DNA from: Heliocidaris erythrogramma
Taxonomy: Eukaryota; Echinodermata; Echinoidea; Camarodonta; Echinometridae
Assembly: GCA_025617745.1 (NCBI GenBank)
Contig: CM046871.1
Span: 33,239,579 to 33,303,578 of the forward strand
Length of the DNA: 64,000 bases
Reading direction: 5' to 3'
Shown: positions 1-64,000 of the stretch, in pieces
Layout of the letters: each line of letters opens with the position of its first letter
How positions within the stretch are numbered: position 1 is the first letter of the stretch
Program-made: the position numbers and the translations under genes
Notes under the pieces: model-generated
What the model saw: only the letters and a program-made list of their open reading frames with translations
Database searches by the model: none
What the model was told of the DNA's origin: nothing

Positions 1-30
1 ATACTGCGCTGGCCAAGAAGGAGATTCAAA

Positions 31-1411
31 ATGGCGAAAAACAGCACACTGGTATGGGACAATAATGACTTTGGCGAGGAGACTCTGTCGGGGAGAGGCA
101 CAACCCACAACACTAACGGGATTGCCATACAGCATAAGCCAGCTCCAATAGATCAACCACCGGAGACATCTGTTTCAGTCAAGAAACTGTGCTAAGGCAC
201 AGTTCGTATGGTGGCAAACTCCAATCTTCCAGAAACGAATAGTACTGCGGCTTGGAGCATTCCATACTGCCATGACAATGCTGGCCTGTATTGGGACAAG
301 ATTTAGAGATGCCGGTCTGGAGGATATCCTCATCGAATCTGAAGTGCTTGCTGGTGGGTCAGTCAATGGAGTCATGACAGGACGACAGTACAACAGAAGC
401 ATCAGGTGCCACAAACTTATGGCTGAGGCACTACATCGAATGCGATGGAAGACATTTCTCGAGTCCCTGCCTGAAGAGGAAGCTGCTGAGTATACAAATG
501 TCATCAAGAATCTCCGCAGTGTTTTTCCATACCAGGCATACATAGACTTGATTGATGATACCACATTTGGCAGATTGACAGCAGCATATGACCTGTATGT
601 GTCCGAGATGGCAAAGTCAAATCCAACTTTTGCATTTTGGTGCTCATACTTGTAAATGGTGGACACGCTCCTGCAGTTTACACGAAGCTCCAGAGAGGGA
701 AATTGGCAACTGCATCTAGCAGCCATCCGATTCATGATGCCATGGCTGTTCAGCTATAATCGGACAAACTATGCACGGTACTTGCCAATCTATTGGATGG
801 AGATGCAGGAACTACCACCCATGCATCCTACCATTTATGCTGAGTTCCAGCAAGGCCACTTTGCAGTGCAGCGACAAAATGAGTATGGATTCTCTGGCGT
901 ACCATGTGACCAAACAATAGAGCAGACAGTCAACAAAGACTCCAAGACAAAAGGAGGCCTTAAAGGATTTACCGTCAACAAAGGCGCTGTGAACAGATGG
1001 ACGGCAGGACACCATGAGCGAGCAGCCATTATGAGGCAAGTTGAGGAGATGGCAGGAAAGGGTCAAAGGTCATGCTTTCGCAAGGACCTCACAGAGAGCC
1101 GCATGAAGCGAGATGAATCAGATGTGGAGTCCATCATCGACACCATCTTAAGTCTCACTAATCCATTTGAAGAGGCAACTTCAACTGATATAGTTCATCT
1201 TGCTTCTGGTGTTCTTGCATCATCAGATGTAACTAGGGATCTGTTGGCGACAGAAGAAAAGGGTGATGCAAGCTTCATGCAGTACTGCCAGGAAAGACTG
1301 CAAAAGGAAGACAAGGCCATTACACACCTAATAACATGTAACTATCTATATGTCCTCCTCTATTTCTTCATCTTCGGGTTACTTATTCTGATTTTCACAG
1401 TTTGTACATGA
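31..1411 (+). pseudogene. Decayed member of an unassigned invertebrate protein family
   Basis: Three blocks on the plus strand belong together. The first is an open frame from the ATG at 31 to a stop near 174, containing LEETLSGRG-like text read as GEETLSGRGTTHNTNG. The second is a 127-aa frame at 272-655 and the third a 251-aa frame at 656-1411. The second and third are in the same frame and are separated only by a TAA at 653-655, so the stop looks like a point mutation in a once continuous protein. The third block carries KGGLKGFTVNKGAVNRW and ends in a hydrophobic tail (residues about 225-251) that may be read-through into non-family sequence. I recall this pattern from long uncharacterised multi-copy proteins of corals, molluscs and echinoderms, but I know no function. 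The copy has at least two breaks and is probably dead; its 5' end lies at or beyond the window edge. Confidence 0.55.
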
Positions 1412-1814
1412 AACATTGATTGTGTTACAACGAATTTCCAATGATAAATACTTAATTTTGGTCGAACTTACCCAAAAGAGCACAATACTGCATTTATGTT
1501 ACCCCATTTAATCTCCTATCAGCTTAAACCTCATGTAATATTTCCTACAATGTCAATTTTTTCTATAAAATGCATAGTTATAACCAATAGAGTTAAATTT
1601 TAACAGGGCTGATTCCTTTAATTAGGCAATAATTGAAATTATCAGGTTATTTGAAGTGTCAGCAGTCAAAGGGTTAATACACCATCTTGTACAGAGTTGC
1701 TGCAACTACAACATAACTTTTCAAAAACTAGAGATCCAGACGGTTAAAATAAAACCATTCCCAGCTTGTTATACCTCCGGTAGGGGTATCTCCTAAATTA
1801 GAGCCCTTTTTCAG
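1412..1814. other. AT-rich non-coding stretch
   Basis: No supportable gene, RNA or repeat structure was seen here. It ends in a polypyrimidine tract and CAG at 1812-1814 that serves as the splice acceptor of the next exon. Confidence 0.5.
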
Positions 1815-4800
1815 GTTCGGCCGCTACACTAACCTAGATGAACAGATAATGGAGGTTGATAGTGAAACCCTTAACCACACTCTGCAGGTGACTGCCAATC
1901 CTCCTCCACTCCCTAAATTACATGATCCTCTCCCAAGGCAATCAGAATCATCTTCAGCTAATGAAAAGGTAAATTTCACGACATTGGAATTCTCCCATAT
2001 AGCAAACTTCATATTTGGAACGTCCGGAATGCAATCTTCACCCACGTTATGCCCTTCATCCATAGATATTTACCGTCACCGACCCAACATTGGGCCGCTT
2101 CGCAGAAGAATCCCATGTAAATAGGAAAATAACATTGATATTTGTCAAATTATAATGAAGATTTTGACACGATAAACAACTTTAATATTTTATCGTTCAA
2201 CCATGTATGCACATGTACGCATACCGGAAGTCAACATTCCAAATATAAGTGAGCGATATCGGTATCGTGAGGTGATATCACTTTATATCGGCTATATGCG
2301 ATAGGAGAATTGTATGAAACTGTCAATTTTTATTGTGGTTTGCAAAAATAATGTCTCTTCATGAACATTTTTAGGTTCTGAAAGAGATGAAATCAATTTG
2401 TTTTGTTGTATAGTGTTTGATTACTTAGTAATTTTTACATAATCTTCATTGTATTTATACAACATGCACACATGTGGTTTTCCCCTACATGTATTTTTGA
2501 CAGCAGCTAAGTTTTGATTTGGGGGGGGGGGGGGGGTGGCAATTTGACCCCCACCCAATAGAATGGAAACTTGTTATAACAATGCGATTCCTTATGAAAC
2601 AAGGTAATTTTGCTGGTAAAGCTCTTTTTATCCTTTTGTTTTTATATTGTGATATTAGAACCCTGATATAGCAACGTTATTTCCATAGTCCCAACAGACC
2701 ACATTATAACGAGTTAGCACTGTATCATGATTATTTGACCAGAAACCTATCTAATTACCATCTATTCAAATTTCATTCTTCATTAATAAGGCAATCTATC
2801 TTTTATCAGGGTCCTCTTATTTGGAATTCTCTTTCATATGATTTGAAAAATTGTACCTCTTTATATGTTTTTAAACGAAAATACAAACAGTCAGTATGGT
2901 ATGGAATGATTTATATTACATGTCCTGTAGCTCTTTGTGTTTTTTGTTGTATGTTGTATTATGTTTTATCATATGCTGTATTATGTCTTTCTTGTAAGTA
3001 CTGAATTGTTGACACTGGGTTTTGCTTATATAAGGACTTTTCCTTTCTGCTGAACTCCATTTTCCCCTCATTTCTGTATTTATTTGTACGAGTATATTGT
3101 TTATATATGTTATTATGCATTTTATGAGTGGAAATAAATCTGAATCTGAATCTGAATCTGAATGTGGGTCATGTGTGTATAAATGTATGGGAAGAACAAT
3201 GATCTGAGTAGATTCTGAGGCCATGGAGTCACATGTCAAAGGTCACAGAGATCATTCATGAATAAAAACAGCTCATTGTTGCAATAACTAATAAACAGTT
3301 TGAGAGATTAATTTTAGACTTGGCTGATTTGTGCATATCAGATGGTCAATGATTTTACTAGATTTTAGCATCATGGACTCAAAGGACACAGGCCATTTTA
3401 TCATTATTGGGCAGCACAAATGATGTGGATCAGGTTTCAGATCAAAGGTCATTTACGGTCAACCTTTAAAAAAAAATCCTTTGATCTAAAAATTATTTCA
3501 AAACTGTATGTCCAATTTTCATCAAACTTGCACACTAAGAGTATTAAGCAGCAGAAATATGGAATAACTTTCAGGTCAAGATCAAAGGTCATCTGAACTT
3601 CATGTAACATTTATGAATTGTGCAATGCGGGCGAGACTGCCAGATGGTGCTTTGTTATATGTTGTGGCTACTAAATATTGCTGTTTTAACGCTGTGTTTG
3701 AAGAGGTTCCCAGTGGCCAATATCATGCATGACATGGCCTTCCATAATATCACTCAATGAATTTTTTTTTGTCAGATGGGCTTTAATAAGAGCAGTCTTG
3801 GTGGGAGCCATATTCTATTACTTTTCTATTTTTTTAAATCCTTTTTCAGACACTCGTCCCTTTGTACATTGGAGGGGTACCAGTTATTACTGAATTGAGG
3901 AAGAGGGAATCCTTCCGGAAGGGGAAGACAAAGGAAGCTCCCCTCTTCGCATTGTTGGAGAGTGTCTTCGGGAAGGAGACATTGGCCCATGGGAAGGCAT
4001 GTGGAGCCAGAACAGCCGTTAACAAGGTGGGAGGCCAGGACCATCTTGTCCTCAACCCTGAAAAGCTGAATGAAATAAAAGGTAACAATACCCCCCCCCC
4101 CCCAATTCAAAGGTCCAATTTCATTAAAAGTTTCATTAAATTTTTGCTGAAATGGCAACTACAGTGGAACCTCTTTATAATGAGGTCCTTGGGATCAGAG
4201 AAATTACCTCTTTATATCAAAACCATGTTATATCAGGCCAAAATTCAATAGAATACAAAGAGGTGGGACAAAGAGTTTGTTATATCAGTGCTCTTTGTAA
4301 TGAGGTTCCACTGTACTATGACAATCACAAAACTCTGCTCCCTGATTGACCCTTTCAAGAAAATTTTACATTCATACAAAAAATTGATACACTCGCATTT
4401 CTTAATGAAATGGCAACATGGTCGCATTTATTATAGGAGAATCAATTCACATTGCTAGATAAATTTTTCTTGTAAATTTCTTAAGAGTATACCCTGGTGG
4501 AATAGTTATAGGCAAGAACCTAAACGGCAAAAACTCTATTTGATACCACTTTTTATGCCTCCGTCACTGAAGGTGGTGCCGGAGGCATTATGTTTTTGGA
4601 TTGCCGTCAGTCCGAATTATTGTTATCCCAATAACAGAAGTATAAGGATGAACTGATTAGATTTTGGGTTCAGTGGTTCAAAGGTCACAGGGCCAAAATT
4701 CACTAAAAATCAAATTAGCTTGTTACTGTGATAATTTCTGAATTATTGAACATAATTTTACCTAACATGGCTCAAGTATGTATAAACATGTAAGGCTGAA

Positions 4801-5269
4801 CTGATTAGATTTTGGGTTCATGGCATCAAAGTTCACAGGGCTGGAAACATCACAATATATGAAAATGTAAGAATCAACCCGTTTTGGGAATCACGGAGGT
4901 TACTATTAGAATACTTTTCTGATCTGGCAATGGTGGAGGCATAAATTTCGACTGTGCACAGTCAATAATCCTGTAATAAGCCAGTCAATAATCCTGTGCA
5001 CAGTCAATACTCCATCTACTTTCTTTACATGCAAAGGTGTCAAGAAATGTTCCAATGAGATATCTATTAGCATGAAGATCAGTAACTCGTCACATTTTCT
5101 TCAAAATGTAGGAAATATATGTTGCATCTGTATACTTGAAGTCATAGGTAAATAGTGTAGAAAATTTTACCAAAATTACAATTGAGCCATTTTATCTGTA
5201 TGTTTCTGTTTTTCTCCAGAATGTGTGCTCAGGCGGTCCGTCAAGGCCAAGGGGGAGCACCATGTATGA
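1815..5269 (+). CDS. BEN-domain-like gene, last three exons (5' part not found)
   Basis: Three exons splice with matching phases: 1815-1968 (acceptor TTTTTCAG, donor AAG/GTAAAT), 3850-4081 (acceptor TTTTTCAG, donor AAAG/GTAACA) and 5220-5269 (acceptor TTTCTCCAG, stop TGA at 5267-5269). The first exon gives a Pro/Ser-rich linker ending SSSANEK. The second gives LFALLESVFGKETLAHGK followed by a basic segment and LVLNPEKLNEIK, and the third adds ECVLRRSVKAKGEHHV. The order (hydrophobic helix with VFG and LA, basic loop, then an LxPEKLxxIxECV helix) resembles BEN domains, which bind DNA or chromatin proteins in transcriptional repressors. The first exon starts in phase 1, so at least one upstream exon exists; none was recognised in the repeat-rich DNA before it. 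The BEN assignment rests on pattern recall, so another DNA-binding fold is possible. Introns hold a LINE fragment (2700-3166) and two MITEs. Confidence 0.6.
2520..2536. repeat. Poly-G tract
   Basis: An uninterrupted run of about 16 G in the first visible intron of the BEN-like gene. Similar G or C runs recur at 4091, 5922, 25411, 26707, 34314, 41466, 52080, 52629 and 56873. Confidence 0.8.
2700..3166 (+). mobile_element. 5'-truncated LINE (CR1/L2-like) 3' end
   Basis: The frame 2735-3004 reads HSSLIRQSIFYQGPLIWNSL and then LKNCTSLYVFKRKYK. This is the usual C-terminus of CR1/L2-type reverse transcriptase ORFs (YQGPxIWNSL, then a short FKRxxK segment). About 150 bp of 3' untranslated DNA follows and ends in AATAAA plus four copies of a CTGAAT hexamer (about 3138-3163), the microsatellite-like tail expected of these non-LTR elements. 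Only about 0.45 kb of the element remains, which fits ordinary 5' truncation during target-primed integration. It lies in sense orientation inside the BEN-like gene's intron. Confidence 0.75.
4162..4313. mobile_element. 152-bp MITE, TA target duplication (pogo/Tc1-mariner type)
   Basis: The termini are inverted: CAGTGGAACCTCTTTATAAT at the left, and the complement of TAATGAGGTTCCACTG at the right. TA dinucleotides flank both sides (4160-4161 and 4314-4315). TA duplication with CAGTGGAACCTC termini fits a non-autonomous pogo/Tigger-like element. It lies 81 bp downstream of the splice donor of the second BEN-like exon. Confidence 0.8.
4550..4947. mobile_element. Putative MITE with ATGCCTCC termini
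   Basis: TTTTATGCCTCCGTCA near 4551 is matched in inverted orientation by GGTGGAGGCATAAAT near 4931. The inside has two diverged direct repeats of a segment containing AACTGATTAGATTTTGGGTT (about 4650 and 4800) and CAAAGGTCACAGGG motifs. No clear target duplication was found. I regard it as a non-autonomous element or old repeat. Confidence 0.4.
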
Positions 5270-6172
5270 CGGCCACAGAATTTAACCACAAAATCAATCA
5301 GAAATGTGCCACCGCTCGTAGAGCACTAAATAATAAATAGTACTAGTTAAACACTGAAAAATTTTGCCAAATCCCTCATTTAAATTCCAAATATGGCCTG
5401 CGAGAACATGAAATCAAAGTCAGATGATAGATGAAAGTTGATCTAAATCCCTTATCAAAATCTCAACAATGCCTGACGAGAACCATGAAATCAACTTTCA
5501 TCGGCCTTAGGGGAAAATAAGCTTTTCACAATTTCTCCTGCAGGAACAGTTCAACTTAAATCGCACTTTAAAAGGGACTAATCAACTTATCACCAAAAGA
5601 GTTATTTTATATTAAATTTGAATATACATGATGGAAGCAAAGTAGTCATAAGATCGAGGCAACTCCAATATGCCGTATCTGACTACTCTAAAGCCACCAG
5701 GGATTAATAAGATATCTATGTCAAGATTATTAATCAACAGATGCCCCATACATGTATATCTGTCAAAAATATTTTTGTGGACTACAATGTATGTTAGAGG
5801 CACATTCTGAATGAAAGACTTAGCTCAACCTGGCAGCTCCAAAATAACCCATGCTACACTTGCAATTCATATACCGGTAGTCAGTCACTCAGGGTAGGGC
5901 GATCCATGAAAAGTAAGAGTGGGGGGGGGGCAGACCCCCTCAATCACACCCTGAAGTCCGCAAGTCTACAGTTGTGTCTCTGTTAAACTCAGCTCCTAAG
6001 GAAAAGTTGTCCAAAGATCATTTACGTAGAGTGCAAAATCGACGGGATAATATTCAGCCTGGTGTTCTGTTACTAGAAAAAAACTGACATCGGAAGCATA
6101 AATTATAGGACTGAAGTAGGGCTGCATTCTGTCAAAAATATTCTTGTGGACTTTGTTAAAGGCACATTCTAA
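5270..6172. repeat. Non-coding DNA with a diverged local duplication
   Basis: A segment at about 5780-5893 (TGTGGACTAC, GGCACATTCTGAATGAAA, CACTTGCAATTCATAT, AGTCA, CTCAGGG) recurs at about 6146-6252 with roughly 20 percent change, and the preceding TGTCAAAAATATT is shared as well. A second weak direct repeat (CCTG/CGAGAACATGAAATCAA) occurs at about 5395 and 5470. Nothing here looks coding. Confidence 0.55.
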
Positions 6173-6478
6173 ATGAAACACTTGGCTACACTTGGCGGAC
6201 CCCAAAAGACGGTACATGTAACACTTGCAATTCATATAGTCAGTCTCTCAGGGACTTTTTTTACCGTCGAGCTCGACATGGAGGATGGCACATCTGCAAC
6301 TGACGAAGGCCTCAGCACACCCACGGTGAGGAAGGTGATCCTTCAAGGAAAAGAGGAGGAACAAGAAGATGATCAAGAAGTTGTTGTTACCATCAGAAAA
6401 GGGAAAAATAGAGTAGGAACACTTAAGATGAAGACGGTGATTGTGGTCATCGAGAACTATTACTATGTCCATTTATAA
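6173..6478 (+). CDS. Unidentified short ORF, acidic and Lys-rich
   Basis: This is a 101-aa open frame. Its second half (MEDGTSATDEGLSTPTVRK, then EEEQEDDQEVVV) is more protein-like than the first, which overlaps the duplicated non-coding segment. A CAG at 6248-6250 could be a splice acceptor, so a real exon might start there. I recognise no family, and it may not be coding. Confidence 0.2.
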   Translation: MKHLATLGGPQKTVHVTLAIHIVSLSGTFFTVELDMEDGTSATDEGLSTPTVRKVILQGKEEEQEDDQEVVVTIRKGKNRVGTLKMKTVIVVIENYYYVHL

Positions 6479-6559
6479 GAGAAGAGGGGAAATGTTCAGA
6501 CAACTGCCCACTTTGACTCGTCTCAATCAAGCTGGACATTTCATTTCTCGATTGCCAAA

Positions 6560-6619
6560 TGCATGTTTTGTTTTTTTGTTTTTGTTTTTTTGTTTTTTTG
6601 TTTGTGTTTTTTTTTCAAT
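6560..6619. repeat. T-rich (GTTTTTTT)n low-complexity tract
   Basis: Runs of T interrupted by single G or C over about 55 bp, probably slippage-derived. Confidence 0.75.
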
Positions 6620-6989
6620 GATGTAAATATTAGATCATAATTATGTCAGTTGTGAAAATATCATTATATTTATAGAATTTGCGCACAAGTCACGTACAGA
6701 TTTGTTGATCTTCAGAGAGAAGAAAACAGAGAGAGCAAGGTAAATAAACCTATTCTCGATCGAGGTCAAGATTTTATCTTTACTACTTTTTGGTACCAAG
6801 TGTCATGACATTCATATACATGTACTCTGCAGTCATAATTTTGGTAGATTTTTCACAGGAAAATTTGGGCTGAGAAACTATAAAGCTGAACAAAGTTTAC
6901 GTGTCCATTGTTGGTAGAGTTGTTAGGTTAGAGAAATCAATTCACCAGCTGATCTCATTTTCTCTCTTCCAGCTTCGGCATCTGTGCCT

Positions 6990-7925
6990 TCTATGGATGA
7001 GTATTCAGCTCAATTAAATGAAAATTGAAAACCTTGAAAACCTTGTTTCAACTTGCTTCAAATCAGAAGAAATAGAAATGTCCAAGAAGGTATTGTTTGA
7101 GGTGTGCACCGGCTTGTGTGAAAGCATCACTGTGAGGAATGTCTCTCATAAGGGCCCAGCAAAAGACGTTAATAACATTAAAATGTGCATGAAGTTGCTA
7201 TTAGAATGTGGTGACAAAGCACCAACTTATGTTGTTAGAGAGTTGAGCAGGCTTCTGACTGTTAGTTACGGTAACATTGATGCTTCCGCTCTCCTTGGAA
7301 GGATGATGAAATTGGAGTGTGAAATGTCAGAGATGAAGCAGGCTCTAATGTCCCAGGTAAAGGCATCAGAGAATCTCCAACACGCTGCGGTCAACATTGA
7401 CACTCGAATGGCAGCCGTAGAAAAGACCAAGATCCAGAACATAGTGATCCCAAGGATATCCCGCAACAGACGGAGGATACTAATCAGACTCCATGGAGTC
7501 AGGTAGTGCGACAAGGAAAGTGAAAGCACAAGCACGCCCTGAAGTCCTTTCAGGAGAAGTGGAACTACAGACCAGATCTGTTCCAGAAAAGCAACCTAAA
7601 AGGAAGACTGGTGTGATGGGTAAGGCAAGTGGAGGTCGGATCCAAGCTGCACAAACCTAAGTTTGTGAGCGTATTTGCAACCAGGTTTGCTCCTGAGCTG
7701 GATACTGATGCGCTGAGGGATTACATTAAGGACAAACTAAATTACTCTGTGTCATGCGGCAAAATTGTCACAGAGAAGTCTCCTCATTCAAGGTTTTTAT
7801 CATTTCACATTACAGCAGTGTGTAAGGACGTTAGTGATTTATATGACCCAGAATTGTGGCCTGAAGGTGCATTTGTAAGAAGATTGCAAGCAAAGAAAGC
7901 CAAGAAAACCAAGACCGTTTTGCCT
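6990..7925 (+). pseudogene. LINE ORF1 relic (CR1/L2-like, coiled coil plus RRM-like segment)
   Basis: Frame 7018-7506 (162 aa) shows an N-terminal helical part (EEIEMSKKVLFEVC, KDVNNIKMCMKLLLECGDKA, VDVSALL-like text read as NIDASALLGRMMKLE) followed by a heptad-rich coiled coil (MKQALMSQ, MAAVEK). After at least one frameshift, frame 7629 onward gives FVSVFATRFAPELDTDALRD and then YDPELWPEGAFVRRL. The order helical domain, coiled coil, RRM-like domain with a closing WPEG-VRR motif is what I recall for ORF1 of CR1/L2-like LINEs in marine invertebrates. No ORF2 follows; the sequence changes character after about 7925. The start is also broken: an ATG at 6992 runs into a stop within 12 codons. 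Confidence 0.55.
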
Positions 7926-7999
7926 GGTGATGGTCAGTTACAGCTCCCCTCCCTCCATGTCGCCCCTCAAAATCCCTACGTCACGTTAACGAAAGCTGA

Positions 8000-8622
8000 G
8001 CTCGAGGACATCTATGAGGCCGTGGAAACTGCAGCTACCCGACAGTCCGTCCAAAAAGGCGATGCGATCCTCTCCTGGATAAAATCCACAGCTTTGACTA
8101 TAAGCTCGAAATTGCGCGGTCCAGTGTCTGTCATGATTTATTGTGGCATGCAAATTTATTCAGACAACAGGCACTTGAAACCGGGGTTACAGCAAGATCT
8201 TGTGATACCATCATGCCGTTGGTCGGTCTGGAAATTGTGAAGCCTAACTTGAACGATGTTAGAGCAATCGATCCACACACCTGGGCACTTGAATTGTCAA
8301 ACTTCATGGCGTTTTGGATCATGAAGAGGCTGGGAACCACTAATGCTGAACATGCCACCAATTTCATGCGGACAGAAATCCCATCATCCGACCTTCCCGT
8401 ATTTGACATTGTTGATACTCTCAGGAACGCATAGGTCTACACTTCGGTCTTGCAAGACCTTCACGCTATCTCAGGGATTGCCCCACGTTACACGACCTCT
8501 CAAGGAGCCTCATCAGCTCAATTCTACATGGCCCGGGTAGGACTGCGAAAATACTTAACACAGCTGGTGGCCATTAAGCTCCGCGTCTGTGATTACACAT
8601 CACCAGAACGGTTGCACGATCA
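8000..8622 (+). pseudogene. Upstream half of the decayed TatD-containing repeat gene
   Basis: The coding-like text crosses frames: QNPYVTLTKAELEDIYEAVE and SVQKGDAILSW near 7970-8080; VRAIDPHTWALELSNFMAFW and SSDLPVFDIVDTLRNA at 8141-8434; then DLHAISGIAPRY and LRKYLTQLVAIKL at 8450-8620. The last frame runs to the DIRS left end and is continued, in the same frame, by the sequence right of the DIRS at 14800. I do not recognise the N-terminal domain. Whether the stretch before 8100 belongs to the same gene is uncertain. Confidence 0.45.
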
Positions 8623-8817
8623 ATTTGTAAAATCAGCCCTCATTTTCTTATTTACTATATAAATCTATATACCTACCTATTATGCCTGTAGTCTTGACTA
8701 CGGGACCCCTTCGAGAATTATCACACGTGTCACAATATTGTGCGCACCCCCCGTAATCCTATTGTCCCCTTCGCCACTCACGCGCGTCAATACGCTACGG
8801 CCATCTTCCTCTTTTGC
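8623..8817. repeat. DIRS left inverted terminal repeat with outer extension
   Basis: From about 8672 (ATACCTACCTATTATGCC) to 8817 it matches the reverse complement of 14632-14777, with few differences, one being a 2-bp gap in CACACGTGTCAC versus CACACATGTGTCAC. The outermost roughly 48 bp (TGTAAAATCAG, TTTTCTTATTTACTATATAA) are unlike the right end, as expected in DIRS elements, where the ends differ and are both copied in the internal complementary region. Confidence 0.88.
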
Positions 8818-8872
8818 GAGCAACCCCAAGAAGAAACATGTTGCTTGCAAGGAGCGGGGAAGGAGGGAGGGT

Positions 8873-8968
8873 CATAGGTAGGTATATAGATTTATATAGT
8901 AAATAAGAAAATCAGTGCTGATTTTACAAATTTACTGCAATAAATCATATATACCTACCTATTATGCC
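8873..8968. repeat. DIRS internal complementary region
   Basis: Its left half (CATAGGTAGGTATATAGATT, TATATAGTAAATAAGAAAAT) is complementary to the outer left end at 8641-8681. Its right half (AATTTACTGCAATAAATCAT, ATATACCTACCTATTATGCC) is complementary to the outer right end at 14758-14799. The centre (GCTGATTTTACAAATT) is complementary to the extreme left edge. It thus holds both ends joined, the template that lets DIRS cDNA circularise. Confidence 0.88.
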
Positions 8969-9035
8969 AGACCAGCGCCAACTCAAAGACCGGGAGGCAT
9001 GTTTCGAGCGGAAGGAAATAGGATTACACCAAAGA

Positions 9036-12032
9036 CTACAAAGAAGACACAGCGGCCTTCAAGGTGGCTGACGCAAACAAAGCTTCACCTGCGGGAATAT
9101 CCCTAAGGTAGCAAGAAATGAAGGAATTGGGCGAACGCCAATAAGCAGCCTTCAAAATATCAACAAGCGCCACACCTTGAAACAGAGCCCAAGAAGTGCT
9201 GACACTACGAGTATCATGAGCACGAGGCTTACTGTCGGATAAAAGAGCCTCTGTGCCAGCGGCCCTAATAGCTTCAACGATCCATCTAGAAATGGAATCA
9301 AGAGAGGCAGGAGAAAAAGGCTCTCTAGTGATCAGGAACAACTGATCATCCTTACGATAAGACTTAGTCTTATCAATATACCATTTGAGAGCCCTAACAG
9401 GACACCAAACTTTGTCCTCACGCACCGAAGAAAAGTCAGAAAGCGGACAAAGAAAAATCTCAACAGGACCGGAGGTAGCTGTCTGATTCTTGGCAACGAA
9501 AGAAGCCCTAGGAATCAACCTAACACCTTTTCTCTCCCAGCGAACATGACCAGGAGTAAGACAGAGAGCATGAAGAGTACTGCGCCTCTGCCCAGAGGCA
9601 ATAGCTACCAAAAAGAGCGTCTTAACCGTAAGATGATGAAGCGAAGCTTCACCTAACGGTTCAAAAGGAGGTTTCGCCAAGGCCTCCAGGACCTTAGGCA
9701 GACTCCAAGACGGCACTAACTTAGAAAACGAAGGTCGTTTCAGAAAGAACGAACGAATCAAACCACTTAGCAGCGGGGAATTGGAAATCCCCGAACCATC
9801 CGAAAAACCCGAATGAATGGCCCCGATCGCCGAACGGTAGCCTCGGATAGTAGAAATAGATCTCCCTTTGTCAAATAACGAGATTAAGAAATCCGCAATT
9901 GAACCAATAGGAGCCTTAGAAGGGGTTTGATTTCTCTCTTTGCACCAAAGGAAAAAGACCGAGAGACGGGAATTGTAAATTTCCCTAGTAGAAACCCTAC
10001 GACTGGACATTAAAAAGTCCGCGGCTCTATCAGAGAGACCCGACTGTCTTGCAGATTCCCTGACAGGGGCCAAGCAGTCAAATGAAGAGACTCCGGATTG
10101 TGGTGAAGAATCCCCGATAGGGGCTGTAACACCAGATCCGCTCTTAACGGGAGAACTAACGGTTGAGCCCTTAGAAGGCTCATAAGTTCCGGAAACCAAT
10201 TCCTCCTGGGCCAAAAGGGAGCTATTACAAGCACCCTCGCCCGATCTTCCCTGATTTTCCGCAAGGCACGCGGAATCAGTTGGAAGGGAGGAAAGGCGAA
10301 TCCCTGAAGGTTCTCCCAGCTGAGGGAGAAAGCATCGAGAGCCCATGCTCCCTGATCGCGAACACGGGAGCAATACTTCGGCAGCTGGTGATTTAGCACC
10401 GACGCAAATAGATCCACTTCCAGTGGACCTAGGCAACTGCGAATGCGGCAAAATACCTCCGGATGGAGCATCCATTCCGATGGAAGATACCTGCCCCGGG
10501 ACAGAAAATCCGCAATGAGGTTTTCCCGACCGGGGATGAAAGAGGCCACGGGTGTGATTGCCATGCGACGACACCACCTCCACAGCTGAGCTGCTAGGGC
10601 ATTCAAGGCAACCGAACGAGTGCCTCCCTGCCGATTGATATATGCCGCCACAGTAACATTGTCCGTGAGAATCAGAACCGAACGACTGATAAGTCGACTT
10701 CTGAAATGGAGCAAGGTCAACAGAACTGCCATAAACTCCAGGACATTGATATGAGGAAGAGTCCCAAGATGAGACCAATCCCCCGCAACCGTGCTGCCGT
10801 TGCAGTGTCCTCCCCACCCCAACCGAGAGGCGTCCGTCGAAACCGATATCGACGGAAGAGGGACAGAGAAGGACCTGCCTCGCGCGAGAAACACCTCGCT
10901 CGTCCAACAAGCGAGAAGAGACTTGATCTTTACTGGTACTGGAATCCAGACCAAAAGAGTCTTTTCCCGGCTTGAAGAACCTGAGGAGATGTCTCTGAAA
11001 GGGTCTCATGAGGAGCCGGCAGTCCTCTAAAACATCGACTAGACTGGCTAGATAACCTAGAAACTGAAGCCACTGTCTGGCCGAGACTCTTCTGGCCAGC
11101 AAGAGCTTGCGAGCCGCAGAGACAATGGTGAGAATCCTGTCTCGACTGGGCCGAGCTAACTGATTCCTTATGTCTAACACCGCCCCCAGAAAAACTGGGC
11201 TGCGAGTGGGGACTAACTCTGACTTTTCCCAATTTATTAGGAAACCTAAGTCTTGAGTAAGAGAGACGAGCAAACGAGTCTCGTCCAACAAACGATCGCG
11301 CGACTCCGCAAGGAGAAGCCAATCGTCCAGGTAACAAAACAACCGCAGGCCGCGACGCCTCAGAAAGGCCGCTAGCACCGCTACAACTTGAGTAAAAACC
11401 CGAGGGGCCGGGCGCAGCCCGAAGGGAAGAGCCCGAAAACGATAAGTCTCCGAGAGGAAGGAGAACCCCAGAAGATCGCGAGATGCGCGATGAATGGGAA
11501 TGTGAAAGTACGCGTCCTTGAGATCTATCGAGACCGCGTAGTCTTCCCTTTTGATCAACGGAAGAATGGAGGCAAGAGTCTCCATCCGAAAATGAACCGG
11601 AGGAATAAATTTGTTTATCCTCTTTAGGTTCAGTAACAAACGAAGTTTTCCCGAGCGCTTGGGAATAACAAATATTGGAGAAAGGGAAAGAGACGGCCTG
11701 TCTCTTACCCTTTCTATAGCCCTCTTTTCCAAAAGAGACTCGATCTCCTTCGAAGCATGAGACCGAGACAGGGCAGACATGGGAGGTGACCGAATTCTTA
11801 TAGCCCCTCCGGGGAGCGAGGCGCAAAGATCTATGAAGAATCCGTCTCGCACGACGGAGAGAACAAACACGTCCCCGGAGATGGCCTCCCAAGCGGGGAG
11901 AAACGCATGAAGTCGGCCACCTACCACATTCGGTCGAACAAGCGCTCGGGGAAAATCCAGGCTTGGCCTTCTGCGAAGCCATCGCCTTACGAGAACCTCT
12001 CGAAAAGCCCCTGCCACGACTCCCTCTCCCAC
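9036..12032 (-). CDS. DIRS reverse transcriptase (N part) and tyrosine recombinase (C part) in one open frame
   Basis: A 998-aa frame. Residues about 25-350 are a DIRS reverse transcriptase: GGRLHAFLPAWEAISGD at the start, then VSIDLKDAYFHIPIHRASRD with the first catalytic Asp, RALPFGLRPAPRVF, and the FCYLDDWLLLA box with the YxDD pair. Residues about 650-998 are a tyrosine recombinase: a core-binding part (STREIYNSRLSVFFLWC), then SGQRRSTLHAL (first catalytic Arg), AHDTRSVS (the HxxR pair) and a C-terminal Tyr in FISCYLRD. Between them, residues about 360-650 are the RNase H region read in the wrong frame, yet without stops. A true RT-RNase H polyprotein would need a frame change near 10955. 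The recombinase probably integrates the circular cDNA. Confidence 0.88.
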   Translation of the reverse strand: MGEGVVAGAFREVLVRRWLRRRPSLDFPRALVRPNVVGGRLHAFLPAWEAISGDVFVLSVVRDGFFIDLCASLPGGAIRIRSPPMSALSRSHASKEIESLLEKRAIERVRDRPSLSLSPIFVIPKRSGKLRLLLNLKRINKFIPPVHFRMETLASILPLIKREDYAVSIDLKDAYFHIPIHRASRDLLGFSFLSETYRFRALPFGLRPAPRVFTQVVAVLAAFLRRRGLRLFCYLDDWLLLAESRDRLLDETRLLVSLTQDLGFLINWEKSELVPTRSPVFLGAVLDIRNQLARPSRDRILTIVSAARKLLLARRVSARQWLQFLGYLASLVDVLEDCRLLMRPFQRHLLRFFKPGKDSFGLDSSTSKDQVSSRLLDERGVSRARQVLLCPSSVDIGFDGRLSVGVGRTLQRQHGCGGLVSSWDSSSYQCPGVYGSSVDLAPFQKSTYQSFGSDSHGQCYCGGIYQSAGRHSFGCLECPSSSAVEVVSSHGNHTRGLFHPRSGKPHCGFSVPGQVSSIGMDAPSGGILPHSQLPRSTGSGSICVGAKSPAAEVLLPCSRSGSMGSRCFLPQLGEPSGIRLSSLPTDSACLAENQGRSGEGACNSSLLAQEELVSGTYEPSKGSTVSSPVKSGSGVTAPIGDSSPQSGVSSFDCLAPVRESARQSGLSDRAADFLMSSRRVSTREIYNSRLSVFFLWCKERNQTPSKAPIGSIADFLISLFDKGRSISTIRGYRSAIGAIHSGFSDGSGISNSPLLSGLIRSFFLKRPSFSKLVPSWSLPKVLEALAKPPFEPLGEASLHHLTVKTLFLVAIASGQRRSTLHALCLTPGHVRWERKGVRLIPRASFVAKNQTATSGPVEIFLCPLSDFSSVREDKVWCPVRALKWYIDKTKSYRKDDQLFLITREPFSPASLDSISRWIVEAIRAAGTEALLSDSKPRAHDTRSVSTSWALFQGVALVDILKAAYWRSPNSFISCYLRDIPAGEALFASATLKAAVSSL
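10010..10954 (-). CDS. DIRS RNase H and methyltransferase-like region
   Basis: A 314-aa frame offset from both the RT and the gag frames. The RNase H core is clear: SVSTDASRLGWGGHC (first Asp), INVLEFMAVLLTL (Glu), LILTDNVTVAAYINRQGG (second Asp) and FIPGRENLIADFLSR (last Asp). After it come VDLFASVLNHQLPKY and DAFSLSWENLQGFAFPPFQL, then APFWPRRNWFPELM, the region annotated as an adenine methyltransferase-like domain in DIRS elements. It directly follows the RT by position, so RT, RNase H and this domain should form one polyprotein. The frame break near 10955 is either a 1-nt indel of this copy or a frameshift site. The last part overlaps the start of the recombinase in a second frame. Confidence 0.85.
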   Translation of the reverse strand: MVWIPVPVKIKSLLACWTSEVFLARGRSFSVPLPSISVSTDASRLGWGGHCNGSTVAGDWSHLGTLPHINVLEFMAVLLTLLHFRSRLISRSVLILTDNVTVAAYINRQGGTRSVALNALAAQLWRWCRRMAITPVASFIPGRENLIADFLSRGRYLPSEWMLHPEVFCRIRSCLGPLEVDLFASVLNHQLPKYCSRVRDQGAWALDAFSLSWENLQGFAFPPFQLIPRALRKIREDRARVLVIAPFWPRRNWFPELMSLLRAQPLVLPLRADLVLQPLSGILHHNPESLHLTAWPLSGNLQDSRVSLIEPRTF

Positions 12033-14205
12033 GAGACGGAGCTGGCTGAGGCTCAGGAGGCGGGACCCTAGACACGCGACTGCGTTGACCCGAAACGGGA
12101 CCAGCAGGTCTACGCCGAACAGGGGCCCGCGTTGGCTTAGAGCTAGTGTGAAACTGCTTAGTCATATCCAAGATCTGCTTTCGCGCATCGATCTCTCTTT
12201 GAAACACCATAGCGAATTTACCACCAAAAAGCGAAGGACCCCGAGACGGAACATCTCGGAGAAGTTGAGCAAAGCCCGACTCTCTAACACCCAGTGCTGA
12301 GAGAGCCGAGGTCCTGCGACGGAACGTAGCCGAAGCAGCTGCTGTGGAAAGCTGCGACCACTGCAGACAAAAAAGAGTATGCAGCAAGTCGTCAATAATC
12401 AGCTTGTCACCATCGGTAACATTCAACTCCTCCGCCCTGGACCTAAGGTCGGAGAGAAGCCCTTGAAAAGCCGCCAAACGCATCCCTGACCTAATGTGGT
12501 TTTCAATATTAGACCAAATCTTATCCTCCGCCCTGAACGCAGCGGAGGTAAGCGGATTAGTCGCCCGCAAGCGACGACCAACTTCTAAAATCTCAGGAGA
12601 AAGAGTCTTAGCCTTGAAAAAGCTGTCTTGGTCCTGAGAACAAAAGGCAAAGGCCTTACCCCTGACCGCATTAGATCGCTTAACCAACAGCGCGGCCTCA
12701 ATGCGGTCATACTCCAGCTTGAAAACCTCCTCAAGAGCAATACCCTCAGAGGAAACCTGCTGCTTGAAATTCCAACGCGAAGTCGAACCCTGCGCGCGGG
12801 TTGACTGAACTTCAGGGAGATATTTGGACAACAAAGCAATCGCTTCCACTCCACAGAGATTGAGCGATTGAGACTCCGCCTGCCCAAGCGATTCGGGAAC
12901 CGAAGCTTGAGAGGACGCATCCAAATCTGGTTCCACCCGAGTGGAATGAGACAAAGGAACGCTAACAAAGGCCTCCGCAGGCGGGTCCCCGCATGGTTCA
13001 CCAAAAGTCTCCTCGCCCGGCGGAGCCCCGAGGGCCGCGGGAATAGGAGGCACATGCGAATCAGTCTCAGACAAAGAGGAATCAATCACAAAAGGCTGAT
13101 TAGACTCAAAGCGAGATCCCTGAATAGGGACAGAAGTCAGGGTTGAAGAAGCCGGTACAAAGGACCAACCCTGATTCTGAGCAAAAGCCCGCATCATACT
13201 GAACATGTCAGCTTGAGAGGAGCTAGCCGGGTCAGCCAGGCCAGACGGGCAAGAGGCCGGCAAAGCCTTGCCGCTTTTCGCCTTCTTCTTGGCCTTTTTC
13301 TTGGCTGGCTCGACAAGAGTCGTAGCCGAAACCCTTTTCTTAGAACGCTTAATCGGATTCGTTCGGATCCCCGAAGCCTCTTCGGAAACACGAACCGATC
13401 CCTCCGCGGAGGGACGTTCACTTCCCATAAAGGGATTGGAGCGCTCATGGCGTAAGCCTAGAGAATCGCCCAAATCACCCATATTGGCTAGGCAAGAAGA
13501 TGCCATAGCCATGGGTTGGGAGCTAAAAGCTCCCAGTGCGTGGGCAGACCGAGATGACTCGGTATGTGCCCGATGACTACTAAAGGCATGTGAACCCACT
13601 ATTGGACCGCTCGAAAGCAGCAATAGGGGAGCACTAGTAGTCACGCACTCGGGTGAAAACACCTGTTGCTCCGAAGAGCGTCCATAATTGTTAGCTCGAG
13701 CATTCCCATCAGCTGGCAACTGAGACAGCCCAGAAAGTACTCGTTCCCCCATATGGCGTTTGCCGGGGGCTAGGGTTTGAGAACCCAGACCAACATGGAC
13801 TAAGCCCGTGGGTTGCCCTGCAGTAGTGGGGCGCGTCTCCCCTAACGGATCAGAGCGAGTGAACGCTACCGTACGGGAAACAACAGCCCCCCCCTCTGGT
13901 CTCAGCGACCGGGGGATTGGATTCGAGATATCCAAACCACTAGAATCTGACGCCACCCACCCCGAAACCACAGGCTTCGGAGTTGACAATCCCGATTCAG
14001 TTAACGCCACCCGTCCCGAAGCCGCAAGCTCCGAAACTGGCAAACTCTGCAAGGGAACACCACTAGGCAACTTACCTTTAGCCCTCCTCCCTCCCCCGCG
14101 TACCGCTGTACTCGGGGGAGTTCTGGAAGGCCGAGTCGTCTTGCTAGACAACTCTTCGGAAGAAGCAGGTCTCCTTGACCCAGCTGCTTCTTCTTCCGAA
14201 TTCAT
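10930..14205 (-). CDS. DIRS gag-like ORF
   Basis: I chose the ATG at 14203-14205 (MNSEEEAAGSRR); the open frame extends 13 codons upstream in hydrophobic text that is probably leader. The product is Ser/Pro-rich with basic patches, including KKRVSATTLVEPAKKKAKKK (nuclear localisation-like), a middle segment with LLSKYLPEVQSTRAQG and a helical part (IWSNIENHIRSGMRLAAF, LSDLRSRAEELN). It ends in an Arg/Gly tail near 12060 (RGRGSRGRGFSRGSR) like nucleic-acid-binding tails. Beyond about 12000 the frame stays open for roughly 350 more codons, but that part is the RT gene in the wrong frame, so the real end of gag is unclear. Gag should coat the element RNA. Confidence 0.72.
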   Translation of the reverse strand: MNSEEEAAGSRRPASSEELSSKTTRPSRTPPSTAVRGGGRRAKGKLPSGVPLQSLPVSELAASGRVALTESGLSTPKPVVSGWVASDSSGLDISNPIPRSLRPEGGAVVSRTVAFTRSDPLGETRPTTAGQPTGLVHVGLGSQTLAPGKRHMGERVLSGLSQLPADGNARANNYGRSSEQQVFSPECVTTSAPLLLLSSGPIVGSHAFSSHRAHTESSRSAHALGAFSSQPMAMASSCLANMGDLGDSLGLRHERSNPFMGSERPSAEGSVRVSEEASGIRTNPIKRSKKRVSATTLVEPAKKKAKKKAKSGKALPASCPSGLADPASSSQADMFSMMRAFAQNQGWSFVPASSTLTSVPIQGSRFESNQPFVIDSSLSETDSHVPPIPAALGAPPGEETFGEPCGDPPAEAFVSVPLSHSTRVEPDLDASSQASVPESLGQAESQSLNLCGVEAIALLSKYLPEVQSTRAQGSTSRWNFKQQVSSEGIALEEVFKLEYDRIEAALLVKRSNAVRGKAFAFCSQDQDSFFKAKTLSPEILEVGRRLRATNPLTSAAFRAEDKIWSNIENHIRSGMRLAAFQGLLSDLRSRAEELNVTDGDKLIIDDLLHTLFCLQWSQLSTAAASATFRRRTSALSALGVRESGFAQLLRDVPSRGPSLFGGKFAMVFQREIDARKQILDMTKQFHTSSKPTRAPVRRRPAGPVSGQRSRVSRVPPPEPQPAPSRGRGSRGRGFSRGSRKAMASQKAKPGFSPSACSTECGRWPTSCVSPRLGGHLRGRVCSLRRARRILHRSLRLAPRRGYKNSVTSHVCPVSVSCFEGDRVSFGKEGYRKGKRQAVSFPFSNICYSQALGKTSFVTEPKEDKQIYSSGSFSDGDSCLHSSVDQKGRLRGLDRSQGRVLSHSHSSRISRSSGVLLPLGDLSFSGSSLRAAPGPSGFYSSCSGASGLSEASRPAVVLLPGRLASPCGVARSFVGRDSFARLSYSRLRFPNKLGKVRVSPHSQPSFSGGGVRHKESVSSAQSRQDSHHCLCGSQALAGQKSLGQTVASVSRLSSQSSRCFRGLPAPHETLSETSPQVLQAGKRLFWSGFQYQ

Positions 14206-14631
14206 ACCACTGCAATAAAACAGACAATAAAGTATACTTTTCAAATTAAGAAATACTTCAACTGAATGCAGTAAATAAAACTAAAGTTTATTTGGGAGAT
14301 ACGCACTAAAGAAATTTTCACAGCCTAAAAACCGTAAGAACAAACACCGAACCCGAAGGCTCGGTGACAAACGGAAACACCCGCAAACACGGAAATATCT
14401 ACGTGGGGCTGACCGTGAAAGAGAAAAATAAATGCCAAGAAAGGGAATCAAAAAATCCCTTGCAATCGGCAAGAGTGACTAATAAAACACAAAGTACTAT
14501 AATCTAAACGAATATAGGTACCTAAAAGTGCTTTAACTATGTGGAAAAAGCGCACCAAAAAGATACTATACGACCTGATTTCAGGAGCGCTGTGACTATA
14601 CGTCCTAACTCGTCGGGGGCGAGCAAGAAAG

Positions 14632-14799
14632 AGGAAGATGGCTGTAGCGTATTGACGCGCGTGAGTGGCGAAGGGGACAATAGGATTACGGGGGGTGCGC
14701 ACAATATTGTGACACATGTGTGATAATTCTCGAAGGGGTCCCGTAGTCAAGACTACAGGCATAATAGGTAGGTATATATGATTTATTGCAGTAAATTAG
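14632..14799. repeat. DIRS right inverted terminal repeat with outer extension
   Basis: The body from 14632 to 14777 is the inverted copy of 8672-8817. The last 22 bp (ATGATTTATTGCAGTAAATT) are unique to this side and are copied in inverted form in the internal complementary region. Confidence 0.88.
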
Positions 14800-16310
14800 C
14801 TTTTTACAGGCTTCACATTATCTTAGAAGTATTCCATCTAGGGCTAGGACAGCTTGGGGTCATGCAACGATTTTCTTACCCGGAGTGCCTCGACTATTGC
14901 GCCATAGCCTTTCTCTTGTTCTCAGCCAAGCTCAGGACCTTCTCGCCAGATGATCTGGAGCAGACCTTAGTTAATCCTTTCGAAGAGTTCAGTATTGACG
15001 CATCGTTAGTAATGGAAGTCCCACTTGCACCAAATGGAACTCTCGGTAGAATGCTGCGGTTTGTCTTCAAAAGGAAGTGGGACCAATTCATTGACTTATG
15101 TTGAACTTGGCATATCCTGCGTCACTGTCCGGAATACTTCCGGCCACAGGCTTCACATACCGGTCCTCAGTGGGAGAGAATTCTGCGTTTGAGGGTGGAT
15201 GCACTGTGTTTAATTGCAGTTTTTGGTGGGAGCGGAGGCCACTTTAGATGATCTAGTTCGTCGGGTGAATGCTCGGTGGCATGCAGTCAATCCTGGTTGA
15301 AAGTGAATCCCTCTCTGCAACCAGTAAACACCCCGGCGGCACTTATTCACTTCAGGCCTCTGGTGTTCCCGGTGAATCAGCTCTTGGCCGATCAATTGTG
15401 TTGGGAGAGGTTCGCCCAGGTAGACCTGCTCCTATGGTTCCAGAACCAGTTCCCCAACCTGAGCCACAGCCAGAGGGGGTTGAACGGACAGCGGAACCAG
15501 CCAATCCAGCTGAACAATTTCTCAGGGGTTTTGATGCTCACTATCATCAAGATCGTATGCAATCAATGATGCAGAGATCTAGAGGGCATCAACAACCTCT
15601 AGCTCCTGGTAAAGAACCGGAGCATTACGTTCATGTTGAAGGGCGGGTCAAGAACTACTGTGACTCTGAGTTCTTCCCAACCCCTCAATTTGAGCAGGTG
15701 CTCCAAAACGAGGAGCGGGACTCCACTTGGAAGTTGGCGGTGGGAATCCACCCCAAGTAGGCCGTTTCCTTCACATCCCAACAATGGGATCAGTTGGTGC
15801 AGCACCTTGCACATCCCAGAGTTGTTGCCACGAGTGAAGTTGGACTCGACTTCACGGCACCCGAGAATCAATGGAAGTGTCAGGAAAATGTTCTTGGAAC
15901 TCTGGGTCATGTTATGGTGATGCACCTGAGAGGTGTGCATTCTGATCACCTTAACCAGGTTCCATCTCGCCTAGCTCTGAGACTGCTTAGGCAGAAATGC
16001 TCAACTCACCAGAGAATACATTTGCATTGTTTCTCTGGTAATGTTGCTATGGTCAGATCCTGGCCGGAGCATTTTCTCACTGCTACTTCAGGATTGCAGG
16101 CCTTGTAAAAGGCTTCTCCCAAGAGCAGTGCCAGGCAGTACTGGCACTACGGGAAATTCCCTTGGACCGGCTCCTTCTGGAAACCGATTCGCCACATCTT
16201 AAGGTTCATTCCGAATTGGAATACAACACCCCACTATTTCTGGGTGATGTGGGCCAATTTGTGGGGAAAATCACTTTAAAATGTAATAACTCTTTGTACC
16301 TTTGAGGTGC
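14800..16310 (+). pseudogene. Decayed repeat-like gene with C-terminal TatD-family hydrolase
   Basis: The first part (14800-15104) continues the frame interrupted by the DIRS: LRTFSPDDLEQTLVNPFEEF, APNGTLGRMLRFVFKRKWDQ. A Pro/Glu linker follows (VPQPEPQPEGVE, 15430-15490) and then a TatD-like domain: FDAHYHQDRM (the HxH metal site) near 15530, WKLAVGIHPK near 15740, VVATSEVGLDFTAPENQW near 15830 (the catalytic Glu strand), IHLHCFSGN near 16020 (metal His), and LDRLLLETDSPHLK near 16165 (the catalytic Asp motif). The domain is interrupted by a TAG after GIHPK (15758-15760), a stop after 16100 and frameshifts, so this copy cannot make an active enzyme. TatD enzymes are metal-dependent DNases. 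I know no named mobile element with this architecture. Confidence 0.7.
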
Positions 16311-16723
16311 GATCAACAGATTCATACATGGTTACATCCCTTGAAGGCACATGTCAAGTTCTAAAATATATCAAATTTCATGAGGTAAATAAACTTATTT
16401 GAATGTCACTGAACACAGAAAGTATTAACAACATGCATAAACAATCTCACTTTCCAGGGATAAAATGTGTGTAACATCATCTTTACTGCTGTAAAGCTAC
16501 CAGACTAAAGTTCACATTCTCATTCACATATCCAGATGCAGGCGAGACAACACAAAAAGGCGTTTCCCTTTTTTTTCCAGAGTGATAACACTGTTCTATT
16601 TACCATATAGTAAAATGAATCATCAAGTTTTACACATTAACATGTATGAATCAAATACTGGAAAAACAACTTACTTTATTATATGTTATTACCGATATCA
16701 TCATTCTCTCACTAACGTCATAG

Positions 16724-17583
16724 GTGGAGGAGCCTTTTCCCTTAATCCCATATTCGAGGCTGTTTTGCAAGCACAGAACTCACAAGCTGTTGAGGGAGTG
16801 TTTGGAAAGGATATGGAAGCAGGCCCATCTTCATCCCAGGTGAATTGATGTTTAATAAAGAGATTCATTTGATTTACTTTACTGCTCCCTATTTCCATCA
16901 TACATGGGCTGAATAGTCGACATCAGTAGGAAGAATTACTTTTGCAAAGGTAAATGAGCCTCAAATCACCATAATTTGATGTAGTTTTTGTTTATTTCCT
17001 TTTATTAGAATTGATCTTTCAACAGATGTCTGTTATTTAGTCATTGCATGACAGGAAGTATGCTCATCCATTATACTTAGTTATTTGGCCAAAGCCGCCA
17101 AGCCACACAATGTTGACACTCTTGTCACAAATGGATTAACAAATTCATCTTCCCTAAAAAACAGCAACAAATATGCCCACATAAAGACTCACATGGCACA
17201 ATTTTGAGCAATAAGTTCATTATATATTTACAAGTCTATAGTGACTTATTTTTAAGACACACTTTTATGATTTATTTACATGAAACAGACGACGAAACAG
17301 CTAGCAATATGTTATCAGCGATGTCGGCAATACTCCAGTGACTCAACAACCATCTACTTCAACACAAGCCACCGTAAGCACCAGCAAGACCACTATCACC
17401 AACATGACAACAGCCACCAACAATAGACTGAAGAGATTTAGTACACTTGATGAGGAGTGCCTCAGAATAAAAAAAGAAAGATTGGAAGTAGAAAAGAAAT
17501 GCCTCTTGGTGCGAGAGAGGGAGGTGTGCGCAGTCGAAAAAATACAGAAAATGCTAGAAAACCATTTTCGAAATGAGTCTTGA
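16724..17583 (+). CDS. Last two exons of a Myb/SANT-like (NAIF1/MSANTD-type) protein
   Basis: Exon 16724-16839 (acceptor CATAG, donor CCCAG/GTGAAT) gives GGGAFSLNPIFEAVLQAQN and AVEGVFGKDMEAGPSSSQ. Exon 17305-17583 (acceptor CAGCTAG) continues in phase 0 with YVISDVGNTPVTQQPSTSTQ and a Lys/Glu-rich helix (ECLRIKKERLEVEKKCLLV), stopping at 17581-17583. A short GGG-LSP linker, Ser/Thr-rich spacer and basic coiled C-terminus follow the DNA-binding domain in Myb/SANT-like proteins of the NAIF1 type and in ORF1 proteins of Harbinger transposons. The DNA-binding exon was not found upstream, because the TatD relic and DIRS lie there. It could be a host gene or a transposon ORF, and the family call is tentative. 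Confidence 0.42.
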
Positions 17584-19196
17584 ACAAATTGATATAAATA
17601 AACAAAAACATAGCAACAATTTGTTTTCCCGCATTCAGTTTCCTCTCCCGTAACATGTGTGTTTTTCCGTCTCCCATTTTGCTGTAATAAGTGTATAAGA
17701 AATCAAATGTCCTCCTTGCATTTTCATCCTCATCCTCGCTGTCTTTTTTCCATTCCTCTGTCTACAGAGCGTCCCAGAAAAAAATTAACAGTTGGAATAA
17801 GTCTACCCAAATGAATATTTCAAAATATTCTAATGAAATTTTCATACCTGTATATAGCTTATGATCTATTCTATCAAACGACACCAAAATATCTCACAAT
17901 TTTTTACGCTTGAGTGAGCAAAAGCCAATTTTGTGAAAGGTTACAAAATCCAGACTTGAAAAGAATTGATAATTGCTCTGGCTGGTATCGGCCAAGGTGA
18001 GTCATGAAAAGGCTTAGAAATGTCCATATTCTGCTCAATTATTCAGAAAACTGTTGTGTCAATTTGGGTGTAAATTCTATCAATGGGCAAACACCCATGT
18101 GCTAATTCAGAATAACGATAACCATGCTCCTCTTTAACAAAAGGTTCAGAATCCTCATTCTTTCACGATAAAAAAGAATCATTGGTAACTCAAATAAGCA
18201 ATTCCATTCACGTTCCATCAATTGTTTCTGAAATGCTTTCAACCTTTTAAACAGAGCCCTTGACAACTTCTCCGGCTTGTCAAGAATCTACTGACTAAAA
18301 TTATAAGAAATTAGTCATTGTAACTATTGCAATGTACAAAAGAATTTTTTACAGGCGAATATAACACGTAGCAATGCGGTCCGAGAAATGTTAAACCCAT
18401 GCACATTATAAAGAAAAAATAAATAAATTCCTTCACCGAGAGCTTCAGGGTATATTACAATTAGTGAAAAGGGCAGGTTGCAGCTTTTCAAACTGAAAAC
18501 ATTCGCAAACCAACACAGTCAATAATTTAACATACTGACAATCAAGTTCCTTTACATAATTTTAATAACATTCAGATAGCCTTTTCATCATGTTCAATGG
18601 CCTCAATTTCGAGAAAGCAGTATTCTGGAATTGCTGACCCTTAAAACCTCCAGGCGTGGATGGCCAGAATCGTGTTTATAAATCTTATACACGTGTAAAA
18701 TGTGTAGATACTACACTGACACTGTAAATTGAAAATACAACATGTACAAGCATGACTATTATCAAGATAATGTGATATTACAGAAATTTTCGGTGGAAAA
18801 TAGCATCATGTACTAAATCATGCTTAGCACATATACTTCCATCAAATTACATTTCACATAAGTCTGAGCCATATTTCTAAGTCAAGAAATTGTATATTTT
18901 CGTTCAACTTTAAATGCATAATCTATAAATGTATATCTTCAGCTAATGCTTAACTGATCTAAAGGGAACAAAAAACTTGCTGTTCTTACAACAAATTTCC
19001 TCTTCATTTCTCATCAGATTCTGTTGTCGTCATACACATACTACATAATTATCTCGCCATATTCACACCATGGCACTATATATTCATTATATCTTCTCAA
19101 AATTAAGCACCAAACTCATCGCTCAATCAGGCCTATTGCCTCTTTCACGTCTCTCCATCGGAGATGGCACAAAAGTCTAAGGTTATTAGTATACTG
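17584..19196. other. AT-rich stretch without recognised features
   Basis: No open frame of note, splice-consistent exon, inverted repeat or tandem array was recognised in this 1.6 kb. Confidence 0.5.
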
Positions 19197-19200
19197 TTAA

Positions 19201-19589
19201 AGTGATCAGGTAACTTTGTGGAGGCTTGATAAAATCTGAGCTGTCTGGCCTTACATGCTATTTGTGTATGTAATATGGTGTAAAAATGAAGCCCAGGGGG
19301 AAAAAAGCACTTCAAAATCATCATGTGCTTCACAAAAGTAAACATATGCAAGTGACCGGAAATGCCAGACTCATTTTCGCCCATTGACTCAGTGTTAGAC
19401 TAAAGCGTACGGCCATACGCTTTCGTAAATGGGAGTATTCAGTCACAGATATCTTAATAATAGCGTTATATATTTGAAAACCTTTCTATGCCTGGCTATT
19501 TATTTATCCTTCTGAACAATCTTATACAAGACAGATATCAAAATTCAACAATTTATTAAATCAAGCCTCCACAAAGTTACCGAATGCCT
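19201..19589. mobile_element. TTAA-flanked MITE with 30-bp inverted termini
   Basis: The left terminus AGTGATCAGGTAACTTTGTG and continuation GAGGCTTGAT match the reverse complement of the right terminus (AGGCATTCGGTAACTTTGTG, GAGGCTTGAT) over 30 bp with five or six mismatches near the tip. TTAA lies at 19197-19200 and 19590-19593. TTAA duplication is the signature of piggyBac- and Kolobok-type transposases; the inside has no coding capacity. Confidence 0.72.
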
Positions 19590-19590
19590 T

Positions 19591-19664
19591 TAATACATGG
19601 TTGGGAGTGCGTTAGTGCGTGTTGCCGGATCGCACTAATGCACGACCTCACAACCATGTATTAA
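19591..19664. repeat. Imperfect palindrome (hairpin potential)
   Basis: TAATACATGGTTGGGAGTGC at the left pairs with GACCTCACAACCATGTATTA at the right, around a centre with GCACTAATGCAC. The stem is about 30 bp with a few mismatches. It abuts the right end of the TTAA MITE. Confidence 0.65.
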
Positions 19665-19754
19665 TAGTTTTATAAAACGGGTCTACAATCTTAGTCTTTT
19701 CGCTTACCTCCAACTGTCCCATGCGTGAATCCTGCTCAGCAAAACATGTAGTAG

Positions 19755-19862
19755 ACTGTTGCGAACGTATATACAATGTTTATTTACAATGTTTAGGCCT
19801 AGTCTAGACGGTTGCGATCATATATACAATGTTTATGTACAATGTTTAGGCCTTGTCTTAGA
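19755..19862. repeat. Tandem duplication, about 55 bp x 2
   Basis: TATATACAATGTTTATTTAC and AATGTTTAGGCCTAGTCTAG are repeated directly with about five changes (TATGTAC, CTTGTCTTAG) ending at 19862, just before the Crypton relic. Confidence 0.8.
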
Positions 19863-19863
19863 C

Positions 19864-21154
19864 CTATTTGTTAGTAATGTCGACCTGACAATTATGGAAG
19901 TGGTATTGAATCTGGTTCACCGATGTTTCACTTCCTTGAGCTTGGCTGAGCATGTTCGAATTTGAGCTTATATTGAAGCTTGAAGATGAAGACAAGGTAC
20001 CACCAATGGCACTAGGAGTAGGACCAGTACCAGTACGAGCACTAGTAGTAGGAGTAGGACTAGTACCAGTACTAGCACTAGTAGTAGAGTAGGACTCAGA
20101 GTAGGAATCACTTGGCACAGTTGTGTCGCTATAAACTCTCTGCTCATTTCCTGTTTGCGCTTGTCACTTGTTCTGGAATAATGCTTCAGTGAGGTTGCAC
20201 TACGATGGCCGCTCATGGACATTATATCCCTCGTCTCAAAACCGGCACTGTCAAGCGAAGTAATGCAAGTGGCTCGAATAGAATGGTTAGTATAGGTTCT
20301 ACTGCATCCAGCTTTCTTTGTAATGTCTTTAACTTTGTTCGCAATTATATTGACACCTAGTGGCATGTTGAAGTACCATGGCTCATTCTCCATTTGAGGC
20401 ACTGCAACTTTAGGTCTCTGCCACTAAAATGGACAGTCAGGATTTAGCTTAGAAACATACAACAAATAGGAATTCACAGGGCACCTGTCACTTTTGGGAA
20501 TTTCATACATGTAGCCACTGTTAGATGACTCATCTTCATCCTCTAGGTTGTTTTTGGTCAAAGTATCTCGCATAGAAATGTAATTGAAACCATTAGGAAA
20601 TCTGAAGGTTTCATACAGCGCACGTTTTCACGTCCTCGATTACAAAAATATGTTAAAATGTCAACAAATACCTTTTTCTGTAGTCCAGAAGGGGAAGAAC
20701 AATTGGTCTGATCAGATGTCTGGATCTTTACCATGTCCTCGGCTGAGATAACGTGCTTATGGTTCACTTTTCCTTTCCCCTCTTTCTTAAGATTTACTAG
20801 CACAGCTTTAAATATGCTGTTGCTCTTAGGGAAAGATTTCATATCAGCAATGTCAAATGCATGATGATCCAAATAATGACGCTGAATACCGTACCTGATT
20901 GACATAAATGACTTCTCTGTGTAGTCAGTTCCATCCGCTTTTCTGATGCCTGCATAGATATGGCTCAACAGCGTATCTTACTCACGTTGGGTGATGGTGG
21001 ATAGGTCTGTGCGACTGAGTTTAGCGAAACTTTCAAGCTTTGAAAATCCAAATTTCACTGCTCTTTTCGTACTGTTGGAATCCTTCCCATTCAGTAGATC
21101 GTTGAGTTCTTCCTCTGTGAGAAGTGCAAAACTGAGATTCGAAGATACAGCCAT
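19864..21154 (-). pseudogene. Crypton-type tyrosine recombinase gene, frameshifted (copy 1)
   Basis: Read leftward from ATG at 21152-21154: LLTEEELNDLLNGKDSNSTK, then after a stop SFMSIRYGIQRHYLDHHAFD, KVNHKHVISAEDMVKI, SGLQKKVFVDILTYF and NRGREN (first catalytic Arg). Past another break come SDRCPVNSYLLYVSKLNP, ENEPWYFNMPLGVN, TNHSIRATCITSLDSAGF (HxxR), MSGHRSATSLKHYSR (His and the nucleophile Tyr) and a C-terminal frame ending QYHFHNCQVDITNK at the TAG 19864-19866. Residue order and spacing fit the Crypton/KIAA1958-like (DUF3504) recombinases. It aligns throughout with the copy at 36781. Low-complexity GTACCAGTA-type repeats at 20010-20100 disturb the linker. At least three frame breaks make it a pseudogene. 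Confidence 0.82.
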
Positions 21155-21759
21155 TTTTTACACGCTGCTATCGTCAAAAATTAAACTTAAACTTTCATTT
21201 ACGGTACTGCACTGCACCGATCTGACCGCGGTAGCGCTACAGCTGTAATTTTGTTGATTTGTTGACATTAGCGCGACGGTCGATATCGCGATATCGATAG
21301 CGTATACAGTATAGCATGTAGAAACATATAGCAAAATTGAGTCGTATCGTCTGCGCTACATAAATGTTTACATGTTTATGTTTACATGTGCATTAGACCC
21401 CTTTGCCGTATGTTATCACTTTTTTTTTTGCACGGTCACATGGTGTTATTTGACCAATCAGGATGGCTACATTCTTGAACCCGTTTTATAATATTTAATG
21501 TTTCTTTTTGTCATTTGGTACTTCTTGTAGCTGTCATTCATTTTTAATTTTCTTGTACAATTATGGATTTATGTTGTTCAACCATTTCCTTCAATACAGG
21601 ATTTGTGTTAAAGGACCTTTCATTTTCATTACTTTCCCCACACCAATACGACCAGTGTAGTCGAGGGAGGGAAAATCTGTGTGTGCGTAAAGCACCAATG
21701 TGTGCGCGTTGCATTTACGTACATAATGCGGGAAACGTACATATACGACAACAGTCCAG

Positions 21760-22060
21760 GGGGTGGACTTCTAGAATAGTTGCTCAGAGACCCACTCTGA
21801 GTTCTGGGGAGGAACTTTTAGAAGTCATCAATCCCACGCTCCTATGCGTACAATCTAGAAATGATGAGGTGGAACAGAAAATAAAAAGAGATAACCTGCG
21901 TATCCTTGGTTTGGGAGAAAATGATCACAAAGAAGGCGAGGAGCCGGAGGATGACCTCATAAAAAAAATCTAAGAAATGAATGTGGACATACAAGCTTCG
22001 GACATCTCTTCATGTTATCAAGTTGGGAAACGATCAGATAAAATGAGTATACCTGTTTCA
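21760..22060 (+). pseudogene. LINE ORF1 fragment (L1-like transposase-22 domain)
   Basis: Within the frame 21563-21973, VEQKIKRDNLRILGLGEN is followed by acidic EGEEPEDDLIKKI, a stop at 21971-21973, and then in the same direction MNVDIQASDISSCYQVGKRS. This is the RRM-like core of L1-type ORF1 proteins (NLRIxGLxE, then DIxxCxxxGK). It is a short broken relic without a visible ORF2. Confidence 0.5.
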
Positions 22061-22392
22061 CAGCAATTCTTCTCAGGTGAGGCGACTGGACATCGTTACA
22101 ATTTTATCATAATGGAGCAATTCAAATATTCAAATGAAATTTAAACATTTTATTAGAGTATCTTTCAGGTTCAGCATCCAGAATGATACACAGAAGGTCA
22201 TGAGGGGAGGAAATGGTTTTTTTTTGCTGGTGAAACAGTGTGTCATGGTTTGAAGGTGTGTTTAGGCCATGACAGATTGGGACCTTGTCCTGGAGTCGGA
22301 CAGACAAGCTAGTTTTCTTGTCAAGGTAGTTACATTTTGGTGAGGGTTCACACGTTTTGTTATCCTGTATAGCTTTGCATTATAATGCAGTT

Positions 22393-22505
22393 GTTAGTCC
22401 AGCGTACCTTAGTGGTTAGGACCAAGGAGGTTTATGCCGCCCTGTCAGTTGAGCAGAATGTAAAATTCTGACAAGCTCAAGAGTTCAATTCTCAGGGCTT
22501 ACAAA
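22393..22505 (+). mobile_element. Candidate tRNA-derived SINE head
   Basis: CCTTAGTGGTTAGGACC resembles a pol III A box and GAGTTCAATTCTCAGG about 80 nt later resembles a B box; the spacing fits a tRNA-Leu/Ser-like ancestor with a long variable arm. No acceptor stem pairing was seen, so this is not a working tRNA gene. Confidence 0.4.
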
Positions 22506-23197
22506 TTAGTGCCAGAAGCACACAGACAAGCTTTTTTCACAATAGCAAGAAGAGAGAGGATGAAAGACCTTACTTTCTACGCTCCAAGGACGGAGTGCAT
22601 TTGAAATATAGCTTATTTATTCCTGGTGCCATTCAGGCTACCAGCAAGGAAAAGAGTGCAGACATATACAGGAAACTTTAGAAGTAGAGAGATGAAAGAG
22701 AGAATGCTTGGAATTATTTTCATGCGCACCTTTTGCGTGCAGGGATAAAGAGCACACTTGAAACGATCTGGCAGAATCCATTTGATGCCATCAAAAAGAC
22801 ATTCGTGTAACGAGCTGTTCATCCAATATAAGGCTGAAACTTTCTCATATTTCTTCAAGCATTTAAAGATGATATAATGCACAATTCAACCACTATTATA
22901 AATTACAAATCTCTTGTACCTGTACCTTTTCAGAGTCAATGCAATAAAACTTTGTGATTGATAAGGTTCATTCTGTTGAATGTCAACAAAGATTACAAAT
23001 AAAATATCAACTTTAAATTCTTATAGGGTCAAATAACAAATGCAAATAAAAGAAATTAAGCATAAAAAATGCACCTGTGTTTAATTTATAATTCTTTTTT
23101 TTCAACTTTCATTTCCACCACATGGTCCTGGCCCTACCAGTTGGTCTTGGTCCTGGTCTCGTGGCTTCCTGGAAACATCCCCTTCTTCCATCTAGTC

Positions 23198-26100
23198 CTA
23201 GTCCTCCTGCTCTCCCCATTCCTCTAGCATCCTCTCCACCATGTCATTGGTCCTACCAGTCTTTCTTGGTCTAGTTGCTGGTCTTGCTCTCCCTGCTTCC
23301 TCACTCTCTGAAGCACTCAGCCATAAATTGCCTCCTAAAAGCTCAGAGATGTACTGGCGCTTGGCCTCAAAGCTGCTCAGATGGTCCCGGCTCCAGTCCA
23401 CATAGGGTATCTGTGAAGAAACAAAATACAGTTTTACATTGTTTTTATTTTACATGTATCTTCATATCCCTGGAACAAAAAAAAAACAAAAGACATACAA
23501 ACATGTAAATAGTTATTTAAGTTACCAAATCCATAAACTGGAAGTGACTTGAATTGCATATATTTTTTGTACTCTTCTAAATCAATATCATTTTACATAC
23601 AATGTTGGAAATATTTCACCAGCAATATCTATTATGCTACTTTTATTTCACTATATTCACAGAATATCCAATGCTTGCTAATGAATTTAAAATCCTATTG
23701 TCAAAAAATCAAAAGAAAAATTATAAAATAGATGTAGGGAATTACTTACTGTGATGTACTCGTAACCCAAGATTTCAAGATGGCGACGTTTCATTTCTAC
23801 CCAGCTGCTGTAGCGTGTGATGTTGGAGCACATCTGAGATGGAGGAATAATATCTACTGCTATCCTATATGGAAGGAAGTAGAAAATCTGAGTATAGCAT
23901 GACATGAGAAAACAAAATCATAATTGGAAACACATGAGAAGTATATATACAGAAAAATTAGAGGTCAAAGATTAGATTGCAAAATTGAGGGAGAGAGAGG
24001 GGGCAGGGAGAGAGAGAGGGGGCAGGGAGAAAGAGAGAAAGAGAGTTAGAAATGTAGAGTAAGAAAGCACTATCCCACTTTGCTTGATGACTTACAGTAT
24101 TTAAATAATCTTTCTGGGGAAAAAACAGCATCAAGTTCATATCGCATTCCCATACAAGGCAAATTATCATTCACAAGAAAACTAAACTAGAACAGTTGTC
24201 TCTGCACCTAGCTAACAATGCAGTAATATTGTTCTTGTATTATACCTCGTGTGTTTTTAGTTTACCTTTGAGCACCATCTTGAAGTAGACTTTCCTGACG
24301 CTGTCCTCTCATAAGGGTGTCTGATGATGAAGACAAAGTATTGCTGGCATCTACCTGCCTGTTGCTTGTGTAGGTCAAGGGCTGACCTTGATGGTCCAAT
24401 ATACACTCAAAATCTAGTAGAAAAGGTACCAAAGAAGACATAATAATGGTGATCCAACACTTGCAAAAGCGACACTTGCCTTTATATATCATCAAAGATA
24501 AAGGCTACGGTTAAGGCTATGACTGGGACTCAGGATAGGTTCAAGGTTAGAGTTAAGTATAGTGCTGGGTCCTGGGCCCCGTTGCATAAAACTTACCATT
24601 AATGGTAACTGTGCTATAAATGGTAACTACCATGGTAACATCACTCAACAGCCAATCAAAATCAAGGTTTCCATGGGAGTTACCATTGATGGCAAAGTTA
24701 CCGTTAATGGTAAGTTTTATGCAACGGGGCCCAGGAATAAAGTCTGGAAGTAGGGTTGAGCAAGAAATAAGTCTCCAAGCAACTGCCATAAAAATGCCAA
24801 GTGCCATAAGATCCTGCGTTGAAGATTGGAAGTAGGCTAGAGCAACAAATTAGTCTCGAAGCAACTGCCATAAAAGTGCCAAGTGCCATAAAATCTGTAT
24901 CACTTATCAGAAAATGGCTTTAAAGAGAGACATACTAAAGCTTTTCGTCTTGCACTCATCAGAGTATACCGCAAGAATGAACAGAAAGCCGAAATCGAGC
25001 AATATAACCGGAAACTAAAGGAACATCAAAGATCCAACTTTAAATGATAATGAAGAATTTTTAAAAATGTAGCAGAGGGGAAGGGGCTCAAAAAATAAAA
25101 TCACTTATTAATATACATTGGACCACTGAGAACACGACGGCACAAGGCATAGTCAGTGTAGCCAGGCCACAGGGTGCAAATATTCAACTGCATGGAGATA
25201 AAAGAAACATAACAACAACATCATAAGATTGACAATTACGATGGCCCACATGAACAAGGTCCACAAACCTAGTCTGGTATTGGTTAATAGACTGAAGGAG
25301 ATTCTTCCAAGATAATTAATGGATGCTCTGTGTTCAAATGCCAAGCTACAAAATGGCTGACCAATTTGGGCCTGGTCCTCACAGTGGCGGATCCAGGAAT
25401 TTGAAATAGCAGGGGGGGGGGGGGGGGTTATCCCCCCTCCCATGGTAAAAATCACAAAACGGAAAAATTTAAGGGGGGCGCGCGCCCTTGGCGCCCCTGC
25501 CTGGATCCGCCACTGTCCTCATACTCACCATTTATGTAGGCATAGGGAGTTTGTGCATTTCTCCTCAAGAAAGCTAGTCCCCCAAGGATATCTTGCAAGA
25601 TAGACCCTACATCCAGCTTGATCCCATTCAAAGGTGGCTTCCCTAATCACAACAAGAGATAAATGGACTGTAAGATACCAGCATTTATACAAACAAAGAA
25701 TCAAAATGATAGATTAACAGGTAGGAAAGCATCCACAAGGGAAATTATCCTTATCAATATCTGACCCAAAGTAGAATGGGATAAATGTACTAATTTGAAG
25801 TTTGTGGCAAAAATGTGATATATGCATGTACATTGTACAAAAACATATAGCTTGAAGTCATTTCTAATAATTCTCTTGCATGATCAAGACCACGCATGAA
25901 AAACACCATCTTTCTTTTTAATAAAACTTGTTATCAATAACAATTGGAAAAGATCGATGACAAATTTGTTCACACCCAAACAAGTGCTCTGATTTCAGTA
26001 GCTTATAACAGTCATTGTGACTTGTTATTGATAACATTCCCTGCCCACAGCTATTTTGAACAACTGCCCCTTCAGGCAACTACGTTTTAACAAAATTACC

Positions 26101-29100
26101 CCCTTAAATAGTTGTCTAAGCAGTAATTGCCTCTCTCCCCTCCTTTTTTTCCTCTTTCTCTCTTTTTATATATTTGGCTTCCGCAACTTTTCTCACACTA
26201 GCATCATCATACAAGCACTTATACATTCCCATCCCAGTCATATTTTGCAAAATCTCCAAGCTTGATTGTAGTCCGTACCTGATCTTGATATACGATCTTG
26301 ACTGAACCAAGGCACTCTAAGCTCAGGACATTCCAGGCAGACAGCTCTGTTCAACTCTTGCAGCTGACGTGATAAAGTTCTGGAAACTAACACAGAGACA
26401 AATGAAACATGAAATCATAAGTAATTAGAAAAACATAATGGGATTAATTTACATTCTGTTATTAATAAAGCCTAGCCTTTAATGCTGTACATGAATCACC
26501 TTGGGACACAAAAATGAATAAGTGTTTTGTAGAACAAGGCATTAGCAAGATTGTGTCTCGCCCACTTGCGAAAACTGGAAATATCGTGATCTCCGTTGCC
26601 ACGCAGAAGAATTGTATCTCTGGGTATCTGCCACAGAATGTAATATCCCATTAATGAGAAGGACTATTCACAAAATACTACTTCCCTCCATCGACTGCCC
26701 CCATCCCCCCCCCCCCCCCCCTTTTTAGAGATGGAATCAAAAGTTACCATCAAGTCCAATAGATTAGATTACACAAATACAAAATAGGATGATAATCAGT
26801 TGTACAATAGAGGCGAAGTAGAGTTTGTCTCTGGGTGGCATAAAAATGCAAAAAGGTTAAAAATAGTGCTAAGGTTGAAAAGTGGAAATGAATAAGGCTT
26901 TTAAAATCAATACGTTCATATGAGAAAGTTTGTCAACGAATATGAATAATGGTGAACATTATAATTGTAATAAGGCATGCATGTAAATTGAACAAAGTAG
27001 AATCATGATATTTTTGGGGACTTGATAACCTGTCAGGGGTAAAGTGAATGATTAGAGAGAGTTTAAAAGCTATAATGATGAACAGATACAAGTAATATTA
27101 ATGCATTGATATTGTATATGTGTGAATTTTAAATGTGTTTGTTAGGTTGTAATCAAAGAAACTGGTGTGAAGCTATTTGTCAAAAGAGCGTCTTGCAGGT
27201 AAACTTTAACATATGACCTCAAATGACCTTTGACCCTATCATGTGACCTCCAACGGCAACATAACGTCAAGGTACCCTCAGTGCAAATATGACCCAAGTT
27301 AGGTTGTAATCCAAGAGTCTTGCAGGTAAACTTTAACATATATGAAAAGAGAGTCTTGCAGGTAAACTTTAACATATGACCTCAAATGACCTTTGACATC
27401 ATCATGTGACCTCCGACAACATAATAACATGGAGATGCCCCTAGTGCTTCTATCACCCAAGTGTGGCTGGCAATGCAGTAACAGTTGCCAAGTAATGCAT
27501 CATAAGAGTCTTGCAGGTAAACTGTAACATTTGTGACGGACGACGGACGACGGACCGACACCATTTGGATCCCTTAGTCTCGCCTTCACCTCTGGTGGGC
27601 GAGACAACAAAAATGGCAAAAATTGCTTTGTTTTGTTTATCAAGAGTCAGAAGGGAGAAAAGAGAGTAAATTTCTAATTACTTGTATGTGACCATTCTGT
27701 AATCAATTACTAAGCTTAATTGTCTACAATAATGTTGTTCACAAGTAACATATCTTGCTAAAAAAATATCAAGAAAATAATACATGTGGAAACTAATATC
27801 AATGTACATGTTAAAGTAGCTGCAAACATTATAACTGAAACTGGTCAACTACATACACTTGATATTCTTTGACATAAGCTTACCATGCATCTCTTCCATG
27901 CTCTCTAGAAACCTCAAGCTGAATATAGTTTGAAGTAGGTCCAATGGAAAGCACTGAAGGGCAGCAAGACTGAGTGCAATGTTGATCAGTCTCTGAGGCT
28001 GTAGATCCGACATGTAAGGGATCACTCTAGAAGCACACAGGTCTTCCAGGAACGTTGGAGATGAGGGATGGTAGTTGCCACAAGTGAATGCATCCAGGGT
28101 GTCACGAACATGGAATGGTGAGATGTCATCCATGTTTGACTGAACCATTACTTCAATGGCAGCCAAGAAGGACCTGTTGTAGATGCGTTGTTGAATAAGA
28201 AGCTTGGCAACGGCAACAGCGGAAGACGAGTCACATATCCATGAGGTATCGAAGACTGGGGAAGTTGAAAGACTCTCACAAAATGTGTTTCGGGGATGTA
28301 CTGCTTCGGTACAGTACAGACCCTTTCTTACAAATTCCAGTAGGTTTAGAAGACCTTTAGGGAGGTCCATTTTGCTTGGGTAAAGATGATTAGAATAAGA
28401 GGAAAGCACAAAGAAGACTCTTCGGAGATCATGACCTTTCAAGTTTGGCATGTAGATGAGAACCTTGTCCCATATGCTTGGATCAATGTCTTCACAAGGC
28501 ACACCTAGATTGCTGAGGGCATCAAGAGTATAGACAACAATGCGAGGAGAAGGTGTCCTCATTAAGATCTTGTGAAGTTTTTCAATAAAAATAGATTGTA
28601 GCTGGGTATTAGTGGATCTAGCTGTTGCAAGATACTGTGATATATTCTTGATAGCAGTGACATCGGTTATACTATCAATATTTTCCAGGACATGATCTTC
28701 AATAAGAGCTAGAAGCCTTCCTGACTTAACTTTCATACGTCCAATAGCATTGCAAAGCCTCCCAAGTCGGTCCAAAGATACATGTGGAATAATCTCTGCA
28801 CTTTTGTTCATGAGCTGAACTGTAAGATCAGGTGCTGGGTCATGGCTTAACACCTCAATGAGAGCAAGAATTTGATGTGGTGAGGAGCACTCCATAAGCT
28901 GGTTTTTCATCTGATTTTCCAAAAGTTCCCTCAGCTCATAATTCCTGGAATAAACTTTCCTAAGATTGCTGTAGATAATGGCCATCTCGATTGCAGGAAT
29001 TGCAGGAACTTTGGGAATGAGCAACTGGCTAACCCTTGTCATGATTTGATCTCTATTCTCCCTGCTTCTCATGAGAACCGCTCCTTGCATGATGCGCCTG

Positions 29101-30254
29101 ATGTCATTAAACCCATAGGAGGCTCCTGCAACAAACAGCTGCAAGCAGTGTTGCGTGATTTGATTCTCCAAGTTTTCAGAACATAACGTGATGAGTGTGT
29201 AGAAAATATGAGAAAAGTCACTTGGACTGTTGATGTCATCAAGGATATCGGCCATTCTGGAAGTCATCAATCCTGCAAATGGAGTCTGGTGTCTGTTCAT
29301 CATTATTATGGCCTTTGATAATGGCGAAAGGTGGATACTGTCTAAGACATCAACAGCGCGATACAGTTTCTGAACAATGTTGCAGACAGCAGGATGGGTG
29401 ATATCGACGCTACAGTGTAGGAGCCCCAGAAGAAGCCTTGAGAGAGGGTCGACCTCATATTCTTGGTCATTTGTCAATAGTTCTTGGATGTGGGAGAGTA
29501 AGCTCTGCATGATGACATCTGCTTCATCACTGTCAACACTATATTTTGGGATGACATCCTTGACAGACTGAGTGCAACGGACAAACATAGCAGCATCATT
29601 GAGATCAAAGGATTGCACCTTGAGACTTAGAGTGTGGTACAGCACAGTGATTGCAGGACTGGTCACCTGAGGAACTCCAAACTTCAAGACCAAATACAGC
29701 ACATTCAGGGCCTCGGCATTGGACAATGAATCTGCATGAACTTGGATCAGACTACAAAGCTGTTGCAACATGGGGTGATTGTGAAGGACTTCTGCATACT
29801 CCAGCCATAGCTTAATATCATCTCTAACCATCCAAATACATTCCCACAGCTTGTTAACAGCAATGCACAGATCTTTCGGAGTCATCTCATTTAGATGATG
29901 TGAAACCACTTCAAGAGAATGCATAAGGTCTCCACCTTCCCTAAAGTTAAGGATGCTGTTACCAGGATCCAATCTTAAATTCAGATGTATACTAGGAGAG
30001 TAATCCACAGTTGCCTTCTCTTCTGCATAATGAGACATAGAAAGGTACTGCTGCTTGAGAGTCCACATGCTCCCTGGTGACCTAAAGGCTGCTAGCCTCA
30101 GTGCTCCTGAGTATGTTGCAGGGTGTACCAGGCTAGATAAACCTCTTCCATTAGGAGCAAGTCGAATCAGTGGGTTGGGTGACACTCCCCATGATCTGAT
30201 CCACAACTTTTGAAGATGCTTTAGGCATGAGGTACAGATGGCACTGAAAGACAT
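23198..30254 (-). CDS. FASTKD1: FAST kinase domain-containing protein, FASTKD1-like
   Basis: Six coding exons join in phase into 1022 codons plus stop: 27884-30254, 26279-26386, 25529-25642, 24266-24413, 23750-23864 and 23198-23410. The ATG at 30254 is preceded by an in-frame TGA nine bases upstream. The first 77 residues have no acidic residue and many Arg, Lys and Ser, a good mitochondrial presequence. The middle is alpha-helical repeat sequence. FAST_1 and FAST_2 lie at about residues 680-850, with LSLAALQCFPLDLLQTIF and LNRAVCLECPELRVPWF. DFECILDHQGQPLTY and a RAP domain (MKRRHLEILGYEYIT, VDWSRD) close the protein. FASTKD proteins bind mitochondrial RNA and control its stability or processing. 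Similarity to human FASTKD1 (847 aa), as I recall it, is strongest in the FAST and RAP parts; the extra length is N-terminal and in exon 5. Confidence 0.92.
24571..24735. mobile_element. 165-bp MITE with long inverted repeats
   Basis: CCTGGGCCCCGTTGCATAAA plus ACTTACCATTAATGGTAAC at the left is matched by its inverted copy (GTTACCGTTAATGGTAAG, TTTTATGCAACGGGGCCCAGG split over 24700-24735) at the right, with one or two mismatches in about 39 bp. The inside also repeats ACCATGGTAAC motifs. It lies in a FASTKD1-like intron. Confidence 0.85.
24913..25030. repeat. Dispersed repeat shared with 40312-40437
   Basis: AAGCTTTTCGTCTTGCACTC, GCAAGAATGAACAGAAAGC, GAAATCGAGCAATATAA and GGAAACTAAAGGAAC occur here and, with about 10 percent change, in an RFC4 intron. 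They could derive from a short coding exon of a repeat family (reads as an AFRLALxRI and [10 protein letters not shown] helix in both places). Confidence 0.7.
25382..25515. mobile_element. 134-bp MITE with CAGTGGCGGATCCAGG termini and 6-bp duplication
   Basis: Left CAGTGGCGGATCCAGG and right CCTGGATCCGCCACTG are perfectly inverted. TCCTCA occurs directly at both borders (25376-25381 and 25516-25521). The inside carries G and C runs (17 G at 25411-25427) that form a second hairpin. It lies immediately inside the intron after the third FASTKD1-like coding exon. A half copy starts near 34303. Confidence 0.88.
26551..27607. mobile_element. About 1.06-kb non-autonomous element with TGTCTCGCCCAC ends
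   Basis: TTGTGTCTCGCCCACTTG near 26551 and GGTGGGCGAGACAACAA near 27596 form inverted ends of about 14 bp. Inside, four copies of GTCTTGCAGGTAAACTTTAA or close variants (27188, 27320, 27351, 27508), each followed by ACATATGACCTCAAATGACC where complete, and a GACGGACGACGGAC tract near the right end mark a repeat-built element. It occupies the intron between the first and second FASTKD1-like coding exons. Confidence 0.6.
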
Positions 30255-30320
30255 CGCTCTTCACCAGATCATCAGATTTCCTGTAATGGCCAAGTCCTCT
30301 GTCATGTCTTTCATGTAAAC
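30255..30320 (-). other. FASTKD1-like 5' UTR, with splice acceptor
   Basis: A TTTGTATTCCAG acceptor (minus strand) ends at 30321, so the coding exon carries about 66 nt of 5' untranslated sequence and at least one non-coding exon lies further right. The untranslated part contains out-of-frame or stop-terminated ATGs. Confidence 0.6.
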
Positions 30321-31130
30321 CTGGAATACAAAATAAACATTTAAATTTTTAAGCATTAGGATTCAAATTTACATTTCATTAATATCATAAAACATATTTT
30401 GTCTCAAATTTTCAGTGTCTCCAAGTCTTTTCACCTTTCTGTAGCATGAATGATTGTGCATTTACATATATCCACCTTTAAACTTTTCAAAATTACTCCA
30501 TTGTGTATTGCCAGACCCTAACCCTTTTAAAAATGTTGATACTTAATGATAATCTTTTCACTTTATCAGCTGGCCACATGAACAAAAATTAGGGCATACC
30601 CTACAACTAATTAGGGTCTTCCTAAAATTTAATCTCCAAAAAAGTTATTTACATGAAGAAATGCCATAATAGCTACACCAAACTTGCTTTAAATTTTCAA
30701 CCTTTTGGGCCTTGAAAGTTGGCACATGCATCAAAATAATGCCTGCCAAGATTGAAATATAATTGTCAATATAATCACTATAGATCTACTCTAGATCAAC
30801 TTTATTTTGTCACATATAAATATAAAAATGGCAATGGTCTCAAAAGTCAAAACTGTAACGAATTTCTATTCCAATGATGGAAATTAGAACACACCAGTCA
30901 GTCTGACGTCTGCAGAAGTAGACTTGTAAGTTTACTAATCTTCTTCTTCTTCGGTATGTGTCAACAGACTTGCTAGTCCCATGTAGAGACACGGATATAT
31001 GTAAAGCAAACTGGCAGGATTCTTCAAAGTCCTCTCAAGATTAAAATCTCTGCTCTTATGAAATCTCATGTCATCATAAATAAAAAATAACATCTTCCAC
31101 TGTTACTGGAAATCAGAATTCTACTGTTAA
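30321..31130. other. Non-coding stretch upstream of FASTKD1-like exon 1
   Basis: Probably a 5' intron or upstream region of the FASTKD1-like gene. No promoter element could be supported. Confidence 0.4.
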
Positions 31131-31679
31131 AGGGAAAGTCCAACCTGATTACAAGTTGATATTAACAGAAGCAGAAAACTTGAAGAAACATATCAGTGAA
31201 GGTTTGAGTGAAAAAGACAAGAAATAAAAAAGTTATGAATTTTGAAGTTGTAATCAATCAAACACAAATTGGCAACTCTGTGACGTATCTTGCGAGGTCC
31301 TCTCCCATTTGCCCTGTACGCCAAAAATCATTAACTTCCATTATCTCTAAATCTAAAGAAAAATATTCATGCACCTTAGTCTTAGATATAATCATTGCTC
31401 ATATATTTTTTTACACAAAGCCTGAATAAAAGCAATCTATTCAGTATCTTTCATCAAAAACTAAGAAAATGATAATTTCTGAGATCTTCCGTACTGAGCA
31501 AATGGGATAGGAGCTCGCAAGATACGTCACGGAGTTGCCAATTTCACTGATTACAACTTTAGAAAATTTTAACTTTATTTCTAATCGGAGTTTGCTCAAA
31601 CCGTCACTAATCTGTTTCTCTCATTTTTCTTCCTTTATTCAAATCAACTTAATTCAAAAATATGACGATGGACTTCCAT
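31131..31679. mobile_element. TTAA-flanked foldback MITE, about 190-bp arms
   Basis: The left end AGGGAAAGTCCAACCTGATT and the right end, inverted, ATGGAAGTCCATCGTCATAT are followed on both arms by a shared stretch including GGTTTGAG, AAAGTTATGAATTTT-like text, GTTGTAATCA, AATTGGCAACTC, GTGACGTATCTTGCGAG and CCCATTTGC. TTAA flanks at 31127-31130 and 31680-31683. The central part (about 31325-31485) is unpaired. TTAA duplication with an AGGG start suggests a Kolobok-like transposase as the mover. Confidence 0.75.
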
Positions 31680-32158
31680 TTAATCAGGGAGCTGTAAATA
31701 GGAGTGGAAACAACCTGCTCTCCTTTTATCCCATGCTCGGCACCGCCGAAAAGTTATGCGCTACTCCGCAACTGTTAACCGGGTGGTTAGATAAAAGAGC
31801 ACATGAATTATCAGGGTTTCAAACTCCTACATCAGAAAATGGTATCTCGATCAGCAACTGTTTGCTGTCCCTTTCAATGATTTCTCATCAATTGTCGAAT
31901 GTGTAATGAGTTGAACCAGCGAACAGAAACTTAATTTCATATATCATTTTTCAACTGCAAAAATACGAAATGCGCGCACAAACGATGTACTTTATATCGA
32001 ATACTGTAAATCATGGATTAGATTACGGGACATTGAAATGACCGGAGATGACCAGAATATCCTAAATTATTGAGTTTTTGTGAGGATTTAATTTTCCTTT
32101 CACCGACGCCGGCACACAAATTATAGGAAGAGAGGAGTATTAAATTTGAAAAAAATTT

Positions 32159-32282
32159 TGATGCACTATTCCCAACACAATCCCCACATAAATTTTTACA
32201 ATGCACTCTTACCACACAATCCCCACATAAATTTTTACAATGCACTCTTACCAACACAATCCCCACATAAATTTTTACAATT
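32159..32282. repeat. Tandem repeat, about 41-43 bp x 3
   Basis: CACAATCCCCACATAAATTT plus TTACAATGCACTCTTACC is repeated three times with minor changes (the first copy starts in TGCACTATTCCCAACACAAT). Confidence 0.85.
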
Positions 32283-32658
32283 TACACGGAAATTTGGTCG
32301 GTAATTTGATAAATGCGAAACTGGTACCTTGCCTCCGAATTTCCCTGCGGTGGAAGAGCGGCACCAAGCAATGACGCATGCAACTTCAAAGCTAAGTGGA
32401 ATGTTACGCATAGCTTTAGAAGTCACGCATACGTTTGCATAATTTTACAAGAGTTTCCACTCCTTCTATTACAGCTCCCTGATTTAATATACTAGATTAA
32501 TAAACCACTCAAGTGGAAGAATTTATCAAACTAAAACTAAAGTAAAATTTTTACAAACTGCTTCCTTCAGTGTCTGCACTCTGCAGTGCTTGATAATTAT
32601 ACTACACCACTAAGAAAAGCTTATTCATTTATTGACATTTCAACGTCCTACTCAATAA

Positions 32659-33058
32659 CAGATTTGGGGAAGAGGTCCTTTTGCGACAGCCACCCAAAAT
32701 GGCAAAATCCGACCTAGAATATCGAAAAAACAGTGAGCCATGTGAGCAGAACAGAGGTACTGAATTTCTATCGAGTTGAGGTATAAAGCCTTGAGAGCAA
32801 CGAGCTATACCGTCAACTACTCGTGGTCTAGTGGTAAAGAAATCTGCATGGATGAAGTATCCTTATTCTACACTGCACGTTCTACAATGTTGTTGGTTCG
32901 AATCCCGCCCTTCTTGACTAATATATTTTTTTCAAATTTCAGTTATGAATTAACACTAAAGTCTAAACAGTGATCAGAATTTCAATAATAAAAACACAAG
33001 AAACTTGACTAAATATTCACTTGGTGGCTGTCGCAAAAGGAACTCTTTCCCAGATTTG
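32659..33058. mobile_element. 400-bp foldback element with 38-bp inverted ends
   Basis: CAGATTTGGGGAAGAGGTCC and TTTTGCGACAGCCACCCA at the left match the reverse complement of 33021-33058 with about six mismatches. A tRNA-like segment (32818-32912) lies between the arms. No clear target duplication was seen. Confidence 0.55.
32818..32912 (+). mobile_element. tRNA-derived SINE head
   Basis: CGTGGTCTAGTGGTAAAGAA is an A-box-like sequence and TTGGTTCGAATCCCGCCC a strong B box. The same head sequence (GTCGTGGTCTAGTGG, GGTTCAAGTCCCGCC) occurs in the SINE at 44996-45275 on the other strand. The acceptor stem does not pair, so it is not a functional tRNA gene. Confidence 0.55.
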
Positions 33059-34302
33059 GCAAATAAGTACACTTTAAGAATAAAGAAATGCCCTAAAAGT
33101 GAAATATACTCAGCGACACAAAACAAAATCTCTTCGCTACAACATCGCGCACCGGCGGTCACCAGCCGTGGCAGCGCCAGCCCGGCTGGCCCAGCGGCCT
33201 GCGCTGCTGATATACTTTGAGCCAAAGTCCGTCCAACAACGTGGATAGCTAACGTTTTATACTTTTAGTTTCATTGAGACTTTGAGAGTGGACCAAAAAT
33301 TAAATATTTGTGAAAAGATAATAGTTCAAAGGAATTAAAATAGTATTTGATGATTACTTACATCAACTCTCAATCAAAACATCATTAAACTGCTCGTCTC
33401 CGCCTCAAATACGACCGTTTCTGGATTCTTTTGACCTCTTGCTCTCGCCTCACGGTCACGGTTAACAGCTCAAAGGTTAACCACGTGCCAAACTGCGGAA
33501 CGGGGGTTTCCCCTTTCTCACGGCGCGCATTTGTTTAAATATCAAGATAAAGTTATAGACGTTGTTGACGATTATGTTTATTTGGGTACAACTTTCAATT
33601 ACAAAAATGATTTCAAGAAAGCTCATAATAAGCAAGTAACTCAAACCAGGAGAGCCATGTATAGCCTTATAATAAAGGCAAGAAAATTAAAACTCCCGAT
33701 TGACATTGAATTGGAAATGTTTGACCGGCTTGTTGTACCGATTCTTTTATATGGTAGCGAGGTTTGGGGTTTTGAAAATATTAACCAGATAGAAACTTTC
33801 CATATTCAATATTGCAAACGGCTACTAAGACTGAATAAGAATACTACAAATTGTATGGTGTTGGGAGATCTGTGTAGATGTCAAGACTTACTAAGTGACA
33901 TAATTAAACAATTAAAGAATGGTAAATTTTGGGGTTAGGAGTCTAGTTGGAGGAGAATACAAACTGTCAACAATTATGTGTAATGTACTAAGAATGCTTG
34001 CAAATAACAATATATATGTGTCCCCGTGGATACAAAAAGTAAAAGAAACGCTAACAATCATGGTTTGTCGAATATATGGCACGATTATAGCAACATAAGT
34101 AAAAATTGGTTTAAAGTAAACTCTTAAACTAAGATTGAAATATAATCATTCTCAAAACTGGCATTCAATGGTCAACAATTCTCATTGTATAAATTATAGG
34201 ATTTTTAAAACAACGCCCGAGTTAGAGGACTATCGCTGTTACAGAGAATTACTCTAACGAAATTTAAATGTGGAAATCACTGACTGCCTATCATAACTGC
34301 AC

Positions 34303-34357
34303 TAGCGGATCCAGGGGGGGGGGGGCCGAATCGGCCACGGCCCCCCCCCCCCTATTG
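34303..34357. mobile_element. Half copy of the GCGGATCCAGG MITE with G/C hairpin
   Basis: ACTAGCGGATCCAGG followed by 13 G, then GGCCGAATCGGCC and a C run, resembles one end of the element at 25382-25515. The opposite end is missing. The G and C runs can pair with each other. Confidence 0.5.
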
Positions 34358-34367
34358 GCGGCAAAAC

Positions 34368-34472
34368 AAAAGAAAAAAGAGGGGAAAAGAAAAAGAAGAA
34401 GAAAGGAGGAAGGAAAGAAGAAAGGAAGAAGAAGGAAGGAGGAAGGAAAGAAGAAGAAAGGGGGAAAGAAAA
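34368..34472. repeat. 105-nt uninterrupted homopurine tract
   Basis: Only A and G occur on the plus strand across this interval (GAAGAAGAAAGGAGGAAGG-type repeats), after a C at 34367 and before a T at 34473. Confidence 0.9.
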
Positions 34473-34799
34473 TAAGGAAAAAAGATAAGGATGAAAAGAA
34501 AAATTTTTTTCCCCTCTCTTTTTAAATTTTTAAAAATTATTATCATTATTTAAATTCATAATTCACTATAATTACAAAATCACATGTTAACTTTTTGTAA
34601 TTTACAATATCATTCAATTTTGATTTGCCTATTTCTCTATTATTTTTTTTAAATTTCAGGTGAACAATTTTGTTTCATTGAACTTTTTTCTTTGATTTCA
34701 ATGTACGGTGTACTTGTTATTATGTAACTTGCTTGATTTTCTTCAATGCCCAAATAAGGGTTACATAAGAAAAATAAAATATCCATTGTCATTGTCATT

Positions 34800-36780
34800 C
34801 GCGACTCGACTCTGCGTCAAGTTTTTCAGTGAGTAATCACGTTTCAAATTGTCAGAATGTAGGTGGATTCAGTCAATAATCCTCCCTTCTGACTTTACTT
34901 TTGAATAAATTATTAGGCCAAATGAAATTAATTCCAGTGTCGATCTCTTCCCCAGCTCATCCTCCTTTCCTTTTTCCCCAGCCCGCCTTAAATATTTGTT
35001 ATTTGTTGTTTCTGTTGTGCAATGTTATATACATGTATAATAATAGAAGGAACAAGAATCATCAATATAATACATTTTGACTTTGTGATTCTCTTATTAA
35101 GTGCATGTACAACTTATTGAATAAGTAAAGTTTGTCAAAATTGACTGTTTAATTACATTTCATGTACAAGATATTAAATATCAAATAGCATGGAGCCTCC
35201 TCCTTAATTTTAAAAATCTGGACGAGAAACTAGGACTGGTTCCAATTTCGGATACTACGACCGGTAATCCATGACTATACAATCCGTGTTGCACAGAGAC
35301 AACTAACTATTGATGTAGGTACATGTACCACTGCACTAAATAATACCAGCTTATGTCAAGGTTAGGTCTCTTTATCCCTCCACCGGCCCAGCACACACAC
35401 ACCCACCCAAGTACAATCTATTTTTTCCTTCTAAATCTGTCATCTTCTCTGAAACAATTTTCTATTTTGTCATTTTTGAATTTTCTGAATATATACTTTC
35501 CATTTCCCTTTGTATTTTCTTTGACTTTTGTTAGTCATTTTCTCATACTAATCGTTTACCCTTCTCTCTACCGAATTGCAGTGAATCTTATGCAGATCCA
35601 TTTTTATTTTGATGCACCCCACTTTCTCTGTTCAGTTACTACCATCACCATTCTCACCACTCCAATTTACCTCCTCTTTTTTTTTGTTTATATACTATAC
35701 TATACTATCTCTATTTGTCTCTTGTACCTCCTCTCTAAAGCCCGCCTCACACTGTGCGATTTTTCAAGCAATGACTTGCTATGCGATGCAAAGCGAATTT
35801 GAGCGATATCGCAGTCCATCGCAATGTGGGGCGGGCCTAATGGTAATCTATCTTCCCCTCTCCCTAGCTTGCTCTCCGTTTCCCTCTTCTATTTTCTTCC
35901 TTTCCCCAACCTCTTTCTCTCTCCCTCAATCTCTATCTCCCTCCTTCTCTCTTCCTCCCGTTTTGTGTCATAGGCTACCAGTAATACAAAGAGTTTGTCA
36001 TAACCGTGTTCTTCCACTGTATCAGTACATGGGCCAGGAATAATTGTGTACATATATAAGTATAACTTTTCATACAAGGTTATAAAAGTGTCTTTATTCT
36101 CAAATACATATATTGTATACGTTTATGAGGACAAAACTAATGAGTTACAATGACATATAAACATGTATGATGGTTTATAAAACAGAATGGAAGCATGTCA
36201 CGAAATCTCTGCAGCTGACAAAATCTTACTGGTGTGTAATACATGTACATCTACATAATCTTACCACAAGCCTATGAACTATTACTCTCCCAGTTGGAAT
36301 TTGGACGGGTCTTTTTGTAGATGAAGCAAAAATATTCTCTAAACTCTGGAAATTCAGAAATTTAAGCTAAATTTCATCTATTACGGTACACTCTCTCTCT
36401 CTCTGAAGACTTTTATGACCCCATGTCACAAAAGTCCAGATAGGTGCTCCATGGAAAGCTGCTATAGATTTTAATTTCAAATCAACATTTTGGAAAACCT
36501 GGAAACAAATAGGAGAAAATACTTTGGAAGTGGCCATTCAAAATTCTCTTAAACACATCCATATTTCAAAGCAATTACCAAAAAAAAATACATGCTATCA
36601 GTTATTGGTACTGTTTGTAAATGTATTTTTGGTTTTTACTCTAAATATCCTAATAAGAAAAGATAACGCTTAAATATGTCAAGAAAAATTTTCAAAATTA
36701 TTTCCTTGCCGAGAAAGTTGCCTCTTTGTGTATGATGGCACAGCTCTGGGGGCATGGTTGGCCGGTAAAAAAAACCCAAA
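34800..36780. other. Non-coding stretch, pyrimidine-rich in the middle
   Basis: Between about 35390 and 35960 the plus strand is rich in C and T, which keeps long frames open without protein-like content. A small inverted-repeat element lies at 35740-35838 and a (CT)n run at about 36392-36402. No gene is supported. Confidence 0.5.
35740..35838. mobile_element. About 100-bp MITE, GCCCGCCTCACACTGTGCGAT ends
   Basis: GCCCGCCTCACACTGTGCGA at the left pairs with TCGCAATGTGGGGCGGGC at the right (about 20 bp, three mismatches). No target duplication is clear. Confidence 0.6.
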
Positions 36781-37910
36781 ATGGCCATGCCGCAGTTTGT
36801 TGTCATGACAGACGAGGATTTGAAGGAACTAATTGATGGTGCTGATTCTTCTAACACAAAAAAACAAATCAAATACGCCGTAAGCCGTCTGGATGCATTT
36901 GCGGTATTCGTTGGGACGTCTCTATCTGAAGTAGAAGCGCTGTCGGATGAAGAGCTCGACAAATTTCTGTACACAAAGAAGTCAATGCTCAGCATCAGGT
37001 ACGGACTACATCGTCATTTTAAGACAGTAAAAGATGTTATTACAAAATCTGACAGGTTTCATCGTAGTCACGAGACCTACAAAGCAATGATGTGTAAATT
37101 GAAGCAAGCAGGAAAGGGGTATGTCAAGCACAAAAGTGCGATCAGTAAGGAAGATATGGCCAAAATTTTGGCCTCTGATGTGCTTGATCTCACAACACCA
37201 CAGGGCTTGCAGAACAAAGTCTTCTTAGACATTATGATATATTTTGCCAACAGAGGACGTGAAAATCTATGTGACATAGCTGCCCTGTCTCAACATTTCT
37301 GGCTTACAAAGCAGCATTACATCCTGCAATGGACTGTTTATGACAGCGTCCTAAACCTACAGCTCCAGCAGAGGGTCCATGGTACTGCAACTGTCCATTA
37401 GGTGTGAACAATCTTGGTAACAAAATGAAAGAAATCGCGAAGGCAGCGGGTTGCGCAAAGAATTACACAAACCACAGTCTTCGGGCCACGACAGTTACCG
37501 TCCTGGATCGTGCCGGTTTCGCTAACCGTGATATCATGTCTGTTACTGGTCACAGATCGGAAACTTCACTAAAACACTATGCTTCTATAAGCGATGACAG
37601 GAAGAAAGAAATGAGTAGCAAGATTGCTTGCAAAATGATGCAAGAAAATGTGCCAACACCGTCTAGTGCTAGTGCATCTAACAACAGCGCTGGTACCAAG
37701 ACTAAGAGTAGGCCTACATCTAAGCCTGCTAAGCCTGTACAGGATGTCGCATTAGGGGATCAGGATGACACACTGGATTCACTCTTGACATTGTCTCAAG
37801 AACAACTAATTCTACAAGAATCCAACTTCAACATTCAGAATGCAACATCATCTTCAGTGCAGCATTTCCATTTTCATGGACCCGTAACTATCTACAATGT
37901 CAGCAAATAG
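36781..37910 (+). pseudogene. Crypton-type tyrosine recombinase gene, internal deletion (copy 2)
   Basis: Frame 36781-37401 starts MAMPQFVVMTDEDLKELIDG and carries LSIRYGLHRHFKTVKD, HKSAISKEDMAKILASD and MIYFANRGREN (first catalytic Arg). The next protein text lies in a different frame (TFLAYKAALHPA, LWQRPKPTAPAEGPWYCN) and flows into the frame from 37404: GVNNLGNKMKEIAKAAGC, YTNHSLRATTVTVLDRAGF (HxxR), MSVTGHRSETSLKHYASI (His, Tyr) and a C-terminus ending SVQHFHFHGPVTIYNVSK. Compared with the copy at 19864-21154, about 40 residues between the Arg box and the WQRPK segment are missing. Cryptons cut and paste DNA using a Tyr recombinase without inverted ends. The two copies are far apart in sequence, so they are old or of different subfamilies. 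Confidence 0.85.
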
Positions 37911-38625
37911 ACTAAATGAGTCAGAACACGTAAATATGTTTAGTGTTTTGAGTTTATGCCAAGGATTTATTGTGTTTGAAATAACTGAGTGTTTTTGCAA
38001 GTTAACTGACAACAATTTTGGATTGGATTGGATTTCTATTTGAATTTCTTGTTTGACTGTTATGAACATCTTGACCTGAAAAGGACCAGTGTTGCACAAC
38101 AAAATGTAAGTCCCTTCACTCTTGTTTCTTAATTCATAAAATGTCAAATGAGAAGGATAGCTATTTTTAGGTGTCATATAAAACAAATAATGTTTTTTTC
38201 ATTCGTGCAATGGACAGAATATTTCATTCAGTGAAAGATGAAATCTTCTGTCCATTGCACTCATAAACATTCATTATTTGTATACTATATCATAGCACAT
38301 TTCGATGGAGAGCAATGCAGACATTTCGATGTGAGATTTATCAAGGTGAGTCAGTTTTTTCCATCCTCTTTGCTGCTCTTCCTCAAACGTGTAGTTTCCA
38401 CACTAGGCTATAGCTCCTTGAGAAATGTATACAATCGTTCTGCACATAAATTTTGTAGACATATATCAGTGTCCAGAACTAGTGGTTATCCATGCTATTT
38501 TATGGCTATGTTCACATACAGCACATGAGACATCTTGATTCTGTGCAGTGCAGAACTGATCCCTGGTCAATTTGTTATGAATGCTAAAGAGCATGGCTGT
38601 ATTCATACATGGCTCATGTGACATC
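37911..38625. other. Intergenic stretch between Crypton relic and RFC4 3' end
   Basis: This should include the RFC4 3' UTR. CAGAATATTTCATTCAGTGA and the preceding TTTTTCATTCGTGCAATGGA make a weak inverted repeat with 38240-38260. CTGTGCAGTGCAGAACTGAT (38540) recurs as CTGTGCAGAGCAGAACTGAT (38632), a roughly 92-bp-spaced direct repeat whose second copy overlaps the RFC4 stop region. Confidence 0.5.
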
Positions 38626-41600
38626 TTAATTCTGTGCAGAGCAGAACTGATCCATGGCTAATGTGAATAGATCCATGATTTGCAAGCCTTCATCTGCTCC
38701 ATCACATAGACGTTTGTCAATGACAGCAAGACGTTCAGCGATGGCAGACTTCTGTTTATCGGTGAGCTCTCCTCTTTCCACAATTATATCAAAGATCTGT
38801 AGCAAGATATTTAAATAATTTACTGACTGAATGAAATGAGTGCTGGAAAGTAAATTTAAAACCTTAAAATTCAATTATTTGTTAGGACACTACACAAAGG
38901 TGGAGAGTGGCAAATTTAGACTAATGTTTTGCCAGAGGACAACTGTTAGGTTGAGGGGGTCAGGAATAAATTGGATTACTGCCCTCATCCTAACAATAAC
39001 AAAGTCATTCAAAATTATGAGAAAATAAGGCAAAATTGGATGGTAGATTACTAGACAGGCCTAATTCATAGTTTATTTGGCCAAAACCATCTTGATAATC
39101 ACATCATAATCAATAGATGAATATTAAAATCAAATACATTTGCATATTTGGCTATTTCCATAAATAAGGGTCTCAATTTGTGACATTCTTGGTGTCCCGC
39201 TTACATAAGGAACACACTGTTTTTTTGTGGCTCTAGGTAGAGACAAATAGTGGAGTAAGATTGAGTACTATTCTAACAGTGAAGACACAATATGTTATGC
39301 TCAGAATCACTTTGGAGTCTTACTCCACGATTGGCATCTTACACTCAGCGCCACAGAAACCTGTGTGTTCCTTATGTAAACCGGGACACCAAAATGTCAC
39401 AAATTGGGACCCTTATTTATGGAAATACCCATTTACAACACTGCTTACCTGGTTGACAACCTGGGCAGCTGAGTAGCCATCTTGAAGTAGTTCTTGGACC
39501 TTTTCATCAAGCTTTTCATACGATCCGCCATAACAGGTCTGAATCAGATTGTCTGTTATCTCGTCTGGGATTACCTGGATGTAAAAGAAAGAATAAAAAC
39601 AATCATATTTTAATCCAAACATATTCCTTCTCAGACACTGATACAAATTCTAGATAAATACATAAACTGTTTCTTTCAACTGATCATATTTTATCACAAA
39701 ACAAATACTTAAATACTTCTACCTTTCATCTTTCATCTTTAAGCCCTCTCCTTCCAATATCTACCTACATAGCTCACCTCTTCATGCCAAGAATACACAT
39801 CACAAGCCATCATCTAGATACTAGATATGACATCAGACAAGAAGGGACTGCTCTTTCATCAACACATTTTATTAATCAATAAAGGGAAGATATATAAGCG
39901 GCAAAGCCCAGGGGCCGTATTCTGAAAACTGTTAATGTTAGTAAAACAATGTTAATTGTCATAACAAATCAAAATCAGGACAAGTCATTGGTTAATGATT
40001 GCGCAAAGATGGCTGTGCCCGTGTACCGTTAACAGAGACATCGGCGTAAGCACCAATGATTAGTGCTTATTGCGCGCAATTTCAATTTGTTATGACAATT
40101 AACATAGTTTTCCTTAACATAAAATATAACATAGTTTTCAGAATACCGCCCCAGGCTACTTGTTCATATAACAGGGTAAGGCAAACATGACATGGATACT
40201 TGAAAATATATTTGGTACTGGGCAATTCCACGGTAACGGAAGGACATTCAGATACAGTTTGTGTCCGATTGTCTTTGCGTTACAGCGGAATTGCCCTACT
40301 GCAGAATCGGAGAATGGCACTGAAAAGAAGCACACTGAAGCTTTTCGTCTTGCACTCAGCAGAATTAACGGCAAGAATGAACAGAAAGCTGAAATCGAAC
40401 AATACAAATGGAAACTAAAGGAACAAAACTTAGCAAGAAATTATGGAAATTATGATATGGATACAATCAACAAACATAACAATGATAACAAATAAATTGA
40501 GTACATGTATTCATTGTCCACATTGTCCACATTCTAGAAATAGATTTTTTCACCTTTAACGTTTTCCAAATAAAACAAAAATTGTCCATCAACATGATAA
40601 ACGGAATATGATATACTAGCGTTTCCACTATACTGCTAAGACTCGATACTCACCCCTGCTATCTCATAGATATCTTGCACTAAGATACCATCTTCTCGTT
40701 GAAGACGATGAGCACTCTGAAGGAACGTGATGGACTTCCTCATATCTCCCTCTGACAACTTCAAAATGGCCTCCAGTGACTGGGAGATATAATGAAGATA
40801 AATAAATGTCACCGAGTTAAGCTTTTTCTGACCAATTCTAAATTCAGGAGCAACGATGTCCTAACCAATATAGCCAATGGAGAATGTAAATTATAAACAT
40901 TACATAAATGAATCCACACATACTTGATTTACATAGAAAACTCCATGCTCACATACGAGGTGTAAATCCATTTACACTTATTTAAAAACTATTTTGTTTT
41001 GTTCTATATCATAAATCATTTTTATATCAGTTTGTTGTATGATCGTGTACACAAATACACTAATTATATTCTTTGATAATTCAAGATACACAGGTACCAA
41101 ATAACGCTTAATGAAACACTCCCCTGATCACAAAATTATTCAAGGATATTTACCTCTTCACTACATTTGATGTTTTCAGCTTCACAAATCTCTCTCAGCT
41201 TCTTTCCCTGGATGGGTTTACTCAGAGGTTTGAAGCGAAACTTGGAGCAACGTGATGTCAGAGGTTCAATAATCCTGTTACAAATCAAAAGGTATTGGTA
41301 GTATTTACAGTTCAGGTTTCACGATATATACTGCTCTGTTTTTACGTCAGATGAATGATAAAATGGTGTGATAAGTACGCATTATTCATTTCCCTTGAAA
41401 CTACCACTATCATTTGTATTCAATGACAGATTTTCAAAAATGTTGAATATGTAGTAGTCAAATTGGGGGGGGGGGGGGGGGGTGGGGTGTTTCATAAAGC
41501 TGTTCGTGAAGTTACGTATGACTTAAATAGGACTATGGCTATGTACAGGTAACTTTATGTAAGGTAATATGATGTACAAGTAACTTTATGTACAGGTAAC

Positions 41601-44600
41601 TTTATGTACAGGTAACTTTATGTACAGGTAACTTTATGTACAGGTAACTTTATTTACAGGTAACTTTATGTACAGGTAACTTTATGTAAGGTAACTTTAT
41701 GTACAAGTAACTTTATGTACAGGTAACTTTATGTACAGGTAACTTTATGTACAAGTAACTTTATGTACAGGTAACTTTATGTACAGGTAACTTTATGTAC
41801 AGGTAACTTTATGTACAGGTAACTTTATGTACAGGTAACTTTATGTACAGGTAACTTTATGTACAGGTAACTTTATTTACAGGTAACTTTATGTACAGGT
41901 AACTTTATTTACAGGTAACTTTATGTACAGGTAACTTTATGTAAGGTAACTTTATGTACAGGTAACTTTATGTACAGGTAACTTTATTTACAGGTAACTT
42001 TATGTACAGGTAACTTTATGTACAAGTAACTTTATGTACAGGTAACTTTATGTAAGGTAACTTTATGTACAGGTAACTTTATTTACAGGTAACTTTATGT
42101 ACAGGTAACTTTATGTACAGGTAACTTTATGTACAGGTAACTTTATTTACAGGTAACTTTATGTACAGGTAACTTTATGTAAGGTAACTTTATGTACAGG
42201 TAACTTTATGTACAGGTAACTTTATTTACAGGTAACTTTATGTACAGGTAACTTTATTTACAGGTAACTTTATGTACAGGTAACTTTATGTACAGGTAAC
42301 TTTATGTAAGGTAACTTTATGTACAGGTAACTTTATGTACAGGTAACTTTATTTACAGGTAACTTTATGTACAAGTAACTTTATGTACAGGTAACTTTAT
42401 GTACAAGTAACTTTATGTACAGGTAACTTTATGTACAGGTAACTTTATTTACAGGTAACTTTATGTACAGGTAACTTTATGTAAGGTAACTTTATGTACA
42501 AGTAACTTTATGTACAAGTAACTTTATGTACAGGTAACTTTATGTACAGGTAACTTTATGTACAGGTAACTTTATGTACAGGTAACTTTATGTACAGGTA
42601 ACTTTATTTACAGGTAACTTTATGTACAGGTAACTTTATGTACAGGTAACTTTATTTACAGGTAACTTTATGTACAGGTAACTTTATGTACAGGTAACTT
42701 TATTTACAGGTAACTTTATTTACAGGTAACTTTATGTACAGGTAACTTTATGTACAGGTAACTTTATGTACAGGTAACTTTATGTACAGGTAACTTTATG
42801 TACAGGTAACTTTAATGCAGGTAACTTTATGTACAAGTAACTTTATGTACAGGTAACTTTATGTACAGGTAACTTTATGTACAGGTAACTTTATTTACAG
42901 GTAACTTTATGTACAGGTAACTTTATGTACAGGTAACTTTATTTACAGGTAACTTTATGTACAGGTAAATTTATGTACAGGTAACTTTATGTACAGGTAA
43001 CTTTATTTACAGGTAACTTTATGTACAGGTAACTTTATGTACAGGTAACTTTAGTACAGGTTACAATGACAAAAACTTTTCAATGAAGACCCCCAAAACA
43101 CAGTCTTTATAAGAAGGGAGTTGTTATATATAGGTGGTAACTAAAGCAGGTCACTCTATCATTAATAGAAAGCTTTTAGCCTCTATACTATTGTAGTATA
43201 TTGAAAGTACATTATCATATACACATTATTTGTATCATATCACCTATTGCTCTACACTGTCTTACTTTCTATTTCTTGGTATCTTCCTCTCTGTCATACT
43301 TCATTCTCAGTTGTTTACTATTCTGTATCTAAGTCACTAAATGATGTATATTGTTCATATTTGTAATGACAGCTTTTTCTGGTCTTGTATATGACACCCC
43401 ATTATGAAAATCCATTAGACTTGACCCAAAGGTCATATGTCACTATTATGACCCACTCTACAGTGATAATGACCAGCCGATTGTCAGGCTGTGTATGTGA
43501 ATAAATGGACACTTGTATTTCAGACCTCAACTAGACAAGTCGCACATCTCCTCTGTTCTAGTCTTCGTATATTCTTATGTACTAAGTTGATACTTTACAA
43601 CTATGTATAGCTGATTACGACTTGGCTGAAAGAAACGGATGCATACCTGCTAATATAGTTACAGATAAGGCAGAACTTTGTGTTCTTGGATTGTTTCTCC
43701 ATTGTTCTTCTCAGGGCAGCCTGAAACGAAATTGAACCAAAAAAAAAAAGGCAAAAATTGTCACAGCTTGTCACAACCGTTGTTTTTTAAAGTAGATATT
43801 CAAAGAAAATCACAAATATGGCAATTAATGTATCACTAGAAACTGGGAAGCTTACAGATGGCAATCGTATAAGTTTTATGTCAACTGCGTATCTGGTGAT
43901 TATAAAAACAACACAAATAAAAGCTCTTCTCAGCATCTGGAATATCCAAGGATTCGCCAGAAATATAGCGATGTTTTGATGTCGTCACACTCGGGATCGA
44001 TCCTGCTTAAGCAGACGACGTCCTATAATGAATGAACGTAATTGCAATGCAATTATTTATCAAATTATAAAGAGTTTGGTGTATTTAAACATGACCTTAT
44101 TTCACACCATTATAAAGGGAAAGTGAAACTGATTCTGATAGCTAAAACCGTTTGATTGTAAATACATAGGAGAAGGGTCAATGATCAATGAAATAAACCC
44201 CACTTTCAAATTGAAAAGCCCTCCGAATAATAGCAGGATGGTATTCGTTCCCTCTTGAAACGCCGAACATGCCCCGGTGCAAGCAGCTGGAAATACAATG
44301 GCGTCTTATTTTGTTTACAAGTGACTGATTCCTTTATTTTTTTAACGCTGCATTTTTCATCAAAATAATACCATACACGAAGTTAAGAGTGAGGCAACAG
44401 ACTAACATTAAGACTGACGCTAGTGAAGGAAGAGAAATAAGTGAAGAGGAGATGACAAAATAGGCTCTGAAAAATGTGTAAGATGTTATGGGACATCGTC
44501 TGCTTAGACAGGACTGGTCCAGGGTGTGTCGTCACATATCTCAGCAGCGTTCGAGGAGCTCGTCAGCTGCTATATCGGGGGCTGTATTTTACCGTTTTAT

Positions 44601-47600
44601 AATTGATAATAATCATTACTTCAAATGTTTCCAAGCGTTGAATTTGGATAACCTTGTTTAATTTATGCCATCTATGCAATAATAAGTATTAAGCCAATAT
44701 TTAAAATCATTAACGTTCTACTTTAATCTAAAAATAACTTCAGAAAGCAGATCCCAAATGAACTGTCAAAAAAAAAAAAAACTTGTCAGATTTCTTTGAT
44801 TATATTTCGAAAGTAGCAAAATATTCTTATTATTCTTAGCTATTGTAAGTGGAGTATAATATAAATAATTTAGATACCTCTTCACAATCTATCAAAATCT
44901 ACCTTACAGTTGACAATGTTCTTATAAGTCCTGTCAAATCTTTACATGGACTTGTTCAAGAAAACTGCTTTTGGTATAACCACACTGTATTTCCTGATAA
45001 TAATAATAGACATTTATAACGCGCCATCTATCTAGGTAACCTATTCCGAGGCGCGGGAAAGTACTACTATTACCCTGGCTTTAGCCGAGCTGCCCTAAGG
45101 TGCTAAAAGCATTCAAGGAATAAATTCCTACCAGGTATCCACTTACTACACCTGGGTGGAGAGTGGCAAATGTAGATTAATATCTTGCCAAAGGACATTA
45201 GCCGCGGCGGGACTTGAACCGCGAACCATGTGATCCACAGTCCCGTGACGTATCCACTAGACCACGACACCTCTACAATTATTGCCACCCTTGCCATTAC
45301 TATACATGAGATTATGGAAAGATATAAGAAGAGAATTGGATACCTGAGCATCATTTGTCATCGAATCAGCCTCATCCAGTATGATGATCTTGAAAGGAGG
45401 GCATGGTGTCCCACTAGCAAGGATGAAAACAAGAGAAGACTAATGAACAAACAAACATATGAATGCTTGGAAATGTTTGAAGAAATAATGAACAATGTTT
45501 TCGTGTAAAAGACTGAAATACTAACATTAAAGCATCCACCTCCTATAATGCAAAGATATTCATTCATTGACCCGTACTTCAAGATTCCGAGAAAGTTTTC
45601 GAACTTACTCTGGTCTCAGTCCACCTGCGGCAGTCTGCGCAAACTTCTTCACCTTGTCCCGGACGACCTGGATTCCTCTTTCATCAGAAGCATTCAGTTC
45701 CAGAACACGGTTCCTATACATATCAGTACTGATAAAAAAAAAATGGATTCCAAAATATGTCTGTCACTGCATTGCTTTAATATTTCTAGTATCCTAAACC
45801 TTGACATTGTTATCAACAAAATGCTGTATTTTCTTTTTCACTTCCTTTCTATTCCTCCACATGTTTCATTTTCCCAAATGTTTCTTCTACCCCACTGTCT
45901 GTTTGGCTGTCTGCCTTTCTATCTCACTCTCTCTCTCTTTCTCTATCTTTGTCTCTTCTTTTGAATCTCTACCTCTACTCAACAGTCACAACATCGAGCA
46001 AAGCAATTGAAAATAATTTAATCAGATCACAAAATGATGACTGTTGTACAAATTTTCTATCACAGCACTAGACCTCTGCTCACTGGTTAGTTGGTCATTT
46101 ACTCATTCACTGCAACACTGTATGCTATATCATTCAGCAGTTGATACTCTGTTGGTCACTCACCCAAACAGCTCTCTTGCTGCAGCTAGAATTGTGGATG
46201 TTTTGCCGGTACCAGGGGGTCCATAGAACAGCATGTTTGGAAGCTAGAAAATTACATATGATCCAATTTGAAAACTCAATAATCTTGATCAAATAAAACT
46301 GTAGAAACAAATGTGACGTTATAACAGAAAAGGTTTGCAGGAGTCTATACTAACGTAAATTCTAATCAGTTAGTTCAATTCAAGTTATTATACAATTATA
46401 TGTGATAGCTGGTAACTCAGATCAATAAATATTCTTAGGATAAGGAATGGCTACAAAATGCCCATATTCCAAAACTTGAATTTAGGATCAGGATGGTCAG
46501 ATACTTTTTTTTAAATGTATGTTTTACTAAATCAAAGACAAAAATCAAAATATTTACATGTCATCAACAATGATTGGTACACAACAAAAAAGATTTTTAA
46601 TAAAGTAATGAAAATTAAAAAAAATTAATGAAAATAAAAAAAAAGTGATAAGAAATAGAAGATATATTTAAACCACAGCGAAAAAAACATAGAATACTGT
46701 TTATTAAAAGTGCGCATTGGGGAATCCCGCTAGCTGCCAAAACCCATTCCATCCTGTCAAGGGCCACCTACATGTAAGCCTGGACACACTCCACAAAAAC
46801 ACACGCATTCCATACAACGATACAACCATAATTGAAACTATCCGTCGCACGCAGCTGCCATTTTATATCTGCATGACAAGAGGAGGCATGGATACACAAA
46901 CCCTGGTGAGTTCTCGGAAATTTCTTATGATCTTTTTTTGGATTTTTTGGTAAAAATACGTACGATCAAAAAGACATTCTAATTCAAAACGTTTCCCTAG
47001 GAGGAAACGCTGTGGGGAATGGCCTGTCGGTCGCGGGAGTTATCAGAAAAGCGTTATTTCAGGGCATTTTCATGTCCTGCTACATGTAACCCGTGCGCAA
47101 TTAGATTGCTGGGGATAAACGCCTGGCTTCGTGATGTAAAAGGCGTATAGCCAATTTTTTTTTTTTTTCTACACTCACAAAGCTAATCCTGGCTAATAAG
47201 GATGGTCGGATACTTGACAAGACTATTGAGATAACTTACGTCAGCTCCTTGTAATGATTTCTTCAGAACAGCTACAACCTCATCTTGATAAGCTACCTCA
47301 TCAACTGTTTTGGGTCGGCTGAAATATAGAAAGAAAAATCAAACAGTTATGTCCTTCAGATGCATGAATAGGATAAAACAACTTTCCTCAGGCTCACTTA
47401 TTGATATACAAATATAAGAAGCATGGTGCAAATATAATTTAGAGACATTCTTGAATTTCTTTATTTGCAATAAAGCTATACTGTTTTAACAAGGTACTCT
47501 CCATAAATGAATTTTGGACAATATTTAATATCAAAGTTCAAATTATATATTCAGAGTTTTGATTGAAAATATACATGGCAGTTAAACATTTAGTTGTATT

Positions 47601-47813
47601 TTTACTAATCACATACTTTCTGAACCATGAAATTTGAATTTCTTATAACCCTAGCCTTTAAATAATAATACAAATTTATTAATTTAACATTATAGAAACT
47701 AAAATATCTCACTATTTTTCAACCCAAGGAACTTGTCTTTGTTTGGTGGATCCTCCTGTTGAACTTGATGCAGCCTTGGATTTAAGACTACCACCTTTGA
47801 GAAAAGCATCCAT
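38626..47813 (-). CDS. RFC4: Replication factor C subunit 4
   Basis: Ten exons with GT-AG borders join into 355 codons plus stop: 47713-47813, 47240-47318, 46164-46243, 45609-45728, 45344-45413, 43647-43720, 41154-41274, 40654-40779, 39449-39574 and 38626-38796. The start [13 protein letters not shown] and [19 protein letters not shown] match RFC4. Walker A is GPPGTGKT at residues 68-75, Walker B IIILDEAD at 136-143, sensor region [10 protein letters not shown] near 165-175, and the RFC-box SRC at 182-184. The C-terminal collar part reads [18 protein letters not shown] and ends DQFCSAQN. Human RFC4 is 363 aa, so this is full length. RFC4 is one of the small AAA+ subunits of the clamp loader that places PCNA on primed DNA. 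Introns 1-9 contain MITEs, SINE pieces and a large minisatellite, but no coding damage is visible. Confidence 0.97.
38886..38943 (-). mobile_element. SINE fragment (same family as 44996-45275)
   Basis: GGTGGAGAGTGGCAAATTTA, GACTAATGTTTTGCCAGAGG matches the centre of the SINE at 45154-45193 (GGTGGAGAGTGGCAAATGTA, GATTAATATCTTGCCAAAGG). It lies in the last RFC4 intron. Confidence 0.7.
39911..40152. mobile_element. 242-bp MITE, GGGGCCGTATTCTGAAAAC ends
   Basis: GGGGCCGTATTCTGAAAACT at the left is inverted at the right (TAGTTTTCAGAATACCGCCCC) with one or two mismatches. An inner pair, GTTAATTGTCATAACAAAT and ATTTGTTATGACAATTAAC, extends the foldback. It lies in an RFC4 intron. Confidence 0.82.
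40220..40296. mobile_element. 77-bp inverted-repeat segment
   Basis: GGGCAATTCCACGGTAACG and the complement of CGTTACAGCGGAATTGCCC form 19-bp inverted ends with three mismatches. The dispersed repeat at 40312-40437 follows at once, so both may belong to one larger element. Confidence 0.55.
40312..40437. repeat. Dispersed repeat shared with 24913-25030
   Basis: Second copy of the segment described at 24913. Here the reading text is [20 protein letters not shown] without a stop across the repeat. Confidence 0.7.
41470..43065. repeat. 1.5-kb minisatellite, 16-bp unit, inside a MITE remnant
   Basis: From about 41545 to 43065 the unit TTTATGTACAGGTAAC repeats more than 90 times. Variants are TTTATTTACAGGTAAC, TTTATGTACAAGTAAC and a shorter TTTATGTAAGGTAAC, spread in a non-random pattern. 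The array starts after GGGTGTTTCATAAAGCTGTT and GAAGTTACGTATGACTTAA, which is one end of a common marine MITE type. It lies in RFC4 intron 6, between exons 41154-41274 and 43647-43720. Confidence 0.95.
43979..44536. mobile_element. 558-bp element with about 50-bp inverted ends
   Basis: Left GATGTCGTCACACTCGGGAT, CCTGCTTAAGCAGACGACGT matches the reverse complement of 44486-44536 (CATCGTCTGCTTAGACAGGA, CTGGTCCAGGGTGTGTCGTC) with several changes. It lies in an RFC4 intron. Confidence 0.6.
44996..45275 (-). mobile_element. tRNA-derived SINE, full length
   Basis: On the minus strand it begins GAGGTGTCGTGGTCTAGTGG (A-box region), has GGTTCGCGGTTCAAGTCCCG (B box), a body with GAGAGTGGCAAATG... and GGCAGCTCGGCTAAAGCCAG, and ends GGCGCGTTATAAATGTCTAT plus an ATT repeat tail near 45000. 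Head, body and tail order fits SINEs of sea urchins and relatives. It is in the RFC4 intron next to exon 45344-45413. Confidence 0.78.
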
Positions 47814-48502
47814 TTCTAGAAGAAAGAAAAAAATGATCTACCAATAAGCCACTTCGGAGATGCAATCTGAGCATGAGCAGATAAAGGTCATCTGTACCAA
47901 ATTCTAAAACCCACTGACACTAATATTCGATATGTGCTCATGAATGTCATGTAATCATTATTCAATTATGCACTAATGGTGCATTCCATGATATCCAGGT
48001 GGAAGTATTCTTTTTAAAGGGGGAAACAAAAGCTATTCATGAGGCACCTCTATCACTCCCAGAGTTATTTTTCTGAAGTGCACATGTCTAAAATATCTGT
48101 GGATATTTGGGGTCATTTGTAGTTTTTCTACCATGCGCTAACCCCAAACTGGCTTATACTAATGGTGGTAGCATTTTTCCAGAGCTATCATCATCACAAT
48201 CAAGTTAAATTAAATCTAAAACAAATTTAACCTCTTTTGGAGTTTGGACCACCATTTTAATACAATTAGTTTATCATAAATGAACTGAAATGAACTTCAA
48301 AAAAAGAAAAGAGAAAAAAGGCAATGGCACATCTCGCTGTGCTGATATCTTCTACAGAAATAAACTTGACCATATTTTTCAGTAATGATGCTATTAAAAA
48401 GGCAAAAAATTCTAAGATTCTTTCATCTTTGTTTTGGGCATGTTGGGTGTCGTATCTTTTGTCCTTTTGTCAGTTCAGTCTCTTAGATGGGAGTCTCCCA
48501 AT
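47814..48502. other. Region upstream of RFC4 start codon
   Basis: This holds the RFC4 5' UTR and possibly its promoter. No TATA box or initiator could be supported. The repeated module of the next region begins at about 48503. Confidence 0.4.
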
Positions 48503-48935
48503 TACCATTTCCTGGTCGCCGCGGGCGCTGACATCTCCCCAAAAGATTTTTGTCCTTAAAAATTCGGTCCCTATGGCGTACACGGAAAAGTCCAGATTTT
48601 CTGTGTGCGCGATCGTAAAGATCGATGTGAGCTTGCGATCCCGAGTTTCTTCGTGGACAAAAATTTTATTGGCCGATTTTAGTCCAACACATCGGCAGTA
48701 TGTAAACAACACGCGATCGCGAAACAAATCGGCGGGGATTTCTCCGGTTTTGGACAAGACTTTGACTTTGGATTTTGCTGAAAATATCAAAAGTTCTTCC
48801 CAACAGCCATTTGAGGTAGGAGTGAGATTTTTAAGGGCTGAATTTGAAAGCAAGTATTTAAAATATTTATCTTATTTTTCTCCCCATACCTTTAGTACAT
48901 GCGACAGAAAATACCAACTATTTTACAGCAATGTA
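48503..48935 (+). mobile_element. Module copy A (left-truncated)
   Basis: It starts at ATTTCCTGGTCGCCGCGGGC and runs to CCAACTATTTTACAG near 48930, matching the right two thirds of the copy at 55901-56587. The first roughly 270 bp of the module are absent; the left neighbour sequence is not part of the family. It is the copy closest to RFC4. Confidence 0.8.
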
Positions 48936-48944
48936 GCCATGAGT

Positions 48945-49607
48945 CACTCATAGCTACATTCCTATACTTCGTGTGTATAATGTAGGCAGTCAGACACCTC
49001 AACTTTTTAAAACACCACTGCACAAAAGTCACAAACATTCACTCAAAATCGGCGTTTAATTTACAAAAACCGACCACAAAATATCCAAGAAATACAATAA
49101 ATTCAACTCACCGATGTTGGAAAAGATATTTCCAAAAATCAAATCCGTAATTTACTGTTGACTCTCGCGAAACGAGCTATCGGAGTCAATGTGTACATTT
49201 CCTGGTCGCCGCGGGCGCTGACATCTCCCTAAAAGAGTTTTGTCCTTAAAAATTCGGTCCCTGTGGCATACAAGGAAAAGTCGCGATTTTCTGCGTTCGC
49301 GATCGTAAAGATCGATGTGCGCTTGCGATCCCGAGTTTCATGTGGACAAAAATTTTATTGGCCCATTTTAGTCTAAGACATCGGCAGTATGTATGTAAAC
49401 AACACGCGATCGCGAAACAAATCGGCGGGGATTTCTCTGGTTTTGGACAAGATTTTGACTTTGGATTTTGCTGAAAATATCAAAAGTTCTTCCTAACGGC
49501 CATTTGAGGTAGGAGTGAGATTTTTAAGGGCTGAATTTGAAAGCAAGTATTTAAAATATTTATCTTATTTTTCCCCCCATACCTTTACTACACGCGACAG
49601 AAAATAC
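48945..49607 (+). mobile_element. Module copy B
   Basis: Begins CACTCATAGCTACATTCCTA, ends at GCGACAGAAAATAC. Internal marks in order: CGATGTTGGAAAAGATATTT, CTCGCGAAACGAGCTATCGG, GGTCGCCGCGGGCGCTGACA, CGATCGTAAAGATCGATGTG, ACACGCGATCGCGAAACAAA, CCCCCCATACCTTTACTACA. Confidence 0.85.
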
Positions 49608-49643
49608 TATTTTTGCATGTTGTATTCAATATGACCACTATTC

Positions 49644-50448
49644 CACATCAGCAAGCAATGGTCATATTGACCATTAGAATCATATACATGTGTGTATACT
49701 GGGTATTGGGGATACAGATGTAATTTTGTTTGAAATTGATGTTTTTGTGGGCAAACTGATACTTAAGTATCACTCTTTAGATTTAACGTTTTAAGTTCGT
49801 TAAGATACAAAATGTAGAAAGTTATAAAAACTTACATTTACAGCCCTCTTTTTGGTACTTGTTACCCACACCTCCATACGGATGACGACTGCTCTCAATA
49901 TGTTGCGCACTAGTGAGGCCGCTCTACATGGTTACGCACCGTAGATACGTACGCAGAATGTTACGCACACAAGCTATTCTACGAAGACCTGGAAGGGCCA
50001 AACTAACGACGTAAAAAAATAAAAAATATTACGTACGTACGTAGTAATTATTACGTACGTACGTAATATTTTTTATTTTTTTACGTCGTCAGTTTGGCCC
50101 TTCCAGGTCTTCGTAGGAGATCGACGAACCGATCGCGCCGGTACTACTACGAGCGCTGAGGGCTCCCTTCATCATAATCGTGAAAAATACAAACTGGATG
50201 CTGACGGGACTCGATAGCAGTTATCGACAAAAAGGACCCAAAATTTCAGGAAACCCTCTTCAAAGGTCACAAAACAACCTGGTAAGTTTTAATCATCTAT
50301 TATTCAACATAAGTATTTGGATTTAAGTAAACTGCAATATATGAGTTTCAATTAAATATAGCCAAAAATGCACAGTGATGCAGTTTAGGTATGGGATGTG
50401 TGTTGGCTGCGTTACTACACAGTCGGCAATGGCGTGTACCTATGAGTG
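49644..50448 (-). mobile_element. Related 0.8-kb element, left inverted arm
   Basis: On the plus strand it starts CACATCAGCAAGCAATGGTC and ends GTGTACCTATGAGTG. Positions 49748-50448 are the inverted copy of 55199-55902, and 49644-49746 matches 56590-56690 inverted. It shares the CTATGAGTG end with the modules but not their core. A 138-bp palindrome lies at 49979-50116. Confidence 0.85.
49979..50116. repeat. 138-bp near-perfect palindrome (left copy)
   Basis: Starts CTACGAAGACCTGGAAGGGC, ends GCCCTTCCAGGTCTTCGTAG. The arms continue CAAACTAACGACGTAAAAAA and TAAAAAATATTACGTACGTA to a centre around GTAGTAATTATTACG. Only one or two mismatches in 69-bp arms. Confidence 0.95.
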
Positions 50449-50470
50449 GACGCTGCAACTTCGTGGCAGC

Positions 50471-50573
50471 GTCCACAACACGCGATCGCGAAACAAATCG
50501 GCGGGGATTTCTCCGGTTTTGGACAAGATTTTGACTTTGGATTTTGCTGAAAATATCAAAAGTTCTTCCTAAC
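50471..50573 (+). mobile_element. Module piece C (left part of a split module)
   Basis: CACAACACGCGATCGCGAAA through AGTTCTTCCTAAC. Its continuation (GGCCATTTGAGGTAGG) lies at 51299, after the inserted element D. Confidence 0.85.
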
Positions 50574-51290
50574 CACACCACGAATAGTGGTCATATTGAC
50601 CACTACGAATACAATATGCAAAAATAGTTGTTATTTTCTGTCGCGTGTAGTAAAGGTATGGGGGGAAAAATAAGATAAATATTTTAAATACTTGCTTTCA
50701 AATTCAGGCCTTAAAAATCTCACTCCTACCTCAAATGTCCGTTAGGAAGAACTTTTGATATTTTCAGCAAAATCCAAAGTCAAAATCTTGTCCAAAACCG
50801 GAGAAATCCCCGCCGATTTGTTTCGCGATCGCGCGTTGTTTACATACTGCCGATGTCTTAGACTAAAATGGGCCAATAAAATTTTTGTCCACGAAGAAAC
50901 TCGGGATCGCAAGCGCACATCGATCTTTACGATCGCGCACGCAGAAAATCGGGACTTTTCCGTGTATGCCACAGGGACCGAATTTTTAAGGACAAAACTC
51001 TTTTGGGGAGATGTCAGCGCCCGCGGCGACCAGGAAATGTACACATTGACTCCGATAGCTCGTTTCGCGAGAATCAACAGTAAATTACGGATTTGATTTT
51101 TGGAAATATCTTTTCCAACATCGGTGAGTTGAATTTATGGTATTTCTTGGATATTTTGTTGTCGGTTTTTGTAAACTAAATGCCGATTTTGAGTGAATGT
51201 TTGTGACTTTTGTGCAGTGGTGTTTTAAAAAGTTGAGGTGTATGACTGCCTAAATTATACACACGAAGTATAGGAATGTAGCTATGAGTG
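50574..51290 (-). mobile_element. Complete module element D with 8-bp target duplication
   Basis: 717 bp. On the plus strand it starts CACACCACGAATAGTGG and ends GTAGCTATGAGTG. TTCCTAAC lies directly at both sides (50566-50573 and 51291-51298), and outside it the split module C/E can be read through with one TTCCTAAC. This defines the ends of the family: CACTCATAG at one end, CACACCACGAATAG at the other. An 8-bp duplication and CA..TG ends suggest the hAT superfamily. Confidence 0.9.
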
Positions 51291-51356
51291 TTCCTAACGG
51301 CCATTTGAGGTAGGAGTGAGATTTTTAAGGGCGGAATTTGAAAGCAAGGTATTTAA

Positions 51357-52631
51357 AGGGCGAGTCAATTAGAATTACATTTCATGATAATATCAAAGTA
51401 TTGTGTCAATATTGCTAGAAATCGCATATACTTTTTATTAAAAAGATCTGTGTACTTCTCTAAGCTCCGTTGAAATTGCCTAAATCGCACGTTTATCAGC
51501 TAGTCTGTCACGCCCCTCGAAAAATAGGGCCCAGTCACGTGCCTTGTCAGGTGACCTGTGACGTACCATCGGGAACGTCTAGCTAGCGGACGACGCTTGT
51601 CTGTGTATATCCAGTGCAGGGAATTTTGGATAGGCATGATAGGAGTGCATATCTCAAGAAAATGCCGCGGAGATGTGTTGTTGCTGGGTGCAGCAAAGGC
51701 ACCAGCGATGGTGTCAGTCTGCACACCTTTCCTAAAGGTGATGCAACTCGAAAAATTTGGATTTCAAGGATCAAGCTGACGCGAGCTAGCTCAGTGGGAT
51801 GGCCCTTCCGCTCACAGTACTGTTTGCAGTGACCACTTCAGGGAGGAGGACTTCGATAGTCAGGCCCTCAGGCCAGGGGCTGTATGACCAGCTAGGATTT
51901 GCGCCCAAGAATAAAATGCTGCGGCCGACAGCTATCCCTGTCATCAGACTGGGAACTGAGGGCTGTGGAACTGGAAGCCAAACACAGGGAGCTAAAAAAA
52001 CAAGAGTCGGTCTGCAGTTCTGAAGCTGGAGTCACTGGAGAAAAAGAGGGTAGGTCTACCGTACCGTACCGTAGAGCCCGGGGGGGGGGGGGGGGCACTC
52101 AACCTGTTTTTGGATGTGGATGTGCCGCTGCCAATCTCAAAACAGGGGGCTAAGGAGCTAAATGGTTAATTGAGGAAGCTCATTTTTGAGGGTCTAAGGA
52201 GAGAACGGGCTCATGGGCAGAGCTAATTTTAGCTGCTCGCGATCTCACTACTCTGGTACACATACGGTGCATGAACTGAGTCAGCGGTCGCAGCGCTGTT
52301 TTTAACGCTGTACATGCCGCGCCACTGCACTGGCTCGATGTCGCATGCAGATTGATCTCGCTGAGCCGCCGCTAGCACTAGTAATACCGCGTTCAGTTAG
52401 GGGGCACTAGGTCGCCCAGCTCCCCGCTGCGCTGGCCTGGGAGGCTAGGGAGCGACCGTTCCCGGACAATGGGCTGTGCGCATTGTTTTCTCATATTCTA
52501 GGGAGCGAGTCGGAAGCCAATCGAGGTGCGGTTAGTGAAAATCTGAAAATCGCATATCATGGGAGCGACCCGAGAAGGTTGAAAATGGGGGACGTCACAG
52601 CGGCACATACATGTGTGACATATATATGTGA

Positions 52632-52662
<31 letters not shown>

Positions 52663-53259
52663 GGGAGGCAGCTAGCTTGCAGCACACGATTTTGCTGTAA
52701 TTGTTGTAATATATTTAGACTTTCATCCAGTTTTTCAGTGTACTTGGTTGTTATCATAAGCACGCACACAAAGATTCGCAAGGTACGGTCAGCAGTAAAG
52801 CGACTGTCCACACGTCTACTTGTCTGTAAAATATTACGTTTTTCCAAAACATAAACCTAATCCAAAAGAGGAATTATCATGGGTAAAGTGTTTGAAAAAA
52901 TGCCAGACTTGTCATTTGACCTCTACTAAAATGTCTAAACAACCTATTCAAATCCTTTTGGGGGACTTAAAGATTGTCGAAATTGTATAAATAGTGATAT
53001 GAAAATGGATAAATTATCATTCATTTACATTGCCAACATATTTGTCAACCTTAGTGGCTTCGCGGGGGACTTCCCGATGCTACGTCAAATCGCTCTAGCC
53101 AATCAGCTGTCAATTTTTGGGGGCGTTCCCAAATTAGTGAGTTTTTTGACCAATTTCTTGTTACTGGGCAATTTTTTTTCTGTAAAAATGTCAGAATTGT
53201 GTCATTGGACCTATGTACTACATTTTTAGCCCCAATGTTGATTCTAATTGACTCGCCCT
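51357..53259 (+). mobile_element. 1.9-kb Kolobok-like element with THAP relic
   Basis: Ends AGGGCGAGTCAATTAGAAT and its exact inverted copy ATTCTAATTGACTCGCCCT, flanked by TTAA (51353-51356 and 53260-53263). The paralogous uninterrupted site in other modules reads GTATTTAAAATATTTATC with a single TTAA. The inside holds a THAP zinc finger (see the entry at 51662) and poly-G and poly-C runs (52080, 52629-52662), but no transposase core that I can recognise. TTAA duplication, AGGG ends and a THAP domain together point to the Kolobok superfamily. Confidence 0.8.
51662..51960 (+). pseudogene. THAP-type zinc finger, frameshifted
   Basis: From ATG 51662 the text reads PRRCVVAGCSKGTSDGVSLH and TFPKGDATRKIWISRIKLTR (first Cys pair, conserved FPK and Trp). 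A frame change near 51795 gives WDGPSAHSTVCSDHFREEDF with the Cys and His of the C2CH site, then back in another frame LYDQLGFAPKNKMLRPTAIP, the usual THAP tail. A short helical segment (VELEAKHRELKKQES) follows in a third frame. THAP domains bind DNA in P-element, Kolobok and host proteins; two frame breaks suggest decay or introns I cannot place. Confidence 0.72.
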
Positions 53260-53391
53260 TTAAAATATTTATCTTATTTTTCCCCCCATACCTTTACTAC
53301 ACGCGACAGAAAATACAAACTATTTTTGCATTTTGTATTCGTAGTGGTCAATATGACATGATATGACCACTATTCGTGGTGTGGTGACAAG

Positions 53392-53700
53392 CACTCATAG
53401 CTACATTCCTATACTTCGTGTGTATAATGTAGGCAGTCATACACCTCAACTTTTTAAAACACCACTACACAAAAGTCACAAACATTCACTCAAAATCGGC
53501 ATTTAATTTACAAAAACCGACCTCTAAATATCCAAGAAATACAATAAATTCAACTCACCGATGTTGGAAAAGATATTTCCAAAAATCAAATCCGTAATTT
53601 ACTGTTGATTCTCGCGAAACGAGCTATCGGAGTCATTCTGTATATTTCCTGGTCGCCGCGGGCGCTGACATCTCCCCAAAAGAGTTTTGTCCTTAAAAAT
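53392..53700 (+). mobile_element. Module fragment (left part only)
   Basis: Begins CACTCATAGCTACATTCCTA and breaks off after GTTTTGTCCTTAAAAAT. It is followed by the GTATTCGTAGTGGTCAATAT end sequence, so the middle and right parts were lost. Confidence 0.8.
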
Positions 53701-53740
53701 TGTATTCGTAGTGGTCAATATGACCACTATTCGTGGTGTG

Positions 53741-54085
53741 ATATTGACCACTACGAATACAAAATGCAAAAATAGTTGTTATTTTCTGTCGCGTGTAGTA
53801 AAGGTATGGGGGGAAAAATAAGATAAATATTTTAAATACTTGCTTTCAAATTCAGGCCTTAAAAATCTCACTCCTACCTCAAATGGCAGTTAGGAAGAAC
53901 TTTTGATATTTTCAGCAAAATCCAAAGTCAAAATCTTGTCCAAAACCGGAGAAATCCCCGCCGATTTGTTTCGCGATCGCGCGTTGTTTACATACTGCCG
54001 ATGTCTTAGACTAAAATCGGCCAATAAAATTTTTGTCCACGAAAAAACTCGGGATCGCAAGCGCACATCGATCTTTACGATCGCG
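53741..54085 (-). mobile_element. Module piece F (outer part of a split module)
   Basis: On the plus strand it runs from ATATTGACCACTACGAATAC through the reversed core to CGATCTTTACGATCGCG at 54085. The rest continues at 54822 after inserted element G. Confidence 0.8.
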
Positions 54086-54093
54086 CCATGGAT

Positions 54094-54813
54094 CACTCAT
54101 AGCTACATTCCTATACTTCGTGTGTATAATGTAGGCAGTCATACACCTCAACTTTTTAAAACACCACTGCACAAAAGTCACAAACATTCACTCAAAATCG
54201 GCATTTAATTTACAAAAACCGACCACTAAATATCCAAGAAATACAATAAATTCAACTCACCGATGTTGGAAAAGATATTTCCAAAAATCAAATCCGTAAT
54301 TTACTGTTGATTCTCGCGAAACGAGCTATCGGAGTCATTGTGTACATTTCCTGGTCACCGCGGGCGCTGACATCTCCCCAAAAGAGTTTTGTCCTTAAAA
54401 ATTCGGTCCCTATGTGGCATACACGGAAAGTCCCGATTTTCTGTGTGCGCGATCGTAAAGATCGATGTGCGCTTGCGATCCCGAGTTTCTTCGTGGACAA
54501 AAATTTATTGGCCGATTTTAGTCTAAGACATCGGCAGTATGTATGTAAACAACACGCGATCGCGAAACAAATCGGCGGGGATTTCTCTGGTTTTGGACAA
54601 GATTTTGACTTTGGATTTTGCTGAAAATATCAAAAGTTCTTTCTAACGGCCATTTGAGGTCGGAGTGAGATTTTTAAGGACTGAATTTGAAAGCAAGTAT
54701 TTAAAATATTTATCTTATTTTCCCCCCATACCTTTACTACACGCGACAGAAAATATGAACTATTTTTGCATTTTGTATTCGTAGTGGTCAATATTACCAC
54801 TATTCGTGGTGTG
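54094..54813 (+). mobile_element. Complete module element G with 8-bp target duplication
   Basis: 720 bp, CACTCATAGCTACATTCCTA to CACTATTCGTGGTGTG. CCATGGAT flanks it directly (54086-54093 and 54814-54821). Joining the outside gives a module of opposite orientation (F plus H). This is a second, independent case of an element inserted in its own kind. Confidence 0.9.
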
Positions 54814-54821
54814 CCATGGAT

Positions 54822-55178
54822 CGCGCACACAGAAAATCGGGACTTTTCCGTGTATGCCACAGGGACCGAATTTTTAAGGACAAAACTCTTTTTTGGAGAT
54901 GTCAGCGCCCGCGGCGACCAGGAAATGTACACATTGACTCCGATAGCTCGTTTCGCGAGAATCAACAGTAAATTACAGATTTGATTTTTGGAAATATCTT
55001 TACCAACATCGGTGAGTTGAATTTATTGTATTTCTTGGATATTTTGTTGTCGGTTTTTGTAAATTAAATGCCGATTTTGAGTGAATGTTTGTGACTTTTG
55101 TGCAGTGGTGTTTTAAAAAGTTGAGGTGTATGACTGCCTACATTATACACACCAAGTATAGGAATGTACCTATGAGTG
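54822..55178 (-). mobile_element. Module piece H (inner part of a split module)
   Basis: CGCGCACACAGAAAATCGGG to GGAATGTACCTATGAGTG, completing piece F. Confidence 0.82.
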
Positions 55179-55534
55179 GTCAATATGACCACTATTCGCA
55201 CTCATAGGTACACGCCATTGCCGACTGTGTAGTAACGCAGCCAACACACATCCCATACCTAAACTGCATCACTGTGCATTTTTGGCTATATTTAATTGAA
55301 ACTCATATATTGCAGTTTACTTAAATCCAAATACTTATGTTGAATAATAGATGATTAAAACTTACCAGGTTGTTTTGTGACCTTTGAAGAGGGTTTCCTG
55401 AAATTTTGGGTCCTTTTTGTCGATAACTGCTATCGAGACTGTCCCGTCAGCATCCAGTTTGTATTTTTCACGATTATGATGAAGGGAGCCCTCAGCGCTC
55501 GTAGTAGTACCGGCGCGATCGGTTCGTCGATCTC

Positions 55535-55672
55535 CTACGAAGACCTGGAAGGGCCAAACTGACGACGTAAAAAAATTAAAAATATTACGTACGTACGTAA
55601 TAATTACTACGTACGTACGTAATATTTTTTATTTTTTTACGTCGTCAGTTTGGCCCTTTCAGGTCTTCGTAG
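55535..55672. repeat. 138-bp near-perfect palindrome (right copy)
   Basis: Same palindrome as at 49979-50116: CTACGAAGACCTGGAAGGGC to CCCTTTCAGGTCTTCGTAG, centre with ACGTACGTAATAATTACTAC. One arm has a CTTTCAGG for CTTCCAGG change. Confidence 0.95.
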
Positions 55673-55900
55673 AATAGCTTGTGTGCGTAACATTCTGCGT
55701 ACGTATCTACGGTGCGTAACCATGTAGAGCGGCCTCACTAGTGCGCAACATATTGAGAGCAGTCGTGATCCGTATGGAGGTGTGGGTAACAAGTATCAAA
55801 AAGAGGGCTGTAAATGTAAGTTTTTATAACTTTCTACATTTTGTATCTTAACGAACTGATAACTTAAAATCTAAAGAATGATACTTAAGTATCAGTTTGC

Positions 55901-56587
55901 CCACTCATAGCTACATTCCTATACTTCGTGTGTATAATGTAGGCAGTCATACACCTCATCTTTTTAAAACACCACTGCACAAAAGTCACCAATATTCACT
56001 CAAAATCGGCATTTAATTTTCAAAAACCGACCCCAAAATATCCAAGAAATACAATAAATTCAACTCACCAATGTTGGAAAAGATATTTTCAAAAATCAAA
56101 TCCGTAATTTACTGTTGATTCTCGCGAAACGAGCTATCGGAGTCATTGTGTACATTTCCTGGTCGCCGCGGGCGCTGACATCTCCCCAAAAGAGTTTTGT
56201 CCTCAAAAATTCGGTCCCTATGGCGTACACGGAAGAGTTCCGATTTTCTGTGTGCGCGATCGTAAAGATCGATGTGCGCTTGCGATCCCGAGTTTCTTCG
56301 TGGACAAAAATTGTATTGGCCGATTTTAGTCTAAGACATCGGCAGTTTGTAAACAACACGCGATCGCGAAACAAATCGGCGGGGATTTCTCCGGTTTTGG
56401 ACAAGATTTTGACTTTGGATTTTGCTGAAAATATCAAAAGTTCTTCCTAACGGCCATTTGAGGTAGGAGTGAGATTTTTAAGGGCTGAATTTGAAAGCAA
56501 GTATTTAAAATATTTATCTTATTTTCCCCCCCATACCTTTAGTACATGCGACAGAAAATACCAACTATTTTACAGAAATGTACCCGG
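55901..56587 (+). mobile_element. Module copy I
   Basis: CACTCATAGCTACATTCCTA to CCCGGGTGTG, inserted between CAGTTTGCC and ACAAAAACATC of the right arm. No clear 8-bp duplication was found here. Its right terminus differs from the GTATTCGTAGTGG type and resembles copy A (CCAACTATTTTACAG). Confidence 0.8.
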
Positions 56588-56700
56588 GTGTGACAAAAAC
56601 ATCAATTTCAAACAAAATTACATCTGTATCCCCAATACCCAGTATACACACATGTATATGATTCTAATGGTCAATATGACCATTGCTTGCTGATGTGGTC

Positions 56701-57479
56701 AATATGACCATTGCTTGCTGATGTGACTATTCGTGGTGTGGTGTCTGGTGACAAGTGACAGCAACATTTCACGATATTCGATAATGACAAATTGATCTTA
56801 ATTACAGAAACTTTTAATTAACAGAATATATCCACAAATTTAGAAACCAATACCGCTTGTTGAGTGCTGACCCCCCCCCCCCCCCGCCCTCCCCTCAAAA
56901 AAGTTATTTTTAAGTTTAACTTAAGTTCTAAATCTAACATGTCTAATTCTAATAAAGTCATACACGACAAACATGGAAATGAATGAATGGGGCTGGTTTT
57001 TAATCTAGTAACATGTCTAATGCCGCGCCTTGGTTAATGCTGGGAAACGCTTTCCAAAGAAAGACACAAAGATTAAACATCGTTAAACGTCCATTCAGAA
57101 TCCATTTTAGGCTTCACTCGAACTCACCTGATATACCAAGCTTCCACCGGCACCGGACTGTAAAACTGTGGGCTAGCGACAGACGGGTTGCCATTCCCTG
57201 ATTCGCTCCTTGAATCTGGCGACCACAAGTTCAGCGACCAATTAGGGTGTCGCCGAGACGTCCAACAGAAAACAGAAAAATATTTCTAAATCGAAAAGAT
57301 CATGTAATACCATTCATTTACTAAATTTGGAATCTGTAGAGGGTGAAAATTGGTCTAAAAATAGTCTTCGTTGCATCTTAAATAGCATGGGCCAAACTAT
57401 TAAAATTTCAAACCAATAACTCGGAATTTATTGCTTTCATGAGAGAATTCGAATACCGTACTTCCGGCGAAGAACATCG
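56701..57479. other. Non-coding stretch before the satellite
   Basis: Contains TGCTTGCTGATGTG and TGACTATTCGTGGTGTGG, two loose ends of the preceding repeat family, a poly-C run at about 56873-56885, and no recognised gene. Confidence 0.5.
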
Positions 57480-60400
57480 CTCAATTGAAAATAAATCAAG
57501 CTAGTATTACAAGTGTTACAGATGTTCGCAAGACATTTCATATTCTTAGCTGTTTACACCATGAAAAAGAGGAGATATTCAGCTTTATCATGGTATAGGT
57601 CACTATGCTTAGCAAGTTGTCTGGATCTTACTGTTTAAACTTCAACACGGCACATATTCTCGAAATATTATACACTTCGTATGAACATTAGCGCCAGTGC
57701 GGTATTACATGCTGCTTCACGTTACTCAATAATGAAGTTCTGCAGAAAAAGTGTTATAAATATTCGCAAGACATTTCATATTCTTAGCTGTTTACACCAT
57801 TAAAAAGAGAAAATATTCAGCTTTCTCATGTTATAGGTCACTATGCTTAGCAAGTTGTTTGGATCTTACTGTTTAAACTTCAAGACGCCATATATTCTCG
57901 ATATTATTACGCTTCGCATGAACAATATAGCGCCAGTGCAATATTCTATGCAGCTTCACGTAACTCAATAATGAAGTTCTGCAGAAAAAGTGTTATAAAT
58001 ATTCGCAAGACATTTCATATTCTTAGCTCTTTACACCATGAAAAAGAGGAGATATTCAGCTTTATCATGGTATAGGTCACTATGCTTAGCAAGTTGTCTG
58101 GATCTAACTGTTTAAACGTCAAGACGCCATATATTCTCGATATTATTACGCTTCGCATGAACAATATAGCGCCAGTGCAATATTCTATGCAGCTTCACGT
58201 AACTCAATAATGAAGTTCTGCAGAAAAAGTGTTATAAATGTTCGCAAGACATTTCATATTCTTAGCTCTTTACACCATTAAAAAGAGGAAATATTCAGCT
58301 TTCTCATGTTATAGGTCACTATGCTTAGCAAGTTGTTTGGATCTTACTGTTTAAACTTCAAGACGCCATATATTCTCGATATTATTACGCTTCGCATGAA
58401 CAATATAGCGCCAGTGCAATATTCTATGCAGCTTCACGTAACTCAATAATGAAGTTCTGCAGGAAAAGTGTTATAACTATTCGCAAGACATTTTATATTC
58501 TTAGCTGTTTACACCATTAAAAAGAGGAGATATTCAGCTTTATCATGTTATAGGTCACTATGCTTAGCAAGATGTCTGGATCTTACTGTTTAAACTGCAA
58601 TACGGCATATATTCTCGATATTATTACGCTTCCCATGAACAATAGCGCCAGTGCAATATTCTATGCAGCTTCACGTAACTCAATAATTAAGTTCTGCAGA
58701 AAAAGTATTATAAATGTTCGCAAGACATTTCATATTCTTAGCTCTTTACACCATGAAAAAGAGGAGATATTCAGCTTTATCATGGTATAGGTCACTATGC
58801 TTAGCAAGTTGTCTGGATTTTACTGTTTAAACTTCAATACGGCACATATTCTCGAAATATTATACACTTCGTATGAACATTAGCGCCAGTGCGGTATTAC
58901 ATGCTGCTTCACGTTACTCAATAACGAAGTTCTGCAGAAAAAGTGTTATAAATGTTCGCAAGACATTTCATATTCTTAGCTCTTTACACCATGAAAAAGA
59001 GGAGATATTCAGCTTTATCATGGTATAGGTCACTATGCTTAGCAAGTTGTCTGGGTCTTACTGTTTAAACTTCAACACGGCATATATTCTCGATATTATT
59101 ACGCTTCGCATGAACAATATAGCGCTAGTGCAATATTCTATGCAGCTTCACGTAACTCAATAATGAAGTTCTGCAGAAAAAGTGTTATAAATGTTCGCAA
59201 GACATTTCATATTCTTAGCTCTTTACACCATGAAAAAGAGGAGATATTCAGCTTTATCATGGTATAGGTCACTATGCTTAGCAAGTTGTCTGGATCTTAC
59301 TGTTTAAACGTCAAGACGCCATATATTCTCGATATTATTACGCTTCGCATGAACAATATAGCGCCAGTGCAATATTCTATGCAGCTTCACGTAACTCAAT
59401 AATGAAGTTCTGCAGAAAAAGTGTTATAAATGTTCGCAAGACATTTCATATTCTTAGCTCTTTACACCATGAAAAAGAGGAGATATTCAGCTTTATCATG
59501 GTATAGGTCCCTATGCTTAGCAAGTTGTCTGGATCTTACTGTTTAAACTTCAAGACGCCATATATTCTCGATATTATTACGCTTCGCATGAACAATATAG
59601 CGCCAGTGCAATATTCTATGCAGCTTCACGTAACTCAATAATGAAGTTCTGCAGGAAAAGTGTTATAAATGTTCGCAAGACATTTCATATTCTTAGCTCT
59701 TTACACCATGAAAAAGAGGAGATATTCAGCTTTATCATGGTATAGGTCACTATGCTTAGCAAGTTGTCTGGATCTTACTGTTTAAACTTCAAGACGCCAT
59801 ATATTCTCGATATTATTACGCTTCGCATGAACAATATAGCGCCAGTGCAATATTCTATGTAGCTTCACGTAACTCAATAATGAAGTTCTGCAGAAAAAGT
59901 GTTATAAATATTCGCAAGACATTTCATATTCTTAGCTCTTTACACCATTAAAAAGAGGAAATATTCAGCTTTCTCATGTTATAGGTCACTATGCTTAGCA
60001 AGTTGTTTGGATCTTACTGTTTAAACTTCAAGACGCCATATATTCTCGATATTATTACGCTTCGCATGAACAATATAGCGCCAGTGCAATATTCTATGCA
60101 GCTTCACGTAACTCAATAATGAAGTTCTGCAGGAAAAGTGTTATAAATATTCGCAAGACATTTCATATTCTTAGCTGTTTACACCATTAAAAAGAGGAAA
60201 TATTCAGCTTTCTCATGTTATAGGTCACTGTGCTTAGCAAGATGTCTGGATCTTACTGTTTAAACTGCAATACGGCATATATTCTCGATATTATTACGCT
60301 TCGCATGAACAATATAGCGCCAGTGCAATATTCTATGCAGCTTCACGTAACTCAATAATGAAGTTCTGCAGAAAAAGTGTTATAAATGTTCGCAAGACAT

Positions 60401-63400
60401 TTCATATTCTTAGCTGTTTACACCATTAAAAAGAGAAAATATTCAGCTTTCTCATGTTATAGGTCACTATGCTTAGCAAGTTGTTTGGATCTTACTGTTT
60501 AAACTTCAAGACGCCATATATTCTCGATATTATTACGCTTCGCATGAACAATATAGCGCCAGTGCAATATTCTATGCAGCTTCACGTAACTCAATAATGA
60601 AGTTCTGCAGAAAAAGTGTTATAAATATTCGCAAGACATTTCATATTCTTAGCTCTTTACACCATGAAAAAGAGGAGATATTCAGCTTTATCATGGTATA
60701 GGTCACTATGCTTAGCAAGTTGTCTGGATCTAACTGTTTAAACTTCAAGACGCCATATATTCTCGATATTATTACGCTTCGCATGAACAATATAGCGCCA
60801 GTGCAATATTCTATGCAGCTTCACGTAACTCAATAATGAAGTTCTGCAGAAAAAGTGTTATAAATGTTCGCAAGACATTTCATATTCTTAGCTCTTTACA
60901 CCATTAAAAAGAGGAAATATTCAGCTTTCTCATGTTATAGGTCACTATGCTTAGCAAGTTGTTTGGATCTTACTGTTTAAACTTCAAGACGCCATATATT
61001 CTCGATATTATTACGCTTCGCATGAACAATATAGCGCCAGTGCAATATTCTATGCAGCTTCACGTAACTCAATAATGAAGTTCTGCAGGAAAAGTGTTAT
61101 AACTATTCGCAAGACATTTTATATTCTTAGCTGTTTACACCATTAAAAAGAGGAGATATTCAGCTTTATCATGTTATAGGTCACTATGCTTAGCAAGATG
61201 TCTGGATCTTACTGTTTAAACTGCAATACGGCATATATTCTCGATATTATTACGCTTCCCATGAACAATAGCGCCAGTGCAATATTCTATGCAGCTTCAC
61301 GTAACTCAATAATTAAGTTCTGCAGAAAAAGTATTATAAATGTTCGCAAGACATTTCATATTCTTAGCTCTTTACACCATGAAAAAGAGGAGATATTCAG
61401 CTTTATCATGGTATAGGTCACTATGCTTAGCAAGTTGTCTGGATTTTACTGTTTAAACTTCAATACGGCACATATTCTCGAAATATTATACACTTCGTAT
61501 GAACATTAGCGCCAGTGCGGTATTACATGCTGCTTCACGTTACTCAATAACGAAGTTCTGCAGAAAAAGTGTTATAAATGTTCGCAAGACATTTCATATT
61601 CTTAGCTCTTTACACCATGAAAAAGAGGAGATATTCAGCTTTATCATGGTATAGGTCACTATGCTTAGCAAGTTGTCTGGGTCTTACTGTTTAAACTTCA
61701 ACACGGCATATATTCTCGATATTATTACGCTTCGCATGAACAATATAGCGCTAGTGCAATATTCTATGCAGCTTCACGTAACTCAATAATGAAGTTCTGC
61801 AGAAAAAGTGTTATAAATGTTCGCAAGACATTTCATATTCTTAGCTCTTTACACCATGAAAAAGAGGAGATATTCAGCTTTATCATGGTATAGGTCACTA
61901 TGCTTAGCAAGTTGTCTGGATCTTACTGTTTAAACGTCAAGACGCCATATATTCTCGATATTATTACGCTTCGCATGAACAATATAGCGCCAGTGCAATA
62001 TTCTATGCAGCTTCACGTAACTCAATAATGAAGTTCTGCAGAAAAAGTGTTATAAATGTTCGCAAGACATTTCATATTCTTAGCTCTTTACACCATGAAA
62101 AAGAGGAGATATTCAGCTTTATCATGGTATAGGTCCCTATGCTTAGCAAGTTGTCTGGATCTTACTGTTTAAACTTCAAGACGCCATATATTCTCGATAT
62201 TATTACGCTTCGCATGAACAATATAGCGCCAGTGCAATATTCTATGCAGCTTCACGTAACTCAATAATGAAGTTCTGCAGGAAAAGTGTTATAAATGTTC
62301 GCAAGACATTTCATATTCTTAGCTCTTTACACCATGAAAAAGAGGAGATATTCAGCTTTATCATGGTATAGGTCACTATGCTTAGCAAGTTGTCTGGATC
62401 TTACTGTTTAAACTTCAAGACGCCATATATTCTCGATATTATTACGCTTCGCATGAACAATATAGCGCCAGTGCAATATTCTATGTAGCTTCACGTAACT
62501 CAATAATGAAGTTCTGCAGAAAAAGTGTTATAAATATTCGCAAGACATTTCATATTCTTAGCTCTTTACACCATTAAAAAGAGGAAATATTCAGCTTTCT
62601 CATGTTATAGGTCACTATGCTTAGCAAGTTGTTTGGATCTTACTGTTTAAACTTCAAGACGCCATATATTCTCGATATTATTACGCTTCGCATGAACAAT
62701 ATAGCGCCAGTGCAATATTCTATGCAGCTTCACGTAACTCAATAATGAAGTTCTGCAGGAAAAGTGTTATAAATATTCGCAAGACATTTCATATTCTTAG
62801 CTGTTTACACCATTAAAAAGAGGAAATATTCAGCTTTCTCATGTTATAGGTCACTGTGCTTAGCAAGATGTCTGGATCTTACTGTTTAAACTGCAATACG
62901 GCATATATTCTCGATATTATTACGCTTCCCATGAACAATAGCGCCAGTGCAATATTCTATGCAGCTTCACGTAACTCAATAATTAAGTTCTGCAGAAAAA
63001 GTATTATAAATGTTCGCAAGACATTTCATATTCTTAGCTCTTTACACCATGAAAAAGAGGAGATATTCAGCTTTATCATGGTATAGGTCACTATGCTTAG
63101 CAAGTTGTCTGGATCTTACTGTTTAAACTTCAATACGGCACATATTCTCGAAATATTATACACTTCGTATGAACATTAGCGCCAGTGCGGTATTACATGC
63201 TGCTTCACGTTACTCAATAACGAAGTTCTGCAGAAAAAGTGTTATAAATGTTCGCAAGACATTTCATATTCTTAGCTCTTTACACCATGAAAAAGAGGAG
63301 ATATTCAGCTTTATCATGGTATAGGTCACTATGCTTAGCAAGTTGTCTGGGTCTTACTGTTTAAACTTCAACACGGCATATATTCTCGATATTATTACGC

Positions 63401-64000
63401 TTCGCATGAACAATATAGCGCTAGTGCAATATTCTATGCAGCTTCACGTAACTCAATAATGAAGTTCTGCAGAAAAAGTGTTATAAATGTTCGCAAGACA
63501 TTTCATATTCTTAGCTCTTTACACCATGAAAAAGAGGAGATATTCAGCTTTATCATGGTATAGGTCACTATGCTTAGCAAGTTGTCTGGATCTTACTGTT
63601 TAAACGTCAAGACGCCATATATTCTCGATATTATTACGCTTCGCATGAACAATATAGCGCCAGTGCAATATTCTATGCAGCTTCACGTAACTCAATAATG
63701 AAGTTCTGCAGGAAAAGTGTTATAAATGTTCGCAAGACATTTCATATTCTTAGCTCTTTACACCATGAAAAAGAGGAGATATTCAGCTTTATCATGGTAT
63801 AGGTCACTATGCTTAGCAAGTTGTCTGGATCTTACTGTTTAAACTTCAACACGGCACATATTCTCGAAATATTATACACTTCGTATGAACATTAGCGCCA
63901 GTGCGGTATTACATGCTGCTTCACGTTACTCAATAATGAAGTTCTGCAGAAAAAGTGTTATAAATATTAGCAAGACATTTCATATTCTTAGCTGTTTACA
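57480..64000. repeat. Satellite array, 238-240 bp unit, about 27 copies, runs off the window
   Basis: The anchor GCAAGACATTTCATATTCTT occurs about every 239 bp (57528, 57766, 58005, 58244 and so on). Each unit also holds TAGGTCACTATGCTTAGCAA, ACTGTTTAAAC, GCGCCAGTGC and GAAGTTCTGCAG. Two main variants exist: one with CTCGATATTATTACGCTTCG and CAATATTCTATGCAGC, the other with CTCGAAATATTATACACTTC and CGGTATTACATGCTGC. Blocks of 11 units (2626 bp; 58560 and 61186 are equivalent) and 7 units (1670 bp; 61186 and 62856) are near-identical. The 76-aa frames at 58560, 61186 and 62856 are the same unit variant that happens to lack stops, not genes. Confidence 0.97.

Follow-up and report, generated by a model that had tools for sequence, protein, structure and literature searches.

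Nested non-autonomous transposons with 8-bp target duplications and reused insertion sites in the genome of Heliocidaris erythrogramma

A nest of related elements in the window

The window, by which we mean the whole 64,000-nucleotide stretch of Heliocidaris erythrogramma DNA analysed here, contains a nest of transposable elements (48506-56740; Table 1) that is larger than first reported, the coordinates of the first-pass annotation covering only its middle. Two complete copies of one family, e1 (717 bp) and e2 (720 bp), share 96.1% identity, and their lengths, ends and coordinates, the latter rechecked, are as that annotation gave them. Each is bounded by a perfect 8-bp duplication and lies, as had been claimed, within a relative of opposite orientation. 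When the flanks were joined and the junction was aligned to the family sequence X, the host of e1 matched over 158 bp at 96.8% (X position 550) and that of e2 over 400 bp at 95.3% (X position 346). The observation on e1 and e2 is thus confirmed.

Also in the nest are members of a related family, Z, and an unrelated insert that carries part of a THAP domain. The TTAA duplication and the THAP domain, both features of Kolobok elements, occur together in this insert; a link to the X family was rejected on account of the TTAA duplications and the different ends. Three elements (c2, c4 and Z-left) are each without a second duplication copy. For c4, no left copy is present at the locus and it has presumably been lost; for Z-left, the duplication was sought on the right side and not found. 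The 3' end of c1 looks like an inverted X 5' end. The notion that Z-left and Z-right form the inverted arms of a composite transposon was rejected, since Z is found alone at other loci, flanked there by its own duplication, and Z-right is itself bounded by a perfect one. Both Z copies of the window harbour a near-perfect 138-bp palindrome with a ACGTACGTACGT core (49979-50116 and 55535-55672), and the self-match is likewise seen in most sampled Z copies.

Table 1. Elements of the nest, in order of position in the window
Element	Position	Strand	Flanks and remarks
c1, X670-type copy, 5'-truncated	48506-48944	+	
c2, X717 copy, disrupted close to its 3' end by Z-left	48945-49643	+	
Z-left, Z at the 3' end of X copy c2	49644-50448	-	Left flank ACTATTC
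H1, X copy hosting e1, 5'-truncated, interrupted by e1 and the TTAA-flanked insert	50475-53383	+	Blocks 50475-50573, 51291-51357, 53259-53383
e1, complete X717 inside an opposite-strand X copy	50574-51290	-	TTCCTAAC at 50566-50573 and 51291-51298
Kolobok-like insert, 1903 bp	51357-53259	.	TTAA duplications; inverted ends AGGGCGAGTCAATTAGAAT; THAP-domain fragment (Pfam THAP, E 3.4e-6)
c5, X717 copy with internal deletion, 349 bp	53392-53740	+	
c6, X copy hosting e2, 3' tip lost	53741-55178 (53741-54085 and 54822-55178)	-	Start placed by eye
e2, complete X717 inside an opposite-strand X copy	54094-54813	+	CCATGGAT at 54086-54093 and 54814-54821
Z-right, Z within the 3' end of an X copy, interrupted by c4	55199-56725	+	ACTATTCG at 55191-55198 and 56726-56733
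c4, X670 inside Z-right	55902-56592	+	Right flank ACAAAAAC

Families, target duplications and candidate transposases

The families X717 (approximately 717 bp), X670 (approximately 690 bp) and Z (approximately 805 bp) have the end CACTCATAGSTACA in common, and 3950 and 1526 exact 5' ends were counted in the genome. Their end motifs are CACTCATAGSTACA, CACACCACGAATAG and CACATCAGCAAGCAA, with ends also given as CACTCATAG, and the tips read CACTC, CACAC and CACAT. The earlier claim that an inverted repeat is absent holds for X717 and fails for its sister X670, whose ends form imperfect repeats at 12-14 of 16 positions (by eye). X717 and Z both have unlike ends, only the CAC tip being common to the two ends of each. 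X670 and X717 consist of one common body with different 3' ends, that of X717 resembling the 3' end of Z, an arrangement suggesting that ends may have been swapped between X670 and X717. Among the X670 copies in loci L024-L065, the 3' ends are variable (CCCGGG, CCGTG). The elements are short, high in copy number and, as judged from three X frames, non-coding, in the manner of MITEs. These frames (130-167 aa) gave no Pfam match at E 0.1, and no family transposase was seen among the open frames of at least 130 aa read by eye at the sampled loci. Helitron-like movement was rejected in view of the 8-bp duplications.

The flanks were assessed in 88 full-length copies from the sampled loci and the window, the copies examined being a non-random selection, namely the 40 best-scoring among 2105 first-look candidates and the 40 best-scoring among another 2168. 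The 8-bp duplication first noted at e1 and e2 proved general in this sample: it matches at 7 or 8 of 8 positions in 73 of the 88 copies when end shifts of up to 2 bp are allowed, and in 70 with exact ends. Because the duplication is so frequent, chance is a very unlikely source of the e1/e2 pattern; the 15 copies without a good duplication count against the explanation preferred below. The consensus of 56 perfect duplications picked from the sample is GTYNNRAC, in which G1/C8, not T2/A7, is the strongest position (28 of the 56 have T at position 2 and 25 have A at position 7). Such a consensus would fit hAT or P elements.

Tentatively, and at somewhat less than an even chance, a P-element-type transposase may move the family. 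Double P insertions, of which Drosophila singed-weak is an example, resemble the chains found here, and the P target GTCCGGAC resembles GTYNNRAC with its strong G1/C8. We consider P at least as likely as hAT because 8-bp duplications, self-insertion of a P construct and double P insertions are all P-like traits. Excerpts from PMC1562414 give 8-bp duplications for P elements and P-MITEs, and an excerpt from PMC4744444 reports self-insertions of a P construct. What argues against P is the 27-31 bp terminal inverted repeats given for Anopheles P elements in the former source (PMC1562414): neither X717 nor X670 has them, the repeats of X670 being imperfect over approximately 16 bp and the ends of X717 and Z unlike.

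The first-pass annotation had inferred a non-autonomous hAT-like family, an assignment that is not supported in that form and that we regard as possible, in second place. On this reading the nesting of a non-autonomous hAT family would reflect no more than the usual target preference of hAT elements in a crowded genome. The 8-bp duplications are in favour, as are the frequencies of T2 and A7, which are like the hAT duplication pattern nTnnnnAn, and the presence of 76 hAT dimerisation-domain matches in the genome. However, the tips of X and Z do not match the hAT end consensus YARNG, and G1/C8 outranks T2/A7. Moreover, the three X/Z end motifs (up to 2 mismatches) were found at 0 of 20 hAT places, out of the 76, in the 2.4 kb downstream on the 3' side. 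The usual target preference is also difficult to reconcile with the share of X and Z in the genome: at approximately 0.4% (a rough value from exact-end counts), it is too small for chance nesting to be adequate. A superfamily other than P or hAT appears unlikely.

Clustering and reuse of target sites across the genome

Self-targeting recurs across the genome. In agreement with what had been proposed from the window, elements of cut-and-paste type with 8-bp duplications are seen at many places to have inserted repeatedly into their own kind, and X ends are clustered, with 47 of the first 99 gaps at 3 kb or less compared to 1.8 expected. Several 8-bp sites in host copies have been used more than once. 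The site ACAAAAAC in Z was targeted by X717 (L017), by X670 (L055) and probably by c4 of the window; TTCCTAAC in X by e1 and, in the opposite relative orientation, by the element at L040; GTCATATT in Z by X (L024) and Z (L051); and ACTATTCG in X by Z-right and, on the left flank alone, by Z-left. Three insertions (L019, L025, L041) share CTCATAGG/C in element tips.

Pairs of 5' ends arranged head to head, 1-30 bp apart, occur at 206 places genome-wide. Of the 50 pairs listed, 34 are separated by exactly 8 bp, 4 by 17 bp, 3 by 20 bp and the remaining 9 by scattered distances, where an even spread would give fewer than 2 of the 50 per gap length; it is as if the second element had entered the duplication of the first. 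At L035, L062 and L065, two elements per locus are each bounded on both sides by the same perfect 8-mer. The paralogues L054 and L062 match along the left flank and over the whole first Z and then diverge: in L062 another Z follows, then the 8-mer once more, a single additional C and the end of an X670, whereas L054 continues with other sequence (the L062 comparison stops short of the right-hand unique flank). The pair thus displays, at one duplication, one Z as opposed to Z with further elements.

Regional survival, or segmental or tandem duplication of a few nested units, might produce dense nests with no targeting at all. Part of the clustering is indeed due to segmental or tandem duplication, L014/L016 and L054/L062 being segmental duplicates among the sampled loci, and the spacings that recur on C1 in the vicinity of 10.61 and 12.42 Mb point to duplicated units; shared 8-mers could also derive partly from recombination between copies. 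As the general cause it is improbable. Among the 50 pairs listed, the 34 with the exact 8-bp gap hold 27 different 8-mers once the strands are folded (one of them at three neighbouring places), reused host sites carry different elements or orientations, and survival or duplication alone would give no 8-bp peak. That the nest is an artefact of a single assembly, in which repeats are difficult to assemble, is hardly credible, since the same architecture recurs on many contigs, where the flanks differ and the duplications are perfect.

Mechanism, precedents and other features of the window

Taken as a whole, the evidence is best explained, with high probability, by three non-autonomous DNA transposon families, one trans-acting transposase and the reuse of targets. 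Ends, duplications, end counts and site reuse are its observed part. X717, X670 and Z, through their common end CACTCATAGSTACA, would all be mobilised in trans by a single unseen cut-and-paste transposase, presumably making an 8-bp staggered cut with weak preference for a palindromic target like GTYNNRAC. New insertions would reuse the elements and their tips as targets, and most of all the 8-bp duplication next to a resident copy, so that new copies placed in or against old ones build nests and chains sharing a duplication. Sequence-guided reuse is suggested as the most likely cause, because the duplication of a successful insertion is a good target by construction; short-range transposition, or transposase held on resident ends, would probably help. 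The data fit sequence preference, short-range movement and resident-end recruitment alike. Active self-homing, in which transposase on the resident ends captures newcomers and directs them to the duplication or the tip of the resident copy, is doubtful; if true, it would limit gene damage, and insertions would add up to ever longer head-to-head chains and to palindromes.

Nesting and double insertion are already known, and it is the scale and the reuse of sites that are the point of interest here. McGurk and Barbash reportedly described, in 2018, the double insertion of transposons at one target site. Transposon target choice and gene sparing have mostly been studied in active laboratory systems. 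The thousands of copies found here, those sampled being young, offer a base-resolution record of target choice: head-to-head pairs peak at a spacing of 8 bp, sites in host copies were used repeatedly, and two paralogues show one duplication before and after further insertion. The copies represent a natural data set on whether duplications are simply good targets or newcomers are recruited by resident ends, and on how chains might yield palindromes, satellites and rearrangements; dense nests may act as seeds of repeats and rearrangements.

No account of the X717, X670 and Z families appeared among the literature titles listed, which leaves absence unproven. Stowaway elements have 2-bp TA targets. 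Carrot DcSto Stowaway MITEs (PMC3695323) resemble X and Z in preferring clustered insertion and differ as Stowaway elements with 6-bp inverted repeats. The Anopheles P-MITEs (PMC1562414, in excerpt) are, like X and Z, multicopy, with unrelated inner sequence, 8-bp duplications and several subfamilies, and include one composite; they retain the inverted repeats of an autonomous P element that is known, whereas X717 has unlike ends and no such element was found here. Double insertion, with a second copy entering the first one's duplication to give adjacent copies, is described in parts of PMC12628747 and PMC9659126 for tandems in Drosophila (hobo), in contrast to the common head-to-head pairs of three non-autonomous families seen here. 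The hAT-derived nested MITE arrays of Atlantic cod, found with inverted repeats at inversion breakpoints (PMC12368964, in excerpt), share nesting, inverted repeats and non-autonomous elements with the present nests. According to that excerpt they are unique to two breakpoint pairs, whereas here nests occur on many contigs and a hAT link was not found in the places read.

Elsewhere in the window, a tandem array of a 239-bp unit (57451-63954; at least 27 copies, with weaker copies in a recurring pattern) lies near the transposon nest, and a 16-bp minisatellite (83 overlapping 300-nt matches) extends from 41435 onward. A reverse transcriptase frame on the minus strand (9039-12161; Pfam RVT_1, 2.8e-20), overlapped by a second long frame, is DIRS-like by eye. 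Two overlapping frames at 36769-37907, the second of which (37344-37907) matches Pfam Phage_integrase (1.6e-6), perhaps belong to a Crypton or DIRS element. An 803-aa frame with a FAST kinase-like subdomain (27852-30260, minus strand) is probably a host gene.
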